Shown one piece after another: positions 1-64,000 of a DNA stretch of 64,000 nucleotides. Position numbers and translations under genes: made by a program. Numbering within the stretch: the first letter of the stretch is position 1; every line of letters begins with the position of its first letter. The stretch spans positions 32,500 through 96,499 of the IMG/VR virus record IMGVR_UViG_3300037961_005428; one strand, 5' to 3'. This DNA comes from a virus. Under the pieces are notes generated by a model, which saw nothing but the letters and a program-made list of their open reading frames with translations, ran no database searches and was not told where the DNA came from.

Positions 1-298
1 TCCTGCTGCCGCAGTTGGTAGACCAGTCTGCGTCAGCCATCCGTTGCACGAAGTTGATGTCCGTGACATACGGCTTGAGTTCATTCCAAGTGTCGTCCAC
101 ATGACAGGCCATACAGAAGCGAGCGTGGGCTTTCTCCACCGTCATCACTTCGTCTGTTCGCCAACTGACACGGCGACCGAAGTCGCTCACACCAGTCACC
201 ATGCTGAGAATCCCCATCCCGAATGAGTTGGTGATACCTAACTCCTCTTTTGTGAATCCCTTTTCCGTTCCGTTCTTTATTCCTACTGTCATTGGCAT
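1..298 (-). CDS. Hypothetical protein, 3' end outside window
   Basis: The minus strand stays open from an ATG at 298-296 to the window edge, giving a protein that begins MPMTVGIKNG and has at least 99 residues. I chose this ATG because GGAGG lies about 9 bases upstream in the pattern GGAGGAATGAAACATG, the same arrangement that precedes the genes starting at 1612 and 2623. A competing reading that uses the ATG inside AATGAA is too close to the ribosome-binding site. The visible part holds a CMACH segment that might bind metal. I do not recognise the family. It is the last visible gene of the coupled minus-strand block. Confidence 0.6.
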   Translation of the reverse strand, partial: MPMTVGIKNGTEKGFTKEELGITNSFGMGILSMVTGVSDFGRRVSWRTDEVMTVEKAHARFCMACHVDDTWNELKPYVTDINFVQRMADADWSTNCGSR

Positions 299-301
299 GT
301 T

Positions 302-370
302 TCATTCCTCCTCTTCTTGTTGTTCTTTCATTTGCTTGCGCATGATATCGTAATGGTCGTCTTCGCTCAT
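302..370 (-). CDS. Very small ORF (22 aa), acidic C-terminus
   Basis: An ATG at 370-368 overlaps the stop of the upstream gene as ATGA and opens a 22-residue frame, MSEDDHYDIMRKQMKEQQ followed by four Glu. The Glu codons GAG GAG GAA also form the ribosome-binding site of the next gene, whose ATG lies 3 bases after this stop. It could be a real micropeptide. It could equally be a short translated bridge that keeps ribosomes moving from one gene to the next. No family is recognised. Confidence 0.4.
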   Translation of the reverse strand: MSEDDHYDIMRKQMKEQQEEEE

Positions 371-399
371 TCTAATTCCTCCGAGTGTGATTCGTTCAT
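366..399. repeat. 34-bp direct repeat, copy 1
   Basis: A 34-bp stretch, ctcattctaattcctccg on the plus strand and onward to position 399, is identical to 524-557. Read on the minus strand each copy encodes the end of one gene (MNESHSEELE then stop), a ribosome-binding site and the overlapping ATG of the next gene. The two copies bracket the 53-aa gene at 367-528. Confidence 0.9.
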
Positions 400-528
400 T
401 CGCTTGACCTCGTCCAGCAACGCAAAGGCCACCGAGATGGCTGCATTGGTACTGGGTTGATTGAATGGGTTGATACCGTCAACCAATATGGCCTGCATTT
501 TCTTCAATTCTTCCGTCGTGTATCTCAT
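367..528 (-). CDS. Small hypothetical protein (53 aa), cassette between direct repeats
   Basis: The frame begins MRYTTEELKKMQAILVDG and ends MNESHSEELE. Its ATG at 528-526 overlaps the upstream stop in the ATGA arrangement, with GGAGG eight bases before it. The N-terminal half is a probable amphipathic helix. The last ten residues equal those of the upstream zinc protein because both gene ends lie in copies of the same 34-bp repeat. No function can be assigned. The layout suggests a gene gained or lost by recombination between the repeats. Confidence 0.65.
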   Translation of the reverse strand: MRYTTEELKKMQAILVDGINPFNQPSTNAAISVAFALLDEVKRMNESHSEELE

Positions 529-557
529 TCTAATTCCTCCGAGTGTGATTCGTTCAT
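524..557. repeat. 34-bp direct repeat, copy 2
   Basis: This is the second copy of the 34-bp repeat found at 366-399; the start-to-start distance is 158 bp. Recombination between the copies would remove the 53-aa gene exactly and leave intact translational coupling between its neighbours. Confidence 0.9.
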
Positions 558-728
558 GCGAATAACTGTCGCTCTGCGCTGTTTGAAATCCATTCGCAGT
601 TCAATGTAGATTTCTTCACCGCATACGGTGCACTCGTACCACAGTTGGGTAAGTCGCTCGTCTCCGGCTGCGTCGTTCAAATCCATATGGCTTCTCGCAT
701 TGTTTTCGTGTTTGCATTCTTCTGTCAT
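525..728 (-). CDS. Small zinc-ribbon-like protein (67 aa)
   Basis: The start is the ATG at 728-726 (MTEECKHENN), five codons inside a longer frame, because GGAGG lies about 8 bases upstream of it. A Cys-x-His pair near the N-terminus (residues 5-7) and a CTVCGEE knuckle near residue 38 suggest a single zinc site. The rest is strongly acidic. Proteins of this size with one zinc ribbon are common in viral early regions as nucleic-acid or protein adaptors. That role is inferred only. Confidence 0.65.
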   Translation of the reverse strand: MTEECKHENNARSHMDLNDAAGDERLTQLWYECTVCGEEIYIELRMDFKQRRATVIRMNESHSEELE

Positions 729-730
729 GT

Positions 731-1612
731 TCAGTCCCTCCACATGGTGATGGTTCCGTTTTCGCTACGCTCGTAGGATGTGTAGCCACCCTCTCGCATC
801 GTGTTCCACAAGTCAGCCTCGGCTCGGCGTCGTGCCTTCTCCTCGGCCTTGCCTTCGGGCGTTTGTAGGTAAGCGAGGTGAGCCTTCCACTCAGCGTCGT
901 CCTTGGCTCGCTGGAAATCCTTGAAGGTGATGTTGTGTCCGTTGAACATCGCTGTGTTGAAGTATTCTGCATCGGACAACCCTGTGAACAGGAAGTGCTG
1001 GGCGATGGTGGTGCGCCCTTGGTAGTCGTAGATTTTCCAGTGCCGCACGGCTGACCGCCAAGACATGTGCTTGGGGCGTGCGCCGTTGCGAAGGTAGTCG
1101 CACATGGCGAACAACATCTTGGCGGCTTTCCTCGCACGCTCTTGGTTGTACTCATTGACCTCGTCGTCGTCGGGGTCGGTGAACTCGTGCAGGAAAGTGG
1201 AAGGGTATTTCTTCATCGCCTGTTGTTCAACCGCAATCTCTTCCGGTTCCGTAGCGATGGAGAGGTACACCTTGTCGGTCATATCGTCCCGTGGTCTGTG
1301 GGGGTAGCCGTACATGTTCTTGATGTCCTGTACGAACTCGCTGTGCAGAAGTTCGGACATCATCGCACCCTCTGCATACTGGTCCTCAATGCGCCACTCG
1401 TAGCCCATGTTGTTCCATTCCTCAACCTCGTCCCTGTCCCAGTGGATAGAGCCATCAGTACAAAGGTAGGCAGGTATTGTGCCCTCCAACACATCAGCAA
1501 TCTGTGCATTGATGCTGTCCCAATCGCTGTGAAGAATCTCCACCATCTCAAAGTGGCCGTCTTCGTAGTCGTCGTCGTGCGTCTCGCTTCGTCTGTATAT
1601 CATTGTCGCCAT
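731..1612 (-). CDS. Hypothetical acidic protein (293 aa)
   Basis: This is one of the two largest genes of the minus-strand block, starting MATMIYRRSE after GGAGGAATGAAAC. The N-terminal 110 residues are very rich in Asp and Glu (for example DDDYEDGHFE and WDRDEVEEW). A central segment with many aromatic residues (AVRHWKIYDYQG) is followed by a basic and acidic helical stretch near residue 250. No catalytic motif or transmembrane segment is visible and I do not recognise the family. It ends three bases before the start of the small zinc protein, so the two are probably co-translated. Confidence 0.75.
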   Translation of the reverse strand: MATMIYRRSETHDDDYEDGHFEMVEILHSDWDSINAQIADVLEGTIPAYLCTDGSIHWDRDEVEEWNNMGYEWRIEDQYAEGAMMSELLHSEFVQDIKNMYGYPHRPRDDMTDKVYLSIATEPEEIAVEQQAMKKYPSTFLHEFTDPDDDEVNEYNQERARKAAKMLFAMCDYLRNGARPKHMSWRSAVRHWKIYDYQGRTTIAQHFLFTGLSDAEYFNTAMFNGHNITFKDFQRAKDDAEWKAHLAYLQTPEGKAEEKARRRAEADLWNTMREGGYTSYERSENGTITMWRD

Positions 1613-1625
1613 GTTTCATTCCTCC

Positions 1626-2474
1626 TCAGTAGTATTCTTCTCCCCAACCATGGTCAAGGCGCATGTTCAATTTGCCAAACATGGTGAGGAATAAATCGTC
1701 TGCGTCAAACGACTCCTTGATGTCGGTGTCGTCGCCGTACCCCATCCATACTTCTTGCTGGCACAGCACTACCATCTCACCGGGTGAGTCGTGGGAACCG
1801 TGCGTCTTCGTGATGGTGAATAGGATGGGGCTGTTATAGCCGCCGATGCCGTCGTCGCCGCCTCGCCAGTTGTAGACCTTGAGTGTGTAGTCAATGTTGC
1901 CGGGCTTGGTGAACTGCACTGCCCATCGTGGATGGATTGAAGACCAGTCCGTGCGACGGCGGTGGGTGAAGTGAGTGGCAAACCAGTTCATGAACTTCTC
2001 AGCACCCACGGCTGGGAGAATGTCGTTGAGGTACCACTGTGGCTGCACTGGTGGAGCAGGCTTACCGTTCTCGTCCATGAAGGGGAAGAACCAGCCCTCG
2101 TGATGGGACTGGGTCGGTGGTCGCAGGTCAAAGAGTGAGTAAGTGTTTACATAGTCGGCGTCGTCCGCTTTGTCCAGCCAGTGTTGCATTCGGTCTACCA
2201 AGGCTGAACGGGTGTCGCCAGTCCACTCATGGCTTGAGCGAGTAGCGGTGATTTCACCCGTGTAGATGTCTCGGTGTGCGACGCCGTAGACTCGTGATGC
2301 CAGCCAATGCTTGCCGCCCTCGGTGCATTCACCACAGCACCAGTTGTAGCGTGGTCCGTAGCCCATGTCCAGCATGGCCATGGTCGTTGTGTCCATCATG
2401 AACGCACGCTTGGGTGGCTCATCGTAGGCTCGGTCGCAGTTGCAGCAGATGTGTTCTGTTTGTTGTTCGTTCAT
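1626..2474 (-). CDS. Hypothetical protein with N-terminal zinc cluster (282 aa)
   Basis: The second in-frame ATG (MNEQQTEHICC) is preferred because the first lies one base after GGAGG. Residues 9-13 read CCNC and residues 46-50 read CCGEC, so the N-terminal 50 residues could form a zinc finger. The remaining 230 residues are rich in Trp, Tyr and Asp (for example WFFPFMDENG and YNWRGGDDG). No known enzyme motif is evident. It may be a nucleic-acid-binding early protein, but that is inference from the zinc cluster. It overlaps no neighbour and follows the 48-aa coiled-coil gene by three bases. Confidence 0.75.
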   Translation of the reverse strand: MNEQQTEHICCNCDRAYDEPPKRAFMMDTTTMAMLDMGYGPRYNWCCGECTEGGKHWLASRVYGVAHRDIYTGEITATRSSHEWTGDTRSALVDRMQHWLDKADDADYVNTYSLFDLRPPTQSHHEGWFFPFMDENGKPAPPVQPQWYLNDILPAVGAEKFMNWFATHFTHRRRTDWSSIHPRWAVQFTKPGNIDYTLKVYNWRGGDDGIGGYNSPILFTITKTHGSHDSPGEMVVLCQQEVWMGYGDDTDIKESFDADDLFLTMFGKLNMRLDHGWGEEYY

Positions 2475-2476
2475 GT

Positions 2477-2623
2477 TCATTCCTCCTCTTCTAATCCAAG
2501 GGCTTCACGCAGGACAAAGACCTTCGCTTGCAGTTCCCCGTTCTCTTTTACCAGTGCTATCTGTTGTTGAAGCAGGTTGCTGTGTTTCTTTAGTAGTTCA
2601 ATGTAGGCCTTTGCGTACATCAT
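2477..2623 (-). CDS. Small coiled-coil protein (48 aa)
   Basis: The frame starts MMYAKAYIELLKK behind GGAGGAATGAAAC and ends in Glu-Glu-Glu-Glu, the GAG GAG GAA codons doubling as the ribosome-binding site of the downstream gene. Hydrophobic residues recur at heptad spacing through the whole chain (IELLKK, LLQQQIALV, ELQAKVFVLREAL), which predicts a short parallel coiled coil. It may dimerise or serve as an adaptor. No family is recognised. Confidence 0.6.
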   Translation of the reverse strand: MMYAKAYIELLKKHSNLLQQQIALVKENGELQAKVFVLREALGLEEEE

Positions 2624-2626
2624 GTT

Positions 2627-2797
2627 TCATTCCTCCTCGTGAATTGGAAAGCCGTGTATTGCCATCAATCTGTACGCATCAATTGCGTACATAGCCCGGC
2701 GCAGTCTCGCCATCGCAGACCGGTGTTCATTTGCCAATGCAGTGTATGCGTCAAGCAGGTCTTGGTATGCTTGGTCTTGTCCGTCGTATTCTGTCAT
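2627..2797 (-). CDS. Small helical protein (56 aa), first gene after the palindrome
   Basis: The frame starts MTEYDGQDQAYQDLL after AAGGAGACATAAAC and ends IHEEE with the coupled ribosome-binding site. It is entirely helical by composition, with a basic patch (MARLRRAMYAID). A TTTATAAGG sequence overlaps the ribosome-binding site. The gene is first downstream of the long palindrome at 2,832-3,043, so expression of the following genes may be governed from there. Function unknown. Confidence 0.6.
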   Translation of the reverse strand: MTEYDGQDQAYQDLLDAYTALANEHRSAMARLRRAMYAIDAYRLMAIHGFPIHEEE

Positions 2798-2831
2798 GTT
2801 TATGTCTCCTTATAAAGTGTGTAAATTAGAT

Positions 2832-3043
2832 GGCTCGCAGTATCAATTTTGCAGGTTCATGCGGAGTATGCAATGCACGATGCAATATTGGAATCGTTTG
2901 TACTATTGTTCACTATTCTTCCTAATATATATTATAACAATCTCTTAGGGTATAGTGAACAATGAGGATAATACCACGGTGAAATGTTTCTACTTCATGC
3001 AATGCATACTCTGCACAGACCGCAAAAAGGGACACTGCGAGGC
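2832..3043. repeat. Long imperfect palindrome, possible regulatory or replication element
   Basis: Between two minus-strand genes the two halves of a roughly 210-bp stretch are inverted copies of each other around position 2,937. Paired blocks from outside in are CTCGCAG 2834-2840 with 3035-3041, a TTTTGC block near 2847-2852 with 3021-3026, GAGTATGCAATGCA 2864-2877 with 2998-3011 (one mismatch), and ATTGTTCACTAT 2905-2916 with 2952-2963 (perfect). The centre is AT-rich (taatatatattataa). It could be a replication hairpin origin, a bidirectional operator, a telomere-resolution-like site or a strong RNA hairpin. No gene fits this 254-base gap. Confidence 0.8.
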
Positions 3044-3051
3044 TGTGAGGA

Positions 3052-3270
3052 CTACTTCGTCCAGTAGTCAAAGCCGTCATCAAGGTAGCCTGCTTCGGCA
3101 AGGTAGTCCTCAGCGAACTCCTTCGTCGTGAAGTATTTGCTGTACTTGTCAGCGCCGGGCTTGTTGAATTGGTTGCACACCTCTTGCAGCGAGAGGTTGA
3201 TGCGAGACACAGTCCCTCCACCGAAGCCGTCAAGTTCTGCAATCCATAGCGTTATTCTGTTCGTGTTCAT
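3052..3270 (-). CDS. Hypothetical protein (72 aa)
   Basis: The start MNTNRITLWIAEL is preceded by GGAGGAATGACCG, in which the upstream gene's stop is embedded. The sequence looks like a compact alpha/beta protein: a beta-like start, a Gly-rich turn (DGFGGGTVSR), then a helix (FTTKEFAEDYLAEAG). No motif assigns a function. It is the last gene before the long palindrome. Confidence 0.65.
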   Translation of the reverse strand: MNTNRITLWIAELDGFGGGTVSRINLSLQEVCNQFNKPGADKYSKYFTTKEFAEDYLAEAGYLDDGFDYWTK

Positions 3271-3273
3271 CGG

Positions 3274-3408
3274 TCATTCCTCCAGTTCTCGCATTTCTTC
3301 AATTGTCCATGTTGCCTCGCAGGGCGGGAACATGCAATGCCAGTCGGGCATGATTGGTGAGTCTATGAGCGGGCTTCCGCAGTTCGGGCAGGTCTTTACT
3401 TTCGTCAT
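3274..3408 (-). CDS. Zinc-ribbon micro-protein (44 aa)
   Basis: The frame begins MTKVKTCPNCGSPLID and carries a second pair, HCMFPPCEATW. The CxxC plus CxxxxC pattern is a textbook four-cysteine zinc ribbon. The ATG at 3408-3406 overlaps the upstream stop as ATGA. Such ribbons usually fold only with zinc and act as nucleic-acid or protein contact modules. Its partner is unknown. Adjacent genes are equally small, suggesting a set of host-takeover proteins; this last point is inference. Confidence 0.7.
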   Translation of the reverse strand: MTKVKTCPNCGSPLIDSPIMPDWHCMFPPCEATWTIEEMRELEE

Positions 3409-3566
3409 TCATTCACCACCCACGAGTCGCAGGTCCAGTATGTTGTTTCGTAGTAAGCCATGTGCCATGGGCGAGGTCGTCCTGCCATCACCCATTCTTC
3501 CATCTGCTTTGACCATTGCTTCATGTGTGCTTTCCATTCTTCGGGGCTTAGGTTTGTTCTTGTCAT
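3405..3566 (-). CDS. Small Trp-rich protein (53 aa)
   Basis: The frame starts MTRTNLSPEEWKAHMKQW after GGAGGAATGAAC and is strikingly rich in Trp and Met (six Trp and six Met in 53 residues). It ends TWNA-free in WTCDSWVVNE, with its stop overlapping the next ATG. The N-terminal half looks like an amphipathic helix. No known family is recognised. Confidence 0.6.
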   Translation of the reverse strand: MTRTNLSPEEWKAHMKQWSKQMEEWVMAGRPRPWHMAYYETTYWTCDSWVVNE

Positions 3567-3568
3567 GT

Positions 3569-3901
3569 TCATTCCTCCGTGTCGTAGAGTTGCCGAGCCA
3601 AGTCCAAAGTGGCCTCGTCAAATCTCTCCTCCATGTCCGGTCCCTCCTTGAAGAACTCAATGTAATAGTCACGATGTTCTTGGAGCCACTTGAGGAAGTG
3701 AAGCGAATGAAAGTTCCACATTCCTACAAGTGATTGAGGGAAGTCTCTATGATAATCGTCCATGACCTTGTTTGTCCTTGACACCATCCAATCGTATAGG
3801 TTGAGTGGTGATTCACGGGGTTCGCCCGTTATCTCTTCTAAGAGTCGGTCAATTTCTTTACCTGCTGCTTCGTTGTATTCTGTGTCTTTGTCTTCTGTCA
3901 T
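3569..3901 (-). CDS. Hypothetical acidic protein (110 aa)
   Basis: It begins MTEDKDTEYNEAAGKEID behind GGGAGATGCAAAC and has a helical, acidic character with an aromatic centre (WNFHSLHFLKWLQEHRDYYIEFF). No motif is recognised. Just upstream on the coding strand is TACTATAGGGAGA, where a TATA-like element abuts the ribosome-binding site, much as TTTATAAGGAGA does at the gene starting at 2797. A shared transcription or leader signal is possible. Confidence 0.65.
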   Translation of the reverse strand: MTEDKDTEYNEAAGKEIDRLLEEITGEPRESPLNLYDWMVSRTNKVMDDYHRDFPQSLVGMWNFHSLHFLKWLQEHRDYYIEFFKEGPDMEERFDEATLDLARQLYDTEE

Positions 3902-4233
3902 GTTTGCATCTCCCTATAGTATGCGTAGCCTTGACTGGCTGTGTGAATCGGATGGCCCCTCGGAGGGGGTGAGGATGGTCGGGGTGTGGGTGGCGCTGCG
4001 GCAATCCCCGCAGTAGGGCTGCGAGTTTGGTGTCCTAAACACACCCCAGTTGGGTCAGCCACCTGCCCCATCCCTCCGGTATCACTCCGGTCGGGCGGGG
4101 CAGGCGACTGCCTGTCCTGTTCTTGGTGTTCGCCAAGTCGCTTTGGCATCTCAGCCGGTTGGTTCCGTGGTATGCACCCCACGGGGTGGCGGGTACGGGC
4201 CCCCACTGGCCACACATGTTTGAGTGTCTGTGC
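3902..4233. other. GC-rich, hairpin-dense spacer of 332 bases
   Basis: No convincing gene is present. The stretch is GC-rich with several short perfect stems: CTGCGG 3996-4001 with CCGCAG 4008-4013, CCCCTC 3956-3961 with GAGGGG 3963-3968, CAGGC-GACT-GCCTG near 4103, and CCCC-AC-GGGG near 4179. Its base composition resembles the leader at 5,300-5,400. It could be a structured untranslated RNA, a terminator for the two genes upstream, or a processed leader for the small genes downstream. No tRNA-like clover leaf was found. Confidence 0.5.
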
Positions 4234-4797
4234 TCACTGGGTTCGGACGAAGCGGAGGGCGGCTTCCTCGGTGTAGCCAAGGGCCACGAGGTCGTCCACC
4301 TTCTTGCGGATGTCATCGGGCAGGGCTGCGGTGTCGTGAACCACAGGCTTGCCGTCGGCGGTCAAGAAGCCAGCAGCGACTGCCTCCTTGATGCTCATGC
4401 CGTCGGGGATGTGGCCACCGTTGCGAACCTTCATGGCTCGGAACTCGTCTTTGCTGAGAAGGCGACCCTTGCCGCCCGGTGTCCATGGGTTCTCAGCCTT
4501 GTGGATGGCGTGGAGAAGCCATGCCATGTGGCTGCTGGTGCTCTTGGGGCCGTTGCCGAAGCCCGCTGAGCGAGGCTCGGTGATGGTGGCGGCCAATTGC
4601 TTAGCGTCGCCCACGACCAGTGCCACGGCGATGGCCTTGGCTGATGGGTGGCTGATGCCCAGTTCGTTCGCACGAACGAGCACGGCTTTCACCTGCTCGG
4701 TCGCTTCGTCTCGCTTAGCAGCGCTGCGACCTCGGAGGGCCTTGGCGGTCTGCTCAACGGTTGGCTCGGTTGCGTCTCGGTATTCTTGTGCGCTCAT
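4234..4797 (-). CDS. Hypothetical Ala-rich helical protein (187 aa)
   Basis: The frame begins MSAQEYRDATEPTVEQ and its ATG overlaps the upstream stop as ATGA. The first 75 residues are Ala-rich and helical (ALRGRSAAKRDEATEQVKAV). A middle loop rich in Gly and Ser follows, and the last 40 residues look like a UBA/helical pair (DDIRKKVDDLVALGYTEEAALRFV). The GYTEEAALRFV end resembles UBA-type three-helix domains, which is only a visual similarity. No catalytic motif is visible. Confidence 0.7.
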   Translation of the reverse strand: MSAQEYRDATEPTVEQTAKALRGRSAAKRDEATEQVKAVLVRANELGISHPSAKAIAVALVVGDAKQLAATITEPRSAGFGNGPKSTSSHMAWLLHAIHKAENPWTPGGKGRLLSKDEFRAMKVRNGGHIPDGMSIKEAVAAGFLTADGKPVVHDTAALPDDIRKKVDDLVALGYTEEAALRFVRTQ

Positions 4798-5294
4798 TGT
4801 TTCACTTCCTTCATGTTGGTTGGTGCTGGTGTGCTCGCCACGACTGCGGTCATGACGGATTGGAATGCTGCCTCTGCGGTCGTCATCATTGGCACGCCGT
4901 TCACGGTGGCATGGCTGTTGATGGCGATGGCTCGGTCAACAGCACGGCGACTCGGTCGGCTCAAATGCGTCGGTGGTTTGACCTTGAGGCCGGGTATGAC
5001 GCTGTCCGTGGGGAACTTGGGTGCGGGCGTGCTGTCGGCAACATGCACGAACTTGCGTGCGTTGGCTGCTTTGGCCTGCTCGTTCCAGTAGTCCCGCTTG
5101 TCGTATCGCTCGTTGCGGTTGGCCTTGGCGGTCATGGCTTCTTCGGTCGTGTGCTCGTGGCCGCAGTCTTGGCAGACATACACCGTGCCGTCGGTCGTGC
5201 CCTTGGGGTTGAGGTCCCCACGGCACAGACCGCCTCGGCGGTGTGTCTGCTCGCATGCGTCACGGATAGGCTTCAATTCATACTTGGTCTTCAT
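4794..5294 (-). CDS. Hypothetical zinc-ribbon protein (166 aa), first gene of the minus-strand block
   Basis: A longer open frame extends upstream, but the start MKTKYELKPIRDACEQ at 5294 is preferred because GGAGTGATAAG lies just before it and the region beyond is a GC-rich hairpin leader. Cysteines at residues 14 and 23 and the VCQDCGHEH knuckle near residue 40 suggest a zinc ribbon. The rest is basic and Pro/Ala-rich (PPTHLSRPSRRAVDRAIA). It may bind DNA or RNA at the start of the leftward transcript; this is inference. Confidence 0.7.
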   Translation of the reverse strand: MKTKYELKPIRDACEQTHRRGGLCRGDLNPKGTTDGTVYVCQDCGHEHTTEEAMTAKANRNERYDKRDYWNEQAKAANARKFVHVADSTPAPKFPTDSVIPGLKVKPPTHLSRPSRRAVDRAIAINSHATVNGVPMMTTAEAAFQSVMTAVVASTPAPTNMKEVKQ

Positions 5295-5312
5295 CTTATC
5301 ACTCCTGTGTAT

Positions 5313-5384
5313 GTGTGCCCATCCCCACACCTTCGGGCTGGGGCGGGCACACCCACACCCCAGCGCAGGGCGGGGGGATGGGTG
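5313..5384 (-). promoter_or_regulatory. Two overlapping GC-rich hairpins in the leader of the leftward genes
   Basis: Stem A pairs GTGTGCCC 5313-5320 with GGGCACAC 5345-5352, with an inner CCCCA 5323-5327 / TGGGG 5339-5343. Stem B pairs CACCCA 5350-5355 with TGGGTG 5379-5384, with C-run and G-run pairs inside. Bases 5350-5352 belong to both, so the stems cannot both form fully. The element lies 19 bases upstream of the first leftward ATG. This is the geometry of an attenuator or a protein- or ligand-controlled leader, but no known riboswitch class is recognised. Confidence 0.5.
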
Positions 5385-5433
5385 CACCGGCCTCCAAGCG
5401 GAGGGGGAAGGACATTGAGGGATTGTTTCAATC

Positions 5434-5443
5434 CTTTATAAAG
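5434..5443. promoter_or_regulatory. Possible TATA element (CTTTATAAAG)
   Basis: A 10-bp perfect palindrome CTTTATAAAG is the most TATA-like sequence in the divergent region. It sits 140 bases upstream of the first leftward ATG. If used leftward, it would give a leader containing both hairpins at 5,313-5,384. Direction cannot be told from the sequence. Confidence 0.3.
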
Positions 5444-5460
5444 AGAAGTCCAAAAAGGCC

Positions 5461-5961
5461 GACTCACAAAACAGAGCAGAGAGCCTTTACCCACACAGCA
5501 CAGCAGGGCTTTACGGGACATTGAGAAGCGGAACGCACACCCATATCGGTGGGGCTTGTCCCCCCAAACAAGCGACGGCGACTCGCACGGGGCAGGGTAA
5601 AGCCCTCACATCACAGGGGGCCAACTCACACACCACGAACCACAGCGGGGCGACTCACACGGGAGAGCCGTCCCCCTGTGCCAACACAGAGAGCCGACTC
5701 ACACGGGGCGGCGGCGAGGGCGCACGAGAGATTCTATAGACCGCTACCCTGCGAGGCTGTTAGCCCACCCCATGCGAGGCGGCTGGCCTTACGCACGAGG
5801 CGGCTGGCTGTGCCGTGTGAGCCGGCTGACTCGCACGACGCACCCCGTTCTATAGACCGTGCGACTGAGGGGCTTTACCCAAAACGGGCGAGGGCTTTAC
5901 CCCGCCGCCGCAGGGGGCTTTACCTTAGCCGGAGGAATGGCTTTACCCGCCGGCTTTACCC
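5461..5961. repeat. Short-repeat cluster, candidate origin or packaging region
   Basis: Interleaved short repeats fill this non-coding 500 bp. GGCTTTACC-type units start near 5483, 5506, 5869, 5892, 5913, 5939 and 5952, with one inverted copy at 5595-5605. GACTCACACGG-type units start near 5461, 5580, 5623, 5652, 5696 and 5828. TTCTATAGACCG occurs at 5732-5743 and 5848-5859. GCGAGGCGGCTGGC-type units occur near 5751, 5774 and 5795. Units are too short and irregularly spaced for CRISPR. Position between the leftward and rightward blocks favours an iteron-like replication origin, a packaging site or a multi-operator control region. Confidence 0.65.
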
Positions 5962-6060
5962 TCCTTTAACCACACACGGCGCTCCACCAAAATTTTGCTC
6001 ACAGGCTTAGGGCCCTAAAAATTTCACAATTTTTTTTAAGTCAGCCCGCCTCCGATAGTC
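5962..6060 (+). promoter_or_regulatory. AT-rich leader before the rightward genes
   Basis: This follows the repeat cluster. It contains a perfect palindrome TTAGGGCCCTAA at 6007-6018, AAAATTT-type tracts, and a run of eight or nine T at 6030-6038. The first rightward ATG at 6061 has no clear ribosome-binding site, so the messenger may be leaderless or nearly so. The T tract could also be a terminator for a transcript entering from the left. I cannot choose a TATA box with confidence. Confidence 0.35.
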
Positions 6061-6324
6061 ATGGCTCAGCCGATGGACATCGCTTGGATGGTGTTGAAGC
6101 AAGAAGGCTATGAGGACTATGTGGACCCTACATTAGACCAATCCTCAAGTTATTATCCCCCAATCCAACCTTCGGCACCAAGTCCGGAGCCACAGGAGTA
6201 TTTTTCTTTACCTCAAAGCCCGCAGGCCCGCCTTATGAGACTGTATTCAAAGGCACAGTCTGTTGGCTACGCTAATTTGACAGATGCAGAACGGGACGAA
6301 ATAAGAGCACTGGGTGGTATGTAA
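6061..6324 (+). CDS. Small protein with N-terminal AW-LK module (87 aa)
   Basis: It begins MAQPMDIAWMVLKQEG. Residues 4-14 (PMDIAWMVLKQ) are the clearest form of the short module shared by at least ten neighbouring genes. After it comes a Pro/Ser/Tyr-rich, probably disordered middle (QSSSYYPPIQPSAPSPEP), then a helical end (LTDAERDEIRALGGM). No enzymatic motif is visible. As first gene of the rightward accessory block it may be strongly expressed. I infer that it is a cargo or structural protein whose N-terminal helix is a sorting tag. Confidence 0.75.
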   Translation: MAQPMDIAWMVLKQEGYEDYVDPTLDQSSSYYPPIQPSAPSPEPQEYFSLPQSPQARLMRLYSKAQSVGYANLTDAERDEIRALGGM

Positions 6325-6326
6325 GC

Positions 6327-6794
6327 ATGCATTCGCTTGAACAGGCTTGGTCTGTCCTCAAGCAGTATGACCCTCAGCGGTCCCTGCATGGGCGCTCGGT
6401 CATGTTTCCACAGATGCGCTCACCTACTGTAATAGTTGAGAACCGACAAGTAGGTCGGGATGGACTCCCTTTGCATACTTTGGGTAGAAACCGCGCTTCC
6501 GGCGGCTATTCACAGATGGACCCCAAGTACAAGGGCCTCTTTACACCTTATCACGAACAAGACCTACCGGGCCCGCTTCATGAAGTGAGGTTCCAGCATC
6601 AGCGTAAAGGCCGGAACCTTACACCCGATGAGCGGCTTGTCCGAGTAACGGCTGACCGCAACCAAGCGATTGACCGGGCCAACCAGTTCCACCAAGACCG
6701 CATTGATGCCATGCAGAATTTGCCCGAGCCCGGCAGTTTTTCACGGCCTCCCAACCCGGACTTCAATCCCTTCACGATGTCCGGTGGTCAATGA
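6327..6794 (+). CDS. AW-LK module protein (155 aa)
   Basis: It begins MHSLEQAWSVLKQYD, again the shared module at residues 3-13. The middle is basic and polar, with a PKYKGLFTPYHEQDLPGP segment. A helical stretch rich in Arg, Asp and Asn follows (TADRNQAIDRANQFHQDRID), and the end is Pro/Asn-rich. Family unknown. It follows the previous gene by two bases, and its stop is embedded in the ATGATG that starts the next gene. Confidence 0.75.
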   Translation: MHSLEQAWSVLKQYDPQRSLHGRSVMFPQMRSPTVIVENRQVGRDGLPLHTLGRNRASGGYSQMDPKYKGLFTPYHEQDLPGPLHEVRFQHQRKGRNLTPDERLVRVTADRNQAIDRANQFHQDRIDAMQNLPEPGSFSRPPNPDFNPFTMSGGQ

Positions 6795-7762
6795 TGTCCC
6801 CCCTTGAAACGGCTTGGTCTATCCTCAAAGCACAAACTGAACTGGGTCAACATCACCCCGACTTCCCTTCTTCACAGGGCCCGGTGCTTGGGTACCACGG
6901 TCGCAATTTCTCAACCAAGTTCAATAACCCCTTTGGCAATTTTTACGACGCCAAGCGTGAGGTGTTTGATGACGACTTTGAGGCTATGCAAGAAGCCGTC
7001 GCCAACATCAAGGCAGCGCAACTTCTTCAAACGGGCCTTGTGCCAACTGACACGGCTGAATCGCAAGTCGGTAGTGGGCGCTTCAATCAATATGACGACA
7101 AGGGCGTACACAATTACGGAGTGGACACGAAGTTCAATCCCGACATCCCTGCCTCTATTTCGGTGGCAGTTGAGCCCCACACGGCGATTGGCTATGCAGA
7201 AGGTGCGAGAGGCTACAAGGACTCAAGCGGTCTGCCCGGCTTCTACGGGATAAGGGCTGGAGCCATGCAAAACGCTTTGCCCTTGGACGAGCCTTTGCGC
7301 CGCTACAAAATAGGTGATACGGACGATTTCATCTACAACAATCAGCGATACCGCTACATCCCGCACGGCATCGCTCCCAACCAAATGGTCCGCTTCGCTG
7401 ATGCTCAATCCATGGAAGAGTTTGATGAAGGCGTCACAAGTCCGTGGTACGGGCGTGAAAGAAAGCGTGCGCCTTCGCGCTTTATTGGAGTCGGCCCCGG
7501 TCAGTTTAGGGGTAGGGACCTTCAACTCTTGGAAGAGGGCAAAATGAATGTGGATGAGTTTAGAAGTCCCGAGCGGGACACTCAAAGGGTGATGGAGTCC
7601 GAACAATTCATTCGTGACCAAATTGCTCAGTATCAGCAACAGCAACTCGCCCAGCAGCAAGCGATGGCCCAACGGCAGGCTGACCAGCAAGCCGAGCAAG
7701 CGTTTAGGCAGCAACAAATGGCAGCGGCACCTCAACAACAACTTCCAATCGGGGTGCGGTGA
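6791..7762 (+). CDS. AW-LK module protein with possible ADP-ribosyltransferase-like core (about 322 aa)
   Basis: Two adjacent ATGs (6791 and 6794) are possible. The second gives MSPLETAWSILKAQ, matching sibling genes. After the module come a GYHGRNF segment near residue 37, a helix ending in LLQTGLVPT, then SISVAVEPHTAIGYAEG near residue 125 and GFYGIRAGAM about 25 residues later. This order, Tyr-His-Gly start, 'dP.tA..YA' strand-helix and a later beta-rich core, resembles ART/PARP-fold transferases. A catalytic Glu is not certain. The C-terminus is Gln-rich and probably coiled (QYQQQQLAQQQAMAQRQ). The enzymatic assignment is tentative. Confidence 0.7.
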   Translation: MMSPLETAWSILKAQTELGQHHPDFPSSQGPVLGYHGRNFSTKFNNPFGNFYDAKREVFDDDFEAMQEAVANIKAAQLLQTGLVPTDTAESQVGSGRFNQYDDKGVHNYGVDTKFNPDIPASISVAVEPHTAIGYAEGARGYKDSSGLPGFYGIRAGAMQNALPLDEPLRRYKIGDTDDFIYNNQRYRYIPHGIAPNQMVRFADAQSMEEFDEGVTSPWYGRERKRAPSRFIGVGPGQFRGRDLQLLEEGKMNVDEFRSPERDTQRVMESEQFIRDQIAQYQQQQLAQQQAMAQRQADQQAEQAFRQQQMAAAPQQQLPIGVR

Positions 7763-7797
7763 AGAAACTTTATCTCTTCGCCCTCACTGCGACACAC

Positions 7798-9000
7798 ATG
7801 GTCGCAGCCTTGGACGCCGCTTGGTCGCTCCTCAAGGCTTTGGATGAGCAGCAGTTGTACACACAAGCCAATCCCGGCCCTGCGGCACCAATGGGCTTCG
7901 GCGATGTCCCATATCCGCAATATGAGCAAATGCGACTCGGCACTGCCCATCCGGCGATATCGGGTTTACTTGAGCGTGTAGAGCACATGAGGGCCAACCC
8001 CTACTCCGGAACTCAAAAAGACCATCCCCAAGATGTTTACGACCCCGAAAAGCGGTTTGAAAGGTTTGGTAGACTTGGTGGAGGTTATGGGAGCCTCATT
8101 CATAGTTTTGGCAACCAGCCTTCTCTCCGTGTAGACTCGGGGCAACTGGCTAATATGATACAGGACAGTGGTATGCGCCATCACTTCGCTACTCAAACAG
8201 ACGAGGAAGCACTTAGGGAAATGCAAGACAACCGGCCAAGGCATGATTACACCCCTCTTCCGTATATACCACGAATGACGGGTAGGGCTGACCCCACAAC
8301 GGTAGAGGGTGTACCCGGTGTCAAATTCGGCCCTCCACCTATCGTTTATGACAACTTCCAAACACGGGATAGCGAGGGAAACTTGGTAACGAGATTTGGT
8401 AGCCAGCAAAAACACCCAAGGTATGATGCCCATTATGATGAGCGACAAAACCCATTAACGGGCGTCATAGATGATTTTGAATTTGGGCCAATTCAATTTC
8501 CTCAAGCGCCAATTCCGGGCGTACCGGGCGGCGCTCACCATCCCAGTCTTGACACACCTCCCGAGGTCGGTATGGTTGGACAAATAAGACCACAACACCC
8601 TTCCGCGAAAGCCTTTGGCGCACCAATCAATATCCTAAGTACATCTCGTGGTAGAAGTGGTGTTGCACAAAGTGGATTTTATCCCCCCTATAGCCAACAC
8701 CTTAGAGACATGCGAGGCCGTGGTGAAGACGATGACATCACTTCGTGGCACCTTTCCCGACAACCTTCTACGGATATTTACCAAGGACATGGTGGTGACA
8801 AAGTTGCCAACTTGCGGGGAGGTGCTGACCCCTTCCCGATGAAACAGTTGGGCCAAGAACTGGCTCAAGGCGCTCGTTCTCCCAATCGCCTAAGTAGGGC
8901 TCTAAGTAGCATTTTTAATCGCTTCCGCCGCCCTCAAGTTAATGAGCCTCAGTTTGATTTCGCCTTTGACGAACCACAGTATGATTTGAGGGGGCTGTGA
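7798..9000 (+). CDS. AW-LK module protein (400 aa)
   Basis: The frame can be read from a GTG at 7759, which would add MKKLYLFALTATH, a signal-like stretch. I prefer the ATG at 7798 because it places the shared module (MVAALDAAWSLLKALDE) at the N-terminus as in sibling genes. A second shared motif, GTAHPAISGLLERV, follows at about residue 58; related HPA motifs occur in the proteins at 9005 and 10875. The rest is Pro/Gly/His/Asp-rich and low in hydrophobic residues, so largely extended or disordered. No catalytic residues are recognised. Confidence 0.75.
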   Translation: MVAALDAAWSLLKALDEQQLYTQANPGPAAPMGFGDVPYPQYEQMRLGTAHPAISGLLERVEHMRANPYSGTQKDHPQDVYDPEKRFERFGRLGGGYGSLIHSFGNQPSLRVDSGQLANMIQDSGMRHHFATQTDEEALREMQDNRPRHDYTPLPYIPRMTGRADPTTVEGVPGVKFGPPPIVYDNFQTRDSEGNLVTRFGSQQKHPRYDAHYDERQNPLTGVIDDFEFGPIQFPQAPIPGVPGGAHHPSLDTPPEVGMVGQIRPQHPSAKAFGAPINILSTSRGRSGVAQSGFYPPYSQHLRDMRGRGEDDDITSWHLSRQPSTDIYQGHGGDKVANLRGGADPFPMKQLGQELAQGARSPNRLSRALSSIFNRFRRPQVNEPQFDFAFDEPQYDLRGL

Positions 9001-9004
9001 TAAC

Positions 9005-9634
9005 ATGAACCCAATAGACGCAGCATGGTCAATCCTCAAGGCTGACCCCAATCTCCGTATGGTGCACGGCGGCGTCTACCCCAACGCCCGTTTCGGTGGA
9101 CGGAGTCAAACCATGCACCCTGCTATCGCTGGGATGATGCAAGGTATCGGTGAGGGAAGAAGTCCCATACCGATGGAAGACATTGAGGGCGTTGATACTG
9201 GTTTTTTTGACACACACACTCCCGCTCGCTACCGAACTTGGCCCCAACCGTATAGTGAAGCACACGGCAATTTAGACAGTGGAGACCATCTGTACTCTAT
9301 GGGAAGCCTCCGGTCCATGGTCCCGGTTAGATACCAAGGCGCTCCCAAAACTCCCGACCGACTTCTTTACGAGATGTCAAAGGTTTCTCCTTACAGAATG
9401 TACGATACTGCAAACCTGCAACAAATTGATGACCCTTCTCAAAATGAAGAGTTTATGCAGGCTTTCAATGCCTATCCCGAGAAGTTGCGTCAATTCTATG
9501 AGCAACAAGGAGACATGGATGTGCACCCGCACACTGTTGCCCGAATAGCCGGTCGCCAAGATTACGGTCGTATAGGTCGCACGGGCAACCCCGACAACAT
9601 TCAAATGATACCCGACATGATGGGAGCGATGTGA
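9005..9634 (+). CDS. AW-LK module protein (209 aa), paralogue-like
   Basis: It begins MNPIDAAWSILKADPN and has MHPAIAGMMQGIGEG near residue 37, the same two-motif arrangement as its upstream neighbour. The rest is polar, with Tyr- and Met-containing loops and a helical stretch (FMQAFNAYPEKLRQFYEQQ). Its stop TGATAACATG layout (stop, TAAC, ATG) is repeated at its own start and at that of the following gene, which suggests tandem duplication of whole gene units. Function unknown. Confidence 0.75.
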   Translation: MNPIDAAWSILKADPNLRMVHGGVYPNARFGGRSQTMHPAIAGMMQGIGEGRSPIPMEDIEGVDTGFFDTHTPARYRTWPQPYSEAHGNLDSGDHLYSMGSLRSMVPVRYQGAPKTPDRLLYEMSKVSPYRMYDTANLQQIDDPSQNEEFMQAFNAYPEKLRQFYEQQGDMDVHPHTVARIAGRQDYGRIGRTGNPDNIQMIPDMMGAM

Positions 9635-9638
9635 TAAC

Positions 9639-10007
9639 ATGAGCCCAATGGATGCCGCTTGGGCGATACTCAAGGCTGACTTTTATAGCGATAAGCAACG
9701 AGCCCTTGAACAAGCCCTTGGTCCTGTGTACGGTCATGTAAGAATGGCTCGGGGCAAAGCACAAGAAGAAGCCGAGAGGATGCCGTACTCAACAGACCCC
9801 AAGGTTAGGGCAACACAAGGTCCGCTTGACTATCTGTTTGCGGGAATGGACATTGAGCCGGAGTTGATGAGGCCACCATCACCTTGGCCTAACCCTCCTA
9901 CTTACGCCGCTCCTCCGCCGGCTGACCCCGAGTTCATGGCTCGCATCAAGGCTGACGAAGAAGAGTCGCAACAGCGCAAAACCGAGCGTGAAGAACGGAA
10001 GCGTTAA
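9639..10007 (+). CDS. AW-LK module protein (122 aa)
   Basis: It begins MSPMDAAWAILKADFYS. After the module comes a helical region (KQRALEQALGPVYGHVRMARGKAQEEAERM), a Pro-rich linker (PPSPWPNPPTYAAPPPADP) and a charged C-terminal helix ending in REERKR. No enzyme motif is visible. Like its siblings it is small, soluble and modular, which fits a cargo or head-internal protein. Confidence 0.75.
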   Translation: MSPMDAAWAILKADFYSDKQRALEQALGPVYGHVRMARGKAQEEAERMPYSTDPKVRATQGPLDYLFAGMDIEPELMRPPSPWPNPPTYAAPPPADPEFMARIKADEEESQQRKTEREERKR

Positions 10008-10035
10008 GTAGGGGATGCCCAACATAGGGCACTAA

Positions 10036-10116
10036 GGGAGAGGCGGTACCCTCCAGTCGTGTGTTCTTTTGGGCTCTGAATCACTTCTCGCATTTCTTCA
10101 TTCCGCCGCCTCTCCC
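10036..10116 (+). promoter_or_regulatory. Inverted repeat in a 126-base gap, hairpin or terminator-like
   Basis: GGGAGAGGCGG 10036-10046 pairs perfectly with CCGCCTCTCCC 10106-10116, with a 59-base loop. A small TGCCC-aacata-GGGCA hairpin lies just before it near 10015-10029. No U-run follows directly, so an intrinsic terminator is not clear. It separates the first run of module genes from the zinc-ribbon and basic genes that follow, and may set expression level or RNA stability. Confidence 0.45.
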
Positions 10117-10133
10117 CCCTTTCGGTGAAAAGT

Positions 10134-10268
10134 ATGCCACGGCGCAAAAGTCCTGCTTGCCCTTATTGTCAGCAACAACCTACTCAGCGACTGTACTCCA
10201 AAGCCGGCGGTACTTTGCACGGCGTGGCTTGGCACTGCCCCGTGTGCGAGTGCATGTGGAAACTTTGA
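10134..10268 (+). CDS. Zinc-ribbon micro-protein (44 aa)
   Basis: The frame reads MPRRKSPACPYCQQQPTQR and ends WHCPVCECMWKL. Two CxxC knuckles about 25 residues apart make a classic zinc ribbon. The N-terminus is basic. GGTGAAAAGT precedes the ATG as a weak ribosome-binding site. Nucleic-acid binding is likely for this fold, but the target is unknown. Confidence 0.65.
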   Translation: MPRRKSPACPYCQQQPTQRLYSKAGGTLHGVAWHCPVCECMWKL

Positions 10269-10279
10269 TGTAGCCACCC

Positions 10280-10687
10280 ATGCTGTCACGCCACATGGCG
10301 GATGCTATAGAGTGGTTGACCGACGAGGAAATCATCGGAAAGACCGACTGGTCCGATGTGGCGTTTTGCGATTGTTGCTCGCCACTTGAGATTTCTATGG
10401 CCGTTGTCAAGGCGAAGCGAAAGTCCAAGCCTTTTCACGGCTACAATCCAAACAAGCACGCCAAGACCGGTGGGCTGAACGCCAAGGGTCGGGCGGCTGC
10501 GAAGCGCAAGACTGGGGCCAATCTCAAGCGCCCCGTCACCAAGAAGCCCAGCAAACTCAAGCGAGGTAGCAAAGCCTCCAAGCGACGCAAGTCATTTTGT
10601 GCCCGCATGTCGGGTGTCAAAGGTCCGACCAGCAAGAAAGGTAAACTCACTCCCAAGGGAGCCGCTTTGAAGAGGTGGAACTGTTGA
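10280..10687 (+). CDS. Basic conserved phage protein (135 aa), DUF6321-like
   Basis: The C-terminal two-thirds carry GGLNAKGRAAAKRKTGANL and RRKSFCARMSGVKGP, ending in ALKRWNC. I recognise these as signature blocks of a small basic family common in marine phages, probably the one annotated DUF6321; the accession is from memory and not checked. Its function is not established. The N-terminal 40 residues are unlike the family core and include CDCCSP. The very high Lys/Arg content suggests DNA binding, perhaps on packaged DNA. Confidence 0.75.
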   Translation: MLSRHMADAIEWLTDEEIIGKTDWSDVAFCDCCSPLEISMAVVKAKRKSKPFHGYNPNKHAKTGGLNAKGRAAAKRKTGANLKRPVTKKPSKLKRGSKASKRRKSFCARMSGVKGPTSKKGKLTPKGAALKRWNC

Positions 10688-10713
10688 ACTGTGACTGTGA
10701 GCATTGCTTTGGT

Positions 10714-10878
10714 ATGCAGACGGCTTGGGACCTTCTTGAGAAGAAATTGTGCCCGGCTGGTAAAGCGGCGGCGAAGCGGAAGTTCAAGGTGTACCCATCG
10801 GCTTACGCTAACGGATGGGCCGTACAATACTGCAAGGGCAAGTTCCGTGGCAAAAAGAAAGGGGGCAAAAAGAAATGA
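10714..10878 (+). CDS. Basic conserved phage protein with AW-LK-like start (54 aa)
   Basis: A GTG at 10675 would add 13 residues, but the ATG at 10714 gives MQTAWDLLEKKLC, which fits the local N-terminal module. The core CPAGKAAAKRKFKVYPSAY and GWAVQYCKGKFRGKKKG is a short basic block I recognise from marine phage genomes, often next to the family encoded just upstream. The C-terminus is nearly all Lys and Gly. Its stop overlaps the next ATG as ATGA. DNA binding is plausible. Confidence 0.65.
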   Translation: MQTAWDLLEKKLCPAGKAAAKRKFKVYPSAYANGWAVQYCKGKFRGKKKGGKKK

Positions 10879-11423
10879 ATCCAATGGACGCAGCGTGGAA
10901 TGTGCTAAAGGCACTACCAAGTCGTGAAGTGGTGCAGAACAGATACCGTTTTACTGGACAAGGGCACCCATTTTTGGATGAAAAAGGTAATCCCACCCCC
11001 GAAACCAAAAGAGATTTGGTTGAGCAAATGGGGATTGGAACAAGGCACCCTGCTTTGAATCCAGCGCATGTCATTGAAAGCGTGAGTGGCAGACCCACCA
11101 ATATCACAGAAGGTTCACACCTTAGCCCAATAGAGCCCACTGACATTTTGCGCTATCCTACGGGCGACAGCATAACCGGTGCTGAAACTGGCAGAGCGGA
11201 GTTGGAAAACACGCGTCAACGACGAATTAACGAAAGAAGTCAACGCCGTTTGACGGGAAATACATCCCCTCCAAGGCTCATTGACCATCATCGTTACACA
11301 CATTTGCCCCCCGGCAACTACTATGGTGGCAACCTTCCAAAAAATAGCGCACTCAGCGACGAAGAAATGGAAAACTTGCGTCAACAAGCGCAACAGATGC
11401 CCTTTTCGTATGAAGGTCAATGA
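10875..11423 (+). CDS. AW-LK module protein (182 aa)
   Basis: The start MNPMDAAWNVLKALPS at 10875 (ATGA overlap) is chosen over an upstream in-frame ATG because it puts the module at the N-terminus. GTRHPALNPAHVIESV near residue 55 is the second motif shared with the proteins at 7798 and 9005. The rest is polar and Arg-rich (TRQRRINERSQRRLTG) with no catalytic signature. It is probably a distant paralogue of those two. Confidence 0.75.
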   Translation: MNPMDAAWNVLKALPSREVVQNRYRFTGQGHPFLDEKGNPTPETKRDLVEQMGIGTRHPALNPAHVIESVSGRPTNITEGSHLSPIEPTDILRYPTGDSITGAETGRAELENTRQRRINERSQRRLTGNTSPPRLIDHHRYTHLPPGNYYGGNLPKNSALSDEEMENLRQQAQQMPFSYEGQ

Positions 11424-11432
11424 GGGATAAAA

Positions 11433-11639
11433 ATGCACGCTCTTGAACATGCTTGGCGCATCATCAAGGGCAAAGAGGATGCTCCAAATTATCGCAAAGC
11501 CACGGGGCCAAAGAAGTGCGGCAACTGCAAGGCTTGGGATTCTTCAAAAACTGACGACCCTATGACGGGGTATTGTGAGTGGTACGATTTTACTTGTCGT
11601 GCCGACCATGTGTGTGATGCTTGGGCGGGGAAGAAATGA
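11433..11639 (+). CDS. AW-LK module fused to a cysteine-rich small domain (68 aa)
   Basis: The module MHALEHAWRIIKGKED is followed by KKCGNCKAWDSS, GYCEWYDFTC and HVCDAW, five cysteines in a compact order (CxxC, C, C, C) seen in small zinc- or Fe-S-binding phage proteins. It is a clear example of the tag being attached to a separate, independently folding domain. Its stop overlaps the next ATG as ATGA. Confidence 0.75.
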   Translation: MHALEHAWRIIKGKEDAPNYRKATGPKKCGNCKAWDSSKTDDPMTGYCEWYDFTCRADHVCDAWAGKK

Positions 11640-12220
11640 GTGAACAGTGCCCTTGTTGCAGCGTGATGGTTGTCAAAGACCTTAACCGCTGGTTCAAGGA
11701 GAAGTGGGTGGATGTGTCTCGCAAAGACAAGGACGGCAAGCACCCACCTTGCGGGCGCAAGAAGGCCAAGAAGGGGAGCAAAGGTTACCCTAAGTGCCGG
11801 CCGTCAGTCAAGGTGTCAAGCAAGACGCCGAAGACCTCCGGTTCTATGACTGAGGGGCAGAAGCGTGCGGCGACCAAGCGTAAGCGGTCCAAGAAGCAAG
11901 GAGTTGGCGGAAAACCGACGATTGTCAAATCACTGGTGCTCAAGCGACCTGTCAGTCCCGAGGCCAAGCGTCACAAGTTGGAATACGACACCAAGTACGA
12001 GTCTACGCCCGAGCGTGTCAAGTATCGGGAAGAACTTAAGCGTGAACGCCGACATAGAGGTATTGACGGTAAAGGGGGTCCGGACATGAGTCACACGAAA
12101 GACCACACCCTTGTCGCCGAAGACCCTCACACCAACAGAGCCCGCCACTTCAAAGAGCGAGGCACACTCAAGGGCGACCCTATGGACATCGCTTGGCTCC
12201 TTGTCAAAGGTGAGTGGTGA
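11636..12220 (+). CDS. Basic DUF5872-like protein with C-terminal AW-LK module (194 aa)
   Basis: The ATG at 11636 overlaps the upstream stop. The N-terminus has CPCC, then WFKEKWVDVSRKDKDGK and GYPKCRP, then an MTEGQKRAATKRKRSKK block. This order matches a basic family known from phages and large viruses, which I believe is DUF5872 (unchecked). A second basic segment (EYDTKYESTPERVKYREEL, then SHTKDHTLV) follows. The last 13 residues, PMDIAWLLVKGEW, are the shared module, here at the C-terminus instead of the N-terminus. This shows that it is a movable tag. Confidence 0.75.
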   Translation: MSEQCPCCSVMVVKDLNRWFKEKWVDVSRKDKDGKHPPCGRKKAKKGSKGYPKCRPSVKVSSKTPKTSGSMTEGQKRAATKRKRSKKQGVGGKPTIVKSLVLKRPVSPEAKRHKLEYDTKYESTPERVKYREELKRERRHRGIDGKGGPDMSHTKDHTLVAEDPHTNRARHFKERGTLKGDPMDIAWLLVKGEW

Positions 12221-12465
12221 TGACCGAATACCCCTTTGACAGTTGGGGCTTTCAGTTCGTGCTCACGCTGGACGACCACCTGCAAATCATGCAGGACTTA
12301 CTTGACCACTACGCTGACATCATTGACATGCTGGAGGACGCCTGCGACAACAACGATGCGTTGCTCGCCGACCTCGTGGACGCTCAAGAGCAATACATGA
12401 TTTTGCGACAGGCTTATGAAAAAATGAAACATGGGGGTAATTGGTTGCATGCTGAGTCCAACTGA
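12220..12465 (+). CDS. Small acidic helical protein (81 aa)
   Basis: The ATG at 12220 overlaps the upstream stop (TGATG) and gives MTEYPFDSWGFQFVL. From residue 20 on the chain is a long acidic helix with regular hydrophobics (DDHLQIMQDLLDHYADIIDMLEDAC, read in two pieces), a probable coiled coil. It lacks the AW-LK module. It may be a partner or chaperone. Function unknown. Confidence 0.65.
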   Translation: MTEYPFDSWGFQFVLTLDDHLQIMQDLLDHYADIIDMLEDACDNNDALLADLVDAQEQYMILRQAYEKMKHGGNWLHAESN

Positions 12466-13573
12466 CGCCGCTTGGTCTGTCCTTGAAGAAGGGCACCGTG
12501 TGGACAAGGCCCTTCCGTTCCTCATTCCGGCGGCGATGTTAGCCTATGGCGGCTATCAAGGTGCGAAAAATGTCAAGGAAAATCGTATCACTGACCCCTT
12601 TTTAGGGGTGGTCGGTACCGAAGGCAATGATTCACTCGGTAGTAACCTTGCCGAGTTTGGGACAGGTTTTGCACAGGGCGTTGTCCCCGTCAAGGGTGGA
12701 GGCTTTTTGGCCCGGAAGTTTGGTGGCCGCCGTGCAGCAAAGCGTGCAGCAGCACGAGAAGCCGCAGAAAAGGAGGCGGCTGAGGCTGCGGCCCGCCATC
12801 AAGCGTTGTCTGCTCAACAGCGAAGGGGTGTGCTACAGCGGGAGAATCCCGAAGTTGGCTATGTGTTTGGTGAAGTAGCCCCTTATGTTTCTCCTTCCCA
12901 ACTTGGTGCTGTTCGCCAAACGATGAACGCTGCCCAAGCACGGGCTGCCCGGCTGGCTCCGAGAGCACAAGCACCAGTCGCTCCGTTGACACTGGGTCAG
13001 CGTGCAAAGTTGGTTGCAGCCACAGGCGCTGGTGCAGCCACTGCTTATGCTCCCGAAATTATGATGGCACTTGGGCTCGCTGGGAGTCCGCCCACCAGTA
13101 CAGAATTTGGAGGATTTGGTGCAACAGGCACAGGCGGTTTCGGCGCAGGGCAGGGTGGTCAACAGGGCTTCCAACTCGCAGGTCAACAGTCCGGCGGCGT
13201 TGGTGGTGTGCAAAATGTCGGTGTGAGCGGTATGGCTGACCACGACATTTTCCAAGGCAAGCAATTCCAGTCGGCTCCGACATCATCAAATATGCAAGCC
13301 CCTTCCATCAAACAGAAGGGGACCCCTATGTCGCTCGGAAACAATCTCATCAACTCCACCTTGAGTGTAATGGAACGCAACATTATGAAAGCCAGTGTGT
13401 GTGAACGCTGTGGCAAGAAAGGCTGCGTCAACAAAATGCACTGCATGGCGAAAGCCGATGATGGCAAAAAGAAAAAGCCAGCCCACGGCATGGTCATTGT
13501 CATTGGCTCCAAAGCCGGCCCGGGCCCGTCAACGAACGGCAAGCGGGACGACAAAAAGGACGACAAAGAGTGA
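12449..13573 (+). CDS. AW-LK module protein with Gly-rich middle and C-terminal zinc motif (374 aa)
   Basis: The ATG at 12449 gives MLSPTDAAWSVLEEGHR, the module with its Lys changed to Glu. A hydrophobic stretch (LPFLIPAAMLAYGGYQG) follows. An Ala/Arg/Glu-rich helix lies near residues 95-125, then Ala- and Gly-rich segments (GFGATGTGGFGAGQGG). Near residue 310 comes VCERCGKKGCVNKMHC, a zinc knuckle, followed by a Lys-rich tail. A membrane-active or structural role is possible given the hydrophobic, Ala- and Gly-rich make-up. No enzyme motif is visible. Confidence 0.75.
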   Translation: MLSPTDAAWSVLEEGHRVDKALPFLIPAAMLAYGGYQGAKNVKENRITDPFLGVVGTEGNDSLGSNLAEFGTGFAQGVVPVKGGGFLARKFGGRRAAKRAAAREAAEKEAAEAAARHQALSAQQRRGVLQRENPEVGYVFGEVAPYVSPSQLGAVRQTMNAAQARAARLAPRAQAPVAPLTLGQRAKLVAATGAGAATAYAPEIMMALGLAGSPPTSTEFGGFGATGTGGFGAGQGGQQGFQLAGQQSGGVGGVQNVGVSGMADHDIFQGKQFQSAPTSSNMQAPSIKQKGTPMSLGNNLINSTLSVMERNIMKASVCERCGKKGCVNKMHCMAKADDGKKKKPAHGMVIVIGSKAGPGPSTNGKRDDKKDDKE

Positions 13574-13623
13574 TACTCAAGGGCTGTTTCGCTCCCTCTC
13601 AGCGTCCAGCCCACCTTAGAAGG

Positions 13624-13660
13624 TTTTATTTGGTCGTGTATTTTGGGGTTATATGAGAGG
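13624..13660 (+). promoter_or_regulatory. Possible promoter and ribosome-binding site for the membrane/GTPase genes
   Basis: In the 92-base gap before 13666, TTTTATTT at 13624-13631 lies about 40 bases upstream of the ATG, and GAGAGG at 13655-13660 is a good ribosome-binding site. A TATA box at that distance would give a short leader. A second AT element, TTATAT, near 13650 is too close to the start for an archaeal TATA. This is a guess from spacing and composition. Confidence 0.35.
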
Positions 13661-13665
13661 ATTGT

Positions 13666-14202
13666 ATGTCAAGCGGTAGCCAAAGCGTTGACCAAAGTGA
13701 AATTCGGCTCATGGGGCTTATCCTCATGCAGTCGCTAAATGTAGGACTTGCCATCGGTGTATTCAACGCCGGCATTTGGATTGATTTAGAGAGCACGATG
13801 CTGAATGCATTTACTTATGCGATGGGTGCGTTTTTCGTCCAAGGCATAGCGTATTACTTCTTCAAAATGTTCTTCCAACAGGGCATGGACGACAAGGCTC
13901 GCCAGTCCGAGATGGAGCGAGAGCGGCGCAACCGCTACCGGGCTATGGAGATGACTTTTGAGCGCCGCCGTCAAGACATGGAACTTCGCATGCAAGAGGC
14001 ACAACTTGAACAAGAGTTGCGCTGGATGGAAAACAACCCCGGAAAAATGCCACCGATGAGCCTTTCTGACCCTATTTCGCTTGACACTGGCAACTTTAAT
14101 CCCGAAAAGGGCGATAAGACCCTTTCATTGGGTGTCTCCTTTGACGAGGAGAAGCCACTCACCAATCGTGGGGCTGATGGCAAGTTCAAGAAGAAGGAGT
14201 GA
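13666..14202 (+). CDS. Membrane protein with coiled-coil tail (178 aa)
   Basis: Two hydrophobic segments, about residues 15-35 (LMGLILMQSLNVGLAIGVF) and 45-67 (AFTYAMGAFFVQGIAYYFF), should span the membrane. They are followed by a long charged helix (QSEMERERRNRYRAMEMTFE onward) that predicts a coiled coil to about residue 125, then a polar tail ending in KFKKKE. It may anchor an assembly at the membrane. The next genes encode another membrane protein and a GTPase, so the three may act together; this is inference from gene order. Confidence 0.75.
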   Translation: MSSGSQSVDQSEIRLMGLILMQSLNVGLAIGVFNAGIWIDLESTMLNAFTYAMGAFFVQGIAYYFFKMFFQQGMDDKARQSEMERERRNRYRAMEMTFERRRQDMELRMQEAQLEQELRWMENNPGKMPPMSLSDPISLDTGNFNPEKGDKTLSLGVSFDEEKPLTNRGADGKFKKKE

Positions 14203-14207
14203 GGCCT

Positions 14208-14444
14208 GTGGGCTGGCTGTTCAAAACGCCAAGTGATGATGCAACGGAGTCAACGCTTCGTGCTATTCACATGGCGAACACTTTGGACACCGCTTATGAG
14301 CGCACATGGGGCTGGGTTAAAACGGTCATTTTCTCGTTTATCAGCGCCCTGTCTATCAGTGCCTTTGAGTATCACAACGATTGGAGTTTTTGGGAGCATA
14401 CTGTTAACTGGCTTGCCAACGAGGTTATGGGTTGGTTTGAATGA
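14208..14444 (+). CDS. Small membrane protein (78 aa)
   Basis: I chose the GTG at 14208 because GGAG ends eight bases upstream; an upstream GTG at 14199 and an ATG at 14271 are alternatives. The chain has one probable membrane segment (WVKTVIFSFISALSISAF) followed by a Trp-rich amphipathic end (WSFWEHTVNWLANEVMGWF). Residues before it (ANTLDTAYERTWGWVK) are a faint echo of the AW-LK module. Its stop overlaps the GTPase ATG as ATGA, so the two are co-translated. Confidence 0.6.
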   Translation: MGWLFKTPSDDATESTLRAIHMANTLDTAYERTWGWVKTVIFSFISALSISAFEYHNDWSFWEHTVNWLANEVMGWFE

Positions 14445-15157
14445 GTGCAGCAGCGGGCTCTGCCATGGTGGGTGGCGTTATTTTTGCCAAGGAACTTTAC
14501 CATTATTGGGTTCCCCGCAGGGTCGGTGTGTATGGTCCACCGCTGGCTGGAAAGACAACGCTGGACAAATACTTGACCACGCCCGGTGAAATGGAAGACA
14601 TTCCTCTTGACAAGCGCACAACTCACACAAAGGTGCTTGGAAAATTCCTTCTTCCCCGTGCCAGTCGTAAGCGTGTGAAGTACAAGGGTGAAACTCGTGT
14701 GATTCATTCCGCAGATATGGGCGGCGAACAGCGGTTTTGGAACCTGTGGGTGGACGATATGGTCAATCGGGGCGTAGAAGCAGTGGTGTTCATGTTTGAT
14801 GACCGTGCAAATGCAGGTGGAGATACCACCGTTGACGCTGTTGGCGGCTTCAAATTCTTGGTGGACGCTCTCATTTACCGTCAATATCGCTATAGAAACC
14901 TACGAAGTTGGTTGAAAGGCAAGAAGTACACGCCCAAAGTCATTCTTTTGGTTGCTAACAAAGCCGATAAGTGGTGGGATGAGCAGGCAAATACGCTGTG
15001 GCAGCAGCAGCGTCTTGGAGAACATCGCATTTTTGACCCGTTTCGGGAAGACCTTATTCGTCTACAAAAGGCCGGTATACCTACACGAAGGGGTATGATG
15101 GCCACCCGAATTGGCTGGAATGTGGAAAATACGATGGTGGATTTGCTGTCAACATGA
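14441..15157 (+). CDS. Ras/Arf-superfamily small GTPase (238 aa)
   Basis: All core GTP-binding motifs are visible: P-loop GPPLAGKTT at residues 32-40, switch II DMGGEQRF at 92-99, and guanine-specificity NKAD at 173-176. The DxGGExRF form is like Arf/SRbeta-type GTPases. An N-terminal hydrophobic stretch (AAAGSAMVGGVIFA) may touch the membrane. The region between switch II and NKAD is about 80 residues, longer than in Ras, with an inserted basic segment (YRQYRYRNLRSWLKGKK). It sits between two membrane-protein genes and a zinc protein. Role unknown: membrane remodelling or assembly control are possibilities. Confidence 0.85.
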   Translation: MSAAAGSAMVGGVIFAKELYHYWVPRRVGVYGPPLAGKTTLDKYLTTPGEMEDIPLDKRTTHTKVLGKFLLPRASRKRVKYKGETRVIHSADMGGEQRFWNLWVDDMVNRGVEAVVFMFDDRANAGGDTTVDAVGGFKFLVDALIYRQYRYRNLRSWLKGKKYTPKVILLVANKADKWWDEQANTLWQQQRLGEHRIFDPFREDLIRLQKAGIPTRRGMMATRIGWNVENTMVDLLST

Positions 15158-15168
15158 GGTGAACGAAC

Positions 15169-16152
15169 ATGAATGGATTACGACGCTACGGGCAGGTCCC
15201 GCAACAGGGAAATGGCAACTTATACGCTCTTGACGCTAATCAAATGGCGGCTTTGTCGCAACAAGGGAGCCTTTCGCACGAACAATTGATTGAAATGCAA
15301 GGTGCGCAGCAAGGAATGCGAGAAGCGGCTGCAAAAAGCAACATTGAGGTGCCAAAAGTCAATTTTTACCCCAGTCGGCACCCCGATTCACGAAAAGCAC
15401 GCAAAAAAGACATCAAACAGGCCCGAAAACTGCTCAAACCGAGCAAAAGAAGCATTTTCAACCCCTTACGGTGGGTTGGAATGAAGTATCGGTACAACAA
15501 ATTGCATGAAAGGTGCGTTGTGGACGGCTGTGACTGCGTTGAACTCATCAAATACGACAATTTGTATGCTAAAATCTGTGATGAGGACACTGGAGAGAGC
15601 CTTTGGGACCTTTATTGGACAAATCCGGTCACAGGAGAGGTTCAAGCCTTCGTAGCGGCTGAAAATGTCACTGATGGGCGCAAAATGAGGGGTACATACT
15701 GCCCCGAACACCTTCATTTGTACCATTTATTGTGTAAATGGGAGGATGAGAACGACAAAGTGCGCCTTAACAGCAAATCCGGTATGCGAGAAATGGTCAA
15801 AAAGGGCGTTTCTACGGTCGCTGTACCCATTTCAATGGTCAAAAAGAAGGACAATACACCCCAATTTTTGGCCAAATATGAGCCTTTTTTCAAGCAATTA
15901 GAGCAGGATTCACGCCAAACAAGCGGTATTTCCATCCTTCATTACCAAAATCCGGTATCAAAAATGAATGATGTGACCATGATTGTGTTTGATTTGCGCA
16001 TTTTTCAGCAGGAATTAGGTCAAATTGACCAACAAAACCCGCCCAGCATCCTTGATGCAGTGGGTAAAATGGGTATTACCCTCCCCGATTCCCCACCTCT
16101 CCAACAGGTTGAAGAAGAGAATGGCCCTCAGTTTGGCCAAGGGCAGGCTTGA
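15169..16152 (+). CDS. Hypothetical protein with zinc-binding cysteines (327 aa)
   Basis: It starts MNGLRRYGQVPQQGNG behind GAGGTGAACGAAC. A Gln-rich N-terminus and a strongly basic helical part (KARKKDIKQARKLLKPSKR) lead to a CVVDGCDC knuckle near residue 117 and a TYCPEHLHLYH segment near residue 178, together a likely zinc site. The C-terminal third is alpha/beta-like and ends in a Gln/Glu-rich tail. It may be a DNA- or protein-binding component of the GTPase cluster. No known family. Confidence 0.7.
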   Translation: MNGLRRYGQVPQQGNGNLYALDANQMAALSQQGSLSHEQLIEMQGAQQGMREAAAKSNIEVPKVNFYPSRHPDSRKARKKDIKQARKLLKPSKRSIFNPLRWVGMKYRYNKLHERCVVDGCDCVELIKYDNLYAKICDEDTGESLWDLYWTNPVTGEVQAFVAAENVTDGRKMRGTYCPEHLHLYHLLCKWEDENDKVRLNSKSGMREMVKKGVSTVAVPISMVKKKDNTPQFLAKYEPFFKQLEQDSRQTSGISILHYQNPVSKMNDVTMIVFDLRIFQQELGQIDQQNPPSILDAVGKMGITLPDSPPLQQVEEENGPQFGQGQA

Positions 16153-16166
16153 AAGCAGGTGAAAAC

Positions 16167-16796
16167 ATGTTATTCGGAAACAATCAACAGCAAAGCGGTG
16201 CACTGAACCTTGGTGCGCCAGCCAATACTCCACAACAGCCCTTCCAATTCGGTCAGCAGCCGCCCAGTGCCATGCAAAACTTTGGCCAAAGTGCGTTTGG
16301 TGGCAGTATGATGCAGGGTATGGGTATGAATCCGGGCATGATGCAGCAACCCGTGGCCCCGCCCAGTGAAACTGAAATTCAATTGGCACTCATGCGCTCT
16401 GTCGCACCTATGGACAGATTCGTGGCATCAGCCCAAATGGCCACGCTTGTGCAGATGCTGAACGACCTTGTTAGTTTCTCAGTGCTGGAAGTGATGAAAA
16501 ACGCCACTTTTGTCATCAACGAGGACGATGGTACCATGAAATTGGATGTTACTTCACTGCCTTCCAACCTTCAAACCATGAGTGCGGAGAATGTCACCAA
16601 TCAATTTAACCAACTTCAAAGCACCAGTCAGCAAAACATCCAGCAAATGGAGATGCAGCAGCAACAAATCCTTGCTATGGCTCAGCAATCGCTGATGGGT
16701 GGGGCACTTGCAGCGGCTATGGCTGACGAAGGTATGATGCAAAAGGTGGGTGGCGGAGTTGGCTCCTTCGCTCGTAGTATGTTGGGAGGACGATGA
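16167..16796 (+). CDS. Gln/Met-rich helical protein (209 aa)
   Basis: The ATG at 16167 (MLFGNNQQQSGALN) follows AGCAGGTGAAAAC; an in-frame TTG upstream is less likely. Residues 1-60 are Gln/Gly/Met-rich and disordered. The middle contains helices (LMRSVAPMDRFVASAQMATL) and a beta pair. The end is again Gln-rich, with GGALAAAMADEGMMQKVGGG. Low-complexity ends around a folded core are typical of structural or assembly proteins. Function unknown. Confidence 0.7.
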   Translation: MLFGNNQQQSGALNLGAPANTPQQPFQFGQQPPSAMQNFGQSAFGGSMMQGMGMNPGMMQQPVAPPSETEIQLALMRSVAPMDRFVASAQMATLVQMLNDLVSFSVLEVMKNATFVINEDDGTMKLDVTSLPSNLQTMSAENVTNQFNQLQSTSQQNIQQMEMQQQQILAMAQQSLMGGALAAAMADEGMMQKVGGGVGSFARSMLGGR

Positions 16797-16797
16797 T

Positions 16798-17049
16798 ATG
16801 GTAGATAGTGGTATACCGGGATTTTACTATGGCTTTGCCATGTCAACACGCGACATTTTTGCCCCAAAGAAGAGCGTCATTGTAGATATGGTGATGGTAC
16901 AGGTTTTGACCATCATCGTCACCCTTTCACTGGTGTTGTTGACGGGCTCGGGTAAGTTGTCTTCGGACACAATGGCTTACATGATGGGAGCCATGATGGG
17001 TGCGATTTTGCTTGCTACGGGGATTTACACCCGTATTTCACAACAATAG
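16798..17049 (+). CDS. Small membrane protein (83 aa)
   Basis: The ATG at 16798 (MVDSGIPGFYYGFAM) comes after GGGAGGACGATGAT. Two hydrophobic segments are visible, IVDMVMVQVLTIIVTLSLVL and YMMGAMMGAILLATGIY, giving a hairpin membrane protein. Size and topology recall holins, but no other lysis gene is recognised nearby, so that is only one option. It is convergent with the following minus-strand gene, with no bases between the two stops. Confidence 0.7.
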   Translation: MVDSGIPGFYYGFAMSTRDIFAPKKSVIVDMVMVQVLTIIVTLSLVLLTGSGKLSSDTMAYMMGAMMGAILLATGIYTRISQQ

Positions 17050-17301
17050 TCACCACTTGTCTTGTGGACAGGTGGATGATTTGAGCGAGGCTTTTGCTCG
17101 CATGAAGCATCCACAGTCTTTGCACCGTGTACCTGTCCAACTTGGGCACTCTTGACAGATAGCGAGTCTGCGACTCCGCTCTTCGGGACTTACTTTTCGT
17201 CGCAAAGCCACATCTCTTGCGGCCTTTGATAGCGAAACAGCCGTCTCCTTTGTCATCGGGATTCCGGCGACTTTGACATCCATTTTGGGCAGTCTTGGCA
17301 C
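17050..17301 (-). CDS. Lone minus-strand zinc-ribbon protein (83 aa)
   Basis: This is a single gene against the surrounding direction. A GTG at 17301 has GAGG eight bases upstream; an ATG at 17283 is the alternative. The C-terminal half reads RLAICQECPSW, then CKDCGCFMRAKASLKSSTCP, ending DKW: a three-knuckle zinc ribbon of a type I recognise from many phages (a CxxC, CxxCGC, C-P arrangement). The N-terminal part is a basic helix. Family function is not established. Its isolation and orientation suggest a separately regulated or transferred cassette. Confidence 0.75.
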   Translation of the reverse strand: MPRLPKMDVKVAGIPMTKETAVSLSKAARDVALRRKVSPEERSRRLAICQECPSWTGTRCKDCGCFMRAKASLKSSTCPQDKW

Positions 17302-17359
17302 AGTGTTTCCTCGCTGTTCTTTCCTAAAGGCTTATCGTTGGGCGTAGCATGGACCACGC

Positions 17360-18070
17360 ATGGGAGGTCGGCAGACCAAGCGTTCTTGCCCTTTTTGCCA
17401 AGACCCCGACCGTGACAAACTTGAGATGAGCATTGCTCAAGGCATCGCTGATGTTCGCACCATGGACCGCGATAAAGGCTGGCGGGCCAACACGGCAGAA
17501 CGCCACATGAGAAACCACGCTGGTGAAAATTTAGAAGGTTCCAACTATCGCTGCGTGATATGCACGGACGACCACCGAAGCATGTACGAAGTCGCTTATT
17601 TTGACGAGGGCATGACCACCGAAGAGATTGCCCAAGAGTTGAATTGCAGTGAGGCTACAGTCTACAAGCACATGAAAGAGCACTTCCAGCCCATCGTCAA
17701 GCAAAGTGCATCGGCTATTGTGTCCATTAAGGTGGGTCAAGAGGCTGATATCCTGCGACACAACACTGAGCGCCTCAATGAAAAGTTGTCTCGCTACATG
17801 GACGAGGTCAGCATCCACGATGACGGGGCTGTTTCGGACATGGTTAAGTTGAGCAAAGAGATTCGTGAGTCCATCAAGGACTTGACTTCGTTCCAAAAGG
17901 CGTGGGTTGAACCCGAGGAGAAAATGGTCGCAAACACCATCAACATCCTCAAAGTTGAAATGGCGAAAGAAAGTCCCGATACTTGGAAGCGTGTCAAAGA
18001 AGCCTTGCTCACACAGGAAGGCGACGAAATTGACATCAGCGGCATGTTAGAGCAGGAGGATAGCGCATGA
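17360..18070 (+). CDS. Candidate terminase small subunit (236 aa)
   Basis: N-terminal CPFCQDPDRD and a CVICTDDH segment near residue 65 could bind zinc. Residues 84-108 (MTTEEIAQELNCSEATVYKH) form a clear helix-turn-helix, followed by a long helical region with a probable coiled coil (HNTERLNEKLSRYMDEV) to the acidic end. DNA-binding HTH plus oligomerising helix plus position upstream of the large terminase fits a small terminase that selects viral DNA for packaging. Three genes lie between them, so the assignment is probable and not certain. Its stop overlaps the next ATG. Confidence 0.65.
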   Translation: MGGRQTKRSCPFCQDPDRDKLEMSIAQGIADVRTMDRDKGWRANTAERHMRNHAGENLEGSNYRCVICTDDHRSMYEVAYFDEGMTTEEIAQELNCSEATVYKHMKEHFQPIVKQSASAIVSIKVGQEADILRHNTERLNEKLSRYMDEVSIHDDGAVSDMVKLSKEIRESIKDLTSFQKAWVEPEEKMVANTINILKVEMAKESPDTWKRVKEALLTQEGDEIDISGMLEQEDSA

Positions 18071-19119
18071 CCAGTAGCATGGGTACCGGCACTGACACCC
18101 GCATGTACTCCCCTCGGTCCGAATCGGACCACCTGTACTCGGACGGTGAAGACTACCGACACGGTAAGGGCTCGCCCGAACACGAGGACGAGATGAAAGA
18201 CAAGAAAATGAAGGAGAAGGAGGAGCGTGTCAAGACCCGTGAACTCCCCCATCTCAAGTTCAACATTGAATCGGCCGAGCAGGACATGGGTATGCCTGCT
18301 CCTATGCCGATGGACGAGCCACAAGAGGACATGATGGAAGAAACGCCCATGGCTCAGCAGGGTGAACTTAGCGCTCTTACCGGTTCTCCGGGCACCGGCT
18401 CACCCGAAGCCAGCATTAGTTTTGGTGCACAGGCGCTCAGCCCGTATGGTCAGCAGACCATCATGGCCAGCGAGCCGATGGACATCGCTTTCCAACTGCT
18501 CAAGCGAGATGGCGACTTCTCCACTCAGCCGTTCAAGGCTCCCCCCGGTGGCCGCTCTCGTCAAAAACAAGCAACATCCATGCGTGCTAAGCGACAGGCT
18601 CGCACACTCAGCCCTCGCACGGAAAAGGGTGGCATGGTTAATGCTGATAAAGCCGTTGAGATGTCTCACCTTGGCATTGATACCAAGCAACCCCTGCGTT
18701 TGTTCCCCGACAAATACCGTCAAAGCCTTGGTACTCGGGCCATGCAGGCCAATCGTGGTAACATTGCGCTCCCCTATCAAGGGCACAACATTGAGCGCCG
18801 CACTCCTTTCAAGCCCATGACCATGAAGTCCGAACTTCAAGAAGTGCAAATGCTTCTCAAGTCGGCTTCGGGCTACCTTCACCTCAGTCAATTGCGCAAC
18901 ATTCTGCGAGACTTGAAGCGAGCCATCGCTCGCAAGGAGTCAGCCAAGAAAGCGCCGCCGTCCGGCAAAGGCACTTCCAAAGAAGGCGAGGCTGGGCACC
19001 GTGATGGTGAAACCACTCAGCCCCAAGGGCGCACTGACAATGTAGAGGCTGATGAGTTCCGTTCTGCCGGTGCCTCCGGTCACCAGTTTGTGAGCAGGGG
19101 TAGCGGGAGGACGGCTTGA
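18067..19119 (+). CDS. Disordered charged protein with internal AW-LK-like module (350 aa)
   Basis: The N-terminal 60 residues are extremely charged (EHEDEMKDKKMKEKEERVK). Met/Pro-rich segments follow. At about residues 137-148 lies PMDIAFQLLKRD, the shared module with Trp replaced by Phe, inside the chain. The last third has a helical stretch (ELQEVQMLLKSASGYLHLSQ) and a polar, Lys/Gly-rich tail. No enzyme motif. It probably belongs to the head or packaging set because it lies between the small and large terminase genes. Confidence 0.7.
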   Translation: MTSSMGTGTDTRMYSPRSESDHLYSDGEDYRHGKGSPEHEDEMKDKKMKEKEERVKTRELPHLKFNIESAEQDMGMPAPMPMDEPQEDMMEETPMAQQGELSALTGSPGTGSPEASISFGAQALSPYGQQTIMASEPMDIAFQLLKRDGDFSTQPFKAPPGGRSRQKQATSMRAKRQARTLSPRTEKGGMVNADKAVEMSHLGIDTKQPLRLFPDKYRQSLGTRAMQANRGNIALPYQGHNIERRTPFKPMTMKSELQEVQMLLKSASGYLHLSQLRNILRDLKRAIARKESAKKAPPSGKGTSKEGEAGHRDGETTQPQGRTDNVEADEFRSAGASGHQFVSRGSGRTA

Positions 19120-21308
19120 TGTTCCGTGTTCACTACTCGTCGGACTCACTGGCCAAGAGCCGTGGCGGGTTTGACATTGTGGACACGCTTCACCGCACAT
19201 GGAACCTCATGAAGCAGCAGATGGTGCTTCGCAAGTCCTACGGCCTGTACCACATTGGCGAGGATGAGACGCACCCGATTCGCCACTGGGCACCCGAAGA
19301 AGCATTCAATCCACCCGAAGACATTGGTTGGTACGACCAGTTTGAGGGGCCCGAAGGCATGCGGGCGCACCACCCGCCGTTTGGCCACGATTTCAAAACC
19401 GGCCGCCTCCTTCATCGCACTCGCAACGGGCAAACTGTTCCCGAAAGCGCCCACCCGCTTGACTACATGATGGGGCACATGCATCACAAAGTGCGAGAAC
19501 ATTTCATTAAAAACGGTGTTAATCCGGACGCTACGGTTGAAAGTGGTGAGCCTATTTGGTCAATGGACCATGTCAAACACATGTTCAATCACGCTATCAA
19601 CATACACAACAAGACTGGAGATAACCTCCCTAATGTAAACAGTGTGCTATGGCGATTGAACACCACGAGCGGGTTTGACGGGGACAGTGTCGGCAGTGAA
19701 CGACAGGCCACAACGGATGATGGCCGACCAATTAACTACTCCACGAACATGGGGAACATGCACGATTTAGAGGGCGCTGACAAAGGAATGTGGATTGATG
19801 GTGGTGTCCATCCCATGTATAAGGACACGGCCCGAGTAGCGCAATTCACTTTTGACATGTACGAAAAACTGCTCGGCATCCCTATGCCGAAGGTTGATGA
19901 CTTTGCTTACCTCACCAGTTCCAAAGTCCCTCTTCAGAGCATGACTTTTGGACGAGTTCGTCCGTTGAGGCGGGAAGAGGCTGAGGAGCATTTTGGCGAA
20001 GGTGGAAGCGGTATGATTCCCGGTCACAAGTCGGGGAAAGTTGTTGAAAATTATCACCCGCTGGATGTAGCGCACTTTGCTCCCAAGGCGTTGTTTGCTA
20101 CTCCGACACGAAACTTGGGGGCTAAGCAACGAGCCCAAGGTGAAGATTCGGCTGAAATCGCATCTCGTGCTAACGAAATTATCCGAGAACTTGGCGAAAT
20201 CGGCATTAACATCACTCCCGAAGAAGCCATGCAATACGCAGCCATGCCCATTTCACAATTCTTGATTGGTGGGACGGGACACCAAGTGAAGGCCGGCTCA
20301 CGAGCACCAGCCATTTTGAGAGGAGTGGCAGCATCACTTGGCGTGGATATGGAGTCGGGTATGTATAAACGGGTTCGGGATTCAATTGGAACTCGCAGAG
20401 GCGCTTCAAAGAACAGAGGACTTTCTCGCTCTCGTGATTTGTACGCTATCCCTTGGGTGCACTCACTTAACCTCCTTGCATCGGGTCAAGCCGAGAATCA
20501 ACAGGATGCTTGGATGCAGGCACTTGACAACTTTCGCAACGCAGACTACGACCACAAAGACCATGCTTATGACGAGGCAAACCACGACGCATACCTCCAA
20601 TTCGTCAATGCGTTCCGTAATACCGACGGACATAGAGGACAAGTGTCTCAAATCACTGGTAAACTCCCCGAGGCTCACAAAGACCATCCTCATCACGACA
20701 TTCACTCGTCTGTACCTCCACATTGGGAGGGGCATGTACACGCTCTGCCAGCAGGAATTTCGCCAACGGCTGACCGGGTACAGGAAGTCACTGCCAACAT
20801 GCTGGCGCAAAATAGAAGAGAGGAGCCACCCCGTAAACGAGCCATGGAGGATGCCGCCGCTGCTCCTGTCAGTATGGAAGAACTTCAAGCGGCTCGCTCT
20901 CAATTGAACAACCCTTCGCAGCGCGTAAGGGAGGCTTCTGCGGTCTTACCCCAGCCGACTTATGACCTTGAAGGCAATCAAGGGGTATCTCGCCAACAAC
21001 GATTGGACGACGGTAGCATCATCACTTCTTCTGAAGAGCGCACGGTTAGCGACCTGCTCAAGACCATGGAGCGCATTCAATTCAAAGAAGCAAGTCAAGA
21101 CGCTGTGGTCAAATCACTGGCCCAGTATCGGTCCCGAATCACCAAGGCTGACGATGTCAGTGCCGTAGCCAAATCGCTCGGCATCAGCGTGATGGATGTT
21201 CACGGCATCTACCACTCACACGGCGATTGGCACCGTGTGGCAAGCGACTGGAATGTCGGTCCCGAAATCGTCAAGGCGGTCAAGGTCACCTTTGGGGGTG
21301 GCGCTTGA
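19119..21308 (+). CDS. Large hypothetical protein upstream of terminase (729 aa)
   Basis: The ATG at 19119 overlaps the previous stop as TGATG. VDTLHRTWNLMKQQM near residues 18-32 is a divergent form of the AW-LK module. The body is rich in His, Asn, Asp and Gly with few hydrophobic runs. The C-terminal 70 residues look like two helical DNA-binding repeats (VSAVAKSLGISVMDVHGIYH, then DWHRVASDWNVGPEIVKA), reminiscent of helix-turn-helix units. It may be a packaged or head-associated protein. Family not recognised. Confidence 0.7.
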   Translation: MFRVHYSSDSLAKSRGGFDIVDTLHRTWNLMKQQMVLRKSYGLYHIGEDETHPIRHWAPEEAFNPPEDIGWYDQFEGPEGMRAHHPPFGHDFKTGRLLHRTRNGQTVPESAHPLDYMMGHMHHKVREHFIKNGVNPDATVESGEPIWSMDHVKHMFNHAINIHNKTGDNLPNVNSVLWRLNTTSGFDGDSVGSERQATTDDGRPINYSTNMGNMHDLEGADKGMWIDGGVHPMYKDTARVAQFTFDMYEKLLGIPMPKVDDFAYLTSSKVPLQSMTFGRVRPLRREEAEEHFGEGGSGMIPGHKSGKVVENYHPLDVAHFAPKALFATPTRNLGAKQRAQGEDSAEIASRANEIIRELGEIGINITPEEAMQYAAMPISQFLIGGTGHQVKAGSRAPAILRGVAASLGVDMESGMYKRVRDSIGTRRGASKNRGLSRSRDLYAIPWVHSLNLLASGQAENQQDAWMQALDNFRNADYDHKDHAYDEANHDAYLQFVNAFRNTDGHRGQVSQITGKLPEAHKDHPHHDIHSSVPPHWEGHVHALPAGISPTADRVQEVTANMLAQNRREEPPRKRAMEDAAAAPVSMEELQAARSQLNNPSQRVREASAVLPQPTYDLEGNQGVSRQQRLDDGSIITSSEERTVSDLLKTMERIQFKEASQDAVVKSLAQYRSRITKADDVSAVAKSLGISVMDVHGIYHSHGDWHRVASDWNVGPEIVKAVKVTFGGGA

Positions 21309-22249
21309 TGGAAGGTGAAGTGTTGGTCAAAGCCCGCCCTCGTCTTCAATACAACATGAGTGGTCAGCCCAGCATGTATTTTGAACGAGACGGCCGTGGC
21401 GAAAGTGCTACCCCAACAAAGCGTGAGCGTTTAGCCGGACTTGCTGGCGGATTAGTTGGCGTAATGGGCGGGCTTACAGGTAAGCATCGTAGCCTTGGCA
21501 GTTTGTTGGGTAGCATGTACGCTGGCAAAGTCCAAGGTGAAGGCATTGGTCGTGGTCTTGCTGGTAAAACTGTTTCCCGAGCACGGCGTGCAGAATTGAA
21601 GGAGCAGGAGGACCGACTTGCAGCAGAGGCTCAAAAAGAAGGTCAGCGGAGATTTAGAGAAAGGCGACCAATTGGCATCCGTGCTCGCAACGCTCGCATG
21701 CTCGCTGCCGAAGATGAGGCGTTAGCACGAGCGGGTTCGGCGGAAGAAGAATTGCGAGCCTCGCAAGCGGCTTCTAAACGAATGGGTAAAATTGGTAGAG
21801 ACTTCCGAGTAGCGCAGAATAAAGCGGAGCGTAGAGCGGTTAGCCGAGAAGACATGTCAAGGGCTCGTGCACTACGGGGTATGAGTCCGGCGCAAATAGA
21901 GCGGTTTAAAGAACTGGACTCAGCGGGTCTTGAAAGGTTACAAGCGATTGCTGGCATATTGGATGAAACGGTAAATCCGTACGCTCAAATCAACCCAACT
22001 GTAGGAGAAATGAATCAGCAGCAAGTTCCTCAAGGAACAGTTCAACCGCTGCAATTCGGCCCGGGCGCTCAAATGACTTTGCAGGCAGGTGAAGAGATTA
22101 CACCGGAGCATGCTGACCACAATAATGAAGGCTTGACAACTCAACTCGGACTGGATATTGCTGACGAGCAAGAAAAGGAGTCGGAACAAACCATGGGGTT
22201 GGGACAGTCTGAGTTTGGTAACCTTTTGGGCAGGATGGGGCCACAATGA
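21308..22249 (+). CDS. Hypothetical Arg/Ala/Glu-rich protein (313 aa)
   Basis: The ATG at 21308 overlaps the upstream stop (TGATG). A short Gly-rich hydrophobic part near residues 40-70 (RLAGLAGGLVGVMGGLTG) precedes a long, strongly charged helical region (EQEDRLAAEAQKEGQRRFRE and onward) with coiled-coil potential. The C-terminus is acidic. It ends four bases into the large terminase start (ATGA), so the two are translated together. It may help packaging or head assembly. Confidence 0.7.
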   Translation: MEGEVLVKARPRLQYNMSGQPSMYFERDGRGESATPTKRERLAGLAGGLVGVMGGLTGKHRSLGSLLGSMYAGKVQGEGIGRGLAGKTVSRARRAELKEQEDRLAAEAQKEGQRRFRERRPIGIRARNARMLAAEDEALARAGSAEEELRASQAASKRMGKIGRDFRVAQNKAERRAVSREDMSRARALRGMSPAQIERFKELDSAGLERLQAIAGILDETVNPYAQINPTVGEMNQQQVPQGTVQPLQFGPGAQMTLQAGEEITPEHADHNNEGLTTQLGLDIADEQEKESEQTMGLGQSEFGNLLGRMGPQ

Positions 22250-23748
22250 GTGATAATCCTGCCATCAAAGACCTCGTCCATCAAGTGGACACTGAGATGT
22301 GCAAGAAGAGTTTCAAGTATTTTTTTCACGACATTTTGGGGTTTGACTACTCCTATCACCACGGTTGCTGGGAGAAAGGGCTGAATGAAAACCGCTACTA
22401 CTGCGTGAAGGCGTCCCGTGACCACGGTAAATCCGTGTTCTTCATGTCCTACGCTCTGTGGTTGGGAGCGTTCCAGCCCAACACGCACATCATGGTGTTC
22501 AGTCACAGTCTTGAGCAGACCCTTGAGCACATGCGTTTCATTCGCAGCAACATTGAGGGCACGGACTTGCTCAAGCATCTCAAGCCTTCGGGCAAGCCGT
22601 GGGCCAAGTCCTACTTTGAGTTCACCAATGGCAGTCGTATTATGGCCAAGTCGGTCGGTGGTGCTACTCGTGGGTTCCACCCCGATGTCGTGGTCTGCGA
22701 CGACATCCTGTGGGGAACGACCACGGGTGAGTTGCAGCGTGCGGCTGACTGGTTTTACACCGTCCTTCTCCCTGTGTTGCACCACACGGGTCGCATGATG
22801 ATGGTCGGCACGCCGTTTTCTTACGACGACCTGTACGCTGAGTTGGAGGAAAAAGACACCTTCACGGTAGAGACATATCCTGCTATCAACGACAAAGGCG
22901 AAGCCTTGTGGCCGGAGCGATGGGACTTGGATGCTCTCAAAATGCGTGAGTCGTCCATGCCTGCTATCCGGTTTGCTCGTGAGTATTTGTGCGAGCCAAT
23001 CCACGACACCTCCAGCATGTTCCCGCACAGCCTGCTTGAAGCAGCCCGTGACCCGAACCTCAAGGTCATGGACTACGCCGAGCACGAATACGACGAAAAT
23101 GGTGAGAAGGCCGGACTGTTTGGACAGCATTTCATCGGCTGGGACCCGGCAATTGCGTCGGATAAGAACGCTGACTACACCGCCATGGTGGTGATTCGCA
23201 CTGTGCCGGGCGACGGCACCAAGCAAATCGTCCATGTCGTCAACGAAAAGGGACTTGGTGGCATGGCGCAAAAGAAGCGCATGCTCATCCTCAACAATCG
23301 GTTCCAGCCCGACCTCATTGAGTTGGAAGGTAACAACTTCCAGCGCATGTTTGAGGCTGAACTGCGGGACATGCGTGATGACATTCCCATCAAGACCTTC
23401 ATGACCACTCGTCAGCGAAAGGAGTCCATGTTCATGAGTTTGCTTTTGGCCTTTGAGCAGGGCCAACTCAAAACGCCGTGGGGCGATGAGAAGAGCAAGG
23501 AGTACACGAGGATTTTGGAGACGCAACTGAGTCGTTTCGGTATGAAGCGCAACGGCCGACTTGAGTCGGTGGGCAGCCACGACGACTTGGCTATGGCTGT
23601 GGCTCTTGCCAACTGGGGCACCAAGGAGTTCAAGGGCAGCATTATGCTGCTGGACGACGACGACTTACCCGGCTTTGACAAATGGTTCTTGGGCGCACCG
23701 AGCATGCCCAACCCCCGTTTCGGAGGAGATGATATTTTTGTGGCTTAG
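22246..23748 (+). CDS. terL: Terminase large subunit (500 aa)
   Basis: This is the packaging motor ATPase and nuclease. Residues around 54-65 (KASRDHGKSVFF) carry a Walker A-type loop and VVVCDDIL near residue 150 is the Walker B with its acidic pair. A later GWDPAIASDKNADYTAMV segment (near residue 301) and SHDDLAMAVA (near 445) supply the acidic residues of the RNase H-like nuclease. Order, spacing and 500-residue length are as expected for the family. It lies upstream of the portal, with one unusual LAGLIDADG gene between them. Confidence 0.95.
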   Translation: MSDNPAIKDLVHQVDTEMCKKSFKYFFHDILGFDYSYHHGCWEKGLNENRYYCVKASRDHGKSVFFMSYALWLGAFQPNTHIMVFSHSLEQTLEHMRFIRSNIEGTDLLKHLKPSGKPWAKSYFEFTNGSRIMAKSVGGATRGFHPDVVVCDDILWGTTTGELQRAADWFYTVLLPVLHHTGRMMMVGTPFSYDDLYAELEEKDTFTVETYPAINDKGEALWPERWDLDALKMRESSMPAIRFAREYLCEPIHDTSSMFPHSLLEAARDPNLKVMDYAEHEYDENGEKAGLFGQHFIGWDPAIASDKNADYTAMVVIRTVPGDGTKQIVHVVNEKGLGGMAQKKRMLILNNRFQPDLIELEGNNFQRMFEAELRDMRDDIPIKTFMTTRQRKESMFMSLLLAFEQGQLKTPWGDEKSKEYTRILETQLSRFGMKRNGRLESVGSHDDLAMAVALANWGTKEFKGSIMLLDDDDLPGFDKWFLGAPSMPNPRFGGDDIFVA

Positions 23749-23802
23749 GGACCTAAACTCTCATAAGGAGATGGCCCCGCTCAACTACGAGGAGGGTGCG
23801 CT

Positions 23803-25119
23803 GTGTGGTCATCGTTGAAGGTCGGCGTTGGTGAAAACTTCGTTGATTTGGGGGATGAATTGGGCAACATGGTCGCCTCCACACTTTCTCACCACCCACT
23901 GGTCAAGCAAGACCCGTCCACGGCTGTCATTATTGCCAAGGAGGCCTTGCCCCGTGCAGAAGAGCCCGACATTTTCGTAGAGATGCATGAGTTCCCTGTC
24001 AACGGAGACTCGTGGTTTGTCAGCCATTTTGGTAAGGACGCCGATGATGTCGTCAAAAACTTCAAGCGTGCTCGTCGGCACATGAAAGACATGCGTGACG
24101 AGATTGACAAGGCCATAGAAAGCGTGCGCACCATGAAGGCAGAAGAGGTGCAGAAGACTTTGGAGTCCATTCCTTGGGCAAAGGAGCATCACAGCGCTAT
24201 ACGCAACTTGGGGCTCAGTGATAGGAACTTGAAATCACTTCGCTTGTTTTCCAAGTCTCGTGAAAGCACACTTCGTCGGGCGTGCATTATGTGGGAAGTC
24301 GCTGATGAAACCCTCAAAATGCTGGACGAGTTTGAGGATGTTTGGGGAGACGAAGAACGATTTGCTTGGGTTAATGCCATGCAACAGCGGCAGGATGCCA
24401 AGAAAATGTGGCGCAATGGCCTTCATCAAATTGATAGTTTGACCAAGCAGCAGCAGGGTATTCTACAAATGGCAAAGGAAGAACTGGTGGAAAAGGGGCA
24501 CATGAGTGCACGGTCCATCGCCTCTAACCTTATTGCCAAAGGGGGCGGTCGTGTTGAGGCTGTCAGCGTTTCGCAATTGCTCAAAATGTACGGTGAAGAA
24601 ATTGACATCATCAAGGCCCCAAGGCGTGGTGAATATGCTGTGCTGACTTCACACGGTATTATTGTCAAAGACCCGTGGGCCTACGCCGCTGGTTTCTTTG
24701 ACGCAGACGGCTCAATCTACATCACCAAGCGTGGAGAAGTGCGAGCCTCCGCTATCGCCACAGGCGACCGTGGTAAAATTCACTGCGAGCGTTTGCAGAA
24801 AACACTGGGTTGCGGCATCCTCAGCCTCAATGAAAGCATTGGTAAAAACAGCAACCGCAGCGTGCACCGTGTCAATTTCCAATCCAAGTCCGATGTCAAA
24901 AAAGTGCTTGAAGGCATCCTTCCTCACCTGCAACTCAAGTCCATGCAGGCTAAGGCCGCTCTCCGATGCCTACAAGAAGAGGACCCCCTTCTCAAAGAAC
25001 AACTCCGGTTGTTTGTTCAGCATGAAAACTGGAAAGACGACCCCGACGCACTGGCAAAGAAAATGGGAGAATGGACGGTTGACAAAGACACGGTAATGGG
25101 TTGGAAAGAGGTGTTGTAA
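23803..25119 (+). CDS. Protein with C-terminal LAGLIDADG homing-endonuclease-like domain (438 aa)
   Basis: The GTG at 23803 follows GAGGAGGGTGCGCT. The first 285 residues are mostly helical and charged and unlike known nucleases. At residues 290-302 AYAAGFFDADGSIYI is a clear LAGLIDADG motif. It is followed by the usual continuation: a strand pair (ASAIATGDRGKIH), LQKTLGCGILSL, and LPHLQLKSMQAKAAL at the end of the domain. Only one LAGLIDADG motif is present, so a nuclease would act as a dimer. Being fused to a long N-terminal part, the domain may be inserted, domesticated, or still mobile. Its stop overlaps the portal start (TAATG). Confidence 0.8.
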   Translation: MWSSLKVGVGENFVDLGDELGNMVASTLSHHPLVKQDPSTAVIIAKEALPRAEEPDIFVEMHEFPVNGDSWFVSHFGKDADDVVKNFKRARRHMKDMRDEIDKAIESVRTMKAEEVQKTLESIPWAKEHHSAIRNLGLSDRNLKSLRLFSKSRESTLRRACIMWEVADETLKMLDEFEDVWGDEERFAWVNAMQQRQDAKKMWRNGLHQIDSLTKQQQGILQMAKEELVEKGHMSARSIASNLIAKGGGRVEAVSVSQLLKMYGEEIDIIKAPRRGEYAVLTSHGIIVKDPWAYAAGFFDADGSIYITKRGEVRASAIATGDRGKIHCERLQKTLGCGILSLNESIGKNSNRSVHRVNFQSKSDVKKVLEGILPHLQLKSMQAKAALRCLQEEDPLLKEQLRLFVQHENWKDDPDALAKKMGEWTVDKDTVMGWKEVL

Positions 25120-26849
25120 TGGCAGAAGAAAAAGGTAGAGTTTCAAGAGCCCTTAGCGGGCTGGCCGACCGTTTCCGTCGCCGACGCACCCCCGAACCAC
25201 AGATGCCTTTGTGGACCACGGGTATTCAAGAGCCCGTCATTATGCAGGGTATTACCATCCCTGCTCTCTATTCCGTGGCTCACGAGAATGTCATTTTGAG
25301 AACCGTTATCACTACGCTCCAGCAGGAGATTTTCCGACGAGGCTACTACTGGGAGAAGGCGTATCACCGAAAGTGCATGGTCTGCGATAAAGAGTACCAG
25401 CATGATGTGGAGATATGCACGCAGTGCGATTCTACTGAACTGGAAAAGCCCGACCCCGACAATCTCGTCTACCCCAAGTGGCTGATTGAACAGCGCAACA
25501 GCATGGAGCAGCGCTTCATTGATGTGCTGCGTGAGATTGAATTTGATTTGAATATTGTGGATGATGCGTTCATGATTTTGGTCAAGGAGTATTATGTGGA
25601 CCCGGAGTCCAATGAGATTCAATTCTACCGTATCAAAGAGATTTTGCGAGGCGACCCGATTTTCATGCGCATTGTTGCTGACAAGCGTGGCGTGCGTGGT
25701 GGTCGCTACAAAGTCTGCCCCATCCATCGTGACCAAGTTCGTGGCTACACGCAGAAGGAAAACAACTGTGAAGTCTGTGGGCACGAATTGGAGGATGTTC
25801 ACCATGTCAACACGGCAGGTGCAGGAAAGTCCCAATACTACATTGAGGGTGAAGTTATTCATGTCAGCAAGTATCATCCGTCTAAACTCTACGGTCGCTC
25901 GCCCGTGGCCACCATTTGGCGACAAGCCATGACGCTCACGGCCATGGACAATTATATGTACACAGCCTACTCAAAGCGTCGTGTCCCTCGTGGTTTGATT
26001 TCAATCACGACGGACAATGTAGAGTCCATGAAGTCTTTTTGGAAAGGCGTGGACGAAAAGTTGGAGCGTGACCCTCACTACATTCCTAAAATCGCTGTTG
26101 AAAGTCAGCAGGGTCGTGGCGGTGTGAATTGGGTCAAGTTCATGGACACGCTGGAAGAGATGCAATATATTTCAGTCCGTGATGAAATGCGAACCCGCAT
26201 CGCTGCATTCTATGGTGTCTCCAATGTGTTCATGATGGACACAGGTAAGTCCGGTGGCCTCAACAACGAAGGTCTGCAAATCCTCGTAACCAATCGTGCC
26301 GTGGAAGCGGGGCACAAAGTCTACACTGAGAATCTGTTCCCTCGTTTGATGGAAGAGATGGATGTCCGTGACTGGAAACTTACGCTGTACCCCAACGAAG
26401 AAGAGGACGAAGTCACTCGCCTGCGACGAGACGAGATGGAGGTCAACATCGCCCAGCGCATGGCTCAACTTGGCTATCAAGCCGAACTGGTTGAAGAAGG
26501 CGGACGAGACATTCGCTTCATCTACAAGAAACAGGACATGCCTCCGGGCCAGCCCGGTATGCCCGGTATGCCCGGTATGCCCGGCGGCCCTCAGCCCATG
26601 GCGCAACCGGGTGGTTTGCCGACTCGCAACATTCCTCCGCAATTGGCGGGTAGTCTTGCGGGCGCTGCCAGTGCAGGTATGGCGGCTATGAACCCCGGTG
26701 GCGAAGGTAGAGGCTTGCGAAACCGTGGTCCTGCGGCACCTCAGCGATTCCAAACAGCCGGCTCCGGCTCACCAATTGGCAGTGTTCAGCAGCGCGGTCC
26801 CCCAGCGGGGCCAGTAGAACAAGCACGCCGGAATACGGGCGGTTTTTGA
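25119..26849 (+). CDS. Portal protein (576 aa)
   Basis: It forms the dodecameric ring at the capsid vertex through which DNA passes. Evidence is position after terminase and before the protease, 576-aa size, and portal-like segments such as SRALSGLADRFRRR, HVSKYHPSKLYGRSPVATIW, and FYGVSNVFMMDTGKSGG with a following long helix. Two zinc-binding insertions are unusual: CMVCDKEY..CTQC near residues 86-105, and CPIH..CEVCG near 199-225. The C-terminus has a Gly-Met-Pro tandem repeat and a Pro/Gly-rich tail, probably disordered. Confidence 0.85.
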   Translation: MAEEKGRVSRALSGLADRFRRRRTPEPQMPLWTTGIQEPVIMQGITIPALYSVAHENVILRTVITTLQQEIFRRGYYWEKAYHRKCMVCDKEYQHDVEICTQCDSTELEKPDPDNLVYPKWLIEQRNSMEQRFIDVLREIEFDLNIVDDAFMILVKEYYVDPESNEIQFYRIKEILRGDPIFMRIVADKRGVRGGRYKVCPIHRDQVRGYTQKENNCEVCGHELEDVHHVNTAGAGKSQYYIEGEVIHVSKYHPSKLYGRSPVATIWRQAMTLTAMDNYMYTAYSKRRVPRGLISITTDNVESMKSFWKGVDEKLERDPHYIPKIAVESQQGRGGVNWVKFMDTLEEMQYISVRDEMRTRIAAFYGVSNVFMMDTGKSGGLNNEGLQILVTNRAVEAGHKVYTENLFPRLMEEMDVRDWKLTLYPNEEEDEVTRLRRDEMEVNIAQRMAQLGYQAELVEEGGRDIRFIYKKQDMPPGQPGMPGMPGMPGGPQPMAQPGGLPTRNIPPQLAGSLAGAASAGMAAMNPGGEGRGLRNRGPAAPQRFQTAGSGSPIGSVQQRGPPAGPVEQARRNTGGF

Positions 26850-26879
26850 AGCAAACTTAAAGACAAAGGTGGTAGTGGG

Positions 26880-27227
26880 ATGAACATGGACCTCTTGAAA
26901 CTGGACCCTATGGCACGCAAAATGCGCAGTCATGTTGATGCTTTTTACAAGGCATTGGAAAACAACGACCAAAACAGCGCGATTGACCACATCAATGAGG
27001 TTCGCAAGTTCGCCGAATATCTCTCCGAGGATGTTTCTTCGGCCATCACGAAGTCGGCTACGCCTTCTTCGGTTGGCGTCAACGACATCTACGCAGGTGG
27101 CGTGCCTGTGCGCAAGTTCAATGAAATGCAAAGTGTACATGCAACCACTGACCGTGTGTTGCCCGGCACCATCCGCACTTCACGCCGTGGCCCAATCATG
27201 AGCCAGCGTAACAACCGAACACTTTGA
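26880..27227 (+). CDS. Hypothetical head-region protein (115 aa)
   Basis: The start MNMDLLKLDPMARKMR lies after AAAGGTGGTAGTGGG. The first 60 residues are helical and charged; the rest is polar with Ser, Thr and Arg, and the end is basic (RRGPIMSQRNNRTL). It follows the portal in the head cluster and may be a small assembly or minor head protein. No family recognised. Confidence 0.65.
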   Translation: MNMDLLKLDPMARKMRSHVDAFYKALENNDQNSAIDHINEVRKFAEYLSEDVSSAITKSATPSSVGVNDIYAGGVPVRKFNEMQSVHATTDRVLPGTIRTSRRGPIMSQRNNRTL

Positions 27228-27237
27228 GGTGAACAAC

Positions 27238-27612
27238 TTGACTGACGACAATGAGGGGACCGTCGCAGAACAGTTGATGAACGCCTTGATTTCCAAAATG
27301 GAAGTTATGGATAGCAACCTGCAAGTGCTAAAAGCCGAGAATGAAGTTCTCAAAGGACTGGTCGGCGACCCAGCAGCCTTGCTAAAGAAAGCCGGCTTCG
27401 TGTCCCGCAAGACGGTGGCACCTGTGGATGTCATGCCCGACATTTTCCGTGGCGATTCTCACTTTGATATTTTGAAGAACGACAACGGTAGTGGAATTGA
27501 AATCCCCACCTCCAACCAAGAGTTCCATGAAATGGACTGGGACGATATTCACCAACTTGCCGCCGAGGCCAAGAGTGCAGGAGCCCTCGGCAACCAAACA
27601 GGAATTGAGTGA
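27238..27612 (+). CDS. Hypothetical protein with scaffold-like C-terminal motif (124 aa)
   Basis: I chose the TTG at 27238 because GAGGTGAACAAC precedes it, exactly as at the gene starting at 36940; a GTG at 27229 lies within that ribosome-binding site. The N-terminal 45 residues form a coiled coil (LMNALISKMEVMDSNLQVLK). Near the C-terminus MDWDDIHQLAAEAKSAG closely resembles MSWDEVHALAGRAFN, the last residues of the protease-scaffold protein. A shared capsid-binding tail is inferred. Confidence 0.65.
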   Translation: MTDDNEGTVAEQLMNALISKMEVMDSNLQVLKAENEVLKGLVGDPAALLKKAGFVSRKTVAPVDVMPDIFRGDSHFDILKNDNGSGIEIPTSNQEFHEMDWDDIHQLAAEAKSAGALGNQTGIE

Positions 27613-27616
27613 TACC

Positions 27617-28039
27617 ATGAAGCCACGATTTGAACCACGGGACCCGGAGTTTGACCAACTGTTGAAGGAAGCCATTGAGTTGGAACAGCGTTTGCTCAAG
27701 GAGCAGGGTGTTGAGTTCACTCAAAAAGAAGGCACCGACCTCGGTGATGTTCAGTTCCATGTGCAAGTCGGTGGCGAAACCGGTGTGCAGAACCAATACT
27801 ACAGCACTAACCAGCGCACCATCAGCGTAGAGGACATTGCCAACAAAGGAGCCATCTCCGAGAAGTCAAATGTTCTTGACAAAAACCCCCACTACCCTAC
27901 GGCTCTTTCCACTTTGGACGCTCACTTCCTTGACGGCGGCTCGCAAAAAGTGCAGAAGAGCCTCGTCGGCGCTGATGAGCACAAGTTTGCTGTGAGCGAA
28001 CTTCGCAAAGCGGTGCAGAAACTCCGAAGCCGCCTTTGA
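27617..28039 (+). CDS. Hypothetical head-region protein (140 aa)
   Basis: The ATG at 27617 (MKPRFEPRDPEFDQLLK) follows GAGTGATACC, a leader also used at 44940. Residues 10-35 are a charged helix; a polar middle is followed by a C-terminal basic helix (VSELRKAVQKLRSRL). It is probably a minor head or assembly protein by position. No recognised family. Confidence 0.65.
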   Translation: MKPRFEPRDPEFDQLLKEAIELEQRLLKEQGVEFTQKEGTDLGDVQFHVQVGGETGVQNQYYSTNQRTISVEDIANKGAISEKSNVLDKNPHYPTALSTLDAHFLDGGSQKVQKSLVGADEHKFAVSELRKAVQKLRSRL

Positions 28040-28052
28040 AGGCGGTGATGGT

Positions 28053-31000
28053 GTGTCGGACGACATCCTTCTCAAAGACGAGTTTGATGTGGCTGACCAA
28101 GTCACGAGTGCTCAAACTCCTTCCCCCAACTTAGAACCTGTAGTCACCGGGCGAGAAGGTGAATACCCTGCACCGGATTTTGAAATCAGTGCAGGGACGC
28201 AAATACCCGAAACACTGGCCCCCGCGCACCCTCATGCTGAACGCATGACCGGGATTATGGACTTCTCCGAAATACCGGGTCGCTGGACATATGAAGGAGC
28301 CAACGAGCCATCCTTTGCACAACAGTATTCCGATGCTGGTCATTTTCCCGACACTTCTGCTCTCCATCCCGAGTTCAACCCACTGTGGTCCGGCCACCAC
28401 CCCGAATTGGAAATTGCTCCTTTGTTTATCCGCAAGGTCCGTTCGTTTTACGAATCCGGGCAGTCGGCAATTGATGCACAAAAAGAAATGAATTGGGTTC
28501 TGCATCACATGACCTCCGGCAGTGGTGGCCAGCGCAATCCGATTCTCAACGCTACTGCTATGGGTGCTTTGGGCAGTGAGCATACCTCTCATGCACTATA
28601 CGAGAACAATTACAATGATTGGTTGGACACCCCTATCTATGCAGACGGTGGTACCGAGCGAGATGAAATGCAATACTACCTTGATAATGGCGCTTCACAA
28701 GAGGTAGTTGATGCGGTGTTTAGAAAGAAACACCTCGTGGAGTACGAGAAAAAATGGCAACACGACCCCGAGTGGAAGTTGGGTGAGAAGGACTACTACC
28801 ACGGCATGGAGTGGCTGAATCATGCCGAGCGAGAAGAAGCCTACAAGCACATGTACACCAAAGGTACAGACTCAATTTCTCATCAAAGCATACCTTCTCT
28901 TGACCAAAAATTTTCTGTACCTCGTGCTAAATACAGCAGGGCTCAGCGTGAATCTCCTGTGCACAAGCACTTCACAAGAGAGCCCATGAATACAGGTGAG
29001 CCCATTCAATCACCTATACTCAAAGACCCCTCGGTCACCGACAGTCGCCGCTTTATCTTTGAGCGCCTTTCCGGTAAGCGGGGTGAAGGATTTTATCAAG
29101 GGCTCATGAACCACCACACTTATCACACTGCAATTGAGCGTCAGCGGCGTAGCGAGTACAAAACGGCAAAGGAACCAAAGTACGGCTATCAGTTGAATAT
29201 CAATCGGGACACAAGAGAAGTTTCAATGAAGCCGATTTCATCAAAGCACTTTGAGCCCAATAAAGAGGGCAAACTTACACCTCGGGGTTTGGGTCGGAAA
29301 GAATTGATGCTTATGGCGGGTGTAGAGTACGACAAAGAAAGAGACGAGTACAAATTTTACCCGGAAGGTCAACATCCATTTTACAGCAGTTGGAACCCCA
29401 AGGCCAGCAATGTCACTTGGACAGAAGGCCAAATCAAAGACTTCTTTACCGTCATGGATGAGGAGCGCAACGCTTTCAAAATGCAGAATGATGTAGCAAA
29501 TGCTCTCCAATTTCATGTCAACCATGCGGTTGCTACAGAAGGTACTGGTGCTCATCCCGAGATGTACACAGGCGGTGACCATAGTACACTCTCGTCGTGG
29601 TGGAGTTTGCACGGTATTGGTGGTCACGGTTCAACTTACAGCAAAAAGCGTGATATGACCCATAGTGCGTTTGAGTTCCCTAATGGTACAACCATTCACA
29701 CACAGGGTCCTGTACCTTTGAACCCCGAGTTCATTGAAGCCGAGGAAGAATCCTTTGAAGAAAAAATTGCCCGCAAGAAAAGGGAAGCGAAGGAAGCGGT
29801 AAAGGAAGGCCCGAGAGGCACCCCCACCACTGTTCTACCCCTTGAGTTTCAATCATCCGACAATGTTGAAGAGCAAAGAGAGGCAGTTAACCTTTCACAA
29901 AGAGGCGAAGGCGGGGCAGTCGTTGCACGAGAAGGAGCCGAGGGACTGGCTGCGCCGTTCGGTGAGCCCCAAGTCAACGCTATGCTGTCAGACGGCACCT
30001 ACATCGTAGCCGACCCGACCAACATCAAAGTCGGTATGCTTCCTCATTCTGTTGCACCAAGGCGACGATTTGGCGGTAACGCTCACGCTGCCCGTAACAG
30101 CAACACTTGGGCATCCTCTTATCACAATAAGCAGTTCTTAATTCAACATGACATGCTCGCTACTGACGCCACCGAACAAGGGCAAGCAGCGGCACGAAAG
30201 CACAAGGCGAAGCATTTGTTTGGGGAACACAACTCGCTGGTCAACTTAAACAACAAATTTCGTCGCCAAAACAACACAGATACTGACCGCTATGCAGCGA
30301 AGTATCATCATCTCATTCCAAGCATCATGGGCTTCGTTGCTCCCTCGGCCAATCCTCAGTCGGGCATCCATCATGCTCGTAATATGCCCGAAAACGCTCA
30401 CTACACAACGGCAACTGCTGCTGACTTTCAACGGATTTTAGTTTCCCCCACAGCGCAAGAAAAGGTCTTGCGAGAAGAGGGAGGTAATTTGCCTATACGA
30501 GCGGGCATGCCAGTTCCAAAAGAAGTGAGGGAAGTTGAAGAAAGACTTGAAGAGGCCCAAAACAAGTTTAGGCGATTGCATGAACTTTACGACCAATCTG
30601 CGAAAAGTTCCAAAGTGTCGGAAGAAGAGAAAGAGAGAATGATGGCGAGCATCAAATCCGAGATGCTAACACAAGAGGCACTGATAGACCAATTGAAAGA
30701 CGAGCGAGATGAAGTTGCTGAGGAAAAGTTCCCGCAGGACAACTATCATCGCCAGCAAATCAACCTGTTAGAGCAAGAGTTAGACCATGCTCACGCTGAC
30801 TACCTTGATGCAAAGGAAGAATTGGATGAACTGCTTGAATACAAAGAAGAGCGTAATGACAACAGTGCACACCTCCAAGAAAAAATTGATGCCAGCGCAG
30901 AAAAGGTTTCACAACACTACGGACTTATCAAAGAGTTGGAAGAACAGTTGGACCAACACTTCGTGAGTCCAAAAACAGAGGCGGCACGCAATAAAGAATT

Positions 31001-33884
31001 TGATAATTTGAAGCGCGTTCTCGCAAACCACTCAAATGTTATCGCTCAATACGGTGCTACGGCTATTGCTCAAGCGGCTGCTGAACAAGGATTTGACCTT
31101 GTTGCTGAGATGGGTCCCGATGTAGCAGCCGCTTTCAAAATGCGTCACGGCAACACTTACCTCAACACCGTACCTCACAGTGTCCACGGTGCGAAAGCAC
31201 TCCACCCTGCCGAAGTAGAGGTGGTAGAAAATACGGGTGAAGTTGGCTTGGACCTTGCTCGGCTTGGACTCAATATCCGGCACCTTGCCCCACAGTTGCA
31301 CGGAAAACCACTTTCGTTAGAAAGTCCACCCGAAGAGTGGCTTGAGGCTTTGGGCATGCAGGCTTCCGAATATGACCTTGAAGGTAACAAGACAGCCGGT
31401 AAGACCAACATTGCGAGGGACGAAGCAGTTGCCAAATTGCGAGCAGTTCATAAAGAACTCCAAGGACGATTTCCCGACATTGATGCCTTTCATGTTTTGC
31501 CAGTAACTCATTTACTGCAATCTGTCGGCGGTATGAAAGGCCTTGACTTACGCGGATTTGGTGATTTGCATTCGCACATCAAGGATGAATTGTCCTACTA
31601 CATTGATGAAAACGGTGACAAGCAGCCCAAATTCGCACCAATGAATCGCACTGCCCCTCCACATCAAGTCCGCCTAACCAACGATGCCCACGACAAACCG
31701 GAACAAGTAAGTGAAGACGACCGAGCCTATGCGCGGCATCAGCGCCGCTACAAAATTAACAGGGCACTTGAACGATTGGTCAATTTGACACTGGGTGCGC
31801 AGCGTGAGCATGCCGCTGAAAACGGTATTCTTCTTGCAGAAGGTGATTTTTTAGGTCGGCACCGCATCAAAAAACCGCGAGGTGGTTCTAAAGCCGAGGT
31901 ACGAAGGAAAAGAAACGATGCGGCTGCGGAGCGTAAGTTGGACCTCCTTGATTCGTTTTTCATTGTGCCAAAAGGCTACGAGCCAAAGCACAAGCCTACT
32001 CGTAAAGCCACAAAATTGGACTTTGTTGAAAAGGAAATAGGTGGACCAGCAGGTAGTCATGAGAACGACGGGGTCATGTCGCTGTATGACAGTCCTGCCT
32101 ATTGCATGAATTACGGAACTGTTCACGATGTACCATTTGGTTGTCATATTGACGAAAAAACTGGGGCAATCCGCATTTACCGGCGTAAAGAGTCAAAGAA
32201 AGAATCGCTGGTAACACCACTTTTAGAACATGTTCATGCGCTGGTCCCACAACACCGTGAATACTTCGGGGACCACCGTAATGAAGTTCCGTTGGAAGCA
32301 CAACCTCGTGCCTTGCGAAGAAACAAATTGGGACGAAGCCATAATGAGGAAGTAAGTGCTCCCGCTAACAAGATGGATGGTCCTTCGCTCTTGGCTTCGC
32401 TCACAAATCCGGATTATATTCGCAAGGATATGCCGGACGGTGTACCGTCGCTGCAAGCCATGCACCGCATTTTTGAACTGGATGACATGGAGCATTTGAA
32501 AGGCTTCACGGGCGACTGGGTTGTCAGCGATTTCCCCGAAGGCCCCCGCTTCTTTGTCACCAAGAAGGACGGCGACATTGAATCCAAAGCAGACCTGTCG
32601 GATGAAGAAAAGGCTGCGTTCAAGAAAGTCAGCGACAAAGACTTCGTGATTGACGCTATTCGTGGCAAGGATGTCATTCACATTTTTGACATATTGGAGT
32701 TTGACGGCAATGACACTTACGACATACCCATCCAAGAGCGCATCAAAATCCTGCGAGGGGCGCTTGAAAGCGTGGAGATGGTTCACACGCCCAGTGCATC
32801 CGACACGAAACTCACCGACGACGCTGGCTTGGCGTCGGCTGTCAAGAACTTGGAAGGTCCACGCATTTTGATGCGGGACGCTAAGTCTGCTTACATGAAG
32901 GGCGAACCACGCCACCCGAAGTGGGTGATGCTCCAGCCCGGTTCGGAGATTGTGCTGATGGTTCTTGACCGTCGTGGTGAGGGGCCGTATCAGTATCGCC
33001 TTGGCACTGGACCGATTGCTCACGGTGAAGACTTGGGCGACCGCCGTGTCAAGCATGAAGGTGACGACTACATGGATGTGGGCGCATCGTTCCAAAGCAA
33101 AGACAAGTATGATGTTGGGGACTTGGTCCGTGTGGATGTCACCAATGTAACGGAGACTGAGGCTTCGGAGAAGCAGAAGGTCTACACTGTACACGCCCCG
33201 AAAATTGAAGGCGAGGCTGAGGGTGAAGGACTGGTTAGTTCCGAATCCTTGTCCATGCTGGCGAAGGGTGAGTTGTACCATCATCCTGTAGAAGTGTTCC
33301 GAAAAGGCAGGTATGTGCAAATTAAAATTGGCGACAGTGCGGTCGTCTACAAAGCGACAGTGCGAGACGACGAGTGGTCGGTGCACACACCCGAGGCTGA
33401 CAACCCGTATGTGCTTCGCCTTAGCGAAAATCAGCGACCGTTTTGGTCCCCAGTCGTTGGTGTGCTTCTCAAGGGCGAGTTGGAGATTGAGGAAAAGGCC
33501 GAAGTCAAAGAATCTACAGAACCAGCCGAACCACTCACCAAACCTCACAAAGTAGAGGGCACAGAATGGAAACGCAAAAAGCGACATATCCTCAACAAGA
33601 GCCTGTTGCTGCTGGAGCGACTGTTGGAAAAGAGCAGTGTAGGTGCTGTGGGCGACTATCATAGCGGTGCCAAAGGTTTGGGTTTTGATTACGGTACACC
33701 TATAGAATCACCCAGTGGTCCCACGAACCTCAACGATGCTAAGACCATGCCCGACTACGATGTCCGTGACATTGAGCGAGACAACAAAGAGCGAGCCGAG
33801 GATAAGAAAAAGTTGCCTAAAAGCGATGCACTGCAAGGCGATTTGGAACTTACGGACGAAAAAGCCGTCATCCATACTGATTAA
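28053..33884 (+). CDS. 1,943-aa head-region protein with degenerate ATP-ligase-like domain
   Basis: The GTG start at 28053 is preceded by GGCGGTGATG. The first 800 residues are rich in His, Tyr and Asn with no known motif. Residues about 820-970 form a long coiled coil (EVEERLEEAQNKFRRLHEL and onward). Residues about 1,440-1,720 resemble a DNA-ligase nucleotidyltransferase plus OB fold: FFVTKKDGDIE, DFVIDAI, HIFDILEFDG with IPIQERIKIL, ILMRDAKSAYMKG, HPKWVML, then a beta-rich OB-like part. The lysine of motif I (KxDG) is not found at its expected place (KGFTGDWVV), so the domain may be inactive. It may be a packaged protein. Confidence 0.8.
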   Translation: MSDDILLKDEFDVADQVTSAQTPSPNLEPVVTGREGEYPAPDFEISAGTQIPETLAPAHPHAERMTGIMDFSEIPGRWTYEGANEPSFAQQYSDAGHFPDTSALHPEFNPLWSGHHPELEIAPLFIRKVRSFYESGQSAIDAQKEMNWVLHHMTSGSGGQRNPILNATAMGALGSEHTSHALYENNYNDWLDTPIYADGGTERDEMQYYLDNGASQEVVDAVFRKKHLVEYEKKWQHDPEWKLGEKDYYHGMEWLNHAEREEAYKHMYTKGTDSISHQSIPSLDQKFSVPRAKYSRAQRESPVHKHFTREPMNTGEPIQSPILKDPSVTDSRRFIFERLSGKRGEGFYQGLMNHHTYHTAIERQRRSEYKTAKEPKYGYQLNINRDTREVSMKPISSKHFEPNKEGKLTPRGLGRKELMLMAGVEYDKERDEYKFYPEGQHPFYSSWNPKASNVTWTEGQIKDFFTVMDEERNAFKMQNDVANALQFHVNHAVATEGTGAHPEMYTGGDHSTLSSWWSLHGIGGHGSTYSKKRDMTHSAFEFPNGTTIHTQGPVPLNPEFIEAEEESFEEKIARKKREAKEAVKEGPRGTPTTVLPLEFQSSDNVEEQREAVNLSQRGEGGAVVAREGAEGLAAPFGEPQVNAMLSDGTYIVADPTNIKVGMLPHSVAPRRRFGGNAHAARNSNTWASSYHNKQFLIQHDMLATDATEQGQAAARKHKAKHLFGEHNSLVNLNNKFRRQNNTDTDRYAAKYHHLIPSIMGFVAPSANPQSGIHHARNMPENAHYTTATAADFQRILVSPTAQEKVLREEGGNLPIRAGMPVPKEVREVEERLEEAQNKFRRLHELYDQSAKSSKVSEEEKERMMASIKSEMLTQEALIDQLKDERDEVAEEKFPQDNYHRQQINLLEQELDHAHADYLDAKEELDELLEYKEERNDNSAHLQEKIDASAEKVSQHYGLIKELEEQLDQHFVSPKTEAARNKEFDNLKRVLANHSNVIAQYGATAIAQAAAEQGFDLVAEMGPDVAAAFKMRHGNTYLNTVPHSVHGAKALHPAEVEVVENTGEVGLDLARLGLNIRHLAPQLHGKPLSLESPPEEWLEALGMQASEYDLEGNKTAGKTNIARDEAVAKLRAVHKELQGRFPDIDAFHVLPVTHLLQSVGGMKGLDLRGFGDLHSHIKDELSYYIDENGDKQPKFAPMNRTAPPHQVRLTNDAHDKPEQVSEDDRAYARHQRRYKINRALERLVNLTLGAQREHAAENGILLAEGDFLGRHRIKKPRGGSKAEVRRKRNDAAAERKLDLLDSFFIVPKGYEPKHKPTRKATKLDFVEKEIGGPAGSHENDGVMSLYDSPAYCMNYGTVHDVPFGCHIDEKTGAIRIYRRKESKKESLVTPLLEHVHALVPQHREYFGDHRNEVPLEAQPRALRRNKLGRSHNEEVSAPANKMDGPSLLASLTNPDYIRKDMPDGVPSLQAMHRIFELDDMEHLKGFTGDWVVSDFPEGPRFFVTKKDGDIESKADLSDEEKAAFKKVSDKDFVIDAIRGKDVIHIFDILEFDGNDTYDIPIQERIKILRGALESVEMVHTPSASDTKLTDDAGLASAVKNLEGPRILMRDAKSAYMKGEPRHPKWVMLQPGSEIVLMVLDRRGEGPYQYRLGTGPIAHGEDLGDRRVKHEGDDYMDVGASFQSKDKYDVGDLVRVDVTNVTETEASEKQKVYTVHAPKIEGEAEGEGLVSSESLSMLAKGELYHHPVEVFRKGRYVQIKIGDSAVVYKATVRDDEWSVHTPEADNPYVLRLSENQRPFWSPVVGVLLKGELEIEEKAEVKESTEPAEPLTKPHKVEGTEWKRKKRHILNKSLLLLERLLEKSSVGAVGDYHSGAKGLGFDYGTPIESPSGPTNLNDAKTMPDYDVRDIERDNKERAEDKKKLPKSDALQGDLELTDEKAVIHTD

Positions 33885-33896
33885 ATACCATGACAA

Positions 33897-35294
33897 GTGT
33901 ATTCGCCAGCAATGATGGCCACCGCTCTCCGGACCTCCCCGTTCTCACAGACGGGCAGTATTTCGGTTCTCAAGAGCAGCGGTGACCTTGTTGTTGCAGG
34001 CTATGCCTCCGTTGAAATGGTGGACAAGCAAGGGGATTTGATTACCCGAGATGCACTCAAGAATGCTTTTGACGGCTTCATGAAGTCCCAAGAGTTCCGC
34101 AATGTCCAGTTGGCTCACTCCAACATTCAAGTCGGTAGCGTCATTGACGCTTACACTGACAGCAGTGGCCGAGTTTGGAAGTCCGGTGTTGATGATGCCG
34201 GCCTCTTTGTCGTCATCAAGGTGCGTGACGACATTGAGAAGGCCCGAGAAGTGGCCAATGAAATTCGCAAAGGGTCCCTTCGTGGATTCAGTATTGGAGG
34301 ACAGGCTTTCAAGCGTGTCAACAAATCCGACAGCCAGCATGGCGACTACACGGAAATCTCCAAACTGGAACTGCATGAAGTTACCATTTGTGAAAAGGGT
34401 ATCAACCCCGAAGCGACCTTCCGCATATTGAAGGAGGACACCACAATGACCAACGAAAACGAAGCAATGAGCGAACTCTCGTCAGTTCTTGACCGAATTA
34501 ACCTGCGACTGGATGCCATGGAAAAAGGCGAGGGTGAAATGCCCCAAGGTTTGAAGGAACACATGAAGGACAAGAGAGACGACGACAAACCCGAAGACAA
34601 AAAAACCGAAGACAAAGGTGAGGAAATGGCAGATGACGAAGACAAAAAAGAAGGCATGTATGCCAAGAGCGAATACAGTGATGTAATCACAGAAGACTAC
34701 CTCCACTGGATGGAAAACACCCTCAAGTCCGCTGGCGTGGACACCGATGGTGCTCGTGCACACTTTGACCAACTCTCCAAGGCCAACCTTGGTTCGGACC
34801 TCGGTGCCACTGATGGCGCTGAATACTTTGCCGGCCAAGTGAAGGGACGAGCCCAAGAAAACGGCTCACCTTCCACCAACGCTATCGGCAAACTCAACAG
34901 CGGCTCCGGCGGCTCAGTTGCTAAGGGATTCTTGTCCCCGAGTGATTTGACCCCAGCACAAGTTGAGGAAGCCTACGCTGCTTACAAGGCTGCTTCCGTT
35001 GAGAAGCAACTTAAGAGCAGCCTCGGCGCTGTGTTCGCTGACCGTCTTGCCAAGGAACAAACGGCTGAGGTTGAATCCCGCCGTGCTTCCGAGTTTGACG
35101 CTCGTGGCCCCCTCGCCTCCATTGAAAAGGCAGTCGCCGCTCTCAGTGAGCGCATTGACGGCCTCGCCACTGGAGAAGGTACGACCCTCCGCAAGTCGGA
35201 GGCCGCACCATCCATCACTGTCCCTTCCACCGAAGACATGGCAAACATGTCGTGGGATGAAGTCCACGCTTTGGCCGGGAGAGCATTTAACTGA
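33897..35294 (+). CDS. Prohead protease fused to scaffold-like region (465 aa)
   Basis: Residues 25-175 match an XkdF/S78-type prohead serine protease: VVAGYASVEMVDKQGDLI, the catalytic His in VQLAHSNIQVG, and the Ser in RGFSIGGQAF. It would mature the capsid by cutting scaffold and head proteins. The rest (from residue 184) is acidic, then Ala- and Glu-rich helical, like a scaffolding protein, and ends MSWDEVHALAGRAFN. The start is uncertain: GTG 33897 or ATG 33912. It is immediately followed by the major capsid gene, as usual. An internal start for the scaffold part is described separately. Confidence 0.85.
   Translation: MYSPAMMATALRTSPFSQTGSISVLKSSGDLVVAGYASVEMVDKQGDLITRDALKNAFDGFMKSQEFRNVQLAHSNIQVGSVIDAYTDSSGRVWKSGVDDAGLFVVIKVRDDIEKAREVANEIRKGSLRGFSIGGQAFKRVNKSDSQHGDYTEISKLELHEVTICEKGINPEATFRILKEDTTMTNENEAMSELSSVLDRINLRLDAMEKGEGEMPQGLKEHMKDKRDDDKPEDKKTEDKGEEMADDEDKKEGMYAKSEYSDVITEDYLHWMENTLKSAGVDTDGARAHFDQLSKANLGSDLGATDGAEYFAGQVKGRAQENGSPSTNAIGKLNSGSGGSVAKGFLSPSDLTPAQVEEAYAAYKAASVEKQLKSSLGAVFADRLAKEQTAEVESRRASEFDARGPLASIEKAVAALSERIDGLATGEGTTLRKSEAAPSITVPSTEDMANMSWDEVHALAGRAFN
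34446..35294 (+). CDS. Nested in-frame scaffold protein (282 aa)
   Basis: Inside the protease gene, an in-frame ATG at 34446 (MTNENEAMSELSSVLD) has AAGGAGG ending 8 bases upstream, one of the strongest ribosome-binding sites in the window, and it falls exactly at the junction between protease and scaffold-like parts. Lambda Nu3 is made this way from within C. The product would be an acidic, helical, coiled-coil protein with a conserved capsid-binding-like C-terminus. Expression is inferred, not observed. Confidence 0.65.
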   Translation: MTNENEAMSELSSVLDRINLRLDAMEKGEGEMPQGLKEHMKDKRDDDKPEDKKTEDKGEEMADDEDKKEGMYAKSEYSDVITEDYLHWMENTLKSAGVDTDGARAHFDQLSKANLGSDLGATDGAEYFAGQVKGRAQENGSPSTNAIGKLNSGSGGSVAKGFLSPSDLTPAQVEEAYAAYKAASVEKQLKSSLGAVFADRLAKEQTAEVESRRASEFDARGPLASIEKAVAALSERIDGLATGEGTTLRKSEAAPSITVPSTEDMANMSWDEVHALAGRAFN

Positions 35295-35312
35295 AACAGG
35301 AGATGATGAAAA

Positions 35313-36485
35313 ATGGCAAGAAATTACCTACGCACAATCAACGACATGGAACGCTACTACTACGGCGCTGGCTCCAACATGGGCTTCGCTTACTCCGGTA
35401 GCGAACTTTTGAAGGCAGACGCACCAATGTTGTCCACCACGGCTGGTACCTACCAAGCCATCTACGGACGCAAAGTTTGGTCGCAGTTGAACCAAGAGTT
35501 CAACGCCTTCTCCATTCTTCCAAAGAAGCCTTGGGACCGAAGCGGATGGCGTGTTGTCACGGCTCGCCCCGACTCTTCCAAGGGCGGCGGCATCGCTGAG
35601 AACGGCACTCTGCCCGACACGACCAAGCCAACCTTCCAAAACATCGCTGCAAAGCCAAAGACCATCGCTCACACCTTTGACATGAGCGAGATGGCCATTT
35701 TCCTTAACGACAAGGACGACGGCCTTGGCGACATCCGTTCCATCCTCAAGGAAGAAATGGGTAAGCACCACGCAGAGGAAATCAACAAAATGCTCACGCA
35801 GGATGTTGACACCCCTGCCGGCAACGACTACGAGTCCTTGGACCGTATCACCTGTGGCGCTCTTGAAACGGGTGCTAACACTGCCGACAAAATGCGATTT
35901 GACAGCAGCGGTACCACCTACGGCAACCTCACTGACGCTGACATCTACAGCATTGACCGCAACGCTGCGGCCAACTCTTGGTCCGAAGCCGAGGTCAGCA
36001 CCTCCGGTACCAAGGGTACCAACCGTGTGCTCAGTCTTGACCACCTTGACGACATTTTCCGCAAGATTTGGGTCCGTGGTGGCAACCCCAAGGTTATCCT
36101 TACGGGCTACGACACCTTGATGCGAATCCAACAACTCCTCCAAGCACAACAGCGATTCATGGAAGAGAAGCGAGTCACCCCTACCTTCAACGGTGTGAAG
36201 GGTGTTCCCGGTATTGAGGCTGGTTTTATCGTCGCTACCTACAACGGTGTCCCAATCATTCCTTCCAAGGATGTGGAGTCCGACGGTATCAGCCGTATGT
36301 ACTTCCTTGACACGGACTACCTGCACTTTAGTGTGGCTAAGCCAACGCAATACTACGAATCCGGAATTGAAACCGGTGACCCATTCGCCATCAACCGCCT
36401 CGGTCAAGAGGGATTGTACCGAACCATGGGTGAGGTATGGACGACTTTCTTTGGAGGCCACGGCTCAATCCGAGACTTGGAGTGA
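35313..36485 (+). CDS. Major capsid protein, HK97-like fold (390 aa)
   Basis: It lies directly after the protease-scaffold gene with a strong leader GGAGATGATGAAAA. The N-terminal helix and arm (ERYYYGAGSNMGFAYSG) are followed by FSILPKKPWDRSGWRVVTA and KTIAHTFDMSEMAIFL, features of the spine helix and P domain of HK97-type capsids. Later segments are VILTGYDTLMRIQQLLQAQQ and GVPIIPSKDVESDGISRMYFLD, typical of the A domain with its fixed loops. The length is as expected for this family. It would build the icosahedral shell. Confidence 0.9.
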   Translation: MARNYLRTINDMERYYYGAGSNMGFAYSGSELLKADAPMLSTTAGTYQAIYGRKVWSQLNQEFNAFSILPKKPWDRSGWRVVTARPDSSKGGGIAENGTLPDTTKPTFQNIAAKPKTIAHTFDMSEMAIFLNDKDDGLGDIRSILKEEMGKHHAEEINKMLTQDVDTPAGNDYESLDRITCGALETGANTADKMRFDSSGTTYGNLTDADIYSIDRNAAANSWSEAEVSTSGTKGTNRVLSLDHLDDIFRKIWVRGGNPKVILTGYDTLMRIQQLLQAQQRFMEEKRVTPTFNGVKGVPGIEAGFIVATYNGVPIIPSKDVESDGISRMYFLDTDYLHFSVAKPTQYYESGIETGDPFAINRLGQEGLYRTMGEVWTTFFGGHGSIRDLE

Positions 36486-36520
36486 TGGAGAAACTGAAAA
36501 AAACATGGAGATGATGAAAA

Positions 36521-36928
36521 ATGGCAGTAACATTTACACGAACAACTGGCTCGGCAGGAGTCATGACAGTAGACTTTGAATTGGACCTTTACGCAGGCGC
36601 TCTCGTTGATGGCACGGATTGGTTGAAGGGTGCCGCTGGCGGCACTTATCCCGGTACCTTGACCGGCTTCCAAGCCACCAACGACGATACGACCAACACG
36701 GCTGGCCGTGGACTCAAAATGGTCGTGGGAACTTGTACCTTGGTTCAAAACAACAATGAATTTACTGTTGGTGGCGATGCTGACACAGTTCACGCAATCG
36801 TTATCGGCGGCTCCGGTGTGGCAGCAACCTCTTGTTCAGTGGACGCTGGACTTGGTACTGGTGTCATTACCTTTGCTTGCGAAGGTAACTTGACTGGTAG
36901 CACTGGATTCATGGCAATTGTGTCGTGA
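36521..36928 (+). CDS. Probable capsid decoration or minor structural protein (135 aa)
   Basis: It begins MAVTFTRTTGSAGVMTVD and is almost all beta-strand and turn (Gly, Thr, Val, Ala), like Ig-type or trimeric decoration proteins. Its leader shares 20 identical bases with that of the major capsid gene, suggesting similarly high translation. Position right after the capsid gene supports a decoration role. Confidence 0.65.
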   Translation: MAVTFTRTTGSAGVMTVDFELDLYAGALVDGTDWLKGAAGGTYPGTLTGFQATNDDTTNTAGRGLKMVVGTCTLVQNNNEFTVGGDADTVHAIVIGGSGVAATSCSVDAGLGTGVITFACEGNLTGSTGFMAIVS

Positions 36929-36939
36929 GGTGAATAACC

Positions 36940-37326
36940 TTGCCCACGATTACGGCACTTGGACCCTTCTTTGAGAAGCGAGTCCCCGGCATGAAGCGAG
37001 TGGTTATCCCTCGCCATCAGCCATTGGAAGTGTCTCAAGAATACCTTGACGCTAACCGGCACCTCTTGAACAAGAAGTGGTGGCGGATTGAAGGCGACGC
37101 AGGCATTACAGTTGACGAAGGCGACGACGGCGTCCCCGACGCTGGCTGGACCAAGAAGGACATTACGGCATGGATGAAAGAGAAGGGACTTGAAGTCGGC
37201 GGCTACGCCACCAAGGCCACTCTCCTCAAATCTGTCAATGCTTTCTTAAACCCGGAACCCGTAGCCGAACCAACAGCCGAAGTTCTTGAAGAAGCAGAGG
37301 CAGAAACCCCAACAGGAGATGAATAA
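36940..37326 (+). CDS. Protein with C-terminal SAP/HeH-like domain (128 aa)
   Basis: A TTG start at 36940 behind GAGGTGAATAACC gives MPTITALGPFFEKRVPG. Residues 65-105 (WTKKDITAWMKEKGLEVGG followed by ATKATLLKSVNAFL) have the helix-extended-helix pattern of SAP or HeH DNA-binding motifs often found in phage head proteins. The C-terminus is acidic (EVLEEAEAETPTGDE). It could contact packaged DNA or the head-tail interface. Confidence 0.7.
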   Translation: MPTITALGPFFEKRVPGMKRVVIPRHQPLEVSQEYLDANRHLLNKKWWRIEGDAGITVDEGDDGVPDAGWTKKDITAWMKEKGLEVGGYATKATLLKSVNAFLNPEPVAEPTAEVLEEAEAETPTGDE

Positions 37327-37328
37327 AT

Positions 37329-37640
37329 ATGGCAGTGACAATTGACCCCCGACCAACCTACTTTGGCGACCGAATCGTCGTGACCGGCTCTTACGAAGCC
37401 GCAGACACGAGCATTGACTTGAGCAGTTTGATGACCAGCATTGACTTTGCTGACATCAACCCCACTGCGGCTATGGCACCACTCAACCTTGAGGTTGGTA
37501 CAGATGCCGGTGCTGGTGACGCTACTCCAATGACCTTCCGAAACTTCGCAACGGTGTCCGGTACGACGATTACCATCAACAAGGTGGAAGCCACTCAAAC
37601 CGCCATTGGTGGAACTTTCTTCGCTATTGGTCGCCGATGA
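37329..37640 (+). CDS. Small beta-rich structural protein (103 aa)
   Basis: It begins MAVTIDPRPTYFGDRIVV and shows alternating beta-strand residues with many Thr, Ala and Gly (TTITINKVEATQTAIGG), resembling the decoration-like protein at 36521. It is probably a second minor capsid protein. No family recognised. Confidence 0.65.
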   Translation: MAVTIDPRPTYFGDRIVVTGSYEAADTSIDLSSLMTSIDFADINPTAAMAPLNLEVGTDAGAGDATPMTFRNFATVSGTTITINKVEATQTAIGGTFFAIGRR

Positions 37641-37650
37641 GGTGGCTTAC

Positions 37651-37824
37651 ATGGCAAAGAGCGTCACTATCCTTGGTCCCTACGCCCCAAGAGACTTTCA
37701 AGACTCTACGGCTAAGACGACCATTGAGACGGCTATCAGCACAGCGATTGGTTCTAACACCTGCGTGTCAGCAGACCCGCACATGATTCTTGGGAATGTC
37801 TTCATATTCGTGACTACCAGTTGA
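37651..37824 (+). CDS. Small protein (57 aa) in the head-tail junction
   Basis: The ATG at 37651 (MAKSVTILGPYAPRDFQD) follows GAGGTGGCTTAC, so the upstream extension of the frame is not used. The chain is small, mixed alpha/beta and has no motif. Its stop lies beside the next start, so it is co-translated with the following gene. Function unknown. Confidence 0.6.
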   Translation: MAKSVTILGPYAPRDFQDSTAKTTIETAISTAIGSNTCVSADPHMILGNVFIFVTTS

Positions 37825-37831
37825 GGTGGTT

Positions 37832-38116
37832 ATGATGGACGAAGCGACCATTGGTCTTGACGAAGTAGAGCGCCTTGAGAAGCGAGGCATCCGCTTTGCT
37901 GAACGCTTTGGCGTCGGCTCGGTTCACAACACGGAGCGCCCTCTTGAGGGTATCACCTCCAAGCAACGCATCCGCACACGCAAGACTGGCGATGTTTTGA
38001 ACATCGGTGCAGGCACTCGCTGTACGGACTGTGGCATGCTCTACTTCTGCTGGGTTGACAAGTGCAGAACCTGTGGCAAGCAAATGGATTATAACTTAGG
38101 GGAACATGGTGAGTGA
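37832..38116 (+). CDS. Small zinc-ribbon protein (94 aa)
   Basis: The ATG at 37832 (or 37835) follows GAGGTGG. The C-terminal half has RCTDCGMLYFCWVDKCRTCG, two CxxC knuckles about 13 residues apart with an extra Cys, forming a zinc ribbon. The N-terminal half is basic and acidic helix. It may be a head-tail adaptor with a zinc fold; that is inference from position. Its stop overlaps the next gene's start region. Confidence 0.65.
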   Translation: MMDEATIGLDEVERLEKRGIRFAERFGVGSVHNTERPLEGITSKQRIRTRKTGDVLNIGAGTRCTDCGMLYFCWVDKCRTCGKQMDYNLGEHGE

Positions 38117-38117
38117 T

Positions 38118-40535
38118 ATGGGACGAGTCCTCGTTCGGAAAGCAGAAGGCGATAGGAAGCGTGGCAACTTGCCCAAGCCTATATCCGAGATGACGGACGA
38201 AGAGCGAGAGAAGTTCGGACTCCCTTCACGGGCAGCACAGCGCAGTGGCAAAGCACTCAACATTCGTGGTCGCAAAGGCGTCACTAATATTCCTCAAGCA
38301 CCTCGTGAAGAGCGTGGTGAGGGCCGCTCTGCTGAGAACAGAGTGACTAACATCCCCGAAGCCCTCCAAATGAACCCCAAAACAGGCGCAGTGCGTGTAA
38401 AAGAAGGGTTTGAAGGATTCAGTGAAGAAGAAATTCAACAAGCGGCTGAGGACTACGCTCGCCGCCAAGAAGAAATGGGTCCTGCTATCCGTGGACGCCA
38501 GCGAGAAGCCTTTGAAGAAACTGATGAAGACGAGCGCACAGAGCGAGATGTCGGTGCCAGTTTCCGAGCGGGCCTTCAATCAAAACGCAAAACCATGTTT
38601 GGGCAAATAGACCCCGAAACAGGTAAGCCCCGAGAAAAGGGCTTCGTGTCCCAAAACATCCAAGCCGGCGACGAAGGTGCTGGGCTTGGCAACATTGGGC
38701 GTTTGTACGACCCCTACGGAACTCACCCTGCCTTTAAGACCGGAAGAGGCGAAAGTAGGCAACCGACAGAAGAAATCCCAATCCGCAAATTCCTTAACTG
38801 GATGCTCACTAACAGGAGTAGGCAATTCCAAGAACTGTTTGGGGCCAATCCCGAAACAATTGTGTCAGCAGGACGAAGCGGGGGCGGGGGCGGTGAAATG
38901 CGAGATATGCTCATCGCACAAGCCTTGGCCAGCATCCGACAGGACCCCAGCAAATTCCAGCAAGCAGTAAACAATGAACAACTTGAACTCAGCGTCACTG
39001 ATGACAGCATGGGCGCACTCGGCTCCACACGAGCCGACTTGAGTGACATGGAGTCTATTAACGACCTCGCACGAACTCTGCGACTCAGTCAGCCCGGTGC
39101 AGTGATGTTCCAACAACTGGACAGGATGCTACAAGAGCAAGGGCTTCGTATGACGCCCGAGGCTCAGCGAGACTTAGTGGCGGCTGCTAATCCCGGCAGT
39201 TTCGCCGAAGTTCAGCCTATGATGGACAATGTCATGCAAGACGCTATGCAGCAGGCTACGCCTATCACTACGGGTACGGCTGGCATCGCCCCCGAACTCG
39301 TAGGGCGAGGCAAGGAGATTTTCATTGACGCTCCCGAAGTGCGCCCCAGTCCTCAAGAGCGGGACCCCAAAGTCACGGCTCAGCAGCGCATGGACATGCA
39401 ATTGCAGAACGAGTTCCAAACCTTGGTTGACCGAGGGATGGCTACCGACGAAATGGATGACGAAGGTAAGAGGACGATGTTTGAAAAGTTCAAAGCCGCC
39501 GTTGAGCAATCCATTGACAATCAAACCGCCCAAGTGTCCGATATGCGACGACAGATGGCAGAAGCAGAAATTGCCCGAAACCCGCTTGCTCGCACTCGGG
39601 TTGACATTCAACAGGCTCTTGCAGGCGAAATGGACGAGGGGTTAATGAATCGGATGGCCAGTGAAGCCATGGCGAACGCTCTTGAACAGGCGACCCTCCG
39701 AGCCGAAGGCGGCGAGTTCTTGAGCGAGATGGACCAAATCTACGGCGACCGAGCGTTTGAGCAACTGGACATGGGTCGCCGTGATATGCAGCAGCGGGCT
39801 GACCTTGAAGCAGCGCCTTTGATGACGAGAATCAGCGACCTCAAATACAAACTGCGTCAACTGGACATGCTCCCCGAGCGAGAAAAGCCCGCTGACTATC
39901 GTGAACAAATGGCTCGTATGCAAGGTGCTATTGACAAGTTGCAGGCTGAACTTGACACGAAGTTTGACGCTACTGCTGTGCGACCGACCGAAGAGCGACA
40001 ACGGCCGGGTATGGGCGAAATGACCCCCAGTATGAAGCGAACTGAGTATGCTTTCCGAGAAGGTCAAAACATACCCGTGGCAGGTAAGGATGTGCAAACC
40101 TTGGGTCGCAGAGGGGACCAGTCTCCAGCACCTGTTCAAATCCCCGGCATGGGCGGCGAGCAAACGGACAGCCGACTTGACCGCACCATCCCCGAAAGCC
40201 AAGACAAAATCCGAGGCGAACGCCGGCAGGCAAGGAACCGCCGAGAATCCGGTCAACCCGTTCGTGGTGCTCCGGACTTTTCACAACTTACGCAGGAAGA
40301 ACTTGAGGAGATGCTGATGGGCGGCGGCGCACCAGCGCCCGGAGCACCCGAGCCCGCAGCGACGGCTGAGTCGGCTACACCACCTGCCAACATGAACTTC
40401 TTGCAGCGACTTCAAGCAGGCGTCGGCGCACTTGACGACGATGATGACGAAGTCCAAACCGGGCAGTGGATGTCCGTTGGCGAGCAGTTGCTCAAGGGTA
40501 TTCAAGACGACATGCGGCGATTTGGCCTTTGGTGA
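38118..40535 (+). CDS. Large charged helical structural protein (805 aa)
   Basis: The ATG at 38118 (MGRVLVRKAEGDRKRG) follows GGTGAGTGAT; an ATG at 38106 is an alternative. The chain is rich in Arg, Glu, Gln and Met, mostly helical and disordered by composition, with Gly/Ala-rich connecting parts (GSFAEVQPMMDNVMQDAMQQ, PGAPEPAATAESATPP). Near the end comes SVGEQLLKGIQDDMRRFGLW, loosely like the AW-LK module. It is placed between decoration and connector genes, so it is perhaps a minor head or assembly protein. No family recognised. Confidence 0.7.
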   Translation: MGRVLVRKAEGDRKRGNLPKPISEMTDEEREKFGLPSRAAQRSGKALNIRGRKGVTNIPQAPREERGEGRSAENRVTNIPEALQMNPKTGAVRVKEGFEGFSEEEIQQAAEDYARRQEEMGPAIRGRQREAFEETDEDERTERDVGASFRAGLQSKRKTMFGQIDPETGKPREKGFVSQNIQAGDEGAGLGNIGRLYDPYGTHPAFKTGRGESRQPTEEIPIRKFLNWMLTNRSRQFQELFGANPETIVSAGRSGGGGGEMRDMLIAQALASIRQDPSKFQQAVNNEQLELSVTDDSMGALGSTRADLSDMESINDLARTLRLSQPGAVMFQQLDRMLQEQGLRMTPEAQRDLVAAANPGSFAEVQPMMDNVMQDAMQQATPITTGTAGIAPELVGRGKEIFIDAPEVRPSPQERDPKVTAQQRMDMQLQNEFQTLVDRGMATDEMDDEGKRTMFEKFKAAVEQSIDNQTAQVSDMRRQMAEAEIARNPLARTRVDIQQALAGEMDEGLMNRMASEAMANALEQATLRAEGGEFLSEMDQIYGDRAFEQLDMGRRDMQQRADLEAAPLMTRISDLKYKLRQLDMLPEREKPADYREQMARMQGAIDKLQAELDTKFDATAVRPTEERQRPGMGEMTPSMKRTEYAFREGQNIPVAGKDVQTLGRRGDQSPAPVQIPGMGGEQTDSRLDRTIPESQDKIRGERRQARNRRESGQPVRGAPDFSQLTQEELEEMLMGGGAPAPGAPEPAATAESATPPANMNFLQRLQAGVGALDDDDDEVQTGQWMSVGEQLLKGIQDDMRRFGLW

Positions 40536-40548
40536 GGGAGGAGTATGA

Positions 40549-42444
40549 ATGCCTGTAGTGTTCAGCCCCGGTGAGCCCGAAACACGGCCACTCCGTCCTA
40601 CCGAGATTGTTTACACGACGGCGCAGAAAGTTGCTGACCTCCTTGGCATCGGTCCAAGTGAAGAGGTATTAGTGGCTGCTGATTCACCTACACCAATAGG
40701 TGAAAACAGAAAAGTCATAATAACAGGTGCTGATTATCGTAATCATGGCTTTGAAGTAGGCGATACAATTTATGTGTATAGCGACAATGACCCGCTCGGA
40801 TTCAACGCTACGATTGACTCTATTTCTTCTTTAAGCACTGGTGTCGTACTTACCTTTGACGACAGTTATACCGCTGGAAAGTCGCACACTGATTACACTG
40901 TAGCCCTCAACACCTATGTTCAAAACCAAGCATCGTTCACGAACGGTAAAACGCGTGGTGTCAAGCGCAGCCATGTGGAGCAGCGCATCAAAGAGGTTCA
41001 AGACCGCATTGACAATGTGACGCATAACGCTTGGCGACCCTACCTCGTGGCGGCAGAATACCTTAACTTTGACACCTACAAGCCCTATCGCCGCCGATAC
41101 TTCACGGACTATGTCGGTACGACTCCACTTCTTTTCCGCAACATTCAGCAGATTTTACGCCTTGAGATGTGGCAGGGTGAGAACTATCGTGAGATTGGCT
41201 CAGCCGAGACTCGCCTTGAAATCGTTGACCACGAAGGACTTGCTAGCGATTCCGTCTACTTTGCCATCGGCAACGGCTCCATCGCCACACTGAGCGTCGG
41301 CACAGGAACTACAAACTGGCGGGCTGACTTTGACAAAGTGTCCACGGCACAGAACCTCGCTGACCTCATCAACAAAGAGGACCGTGTGAGCAAGGCGGCT
41401 GTAGAGTTCAGCCCCACTTTTACTTTGGAAGGCTCTACATCCAACATCGCCGTCCACAACGAAGTGCTCGCCAGCGCCAATGCTGACTACGGTAACGGCA
41501 AACTCAAACTCACCAGCATGCGACAAACCAAAGGTGGCGAAGCATTGCAGATTGCTTCTACCGATTTGTCAAACATGGTCGTCTCGGATAACGCCAGTCG
41601 CTCGGCAAAGACGGCAAATACAAACCGTGATACGGGGCTTCAAGTCGCTTCTTATACCGACTACGCTCTCGCCTCGGAGCCAAACACAGAAATCACTTTA
41701 CACAGTGGTGCGGCAAATCCTACTACCGTACTTGAAGTGGGGGATGTGCTTTACAATTCCGCCGGACAGTCCATTGGTACAGTTAAACTCATGGGCGGCT
41801 CTGCCGGTGCTTATGTCATCGCTACTACAGCCCTCATAGCCACCGAAGACAGAATACCGGTTGGTCAAAACATCTACAGGACCAGCACCCGTGTCCTTGG
41901 TAGCACCACATTCTCAGTAGATTCTACCAGCACTTTCCCATCCAAAGGGCTGTTGATGATTGTCAATGGCGCTTCCACGCGTGTGTTTTCCTACACCGGT
42001 AAAACAGACACAACCTTCACAGGTGTTGCTGTCGTCGGCGGAGGAGCGAACCTCACACAGTTGGACACGGCTGGTACAGAGTTGACTCAATACTACTTCC
42101 AGTCGGACATCGGTGCGTTTTCGGATGCTGGTGGTGACCAAGCCCGCCTCAAAGACTGGTGGCTTGACTCCGAGATGGGTATTATTTACTTCAACAACTC
42201 CTACCCGTTCTTTGAGTTCAACGCTATCAAGGTGTCCTACATTTACGGTGAGCGTTATGTGGAGCAGGCTATTGAAGAGGCGGCTACAAAACTGGTGGCT
42301 GTGGACCTCCTCATGGCAGACGACCGCTCAGTCCTCATCCCCGAAGGAAGTGAAAATATCCCGTTGACTCAAAAGGCCACAATGTGGAAGCAAGAGGCTG
42401 AGGCTATTTTGCGCCGTTACATTGAGGTTGTTGTGTTTGAGTGA
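40549..42444 (+). CDS. Probable head-tail connector (adaptor) with beta-rich insertions (631 aa)
   Basis: It starts MPVVFSPGEPETRPLRP after GAGGGAGGAGTATGA. Segments EQRIKEVQDRIDNVTHNAWR near residue 145 and WLDSEMGIIYFNN with YGERYVEQAIEEAATKLVAV near the end resemble phage head-tail adaptor proteins (gp6-like), in which helices dock on the portal. The middle 300 residues are beta-rich inserted domains with many Thr, Ser and Asn. Much longer than usual adaptors. The C-terminal helical part ends IEVVVFE. Confidence 0.7.
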   Translation: MPVVFSPGEPETRPLRPTEIVYTTAQKVADLLGIGPSEEVLVAADSPTPIGENRKVIITGADYRNHGFEVGDTIYVYSDNDPLGFNATIDSISSLSTGVVLTFDDSYTAGKSHTDYTVALNTYVQNQASFTNGKTRGVKRSHVEQRIKEVQDRIDNVTHNAWRPYLVAAEYLNFDTYKPYRRRYFTDYVGTTPLLFRNIQQILRLEMWQGENYREIGSAETRLEIVDHEGLASDSVYFAIGNGSIATLSVGTGTTNWRADFDKVSTAQNLADLINKEDRVSKAAVEFSPTFTLEGSTSNIAVHNEVLASANADYGNGKLKLTSMRQTKGGEALQIASTDLSNMVVSDNASRSAKTANTNRDTGLQVASYTDYALASEPNTEITLHSGAANPTTVLEVGDVLYNSAGQSIGTVKLMGGSAGAYVIATTALIATEDRIPVGQNIYRTSTRVLGSTTFSVDSTSTFPSKGLLMIVNGASTRVFSYTGKTDTTFTGVAVVGGGANLTQLDTAGTELTQYYFQSDIGAFSDAGGDQARLKDWWLDSEMGIIYFNNSYPFFEFNAIKVSYIYGERYVEQAIEEAATKLVAVDLLMADDRSVLIPEGSENIPLTQKATMWKQEAEAILRRYIEVVVFE

Positions 42445-42453
42445 GGTGGGCAC

Positions 42454-42894
42454 ATGGTAAAAGAGGCCGTTGACCTTGTGCTTGAAACGCTACGGAAATG
42501 GAACCGGGCGAACACCAATAACATCAAACCAGTGATTGAGCACATTGCTTCGGTCAAGCCGGAGCGAGGTAAGCGTTCGGACCTCCAGCGTTCCGATTTT
42601 GTATTTGCTTACGAAACAGCCCACAACGAGGATGTTCCCGACCTGCTTTACAACTTCGTTATGACTCGTATCAACATCACAGTTGATGTACGCACGGCTA
42701 AAAGCCACTCACATTTGCAGTCCTTGGAGAACGAAATTCGTAGATTGGTTCATGTTGACCGCAAGGGTGATGGTGTCAACTATGACCGCATGATATTCAA
42801 GACGAGGACGGATTTGAGTGACAGGACCAAGCGACTGTTTCGCCACACCTTTCAAGTAGAGGTGGTTGTGTTAGCAGACCCAGTGGGGGTGTGA
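42454..42894 (+). CDS. Probable tail terminator or neck protein (146 aa)
   Basis: It starts MVKEAVDLVLETLRKWN after GAGGTGGGCAC. A helical start, NITVDVRTAKSHSHLQSLENE, and a C-terminal beta pair (FRHTFQVEVVVLADP) give an alpha/beta layout like tail terminator proteins, which cap the tail tube and join it to the head. Position between connector and tail tube-like gene agrees. Sequence evidence alone is weak. Confidence 0.6.
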   Translation: MVKEAVDLVLETLRKWNRANTNNIKPVIEHIASVKPERGKRSDLQRSDFVFAYETAHNEDVPDLLYNFVMTRINITVDVRTAKSHSHLQSLENEIRRLVHVDRKGDGVNYDRMIFKTRTDLSDRTKRLFRHTFQVEVVVLADPVGV

Positions 42895-42897
42895 TGA

Positions 42898-44931
42898 ATG
42901 GCGGCGAGTCAAGCGTACAAAGGTGATGTCTCGGAAGTTCTCATGGGCCATGAGACAGGTATCTACATCCAGCATGGCGAGCCCTGCACTTGGTCGGCGA
43001 CATGGACAGCCAGCAATCCGGACTACACCGAGATAACCTTTGTTGGCACTTCGCACAACAACAACAACACTATTTTTGAAAATTCTAAACCAATCCTCAA
43101 AGTGCCACTCGGTATGCTCATTGGCCAGCAGTTGACCTTTCACAAGGCTGGTTCGTCCAATAACAATTTTTCCAATTTCTACAACGATGGGTTCAACAGT
43201 CGTGTCTACCGAATCGTAGACCACACTGTAGGAAGCACCACCACCCAACTCAAAATTGTCCCTCCTCTTGAGCATGCTACGAGCCGAGTTAGCGGTACGG
43301 GCGACGCTTTGTTCATTCATTCTCTTGGTATGCCGACTTTGAGTGCGTCCGATTTTGTTCATCACGCCAATGCCGCATCGTCAAAAGAAGTGTCAACCAT
43401 TGACCAGTTCATTGGATTGGCCTCGCACATGGTCTTGCCCGACACGACAGTGGAATTGCTCAAGCACCATGTCGTTGGCCTCGGCCGCCAACCTGCTATT
43501 CAGCAACCCGGTAAAGTTCACCATCAAGGCGGTCAAGTAGAGATGCCTTTGCACAGTCCTCGTTGGCTCTATTACAGTCTTGGTCGTGAAGTCGTGGATG
43601 CTGCCACCATGATTGGGACGCACGGTTACGATAAGGCTGGGATTTTGCGTGGCCCCATTACCCCCGGTCAAACTTATGCAGATGTAGGCAGCCTTACATT
43701 TGGGGGCGACCATACCCTTGCTGTCGGTGACTATGTTTTGTTCCCCGACACCACTCTTGTTCCAACAGTCTACTACAAGGCTGTGGAAGGCTCGTCCTCC
43801 CAATACTGGCCTTCGTCGGATTCATCGTCTACGCTCACCAGCGACAGCCATCACTTTGACCAAGCCCGCTCAAGTGAGATTCGTCGGGTTGTGGCTATTG
43901 AGGAAGTTAGCAGTGACTACCGACTATTCCTTGACGACCCTATCTACTACCAGCATGAAACGACCGATGGCATACAGGCTTTTCGTTTTGCTTCGGACGC
44001 TTCAACGGGCAGCCCGCATGTGGATGCAAATGGGCGTATTGACAACCCTGTTCACCGCCTGCTATTCTCGGCAGAAACAGTCCCTTCATTCTGCATTGAA
44101 CACAGTATTCGTAACCGAGATGTAGGGTCATTCAATGGCGCAAGTGAAAGCAGTAACACGCCCGGTTCGTCCACTGACTCCAAACAGTTGACGCGTATTT
44201 TCCGAGGCTGTAAGGTTGTAGAGTGGGAACTGACGGCGACGACTGATGCAGAGGTCAAGTATCGTTGCATTTTCAACGCTCTTTCGTGCTATACTGATAC
44301 AGGGCGACTAGACGCTTCTAATCCCGGTGACCGATACACAGCGCACCGCATGTTCCAAAACACAGCCTCGGACGCAAAGGGGCGCAAAGAATCGGGTATT
44401 GCACTTGGTTCGGAAAAGCCGTTTATGTTTTACAACGGCACCATCACGGCCTTTGACCAAAACATTGGCTATGTCTCCACCTTTGAATTGCGTGGTAAGA
44501 CTGGTGTAGAAACTTTCCACACCATTGGTGGTACACCCGTGCCCGAAACAGTTGACAGCGCAAAGCGCTCAACCAAGCAAGTCCCGTATGGTGGCACTCG
44601 TAACGCATCGGTCATTCGGGAAGGTCGTGAAGAGTTTGAATTGGAAATGGACATCATCATCCGTGACCCGTTGCTGTGGCACGAGTTGCGCACACACCGA
44701 GAGGTGGGTGGTACAGTAAACTCGGATGCGTCCATCATTGAAATGGTGTTTACGAAGCCGAGCACAGGTACAGACAATTCCGCACAACTGATGCGCATTC
44801 TCATTGATGATTATGTCATTACACAGGCCCCTATCCCTGTACCGGACGACAAGGGCCTGCTGCATTCTCGTGTCATGATTCATCCAAAGAACATCAAGGT
44901 CATTAGCACCGACACCCTTTTCCACTGTTGA
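42898..44931 (+). CDS. Probable major tail (tube) protein (677 aa)
   Basis: It starts MAASQAYKGDVSEVLMGHETG. The chain is beta-rich, long for a tail tube subunit, and contains apparent inserted domains (TYADVGSLTFGGDHTLAVGD, and a Ser-rich SSDSSSTLTSDS region). The C-terminal part is a tube-like core (REEFELEMDIIIRDPLLWHE, FTKPSTGTDNSAQLMRILID). It precedes small overlapping chaperone-like genes, as tail tube genes do. It would form the tail shaft. Confidence 0.65.
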   Translation: MAASQAYKGDVSEVLMGHETGIYIQHGEPCTWSATWTASNPDYTEITFVGTSHNNNNTIFENSKPILKVPLGMLIGQQLTFHKAGSSNNNFSNFYNDGFNSRVYRIVDHTVGSTTTQLKIVPPLEHATSRVSGTGDALFIHSLGMPTLSASDFVHHANAASSKEVSTIDQFIGLASHMVLPDTTVELLKHHVVGLGRQPAIQQPGKVHHQGGQVEMPLHSPRWLYYSLGREVVDAATMIGTHGYDKAGILRGPITPGQTYADVGSLTFGGDHTLAVGDYVLFPDTTLVPTVYYKAVEGSSSQYWPSSDSSSTLTSDSHHFDQARSSEIRRVVAIEEVSSDYRLFLDDPIYYQHETTDGIQAFRFASDASTGSPHVDANGRIDNPVHRLLFSAETVPSFCIEHSIRNRDVGSFNGASESSNTPGSSTDSKQLTRIFRGCKVVEWELTATTDAEVKYRCIFNALSCYTDTGRLDASNPGDRYTAHRMFQNTASDAKGRKESGIALGSEKPFMFYNGTITAFDQNIGYVSTFELRGKTGVETFHTIGGTPVPETVDSAKRSTKQVPYGGTRNASVIREGREEFELEMDIIIRDPLLWHELRTHREVGGTVNSDASIIEMVFTKPSTGTDNSAQLMRILIDDYVITQAPIPVPDDKGLLHSRVMIHPKNIKVISTDTLFHC

Positions 44932-44939
44932 GTGATACC

Positions 44940-45176
44940 ATGCCTATGAAACGCCCTTCACGACTGCACCCTCGTTCGGAGGACGGGGACGAGGCTGTCG
45001 TTAAGGATGAACTATTCAACCCCGAAGCAGGCCGTGCTTCGGATGACCCATTTGGAGAGCACATCGCCCCCTCGGAAGAGCAGGCGACAGACTCTCAAGA
45101 GGACCCCTCGGAAGAGGCTGCCTCAAACGACGAAGTGAGTGAGTATGACGAGGAAGACCAAGACGACAAAAATTGA
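44940..45176 (+). CDS. Small acidic tail-assembly chaperone-like protein (78 aa)
   Basis: The ATG at 44940 (MPMKRPSRLHPRSEDG) follows GAGTGATACC. The last 40 residues are almost only Asp, Glu, Ser and Ala (SEEAASNDEVSEYDEEDQDD). It sits in the position of the tail chaperone G gene and overlaps the next frame by 32 bases. Ribosomal frameshifting there is possible. The family is inferred from position and composition. Confidence 0.6.
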   Translation: MPMKRPSRLHPRSEDGDEAVVKDELFNPEAGRASDDPFGEHIAPSEEQATDSQEDPSEEAASNDEVSEYDEEDQDDKN

Positions 45177-45441
45177 CATTGATGGAGAGACTGTGGAGGT
45201 CGGTGTTCGTGAGCCGACTTTCTTTGAGGTTCAGTCACTCGCAACATTGTTTTCTGCACCCGAGTTCAATCTCGTTCAATACTGGCTCACCGCATTTGAC
45301 ATGTGGCTTGATGTCCCCAACGACATTTCTTTCAAGGATTTGACCATCACAGAAGGTATGGCATTAAGAAAACTGGTGCCGCATCCCGACCAAGTTGTAG
45401 AGTGGCTCAGTTTTCGGGAGGCGAAGTCAGCGCCGTTGTAG
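45145..45441 (+). CDS. Tail-assembly chaperone-like protein (98 aa)
   Basis: The ATG at 45145 lies inside the previous gene in the +1 frame (MTRKTKTTKIDIDGETVEVG). The chain is a compact alpha/beta protein with a DIDGETVEVGVREPTFFE start and an aromatic helix (FNLVQYWLTAFDMWL). It overlaps both neighbours in different frames. Tail chaperones of this layout commonly use programmed frameshifts. Function is inferred from place. Confidence 0.6.
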   Translation: MTRKTKTTKIDIDGETVEVGVREPTFFEVQSLATLFSAPEFNLVQYWLTAFDMWLDVPNDISFKDLTITEGMALRKLVPHPDQVVEWLSFREAKSAPL

Positions 45442-45668
45442 ACTTTATAACGGGTAAACAAACGACCGACTGGCTTCGCTTACAAAGAGAAGGAAATGAA
45501 TATCTGTTGATGACACATTACAGTATGGGATTGAAAGAGGTGAGAGAACTGGGACCACAGGATGCACGACAACTGCTTGCTTGGGCAGTGGCGATGAGGA
45601 AAAAGCAAGAAGCACAACGAGATGATGCAGTTTACTTGGGCTACGATTATGTGCCCCCGCTGGAGTGA
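45402..45668 (+). CDS. Third overlapping tail-chaperone-like ORF (88 aa)
   Basis: Its GTG at 45402 lies inside the previous gene, in the -1 frame relative to it, with no ATG before the folded-looking part (WLRLQREGNEYLLMTHYSMG). A TTTT run followed by GGGAGG in the overlap could support either internal initiation or a -1 shift from the upstream gene. The C-terminus has a helix (PQDARQLLAWAVAMRKKQEA) and an aromatic end. Likely part of the chaperone set. Confidence 0.6.
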   Translation: MAQFSGGEVSAVVDFITGKQTTDWLRLQREGNEYLLMTHYSMGLKEVRELGPQDARQLLAWAVAMRKKQEAQRDDAVYLGYDYVPPLE

Positions 45669-45674
45669 TGGACC

Positions 45675-46136
45675 ATGGATGAGAACCTTGACCCACGCAC
45701 GGTTGATTCCATGCGCCGCTTTGCCGAATACAGCGACGATTCTACGAAAAACATGACGAGGTTGCGAGACGAACTTAGCGGATTCAACCGCATCATGAAT
45801 GTCTCGCACACCCGTACTCGTGACTTGCGAGAGGCCCTGCGCCAAATGCAAAGCATTGAGCCTATGCGCAATGTGCAGGGTGTGTTAGAAGAAGCGCAGC
45901 AAACAGCGTTCCGGCCGCCTCAGCAAATTGATAGGCCTATGCAAACTCAGCCAGCCGGCTCAGTAGAGCAAAACCAAAATGTCAATATCGGCGCTATCAA
46001 AATTGATGTGTCCGGCATCACCGACCGAAGTGACAAGAAGAAACTTGCAGAAGAACTTGGGGCAATGGTGTCCAAGCAATTACGCTCTAAAATGGGCGGC
46101 TCGTTGCAGAACAGTGGAGTGAGCAGAGGTATTTGA
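45675..46136 (+). CDS. Very small tape-measure-like protein (153 aa)
   Basis: It follows the chaperone-like genes, where the tape measure normally lies. The C-terminal part NVNIGAIKIDVSGITDRSDK, then KKLAEELGAMVSKQLRSKMGG, matches the end of many tape measure proteins, while the N-terminal 70 residues are a charged helix. Typical tape measures are 600 to over 1,500 residues. At 153 residues it would specify an unusually short tail. Alternatively it is a remnant or a small baseplate protein. Confidence 0.65.
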   Translation: MDENLDPRTVDSMRRFAEYSDDSTKNMTRLRDELSGFNRIMNVSHTRTRDLREALRQMQSIEPMRNVQGVLEEAQQTAFRPPQQIDRPMQTQPAGSVEQNQNVNIGAIKIDVSGITDRSDKKKLAEELGAMVSKQLRSKMGGSLQNSGVSRGI

Positions 46137-46137
46137 T

Positions 46138-47820
46138 ATGGTAGAGCAATTGCCTGTCCGACTTGTGCGAGAGGATGGTGACACCATTGAACTCTTGGCC
46201 CACAAGGTAGAGTTTGTCGTGGACCGAACTTCTTCGGCTATCACGACACCTTTCACGGACGGTGCGAAGTTTGGCATTGAACTCAACATGGCAGCCGTTA
46301 TGCTGGAATTGGAGGGGACATTTGTAGATGACAAAGGTCAAGAAAAATCCGAGTTTGCTACGGCCACCATGGACTTTGGCTGCGACACGCCTTTTCCCAG
46401 CCCGGGCGGTAATGGCCAATCTCCCTCTGATGTTGTGGGGGACCTTCTTGCTACCGGTAACTCAAACAGAAACAGCGGTGCCGCATACGCTCAATTTGGT
46501 CACATAGGGCCTACCTTACCTACCATGCCTCCTACTACACAAGACCAAGCGCACACTGTTTATCTCAGTGCTTTGCACGGGAAATACTTTGACCTACCTG
46601 TTGGCTATTGGTACAAAACGGATGAGCCTGTCGGCAGCCGCCATATTCGCTTCGTGTTTGATAGCAGGCGTAGCGGCTCGGTCCAAGAACCGTATGCGTA
46701 TGTCAATCGTTTCCGAACGACAAACCTTCTCGTTGACAGTTACAACAGTTCAACTCGCACCATCACCGTGACAGGAGGCGACCCAAGGGAATGGTTTGAA
46801 GACACCGATGCTCAAAACCGTGCATTCACTATCACTGGTAATGGCTCTTCTGCAAACCTTTTCGGAGCGGTTAAGAGTGTCACTTCTTCTACTATCACGC
46901 TGCACGATGATGCTGCCACCACACCGACAAATGGGCACGCTGTTAAAATCCTCGCTGCCTCTCATTTACCCTATTCATCTATTTTGAACGATACCATGCC
47001 CGTAGTCGCTATACCTGTCAAGCACATGTTTGACCAAACTGCACCTGCTTTCAAAAACGGTGCGGCTCGGGACATTGGTGGGGCTACTTCACCCTCCGAA
47101 ATTTTGACGCATATTGTGAGTAGCGCACTTACCAGCACTTCACCCACCAGTGTCGGAGGGATGTGTAGCCGGGATGTAGATGCATCGGAAGGTAAAGAGG
47201 TAGGAGATGTGTATTCAACGGTGATTTCTACCGGCACAAACCTCTCGCAAACTTTTATCACAATTACGCAGAAGACCGATGTAGAGTTTGGGGCGCTGGA
47301 AGGTACCATTCAAGACAACATTCCATACTCAATTGACTTTGAATCAACTGGCTTCACTGGTGGTCGGGCCGGTAAAAAGGTCAAGTCCGCAGGCGATAAG
47401 GCCCAAGACCTTCTTGGTATCGTGGCCAACAGTCAAAACTTTCAACCCAACTCCGGTACACCAAGTGAGTTATCACAAGCGGCTGTAGAGTTCGTTGAAG
47501 GATTGCGTAGTTATGAGGCCAGTGACAAAGGAGATTACATTTTGGGCATTCAAATCCCCTACGATTCTTCGGCTACCTCAGCCACTGAATTGAAGGAACA
47601 GCGTAACTTCTTTATCACACACGGTAAAAATATGCCAACGAGTGCTAAATTGGCTTCCAGCAATGTGTACCCAACCAGTGACACATTCAGTCCAGTGCAC
47701 AACGGTGCAAGGACCAAGGGTATCAAGGCGATTATTACGGACCTTCAACTTGAGCATCAAGCCCAGTCCAATGTTTACAATTTCCGACTACAAATGATTG
47801 CGTCCGACTTTATTCTGTGA
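46138..47820 (+). CDS. Tail protein, paralogue 1 (560 aa)
   Basis: It starts MVEQLPVRLVREDGDTIEL. The chain is beta-rich, with a Pro/Gly-rich inserted stretch and a C-terminal part DKAQDLLGIVANS, then LGIQIPYDSSATSATELKEQ and RNFFITHGKNMP, which is repeated in the next gene. The end reads VYNFRLQMIASDFIL. It is likely a distal tail or baseplate component. No family name can be given. Confidence 0.7.
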   Translation: MVEQLPVRLVREDGDTIELLAHKVEFVVDRTSSAITTPFTDGAKFGIELNMAAVMLELEGTFVDDKGQEKSEFATATMDFGCDTPFPSPGGNGQSPSDVVGDLLATGNSNRNSGAAYAQFGHIGPTLPTMPPTTQDQAHTVYLSALHGKYFDLPVGYWYKTDEPVGSRHIRFVFDSRRSGSVQEPYAYVNRFRTTNLLVDSYNSSTRTITVTGGDPREWFEDTDAQNRAFTITGNGSSANLFGAVKSVTSSTITLHDDAATTPTNGHAVKILAASHLPYSSILNDTMPVVAIPVKHMFDQTAPAFKNGAARDIGGATSPSEILTHIVSSALTSTSPTSVGGMCSRDVDASEGKEVGDVYSTVISTGTNLSQTFITITQKTDVEFGALEGTIQDNIPYSIDFESTGFTGGRAGKKVKSAGDKAQDLLGIVANSQNFQPNSGTPSELSQAAVEFVEGLRSYEASDKGDYILGIQIPYDSSATSATELKEQRNFFITHGKNMPTSAKLASSNVYPTSDTFSPVHNGARTKGIKAIITDLQLEHQAQSNVYNFRLQMIASDFIL

Positions 47821-47829
47821 GGTGATATA

Positions 47830-49125
47830 ATGATTCCACTGCGACTGATTTTTGGCGAAATTGACCGCCATGAAGTCTATGTAGATGCTACTGACATTAA
47901 CATCGTAGCCGAGCGGACAGTGGCAGCGTTCCCTGTACCTATCAGTTCGTACCGGGCAGCGATTGATACCAACATTCCACAAATCATTATCAGCATACAG
48001 GGCATTATCCAAGACGACCCTATAAGTGCTCTTTCTACTTCTGCCCCTTCTTCACTTGCTATAGATTTCTCTTCTCTATTGCCGACAGCAGTGCCTGTTG
48101 TCAACACACAGAACAACGCCTTACAGACCAACCTTCAAACTTCGGTCGTTGGCTTATTACCGGCCTATTGGCGCTACAATTCGCCCAACGGAGGCTACTC
48201 GCTTCTTACGGGGAATTTTCTGCGACTGCAATTCACTGCTTCAATGTCCAACCGAGCAGGCGGCTCGGCAACGCCCTCTGTCAATGCCTCGTACAATTTA
48301 GCAGAAAACACAGGACCAGTGCAAATTGATGTCCCAGTCGGCGGTGTTCTTTATGCCCCAAGTAATGGCAATCCTGCCAGTACACTTGCACTCATCGTAC
48401 AGGATGCTCTTCAATTGACCACTGAAATTACCAAAACAAGTAGTGTGGACGGACTGGGTGGAAAGCGAGTAACGGATGCTTTTAACAGCGCCGTTTCGGA
48501 CGCCACACTGACATTAACGGACGCCTATATCAATGACGGTGTGCGTTATACACCATACTTTTCTATGAGAACGGGGCTTGGGAGAAATGTTTCTATTACC
48601 GTGCAAAAGCGCACTTCGGACGGGTTAACAGACATAACAATGAGTGCTGGCGATAAAGCCCAAAATTTGCTTGGCTTACTGGCAAACAGCACCAAAGACA
48701 AAGACCTCTTGCGAGGTATTCAAATTCCTTACAACTCTCTCATCACCTCCAACGAAATCTCACCTGTGGTTCGGAACTTCTTTTTGACCGCTGGTAAAGT
48801 CTCACCTTTGCAAAAGGGGTCGCTTCGCAACACTCGTCCCAGCACCCAACCAATGGATATTGGTGCTTTTGAGCAAAGTGGGCAAGAAGAATCGCCCGGC
48901 TTTTTCAGCGGTGTTATGGAAACTGCCCTTGGGTTTTCAATAGACGGCGTTGGCGATGTTATTGGAGATGCTTGGACTAAAGTCACTGCGCGAGGTGCGA
49001 CGCTTAACAGTGGCGGTATCTCAGTCATACCCGAATCATTTCACATGACCAAAGAGGGGGCGGAAAACTACTACAGGTTTGATTTACAAGTAGTCAGTGC
49101 GGACCATGTAATAGGGGTGATTTGA
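47830..49125 (+). CDS. Tail protein, paralogue 2 (431 aa)
   Basis: It starts MIPLRLIFGEIDRHEVYVD after GTGAGGTGATATA. Its C-terminal part DKAQNLLGLLANS, LRGIQIPYNSLITS and VRNFFLTAGKVSP matches that of the preceding gene, and the two ends (NYYRFDLQVVSADHVIGVI versus VYNFRLQMIASDFIL) also align. A tandem duplication with divergence is clear. Likely a second ring or arm protein of the distal tail. Its stop overlaps the giant gene's ATG (TGATG). Confidence 0.7.
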   Translation: MIPLRLIFGEIDRHEVYVDATDINIVAERTVAAFPVPISSYRAAIDTNIPQIIISIQGIIQDDPISALSTSAPSSLAIDFSSLLPTAVPVVNTQNNALQTNLQTSVVGLLPAYWRYNSPNGGYSLLTGNFLRLQFTASMSNRAGGSATPSVNASYNLAENTGPVQIDVPVGGVLYAPSNGNPASTLALIVQDALQLTTEITKTSSVDGLGGKRVTDAFNSAVSDATLTLTDAYINDGVRYTPYFSMRTGLGRNVSITVQKRTSDGLTDITMSAGDKAQNLLGLLANSTKDKDLLRGIQIPYNSLITSNEISPVVRNFFLTAGKVSPLQKGSLRNTRPSTQPMDIGAFEQSGQEESPGFFSGVMETALGFSIDGVGDVIGDAWTKVTARGATLNSGGISVIPESFHMTKEGAENYYRFDLQVVSADHVIGVI

Positions 49126-52100
49126 TGTCATTGTTGATGAAGCCAAGTCACGCTCTATTCTTTAACGGCATCACTGATGGTGTTACTGTCCCTCGCATGA
49201 ACTTTCGTAGCAACTTTGGTGAATTGCATGAAGGTAGTGATTTGAACAATCAGTCGCCACTCAATTCACTTTCTTCGTTTACACTTGAGGCGTGGGTCAT
49301 CCCCGATTCCGGAGGCATTGTGTGGGAACAAGAAAACATCTGCCGGCTAATTGTAGGTAGCCCGTCCAGCCCCGGTCCAGCGCACTTTCAAGTTCAATTG
49401 CGAAACGCCAACAATGGTGCCGTGAATACTTTTACACTGAGCACTGCGAACAGTATTTCGGGCCCCGATGGACAAATTGCTTATTGGGATGGTATCACTT
49501 TTCCACAAGCAGGCGACGATGTGCACGACGCATTCAATGCACAAGACAAAGGTAAGAATGACCTCACAGCCCTTAACTTGGGGCACCGAGAACTGCTGTT
49601 GGTCACAGCGACTTTTGACCGCCGTGTACTTTCGCTTGCTATCAATGGCACAGTTGTGGCTCAGCGCCAATTGAAAGAAGACCACGAACTCGTGCTTTAC
49701 CCTACGGCTCTCAGTATTGGCGGCACAGGTGGAGAGTATCGTGGCGTCATTGAAGCCGTCCATTGGATGCGCGGAGCCTCCGACGCTGCGTCTCGTTTTG
49801 AAATGCCTATCAAGAGCGACAGTACGATTGGGTTATGGCGATTTGAAGAGCCAGTAGAGCCGTTCACAACAATTCTTGACCTGCCATCTATTTCGGCTCA
49901 AACAGGGGCGTCCTCATCTATCAGTATTGGGACAACACTTGCTCAAACATTGGTTGATGCATTCACTGGGAAAACCGGCGAGACATCAGTCACTTTGACC
50001 ACCTCACCTCAGTCAACAGGGAACTACGCTGTGACTCGCACGACCAGTGCAGGCGTGACTTCTACTGTTTCAATCCCACATGTTCCTTACAATCTCCTCA
50101 TCAATCCCTTGGGCTACAACAACGACACGGGTATTCCAAACCGAGAAGCGCCCGAGCGTATGCGTATTACTGCCGTAGACGCTTCTGCTGGCACCATGAC
50201 TGTAGAAAGTATTCACTTGGACTTTGCTTCAAATGCCAGTACAGGTCGCCGAGGAGCGCTAATGGCCCATAGTGCTGGTATTGGTGTGATTGTCACTGGA
50301 GACTGCTTGGTGGACTCCGGAGCAGATAATCCGAACCAAAAGGTCGGGACAGGTACACAGTTCTCTCACCGGCAGGGGCAGGTGTTGATTGACGAAAGTG
50401 ACCTACAAAATCACGGCATCATGTTCTCAACAACGATGGCCATTACCGATAACGATTACAGCAAGTTTTCAGCAACGACACGGATGGATGACAAGTTCTT
50501 GATTGGCCATACTGGTCGCCACACGCTGAACCATGTTGCTGGCCACCCATTCATGGGTATGCTGCCCAAGGCGAACGCTGCCTTTGTAGAGCAATCCGTA
50601 GATGCTGTAGCACAGGTCATGGAGGCCACCTTTACAGGTCGGTACGGTCAATTGAAGGATGTTGTAGTCGCTGGCTCCGAAGTAGCATTTCATGACGAGG
50701 TTGGTGATTTTTCTGTCGCACAGGCTACCTTTACTTCAACGCCAACGCAAATCGTAGAAAATGGTATGGCTGGCATCGCTGATGCACAGCGTGGACTACT
50801 CGCTATTGGTGGGGCTAACTTTGACGCTGAGCCTTTTGCCCTCAAAGGTTTGCAAGACACTGAGCCCACTGGTGCCGAGCATACCCGACACCTTACGCCT
50901 TCGTCGGAGCCTCGTGTCGCTATCCTCAAACTTCCAACACTGGCTACTCACGATTATGCACCCTTTGTGCAAGTTCACTACGAAGCGATTGACTTCGGTG
51001 GCACAGGCTTGCAGTACGCTGCCACGGGCCGCTTAACAGCAAACTACAGCAGCAGTGTCATCACTCTACAGAGCACGAAGGCCTTTGGCAAGGACACAGG
51101 TACAACGACGGCCGATAAAGTGTTCATTGGCTCCGAGGCCGCAGGGGCATCATCTATTACGGTAACTATCAGCCATTCGCCTGCCACACTTACTTTTTCT
51201 TCGGCACCCACCTCAGCCTTCCAAACAGCCGCAGTGACTGGTGCCATTGTACGGACAACGCTTGATGGCAGCGCATTGATTGTTAACAAGACTGTACCTA
51301 AAGCCAGTGTGGAGGTGACTTCGGGTACACGAGTGCTGGACATCATGCATACTGACATTGCTGCGGGAACCGCTGTGCTTTATGCACCCGGTGGCGTCAT
51401 TGAGTTTGACGCGTCTTCGGATTTTTACTTTGGAGACGGAGACTTGATTGGCGATGATACAGAAGGGACGCTACATGAAGGGTCGCTGGACGAAACCAAG
51501 TCACCTAAGAACTACTTGCCGTCGCACTCTTCGGACAGTCCACAGACTGCTCCGAGCATTATACCCACTGCGTTTTATGACGACAACTCACGCCCATCGT
51601 ATTTCCATAAACTGATTGTAGGTCCGTCCGAAGTAGAAGACCTCGGAGCCGAAGTTGACACTAATGGTAATTTCAAAGCAAAATTCGCACGCAATCGTCG
51701 TACTCGTACGGGTGTCCTCGTCAACAATGCAGGAGGCTACGCTGCATCCACGACCAACTTCACCGTCAGTGGCGTTGACGCTACTACGGTATTTGCTGTC
51801 GGTACCCCACTTTACAGCCTGTATGGTCAAAAGTTGGGAGAAATATCTGCCCTAAGTGCTACGAGTATCAGCATTTCGTCGGGAAGTACGGCAGCAGTTG
51901 TTCACAGAGAAGAACTGTTCTACCAACCTATTCGTCAGTCTCGTAGCAACAGCAATCAAGGCACACCAATCAATGAAGTGTTTGACATTATCAGTCACCG
52001 AGGTGAAGGTAGTAGGGTACGATTGGTTGTTCAGCCAAGTGACCGCTCTCGCTTCAACCAGTTGTCAAAAATGCTTACGCTTGAAGAAGACTCTACCACG

Positions 52101-55100
52101 CCAAATAAGGTCACAGTGGAGTATGTCATGTCCCGTGGCAAGGTGTTGGACTTTCAATCTACAGCAGTGGGGAACGACATTACCTTGCGAGCCCATGGGC
52201 TGGTGGCTGACGCATTGTCCAACTCAGTCAATGTCAAAGGCGACGGTGCACCCGACTCGTTTGTTGTCAAGGAGATTATGCCCGGTGCTCCTGTTGTCAC
52301 CATGACCATGGGCGGCCCCGGTCAAGGTGCAGTCAACACCAAGCCCACATTCAGCCCCAGTGCTGTTTCACGACTTGGCTGGTCACTGCGGCGAGATTGT
52401 GTGACCAAGGTCAGTACCCTTGGTTCAACAACCATCAATGTTGTTCCTCTTAACAACTCTGCTACAGACTTGGCATCATGGGGAACTTATTGCTTCCCAC
52501 AGGCTGGTCGTATCTATTTGAAACAGCCAGCCTCTACTGACACAGGTACGGACAATGTTTTCGCTTCCGCAGAATACGCTTCCAAAACCGGCTCTGTATT
52601 CACCTTTGCTTCGGGTACTGGGCATCGTGGCTCCGGAAAGTTCCTTGACTTTGATGGGCGAGAGTTAGATTCCTTTGCGGCTTGGAAAACTGCTGTAGCC
52701 GTTGTAGTAGGCGATAACTTACATGTAGATGATAAATTTGATGAAGGGGCTGTTGTGCATGACGGCACCACTGTTAACGACCGTATGTTCCAGTCACTAA
52801 ACAGTGTTCAGCATGATTACCAACTTGGCACACAATATGCCAGTACCCGTGCTATGGTTGAGATTCCACTTTTCAAAGACTTCTTCTTTGACAATGAGAG
52901 AGATGGTATTTTCCCCGGCCCCGACAACAGCATGAAGTTGCATTTGGATGCAACTTACACTGCTCCTTCGTGGTCACCCAATCCGGTAGGGCGGCGACCT
53001 GTTAGCGTTTCGCCCGAAGACCCTGCGATTCACAGCGCATATTCTGTTTCAGTTGCGGACAAAAGTCACCGAGAGGGCACAACTGTAAGTGCTGAGTACG
53101 ATGCTGCTAATCGCCGAATTTATGTGACCAATTTTAATGTGTTTGCTTCATTACCGTCAATCCCTGTGTCTGTAGCCAACATCAACGGCGCTTTACGATT
53201 GCGTACGGCTTACATGGCAAACGGTGAGTGGGTCATGTATAGCGGCGTCGCCTCCGGTACGCCGGGCTATTTGGAAGTGGCAGGAAATGCTGCTGCCGAT
53301 GATAACTGGGCATTTTCTTCGGGCTTCAAGCGGGAGTTACAAGTAGGTGTGCAAATCATGCCGCCACTTGACAGTGAAAACTTGAATTACAAAGCAGTGG
53401 CTGACAACCCCTTAGTCTCCAGTGCGGGCTATGAAGGTCGGGATTCATTCTACTTTGACCGAGCAAACGCCATGACGCAGGGTGGGAATATTGATTATGG
53501 CCTCAAACAGTATGTCAGTGCGGTTGAGTTTAGAGCAGGGCCAACTATCAATCCACATTTGGCACGCATCAAAAACAAGCGTGCTAAAGGCATCGTTTCT
53601 TCTTTTAGCAGCCCTACTCTTGTGTTAGAAGACGGGTCGGATTTCCCTCTTGACATAACTGCCAACAGCGATTATGCCTATCGTGTGCGGTATTACGATA
53701 CCACTGCAAGTGCCTTTAAGCATGCTCATTACAACACTCGCACTGACAATTCGTTAGCATTGGTTTCAATTGACTCCGGCTTCAACCCTCCAGCCGGAAC
53801 TGAAATTACACTCATAGATGTACACACTACAACATCCAAATTCCCCGAAGTAAGCACTGAATATTTCCTCAATACTGCTTGGGCCAATCCGTATTGCCCG
53901 GGCGGTCTGCGTGCTGGAGATACAGTGTGGATGAACATGCATTATACCAACCCTCACGCCACGGAAGGTTTGTTCTGCAAAAGCAGGGGTACACTAAATG
54001 AAGCGGAAGTATGGGAAGGCTTCCTTGGCGGCGAAGGTAGTTTGGCAGCAGCGCCTCGTAGCAGTTTGCCCATGGAGAACTTCTTGATTGGGAACTCTTG
54101 TTTGGAGACGGCCCGAAACTTTGTACAGCATGTGAATAAAACAATTGAATTAAATTATGAATCGCTGGGACTGTCCGCCGATATTCCTGTTGTGGCTTAC
54201 CTTGACCCTTATCAGTGCACCGAAGAACATGCGCGAGTGCTACTCTACGATGTAGCGCATGACCGAGAGTTCATTGCGTTCCAAGACTTACACATGCAAG
54301 TCCAATCAAGTCCAGCAGCAGTCAAAATAGGCACGGACACTCAAGGAGCAGGAACTCATGATAATGACCAACGAAACTCGGGAATTGATGTTGCGGCAGG
54401 ATTCCCCTCACAGAACAAACACTTGGCGTCAACCACTCCGTCCGAGTTTGTTGAAGCATCAATGGTTCACAACAGCACATGGAACGCAAATGTAGCAATT
54501 GGAAGCCATGCTACAGGCTATCACGAGCAGACTCCACAAGTAAGTTCACTTATACCACGCACGCAAGAGGCTGTCATCAACACCACCAGTGCCAATAAAC
54601 TGCATCAGCAGATACTCAAAGACTCGCTTGAGCGGGCTACATTCTTTGATACGCCCGACGGTACTCGGGTCATCCCTGCCTTTTTGTCCATGAAGGGCAT
54701 TCGTGCATCAGCACTTGATTTATCTACGCATGAAGAAGACCGCCTCCAGCACCTTCCGCACTGGACAAACATGGACTTTGTCCGTCGCCTTGTGATTGAT
54801 TTGGGCGAAGTAGGTGTCAAAGAAGGGGTGACTGATATTGAGGCGGCTGCAAAGGAGGTTGTACGGCTCATCAATCAAGCGGGTGCAAAGAACGGACGCA
54901 CTCACGCTCGGCGTCCTGCTGACCAGTATTTAGGTGAGGGTGAGCGATTTGATTTGGGCAAAGGCGAAACTTCTGTTAATACAGGTCGCATCAAAGACCC
55001 GACAGCAAGGCACCAGCATGCTGACTTTGCAGCCACAGGGTCTACACATGACCCTGCTCCATTTTGGAATAAAGACACGGCTTTCGGCAGTCATGACCGT

Positions 55101-58100
55101 GGGACTCACATGGGCTATATGCGAGCGCACTTAGGAAGAATTGTCACTGATGAAGACGGAAAAGAGGGCTATTCTGTCGTTATTCACTCAACTGTTCCCG
55201 GTGCCTCCGGTCGCAACTTCTGTGTGTGGTTAGACGCATCACGCGCACAGGCTCCCTACCGACCCGAATTTTTAATCGGACATGGAGGCCGCTTCCGTAA
55301 TTATTGGTGCCAACCAAGCGAGAAGGATGGTGAAAACATGCACCCTGCTCCAATGCCAATTAACCGATTTGGTCGCCCGTTTGCCCCTATTACGACCTTG
55401 CGAGAGTACCTTCCTGTTGAAGAGCCCTCGGATGTGTATCGGAACAACTTGGACTTTGGTCCCGAAATCCATAGCAGTAGCCCACTTAACACTGAGTCAA
55501 GTAGTGAACATACCACTGGTCGTAGTGCAAATACAGTCCTTGATGGTAACTTTGAACCCAAGGCTAACGGACAGGTCATTGTCAATGGCCTACGAGTCGG
55601 CTCACAGGCTGTCGGCCGCATCAATTTTGGTGGTTTGACACAGGCGGGTATACCCGGATGGGCACCGGATTGTAGCCGCTGGGGTTATGGTCCCGACGGG
55701 GAAAATGAACGCTTTGACCATATCTATGGTGACACTAACCATGTCGGGGTGAAGCAGCACGGTTTGGTCAATCAGTCGGCTTCTTCTTATATCCCCGATG
55801 ATGAAATACGGCCCGATAAAATTGGCAATGGGCAAATGTACGGCATCCGACTTGCCGACCACCGAGGTAAATCGCACACCGTCCGATTTGTTTATCGTCA
55901 ATTTGGTGAATCATTCGCAGGTGATTTGACACACCTTCCCGAAACGCTTGACGATGAAGTTGTCATTTATTTTGACGACCGAGATGTTGGACAGGGTGGC
56001 TTTACTGTCGGTAAGCACATGGCCGGAAAAGGTGATGTCAACGGTCGTTATACAGCAGGGACAAAGTCGTCGTTTAAGGGCAACCTTTGGAACAATTACA
56101 ATTCTCCTGCGGTTGGCATTTCCATTTCTGTTGAGAAAGACGGCTCAAATGACAATTTGAAATTTACACTTGCCTCACCTTATGACAACGGCGGCTCGTT
56201 TACACACACGGACATTCTCGGCTACCTTGGCTTACCGGACAGCGGGCTGATTCAGTTGAGTGATGTAGCCGGTACAGGGAACAATGGTGAAGTCTACTAC
56301 TACACCTCTCGTTCACATGAAGGTAAGGCCGGTATTGGCGGGTCCAATGAGCACTTTTTGTACGGTGTGAAAAGCATTCCTTCTGCTTACACCAGTGGTA
56401 AGGTGACTCGCATCATGAGTGCTCGGATGAACTTTACCAGCGTGCTTACTGACGAAGTTATCGCAGCAGCCGTCAACTTTGCCATCAACATGGACGACCC
56501 TAACACCGACGATGTGGGGGCTACAACCTTTGACTGCACTGGCCTTTACGCTCCGGACGGGCGTACTTTGGCAGAATGGGGTGTAAAGTCCAGCGCTGTC
56601 CGAATCAAAGCCTACAGTGCCAAAGACCGTGTTGTACCACTTAAGCACTTTTTTGAGTCGTCGCTTACACCCGATTTGGGTATTCAAGCCTCGGTTGCTG
56701 ATGCCGAATTAGCCAGCGTTACTGACAGTATGCGAATTGATTGTGGTTATTTACCAAAGACGCTGCTGACAATTACCACCAAGTTCCGAGGCCCTAACGC
56801 CAATACAGCCACACCTGTACTTGTAGATAGTCAAAATAACATTGTCAGCACCGGCCTTTGGCGACAGAATTTGCGCGGAGATAATTTCTACAGGTTACCC
56901 GGTGACCGCATCGTTCCAATGGTTAACTCACCAATGATTGAAATTGCGACTATCAACACTGGTACTCCACATATTGAAACAGATAACAGTAACAATGAGT
57001 TGTTGTTCTTAACATTGACACCAGCCTCAAATGACAGCAATTCATGGGGGAACCAAGTTGTACTTTGGCTGGGAGATGAGAATTGGGCCCGTGTACAAAG
57101 CACTGCTGGTGCAACATCGCATTATCATGCTACAATCGTTTCGCACTCTACAAACTTCTTAACGACGGCTGCTGTAGGAGATGTTCTTGTCAAACAGAAT
57201 GACATTGCGAACAGTAGATACCTACAAGGCATTCGTACCAAAGGAAGCAAGCATGGTGAGCCTTTCCTTTACTTCCGTGGAGGTAAGCCCAGTCCCGACC
57301 GATGGGTGCCGCTGTACTTTGGTGGCGGCTTTTCCGGTGTAACCGTTGACATCAATGACGGCACTGAAAACGATTACTCGGAGTTTTACACGCATCCGTA
57401 TGCCGATGGGCCCACTGGTGCAAGTGGTATGCAAAATGTAGGTGAGATTGCAGGCTCGTACGCATTGCTTGACGCTAACGCTATGTTGGCTATGTTCCCC
57501 GGAACACCTTACCTCAACCAACATAACGGCCGCAATCACATGCCGTTCTTTAACCAAGACGCTATGTTGAGCCCGGACTTGGTCGCAGGAAGCAGTGCGA
57601 TGCAGTCTAACACTGGCGTCACTTACACTGGTGGGGGATTCACTGTCAATTGCGCTCGCCCGAGTCCTCTTGTCATTCGCTTTGGGCATCCACACGCTCG
57701 TTATGATTCTCGGCCACAGGCGGCGGACTCTACTACCTACCTTGTCTTTGGACCGGGACAAGCCGTCCCTCACAACTTCGCTTCCTTTGAGCCTCAACTT
57801 TCAAACATCATTGAAACAGGTAATGGCTACAGTGCTGTGCCGACAGACCACCCCGTGTCGGGTGTTTCTCATTTACCAAACACGATTACGCACGGGGATG
57901 CGTCTATCCAAGGCTTTGGAGCAAGGTTACCGCCTACAAAAGAATATCAAAAGACCAATGTCCAAGGGTTCAATTTCATTTTGAATTGGGAACCAACTAA
58001 AGGCTCACCTAACGCCACTTATTACGGTCAAAGTGCAGGAGATGGTCGTTACTATCAAAGTCAATTGGGGGCTTCAAATCCTCCAGCACACGCTCATCCA

Positions 58101-61100
58101 CTTAACGAAGTGTTCACCAATGTGGCTGGTGTGTCAATGGGACACGCCTCTTTGCCGACAACGCACGCCAGTGGCTGTGTTTGGCACATGGACGGAGGGC
58201 ACCATCCCGGCGGTCACTTTTTGGACAATCACATCGTTCGTAACATCAAGCACCCTAAATCAACTTCACGACTGGCAACAGGCTCGGGTGCATCACAGAA
58301 TCCATCGGTGTTCCGTATCGCTTCCGCATTGGCCAAAGCATACCTTAGCACATACAGTTCCGAGGGCGACATAGAGGCTAACGACAATGTGTTCGTGGTT
58401 GATGCTACACGCTGTCAAAATGCAGAAGAGTTGGCCGCCGTTGTCGCAACTTCAATCAATACCTTCCCCGGAACAGAACCACTCAAAGCAATCGGTGGAA
58501 CCTTCTTACCGTCTATGCAGCATGCTGCTAAACAAGACCGCTACGGCTGGGTGACATTGGATGTAGTTCAGACTACGGGTTACACTGAGCATGCAGCAGG
58601 TCCAACAGCAGCCACGCTGACAATGACATCTGCTATTCCTACGACATTACCTCAATACGGCTGGCTAAGGATTAGCGATGGGGCTATATCCGGATTTGCC
58701 CCTTATGTTTCATACACAGGTTCAACTTTCACACTTGGCACCAACTCATTTACTTCCAACAGTAACATTGTGGACCCAACTACCAAAGCGGCCATAGCCG
58801 CACCATCTGTCAACGGACCTAATGTCAAAGCATATATTTGGACCAAAGCCGGAACGCATCGCTACAACAATTCCAACGAATCCATCAACGAACGCACTCA
58901 AGTACACTTTAACGGACTGATGGATGCAGTAGACCGGACGAAACCAATTGGTGCAGTCGGGTGGGCAGGAGAGCGGTATTCGTACCTCAACTCACTGGAA
59001 GTAGGCACCACCTCTACTTTTGCTGCCGGACTTGGTGCATGGCACCCGTTCTTGGGATTCTCCCCATATGGCAGTGCCGAGTCATGTTTGGGTACAGTTT
59101 CGCCCCACGGCTCTATAGACACCATTACTTCGTTGTCATCGGAAAGTTGTGTTCATGGTCTTGCTTCTCGGCACTTGATTGCGGTGACCCATGAAAGTGA
59201 ACTACCACTTATCGCAAAGACTGACCGAGACGGTATCATCGCCATGGGAGACTGGTTGGATGTGAAGCGAAGTGCCACGCTTGCTAATGCCGGTACGGTT
59301 GCTTGGAACACTGTCAAGGCACACAACAAAGACCGCTATGTTTCGCATGCCACCGCAGGACCTCATATTGAGGCCGTTATGGTCAACACAACTACTTCAT
59401 TCCCGCAAAAGGCTGCCTCTTATCCAGCAGTTGGCACAGAAGCCTATTGGCATTCACGAGTCACAGCCGCCTCTCACATCAGTCGTGGTGACGCCTGTCA
59501 CAGCCCGACGGGTGATTTGTTTTGGGATAAATCCGTCGTGCCAGCCCGCATCAACCATGAAGACAGTGCGACCTATGGCGTTGAGTGTACGGGCGTGACG
59601 ACCAAGACACAATATTACAGCACAAGTGATGGACTGTACAAGTATTACGATGGGCGACAGGCTGCTCGTAACTTCCTTGAAGAGCATGTTGTGTGGAAGC
59701 GAATGGACGGCGGTAACCTCACGCTACCTGCGAGCAACGCTCGTGGGCTGGGCATGACGCCATGGGTCGTACGCAAAGACAGTTCTACTTACAAAACGGT
59801 CGGCGAGAAAATTCTTGGCAATAATCGCTTTTCGTTTGAAACAACGAACAAGGCTATGCTCCCTCTCATCCAAGCACAAGAATTGAGTCACCCGCAGTTG
59901 GAACTCAACTACCCACTTGTAGAAAGCGCACTCAACATACCCAACGAAGAGTTGCAGTTCCAAAGCCTACAAGTCGTTGACGACACCGGGCAAGAGCACC
60001 GATTGGAAGGCGGAAGCCCACTTGGCACCATCATTTACGACTTCCGTCATGTCAGCGACCGGGACCTTGAGGGCTTGGCTCCTTCACTTGCCGGCGACGG
60101 CGTCTCGCCCAACATGCGCATCCGTCTACCACTTGCGAACGAGATTCCGGGCAACATCATCGTGCGACCCGGCTTTGACCGCATACAGGGCTATCAAACC
60201 GAAACGATGGGGTCGGGCGGTATCATGCACCCCTCACAAGGTGAAGGGGCTGTTAAGGACACCTTTGCCAACACTTACGACAATCCTCGTCTTTGGCCGA
60301 CTTGGGAGAACAACGGATGGGAGCACTTGTCACAAGACGGTGTGGATGTAAGCAATGACCGACTTGCATTCCCCAATAGTTCAACTCACGGTTGGCAACA
60401 GCATACGGACAATGCCCCTCTCAAAACAGCATACGAACCACATGACCGTGCTTTGCATTTCCATGTGACGAGAATGGGCGCAACGATGACACACCGGTAC
60501 GATGTGGACGAATTGACTTTCAGTGCTTATGATGAAGCGAATAACGAAATTGATGTGACTTCTACACCCGAAGACGCTACATGGATTGATGCCAACGAAA
60601 AGTCAAGTGGTCGCTGGTTCTTGCGAGTTTATGACCCTGCTACGAATGAGGGTGTGCTGGCCTCTTACACTGGTAAAGGTACGAACAAATTCACAGGCGT
60701 TGTCGTTTCTCCCGACTTTGTGTCATTCGTGACAGGAAAGAGTGGCCTCAAAGTGGTGCCGTCGTATTACCTACCGGCTGGTAGCACCCGATTCTTTGCT
60801 GCTCGCCGTTTGCGTGACCATACCGAATACAGCGGTGCCAGTCCGGACATGCTCACCATTGATTGGCCAAATATCGGAGCCACTCCAGCAACACAGATAC
60901 TTGCTCCTAAATTGACACCGATGCCAATCCCTCGTATGGGTCACCATTATGTCAACGCCACCATGGCAATGATGCCGGGCCATTATGCTCACCCGGCTTA
61001 CCAGCGATTGTACGACTTACATAGGTCGGCTTCTGCTACATCAGTTATTTCGGTTGAAGAAGAGCAATCCGATACAGCCAACCGACCCCATCGTGACCCA

Positions 61101-64000
61101 TTGATTTGGTTCTCCGGTGCGACTGCTTTGGTGTCGCCATCGGACATACATGGTGGTGCGTTCACGCTACTCACAGAAACAAAGTTGAAGTTTGAAGGCT
61201 ACGGTATTGCCGCTTCTATAGACGCAAACAAAACGGGTGGACACAGCATAGTTTTGGAGGCAGCCGGAACTTACACTCAAAACAATCACTTCCCCGACCC
61301 TATGGAAGTAGGTGCTTACCAAATCGTCATCCAGCCAAATCTGTTCAAACAGCAATTCAAGGGCTATCATCGCAACGGACCTGCTAACGATGTACCGGAT
61401 GGGTCTGTCATTGAACTCACGGGTCAACAGGTCAACACGGTCATCGCTATTGAGCACTCTACTAGCGGAGACGGTGGTTACACGCTTGTTCTTGCAGAAG
61501 CCACCATGGCCGATGTGCGTGGTTGTGAAATTCTTCTCAACGAACTGATGTTGGACATTGAACCCGATGCAGGCAGCCAATTCACCAACTTACCTCCATT
61601 GGCACTCTACAACCCCTTGGGCGTAGAGGAGTCTACTTCACCTGCATTCAGTCGCCGCTCGTTACCGTACCACCCGAACATGTTTGTAGAAACCACGCCC
61701 GGTTTCACCACCACTGTTCCGTGGTGGGCTCAGTTGCACAAAGACGGTGCAAGAGCGGCAGCAGCGACTTACTTCCGCCACTTAGAATGGCACACACCCG
61801 ACCACTACTATCAATTGAACAGGGCTACATTTGGTGCAGTCGGTGCCCAAATCACGCTGGCAGGTTACCCCACTTGCTATCCCGACATCTATGCCGAGCA
61901 CTTCCGTATTCGTTCGCTGAATCCAAACACCCGTGCTACGGCCAAGAATCAATCGGGTCAAACAATCACGGTAGATAATGCGGAACTGTTCCCTGTAGAC
62001 CCCTATTACGGTGAGCAATTGGAGTACACAGACTCCAATGGAGAGCGTCAACTGGCTACTTACACGCATCGTGTAGGAACACTGGCTCATGCTACACTTG
62101 GCTCACCTGTACAATTTGCAGGCGTCACTGCCGTCACGCCGAACTTTTGGACGAACCTAAGTGTCAGTGGGTCGGGCACTATCGTCAAATTGACTGGGCC
62201 TTATGCTAACCGGTTTGCCGATGAAATCTACACAGATTCAACCAAGAGTATCGCTACTCGCAACCTCTTGCAGACTTACAGCGGTACTCGTGACACGAAC
62301 AGCCTGCACCTTCCCGACGCATTCCTATGCATGTGGCACCCGAACCTTGGTCGCCCGTTCACTTATTACTCGGACGATTCGTCCCGCTCATTCTACACTA
62401 AGGCCGGTGATGTAGACAGTCCTGTTCTCAAGAAAGGCTTGAATAACATTCCCGAGCATTATGAAACAGTTCATTACAACGATTTCTTCTACGCCGCTTC
62501 AAAGGGGCCGTTTGCACTGGGCATGAAGTGGCTTAAGCCACAGTATGAAGAAACCGATTCATTCTCACTACAAGCGGTGTCTAATTCGGTAGGAACAACG
62601 GCTAACCGAAAAGGTATCAACTTCCAGCAAATCAATGCCACGAGCACATGGATAACAGGTATGCGCGTAGTTGGGGATGACATCATTGTTTCCAACCGTG
62701 GTAACAACAACGATTACGATACTGACAATGTACTTTTCTCTAAAATTGATATTGCGAATACTGATGGGATTCACGACCAACAAAGTGGAGGTCTTGGAGA
62801 TTCGGACCTCAACAGTTGCGATGGATTTGATATTGACCCCAGTGGTACGAAGATGATTGTTACAGACTTCCATGGCGGCGGCATACGAAGTGCGACACTT
62901 GCGTCTGCATTTGATGTGTCAAGCACTTTCACTTTCACTGGTAGTAGGAATTTGTCAAGTCAAACAGGTATTCGTGCCGCTGCTTGGAACGGAGACGGTA
63001 CCAAGTATTTCGTAGGATATGCCACTACTCTGCGCCAATTCACTGCTGGTACTGCTTATACAGTGGCCAGCGGTGATACCGAAGGCTCATCGGCTACGCT
63101 GACCGGCACCATCAGTGACATATTATTCAACTCGGATGGAACTAAAATGTGGGTGAGTGATGCAACTGGATATGTCCGAGAGTACACCTTATCTACACCT
63201 TACGATACCTCTACTACCAGTTTGGCTGTGACACTTGACTTGCGTACTTACTTCCTTAACAGAAGTGCGTCTGTGTCTTCAAATACCAGTGATGCTACTC
63301 CTTGGGTTTCCGGTATTGACTGGAGTGATGACGGGACGAAACTCTATGTTGCTACGCTATTTGGTGTTATTGATGATAGCAAAATGACCAACAACCCAAG
63401 CCCGTCAACTGTCAATGGGGTAGACGGAGCCAGTACCACCAATCGTTTCCCGATAATGGAAATCAGCATTTCCACTACCAGTCCTGTAGGGGGCACTGGT
63501 GCTTCTTTCTCTGCAAGTGAACTGGACTCCATATCGGCACTTTCGCACCAAGGTGGTACAATTGGTTCGGACAAGTTCAACTTCGCTGGTTATTGGCCCG
63601 GTGGCTCTCGTGGTGGCGCTGGTTCCAGTCGCCTTGACGGATTCCTTGAGGCACTGATTGGTTGGGGCGGCAAGTTGTATGGAGTTGATTGTGTAGGCTT
63701 CCGTGACAACAGCGGTGTGGAAGAGCGTACTTATGCGCAAATGACCAGCGATTCAGACGATGCACGCAACTATTGCTTTGGCTATCGTATGGCGGTACGC
63801 CAGCCAATGAATCGCCCTCGTTGGTCACCGTATGTCCGTGGCTACTTGGAGGTCGCCAACAGCAACGCTTTGCTCGGTTACTACCACGGACCGTTTGTGC
63901 AGCAGGACAGCAAGACGGATGGCTGGAAGGCTGGTACAGATTACCCAGCCTCCTACACAGGTATTCTTGAGCGGTTGACGCAAATCAGTGCGCTGTTCAA
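49125..64000 (+). CDS. Giant tail fibre-like protein, over 4,950 aa, runs off window
   Basis: From the ATG at 49125 (MSLLMKPSHALFFNG) the frame is open to the last base; checks near 54,000, 58,000, 61,000 and 63,960 all stay in frame. The first 250 residues look like a LamG/concanavalin A-type domain (LSSFTLEAWVIPDSGGIVWE, then VTATFDRRVLSLAINGTVV and AVHWMRGASD). The very long middle is beta-rich, polar, with many Ser, Thr, Gly and His. Near residues 4,490-4,740 repeated SDGTKMWVSD-type strands resemble a beta-propeller. It most likely mediates host attachment as a fibre or baseplate arm. The 3' end lies beyond the window. Confidence 0.9.
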   Translation, partial: MSLLMKPSHALFFNGITDGVTVPRMNFRSNFGELHEGSDLNNQSPLNSLSSFTLEAWVIPDSGGIVWEQENICRLIVGSPSSPGPAHFQVQLRNANNGAVNTFTLSTANSISGPDGQIAYWDGITFPQAGDDVHDAFNAQDKGKNDLTALNLGHRELLLVTATFDRRVLSLAINGTVVAQRQLKEDHELVLYPTALSIGGTGGEYRGVIEAVHWMRGASDAASRFEMPIKSDSTIGLWRFEEPVEPFTTILDLPSISAQTGASSSISIGTTLAQTLVDAFTGKTGETSVTLTTSPQSTGNYAVTRTTSAGVTSTVSIPHVPYNLLINPLGYNNDTGIPNREAPERMRITAVDASAGTMTVESIHLDFASNASTGRRGALMAHSAGIGVIVTGDCLVDSGADNPNQKVGTGTQFSHRQGQVLIDESDLQNHGIMFSTTMAITDNDYSKFSATTRMDDKFLIGHTGRHTLNHVAGHPFMGMLPKANAAFVEQSVDAVAQVMEATFTGRYGQLKDVVVAGSEVAFHDEVGDFSVAQATFTSTPTQIVENGMAGIADAQRGLLAIGGANFDAEPFALKGLQDTEPTGAEHTRHLTPSSEPRVAILKLPTLATHDYAPFVQVHYEAIDFGGTGLQYAATGRLTANYSSSVITLQSTKAFGKDTGTTTADKVFIGSEAAGASSITVTISHSPATLTFSSAPTSAFQTAAVTGAIVRTTLDGSALIVNKTVPKASVEVTSGTRVLDIMHTDIAAGTAVLYAPGGVIEFDASSDFYFGDGDLIGDDTEGTLHEGSLDETKSPKNYLPSHSSDSPQTAPSIIPTAFYDDNSRPSYFHKLIVGPSEVEDLGAEVDTNGNFKAKFARNRRTRTGVLVNNAGGYAASTTNFTVSGVDATTVFAVGTPLYSLYGQKLGEISALSATSISISSGSTAAVVHREELFYQPIRQSRSNSNQGTPINEVFDIISHRGEGSRVRLVVQPSDRSRFNQLSKMLTLEEDSTTPNKVTVEYVMSRGKVLDFQSTAVGNDITLRAHGLVADALSNSVNVKGDGAPDSFVVKEIMPGAPVVTMTMGGPGQGAVNTKPTFSPSAVSRLGWSLRRDCVTKVSTLGSTTINVVPLNNSATDLASWGTYCFPQAGRIYLKQPASTDTGTDNVFASAEYASKTGSVFTFASGTGHRGSGKFLDFDGRELDSFAAWKTAVAVVVGDNLHVDDKFDEGAVVHDGTTVNDRMFQSLNSVQHDYQLGTQYASTRAMVEIPLFKDFFFDNERDGIFPGPDNSMKLHLDATYTAPSWSPNPVGRRPVSVSPEDPAIHSAYSVSVADKSHREGTTVSAEYDAANRRIYVTNFNVFASLPSIPVSVANINGALRLRTAYMANGEWVMYSGVASGTPGYLEVAGNAAADDNWAFSSGFKRELQVGVQIMPPLDSENLNYKAVADNPLVSSAGYEGRDSFYFDRANAMTQGGNIDYGLKQYVSAVEFRAGPTINPHLARIKNKRAKGIVSSFSSPTLVLEDGSDFPLDITANSDYAYRVRYYDTTASAFKHAHYNTRTDNSLALVSIDSGFNPPAGTEITLIDVHTTTSKFPEVSTEYFLNTAWANPYCPGGLRAGDTVWMNMHYTNPHATEGLFCKSRGTLNEAEVWEGFLGGEGSLAAAPRSSLPMENFLIGNSCLETARNFVQHVNKTIELNYESLGLSADIPVVAYLDPYQCTEEHARVLLYDVAHDREFIAFQDLHMQVQSSPAAVKIGTDTQGAGTHDNDQRNSGIDVAAGFPSQNKHLASTTPSEFVEASMVHNSTWNANVAIGSHATGYHEQTPQVSSLIPRTQEAVINTTSANKLHQQILKDSLERATFFDTPDGTRVIPAFLSMKGIRASALDLSTHEEDRLQHLPHWTNMDFVRRLVIDLGEVGVKEGVTDIEAAAKEVVRLINQAGAKNGRTHARRPADQYLGEGERFDLGKGETSVNTGRIKDPTARHQHADFAATGSTHDPAPFWNKDTAFGSHDRGTHMGYMRAHLGRIVTDEDGKEGYSVVIHSTVPGASGRNFCVWLDASRAQAPYRPEFLIGHGGRFRNYWCQPSEKDGENMHPAPMPINRFGRPFAPITTLREYLPVEEPSDVYRNNLDFGPEIHSSSPLNTESSSEHTTGRSANTVLDGNFEPKANGQVIVNGLRVGSQAVGRINFGGLTQAGIPGWAPDCSRWGYGPDGENERFDHIYGDTNHVGVKQHGLVNQSASSYIPDDEIRPDKIGNGQMYGIRLADHRGKSHTVRFVYRQFGESFAGDLTHLPETLDDEVVIYFDDRDVGQGGFTVGKHMAGKGDVNGRYTAGTKSSFKGNLWNNYNSPAVGISISVEKDGSNDNLKFTLASPYDNGGSFTHTDILGYLGLPDSGLIQLSDVAGTGNNGEVYYYTSRSHEGKAGIGGSNEHFLYGVKSIPSAYTSGKVTRIMSARMNFTSVLTDEVIAAAVNFAINMDDPNTDDVGATTFDCTGLYAPDGRTLAEWGVKSSAVRIKAYSAKDRVVPLKHFFESSLTPDLGIQASVADAELASVTDSMRIDCGYLPKTLLTITTKFRGPNANTATPVLVDSQNNIVSTGLWRQNLRGDNFYRLPGDRIVPMVNSPMIEIATINTGTPHIETDNSNNELLFLTLTPASNDSNSWGNQVVLWLGDENWARVQSTAGATSHYHATIVSHSTNFLTTAAVGDVLVKQNDIANSRYLQGIRTKGSKHGEPFLYFRGGKPSPDRWVPLYFGGGFSGVTVDINDGTENDYSEFYTHPYADGPTGASGMQNVGEIAGSYALLDANAMLAMFPGTPYLNQHNGRNHMPFFNQDAMLSPDLVAGSSAMQSNTGVTYTGGGFTVNCARPSPLVIRFGHPHARYDSRPQAADSTTYLVFGPGQAVPHNFASFEPQLSNIIETGNGYSAVPTDHPVSGVSHLPNTITHGDASIQGFGARLPPTKEYQKTNVQGFNFILNWEPTKGSPNATYYGQSAGDGRYYQSQLGASNPPAHAHPLNEVFTNVAGVSMGHASLPTTHASGCVWHMDGGHHPGGHFLDNHIVRNIKHPKSTSRLATGSGASQNPSVFRIASALAKAYLSTYSSEGDIEANDNVFVVDATRCQNAEELAAVVATSINTFPGTEPLKAIGGTFLPSMQHAAKQDRYGWVTLDVVQTTGYTEHAAGPTAATLTMTSAIPTTLPQYGWLRISDGAISGFAPYVSYTGSTFTLGTNSFTSNSNIVDPTTKAAIAAPSVNGPNVKAYIWTKAGTHRYNNSNESINERTQVHFNGLMDAVDRTKPIGAVGWAGERYSYLNSLEVGTTSTFAAGLGAWHPFLGFSPYGSAESCLGTVSPHGSIDTITSLSSESCVHGLASRHLIAVTHESELPLIAKTDRDGIIAMGDWLDVKRSATLANAGTVAWNTVKAHNKDRYVSHATAGPHIEAVMVNTTTSFPQKAASYPAVGTEAYWHSRVTAASHISRGDACHSPTGDLFWDKSVVPARINHEDSATYGVECTGVTTKTQYYSTSDGLYKYYDGRQAARNFLEEHVVWKRMDGGNLTLPASNARGLGMTPWVVRKDSSTYKTVGEKILGNNRFSFETTNKAMLPLIQAQELSHPQLELNYPLVESALNIPNEELQFQSLQVVDDTGQEHRLEGGSPLGTIIYDFRHVSDRDLEGLAPSLAGDGVSPNMRIRLPLANEIPGNIIVRPGFDRIQGYQTETMGSGGIMHPSQGEGAVKDTFANTYDNPRLWPTWENNGWEHLSQDGVDVSNDRLAFPNSSTHGWQQHTDNAPLKTAYEPHDRALHFHVTRMGATMTHRYDVDELTFSAYDEANNEIDVTSTPEDATWIDANEKSSGRWFLRVYDPATNEGVLASYTGKGTNKFTGVVVSPDFVSFVTGKSGLKVVPSYYLPAGSTRFFAARRLRDHTEYSGASPDMLTIDWPNIGATPATQILAPKLTPMPIPRMGHHYVNATMAMMPGHYAHPAYQRLYDLHRSASATSVISVEEEQSDTANRPHRDPLIWFSGATALVSPSDIHGGAFTLLTETKLKFEGYGIAASIDANKTGGHSIVLEAAGTYTQNNHFPDPMEVGAYQIVIQPNLFKQQFKGYHRNGPANDVPDGSVIELTGQQVNTVIAIEHSTSGDGGYTLVLAEATMADVRGCEILLNELMLDIEPDAGSQFTNLPPLALYNPLGVEESTSPAFSRRSLPYHPNMFVETTPGFTTTVPWWAQLHKDGARAAAATYFRHLEWHTPDHYYQLNRATFGAVGAQITLAGYPTCYPDIYAEHFRIRSLNPNTRATAKNQSGQTITVDNAELFPVDPYYGEQLEYTDSNGERQLATYTHRVGTLAHATLGSPVQFAGVTAVTPNFWTNLSVSGSGTIVKLTGPYANRFADEIYTDSTKSIATRNLLQTYSGTRDTNSLHLPDAFLCMWHPNLGRPFTYYSDDSSRSFYTKAGDVDSPVLKKGLNNIPEHYETVHYNDFFYAASKGPFALGMKWLKPQYEETDSFSLQAVSNSVGTTANRKGINFQQINATSTWITGMRVVGDDIIVSNRGNNNDYDTDNVLFSKIDIANTDGIHDQQSGGLGDSDLNSCDGFDIDPSGTKMIVTDFHGGGIRSATLASAFDVSSTFTFTGSRNLSSQTGIRAAAWNGDGTKYFVGYATTLRQFTAGTAYTVASGDTEGSSATLTGTISDILFNSDGTKMWVSDATGYVREYTLSTPYDTSTTSLAVTLDLRTYFLNRSASVSSNTSDATPWVSGIDWSDDGTKLYVATLFGVIDDSKMTNNPSPSTVNGVDGASTTNRFPIMEISISTTSPVGGTGASFSASELDSISALSHQGGTIGSDKFNFAGYWPGGSRGGAGSSRLDGFLEALIGWGGKLYGVDCVGFRDNSGVEERTYAQMTSDSDDARNYCFGYRMAVRQPMNRPRWSPYVRGYLEVANSNALLGYYHGPFVQQDSKTDGWKAGTDYPASYTGILERLTQISALF

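Follow-up and report, generated by a model that had tools for sequence, protein, structure and literature searches.

Magroviruses, abundant viruses of uncultured ocean archaea, mark dozens of otherwise unrelated late proteins, among them an alarmone hydrolase, a Nudix hydrolase and a DNA methyltransferase, with one 10-residue tag that is predicted to be helical. The tag most likely loads these proteins into the virus particle as cargo for delivery into the next host. It was examined in a 64-kb window (IMG/VR record IMGVR_UViG_3300037961_005428, positions 32,500 to 96,499) of a 96.5-kb magrovirus record. The window carries portal, capsid, protease and terminase genes of the magrovirus type together with a replication module transcribed in the opposite direction, a layout matching that described previously (PMC12999244, PMC10768690), and its portal relates to that of the Druskaviridae; no direct comparison with a type genome was made.

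The original prediction listed 13 peptides in the window as copies of a short tag on proteins whose remaining parts differ, and this observation was confirmed for 12 of them, which were found in frame at or near the stated places and conform to one motif, Met-x(1,2)-[P/A]-[F/M/L/I]-[D/E/N]-x-A-W-x-[L/V/I]-L-K. The thirteenth, DTLHRTWNLMK (19188), is present as a string but scored below 8 bits and was not counted as the tag. A degenerate copy that had been missed, PLEISMAVVK, precedes the DUF6321 domain of one protein. The tag sites and the relevant structural genes, with profile scores in bits for the tags and with L numbers denoting related loci, are as follows.

6070..6099 (+), N-terminal tag PMDIAWMVLK, gene 6061-6324, 29.9 bits
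6333..6362 (+), N-terminal tag SLEQAWSVLK, gene 6327-6794, 25.7 bits
6800..6829 (+), N-terminal tag PLETAWSILK, gene 6791-7762, ADP-ribosyltransferase-like body with homologs (A4), 28.1 bits
7807..7836 (+), N-terminal tag ALDAAWSLLK, gene with likely start 7798 and end 9000, 28.5 bits
9011..9040 (+), N-terminal tag PIDAAWSILK, gene 9005-9634, 29.7 bits
9645..9674 (+), N-terminal tag PMDAAWAILK, gene 9639-10007, 29.9 bits
10382..10411 (+), degenerate tag PLEISMAVVK in front of a DUF6321 domain (4.6e-15), gene 10280-10687; intact tags occupy the equivalent position in relatives (L082 'SPSELAWAVIKAKKKSKP', L088 'ADAFEVAWDILKAKKKSKP', and L089)
10711..10740 (+), variant tag GMQTAWDLLE(K), near the N-terminus of a DUF5872-like protein (weak match, 0.0098), 10675-10878, 8.9 bits; relatives of the body carry the full motif (L129 'MTAFDNAWDYLEKKLCPKGK', L141 'SPFEFAWDFLEKKLCPAGK')
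10881..10910 (+), N-terminal tag PMDAAWNVLK, gene with likely start 10875 and end 11423, 28.1 bits
11439..11468 (+), N-terminal tag ALEHAWRIIK, Cys-rich protein 11433-11639, 23.0 bits
12179..12208 (+), C-terminal tag PMDIAWLLVK followed by GEW-stop, gene 11621-12220, 25.9 bits
12458..12487 (+), N-terminal tag PTDAAWSVLE, gene 12431-13573, 17.9 bits; the tag is present in many of its relatives
13666..18070 (+), untagged block between the cargo array and the head genes, with small hydrophobic proteins, a P-loop GTPase (14441-15157), genes at 15169, 16149 and 16750, and an HTH protein at 17360; inferred to hold candidate loader or receptor genes
18475..18504 (+), internal tag variant PMDIAFQLLK at residue 137 of 350, gene 18067-19119, 19.1 bits; an AW-type tag lies at residue ~140 in relatives and at residue 144 in clade B (L298:6582-8414)
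22246..23748 (+), terminase large subunit (TerL), untagged (phrog_38, 4.6e-61)
25101..26849 (+), portal, untagged (phrog_18178, 2.8e-70; 28% to the HVTV-1 portal)
33897..35294 (+), prohead protease S78 with a long C-terminal extension, untagged (Peptidase_S78, 3.7e-10)
35313..36485 (+), major capsid protein, untagged (SU10_MCP, 3.8e-11; phrog_24667, 4.3e-54)

A tag-like stretch in the prohead protease (34407, NPEATFRILK) was read as the normal end of an S78 protease domain and was not scored as a tag.

To assess whether the motif could have arisen by chance, the DNA pattern GANNNNGCNTGGNNNNTNNTNAAR was searched in 18 magrovirus records, giving 112 hits, 111 of them on the TerL strand, and 0 for the reversed control pattern. 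A motif profile, as had been suggested beforehand, was then used to scan 160 related IMG/VR stretches; at ≥11 bits, 594 hits were identified on the late strand, 20 on the opposite strand and 0 in reversed ORFs. As the loci overlap, these counts are redundant, but the contrast between them is not. Chance is excluded by these results. In this genome the replication genes are untagged, and the only tagged gene in that region is an isolated late-strand ORF. The tag occurs in two deeply split magrovirus groups, with portals 66-69% and 45-51% identical to that of the window, and in both the array lies just upstream of the head genes. No hit above 8 bits was identified in the whole genome of the halovirus HVTV-1, although its portal, protease and capsid are related, and a druskavirus ancestry of the tag was rejected on this result. 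The N-terminal DNA pattern had 0 matches in 257 Gb of cellular genomes, where we estimate that about 2 would be expected by chance, and thus no cellular counterpart was found; a terminase search gave no host or provirus contig to anchor a closer host search. A published magrovirus study that was examined names no motif, N-terminal signal or tag.

In 179 N-terminal cases the tag is fixed at Met+2 or +3, most often at residue 3, whereas 24 proteins carry it at the C-terminus and others between domains, with three or more copies in some long proteins. The bodies behind the tag fall into about 100 clusters that share no similarity once the tag is masked. That the motif might be part of one longer conserved domain had been named in advance as the condition that would defeat the tag reading, and this was not borne out; 120 and 116 tagged proteins aligned only over the tag, with conservation ending one or two residues after the Lys. 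All synonymous codons are used, with free choice at A, L, K, D and P, which rules out a DNA-level element and indicates selection at the amino acid level. The tag has a helical moment of 0.526, compared with 0.325 for shuffled sequences, and AlphaFold2 models predicted a helix at the tag, spanning residues 4-18 in the 6791-7762 protein. These features describe a capped amphipathic helix of about 10 residues (S/T/N cap, P/A, F/M, D/E, x, A, W, x, L/V/I, L, K), of which MSPFDQAWSLLKA is an example.

Most of the tagged bodies have no known function, but several enzymes could be recognized. In L304, an alarmone hydrolase (HD_4, over its cutoff; PDB (p)ppApp hydrolase, 4.6e-12) matches from residue 15, just behind the tag. 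A Nudix domain (4.2e-22) lies between two tags in L113:667-1227, and a C5 DNA methylase (3.6e-13), GNAT, ParB-like, kinase-like and DUF5872 bodies and zinc ribbons were also identified. The window body 6791-7759 resembles ADP-ribosyltransferases; the Foldseek top hits are of this class at E values of 0.09 to 1, and a profile search matched KptA with an E value of 0.22. This assignment is coherent but weak, and the kinase assignments are likewise weak individually. The A5 family ('LYxGG...YALYGS') has a tag helix but gave no fold match, and S-AdoMet lyase matches in long multi-tag proteins were below the cutoff.

Taken together, the motif appears to be a transplantable sorting tag of magroviruses that loads late effectors into the prohead, a reading to which we assign a probability of about 0.62. 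The analysis itself establishes that this is a single motif under amino acid-level selection, carried by unrelated bodies, confined to the late strand with rare exceptions, present in two deep virus clades and absent from the replication genes of this genome. The destination, by contrast, is inferred from gene position, strand and cargo type. In this view, the hydrophobic face of the helix (F/M, A, W, L) would dock on a groove of a prohead component (core, protease-scaffold, capsid or portal) or of a virus-encoded loader, so that the attached enzymes are enclosed in the virion and delivered with the DNA into the next host cell, where they would modify host proteins, nucleotides or DNA. No receptor was identified, and no virion proteome of any magrovirus, binding data or structure bears on this; entry of a foreign protein into the head was not measured, although natural fusions to many bodies suggest transplantability. 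That HVTV-1, with related portal, protease and capsid, does without the tag also counts against this reading. The original interpretation, a docking or sorting peptide working at either end of different folds and closest to the T4 capsid-targeting sequence, was therefore partly supported: the movable tag is strongly supported and head sorting is the most likely use, and the T4 analogy holds for the role and for the kind of cargo, but cleavage by the prohead protease is not supported. The motifs [LI]xE, [AGS]xE and [LIVA]xE are hardly commoner in residues 1-20 behind the tag than further in (39/193 versus 30/193 for [LI]xE), although the specificity of the magrovirus protease is unknown and another site cannot be excluded. 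The tag probably stays on the cargo.

Other uses of the tag are less likely. The genes at 14441, 15169, 16149 and 17360 were found in both magrovirus clades and not in HVTV-1; they include the GTPase, which has weak Arf-like matches, a 327-aa partner and the HTH protein, and the ORFs between them have hydrophobic stretches. The hydrophobic proteins and the GTPase may be membrane-anchored, and the tag could dock late proteins on such a virus-encoded platform for secretion, surface display or work at the membrane, and not for packaging in the head. This appears unlikely, as the tag is too short and too charged for a classical signal peptide and occurs at C-termini and internally, and several bodies act on nucleotides or DNA (alarmones, Nudix, methylase), which suits the cytoplasm of a newly infected cell. 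Slightly less likely again, the tag could bind one host protein or a late virus hub, with the tagged proteins acting as adaptors or effectors in the same infection and never being packaged. Short helical motifs with a Trp and Leu face are common in protein docking, and late genes could still act on the host before lysis, but the tags are restricted to the late strand beside the head genes, and enzymes that would be most useful at entry are made late.

Co-assembly of the tagged proteins with each other, as helix bundles or a condensate forming an internal core that is only passively enclosed, is improbable. The amphipathic helix and its repeats inside long proteins are compatible with this, and microcompartment peptides form trimeric bundles and condense cargo (PMC12339742), but a near-invariant A-W with exact spacing suggests one specific partner; self-association was not examined. 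Ordinary homology or a DNA-level recombination or start signal is very unlikely. Arrays of adjacent short genes with alike starts could arise by duplication, and some bodies (GNAT, ADP-ribosyltransferase-like) are paralogous, but the extent of conservation, codon use, tag placement and unrelated bodies described above are against it.

Magroviruses are among the commonest ocean viruses of archaea, none is cultured and most of their genes have no known function. One short tag now sorts hundreds of these genes into a single functional class, probably virion cargo, from sequence alone. It predicts which proteins enter the host with the DNA, gives a handle for finding counter-defense enzymes against archaeal immunity, and would be, to our knowledge, the first sequence-defined cargo-sorting tag for archaeal tailed viruses. 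It may also serve as a transplantable encapsulation tag. A more far-reaching possibility, which we consider doubtful, is an open plug-in system in which any late protein that gains the helix at either end is enclosed and injected, such that each virus carries its own changing set of a dozen or more counter-defense and takeover enzymes (alarmone hydrolase, ADP-ribosyltransferases, kinases, methylase, Nudix, GNAT). Loading would then be done by a receptor or loader that these viruses share and druskaviruses lack, possibly the GTPase block beside the array.

The closest known systems are the T4 capsid-targeting sequence (IPI-III, Alt) and the N-terminal packaging signal of P1 DarB. As in these, a short N-terminal peptide is found on otherwise unrelated proteins of a tailed virus, with host-directed enzymes among the cargo; T4 Alt is an ADP-ribosyltransferase, and the first 30 residues of P1 DarB carry mCherry into the capsid (PMC9024508). 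However, T4 propeptides are cut off by the prohead protease (PMC5694885), while no cleavage signature follows the magrovirus tag, which also occurs at C-termini and internally, is far more uniform and is found on up to 14 genes in a row. P1 Dar proteins show no shared N-terminal sequence (PMC9024508). Bacterial microcompartment encapsulation peptides (PMC12339742) and encapsulin cargo-loading peptides similarly bring unrelated enzymes into a protein shell by a terminal amphipathic helix or short peptide; encapsulins have an HK97-fold shell. The magrovirus tag shares the terminal amphipathic helix on unrelated enzymes, with binding to the inner face of a shell protein not assayed here, but those peptides serve cellular compartments and metabolic enzymes and differ in sequence and length (about 18 residues), whereas here a virus has very diverse cargo. 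N-terminal loading signals of extracellular contractile injection systems and of polymorphic toxins also place one shared module in front of swappable effector domains, ADP-ribosyltransferases included, but those modules are longer and serve tail-like or secretion machines, while this one is 10 residues and in a DNA virus.

The window, bases 32500 to 96499 of a 96,499-base IMG/VR virus record, carries a terminase (phrog_38; E value, 4.6e-61), a portal (phrog_18178; E value, 2.8e-70), an S78 prohead protease, and an SU10-like HK97-type capsid protein. The nearest named relatives of the portal were found in the haloarchaeal Druskaviridae (HVTV-1, 28%). Replication genes on the opposite strand lie to the left of the window. 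Genome size, the two opposed modules, and the kinship to Druskaviridae are those given for magroviruses (order Magrovirales), viruses of Poseidoniales archaea (PMC12999244, PMC10768690); the named reference genomes were not compared, and this assignment therefore rests on layout and homology. Features of the window other than the individual tags are as follows.

367-743, minus strand, and likewise L163/L164 (related loci): many early-strand proteins begin with MNM and end in EE(E), probably because the ribosome-binding site and start of the next gene overlap the stop; two neighbors share the ending RMNESHSEELE.
6061-13573: nearly every gene is tagged.
10280-10687: gene with a DUF6321 basic domain, which also occurs at the end of larger phage proteins (phrog_10346, 727, 3477) and, in related locus L262 (8488-9264), fused to an untagged ADP-ribosyltransferase-like body; it may be a second packaging or DNA-binding module.
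14441-15157, with 13666, 14199, and 16750: a P-loop GTPase (weak Arf-like matches) with an apparently hydrophobic N terminus, amid small hydrophobic proteins, an unusual arrangement for a tailed virus.
23803-25119: gene between TerL and portal with an AGFFDADGSI stretch, like a LAGLIDADG homing endonuclease, in its C-terminal half.
28053-33884: 1943-amino-acid head-region protein with a stretch that by eye resembles the adenylation domain of ATP-dependent DNA ligases, syntenic with the HVTV-1 "zeta toxin" gene 115.

The original prediction listed thirteen peptides as copies of one short movable tag, and this observation held for twelve of them; the thirteenth, DTLHRTWNLMK, is not a copy of the motif. 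A degenerate copy that had been missed (PLEISMAVVK, 10382 to 10411) stands in front of the DUF6321 domain, where relatives have intact copies. To assess whether the motif exceeds chance, 160 related IMG/VR stretches were retrieved by the terminase and by the 15169 protein, and not by the motif itself. A first regular expression identified 344 hits on the late strand, 15 on the other strand, and 39 for the reversed motif. A profile built from 141 nonredundant sites gave, at ≥11 bits, 594 late-strand hits, 20 opposite-strand hits, and none in reversed frames, although the loci overlap and absolute counts are redundant. In 18 long records, a DNA pattern for D/E-x-A-W-x-h-h-K had 112 hits, 111 of which were on the TerL strand as judged from the orientations of the retrieved loci, while the reversed control pattern had none.

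The information in the motif sits in ten residues, [P/A]-[F/M/L/I]-[D/E/N]-x-A-W-x-[L/V/I]-L-K, usually after Met and one or two residues. The distance from Met to the P/A is 2 in 125 and 3 in 54 N-terminal cases. S/T/N before the P/A and D/E two places on is the classical helix cap with capping box. The mean helical hydrophobic moment was 0.526, compared with 0.325 for shuffles (standard deviation, 0.005), and AlphaFold predicted helices at residues 3 to 11 of a clade-B protein and 4 to 18 of the window protein 6791-7759 (mean pLDDT, 71 and 67, respectively). Internal and C-terminal copies prefer [S/G]-E-P-M-D-x-A-W-R-L-L-K. All four Ala codons and all six Leu codons are used, so selection is on the protein.

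Masked bodies of 381 tagged frames fell into 100 clusters with no mutual similarity. It had been stated in advance that a tag would be ruled out if the motif belonged to one longer conserved domain; MAFFT alignments of 120 and 116 tagged proteins instead showed a consensus over the tag and nearly nothing after it. Twenty-four distinct C-terminal tags were identified within 12 residues of the stop, and one Nudix hydrolase (E value, 4.2e-22; domain at residues 17 to 141) has a tag at both ends: MGVFEQAWTILK...GEPMTKAWEFLKGPLVFYN-stop. The ADP-ribosyltransferase-like family of the window's 6791 gene has the tag in most members, an eroded one in loci L196 and L171, and none in L262, L252, and L162, where the body is instead fused to the DUF6321 domain. 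GNAT bodies occur both as small tagged proteins and as a domain of long proteins with internal tags.

Recognizable tagged bodies include an alarmone hydrolase in locus L304 (HD_4; E value, 5.1e-7, over cutoff; PDB (p)ppApp hydrolase; E value, 4.6e-12), Nudix, a C5 DNA methylase with a somewhat stretched tag in locus L269 (E value, 3.6e-13), GNAT, a ParB-like domain (phrog_2579; E value, 2.4e-35), zinc ribbons, DUF5872, and DUF6321. Other assignments are weaker. Foldseek hits 1 to 16 of the window model are ADP-ribosyltransferases, but none is significant alone (best E value, 0.09); the KptA profile gave an E value of 0.22, and the HGT signature is repeated in clade B. An isolated late-strand tagged gene inside the replication module (record G000, 15817 to 16620, locus L163; also L307 and L308), in the same setting in several genomes, is kinase-like by eye (Gly-rich loop, VVKV, and a DLKPQN loop), although the G000 and L307 genes had no Pfam match. 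S-AdoMet-lyase-like bodies were below cutoff, and HExxH proteins were also found. Terminase, portal, protease, capsid, and tail proteins are untagged.

A DNA pattern for the N-terminal form identified at least 119 IMG/VR stretches and none in 257 Gb of cellular genomes, where about two are expected by chance. Of 30 records found in this way, 26 encode the magrovirus portal, in two groups sharing 66 to 69% and 45 to 51% identity with that of the window. The second group has a very uniform M-T-A-F-D-T-A-W-x-L-L-K-M/A-P and up to 14 tagged genes in a row. In both groups, the array lies just upstream of a conserved block (small hydrophobic proteins, a GTPase, and the 15169 and 17360 proteins), followed by TerL, portal, protease, and capsid. 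HVTV-1 has neither the tag nor homologs of that block.

The analysis itself establishes one transplantable helical tag under amino acid-level selection, on the late strand, on unrelated bodies and at both ends. What the tag does is inferred: the F/M-A-W-L face could dock on one partner, most simply a prohead component or a loader encoded in the neighboring block, so that the bodies would be enclosed and delivered with the DNA. The interpretation in the original prediction, a docking or sorting peptide with the T4 capsid-targeting sequence as the closest idea, is partly supported. The cargo supports enclosure and delivery with the DNA, as enzymes against alarmones, nucleotides, DNA, and host proteins are of little use at the end of infection but of great use at its start, as with T4 Alt and P1 Dar proteins. 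Cleavage by the prohead protease, part of the T4 comparison, was examined, but no cleavage signature follows the tag, which probably stays on. Overall, we place the capsid-cargo reading at a probability of about 0.62. Docking on a membrane platform appears unlikely, as does, slightly more so, a docking peptide acting in the same infection; self-assembly of the tagged proteins is less likely still, and ordinary homology or a DNA element is very improbable.

The one full magrovirus study examined mentions no motif, N-terminal signal, or tag, a limited reading on which the novelty of the tag is judged. As cleavage is a defining feature of T4-type sequences and was not found, the tag is not classed with them. 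In role, it is nearest to the T4 capsid-targeting sequence and the P1 DarB signal (PMC5694885, PMC9024508), and in form, to microcompartment encapsulation peptides (PMC12339742).
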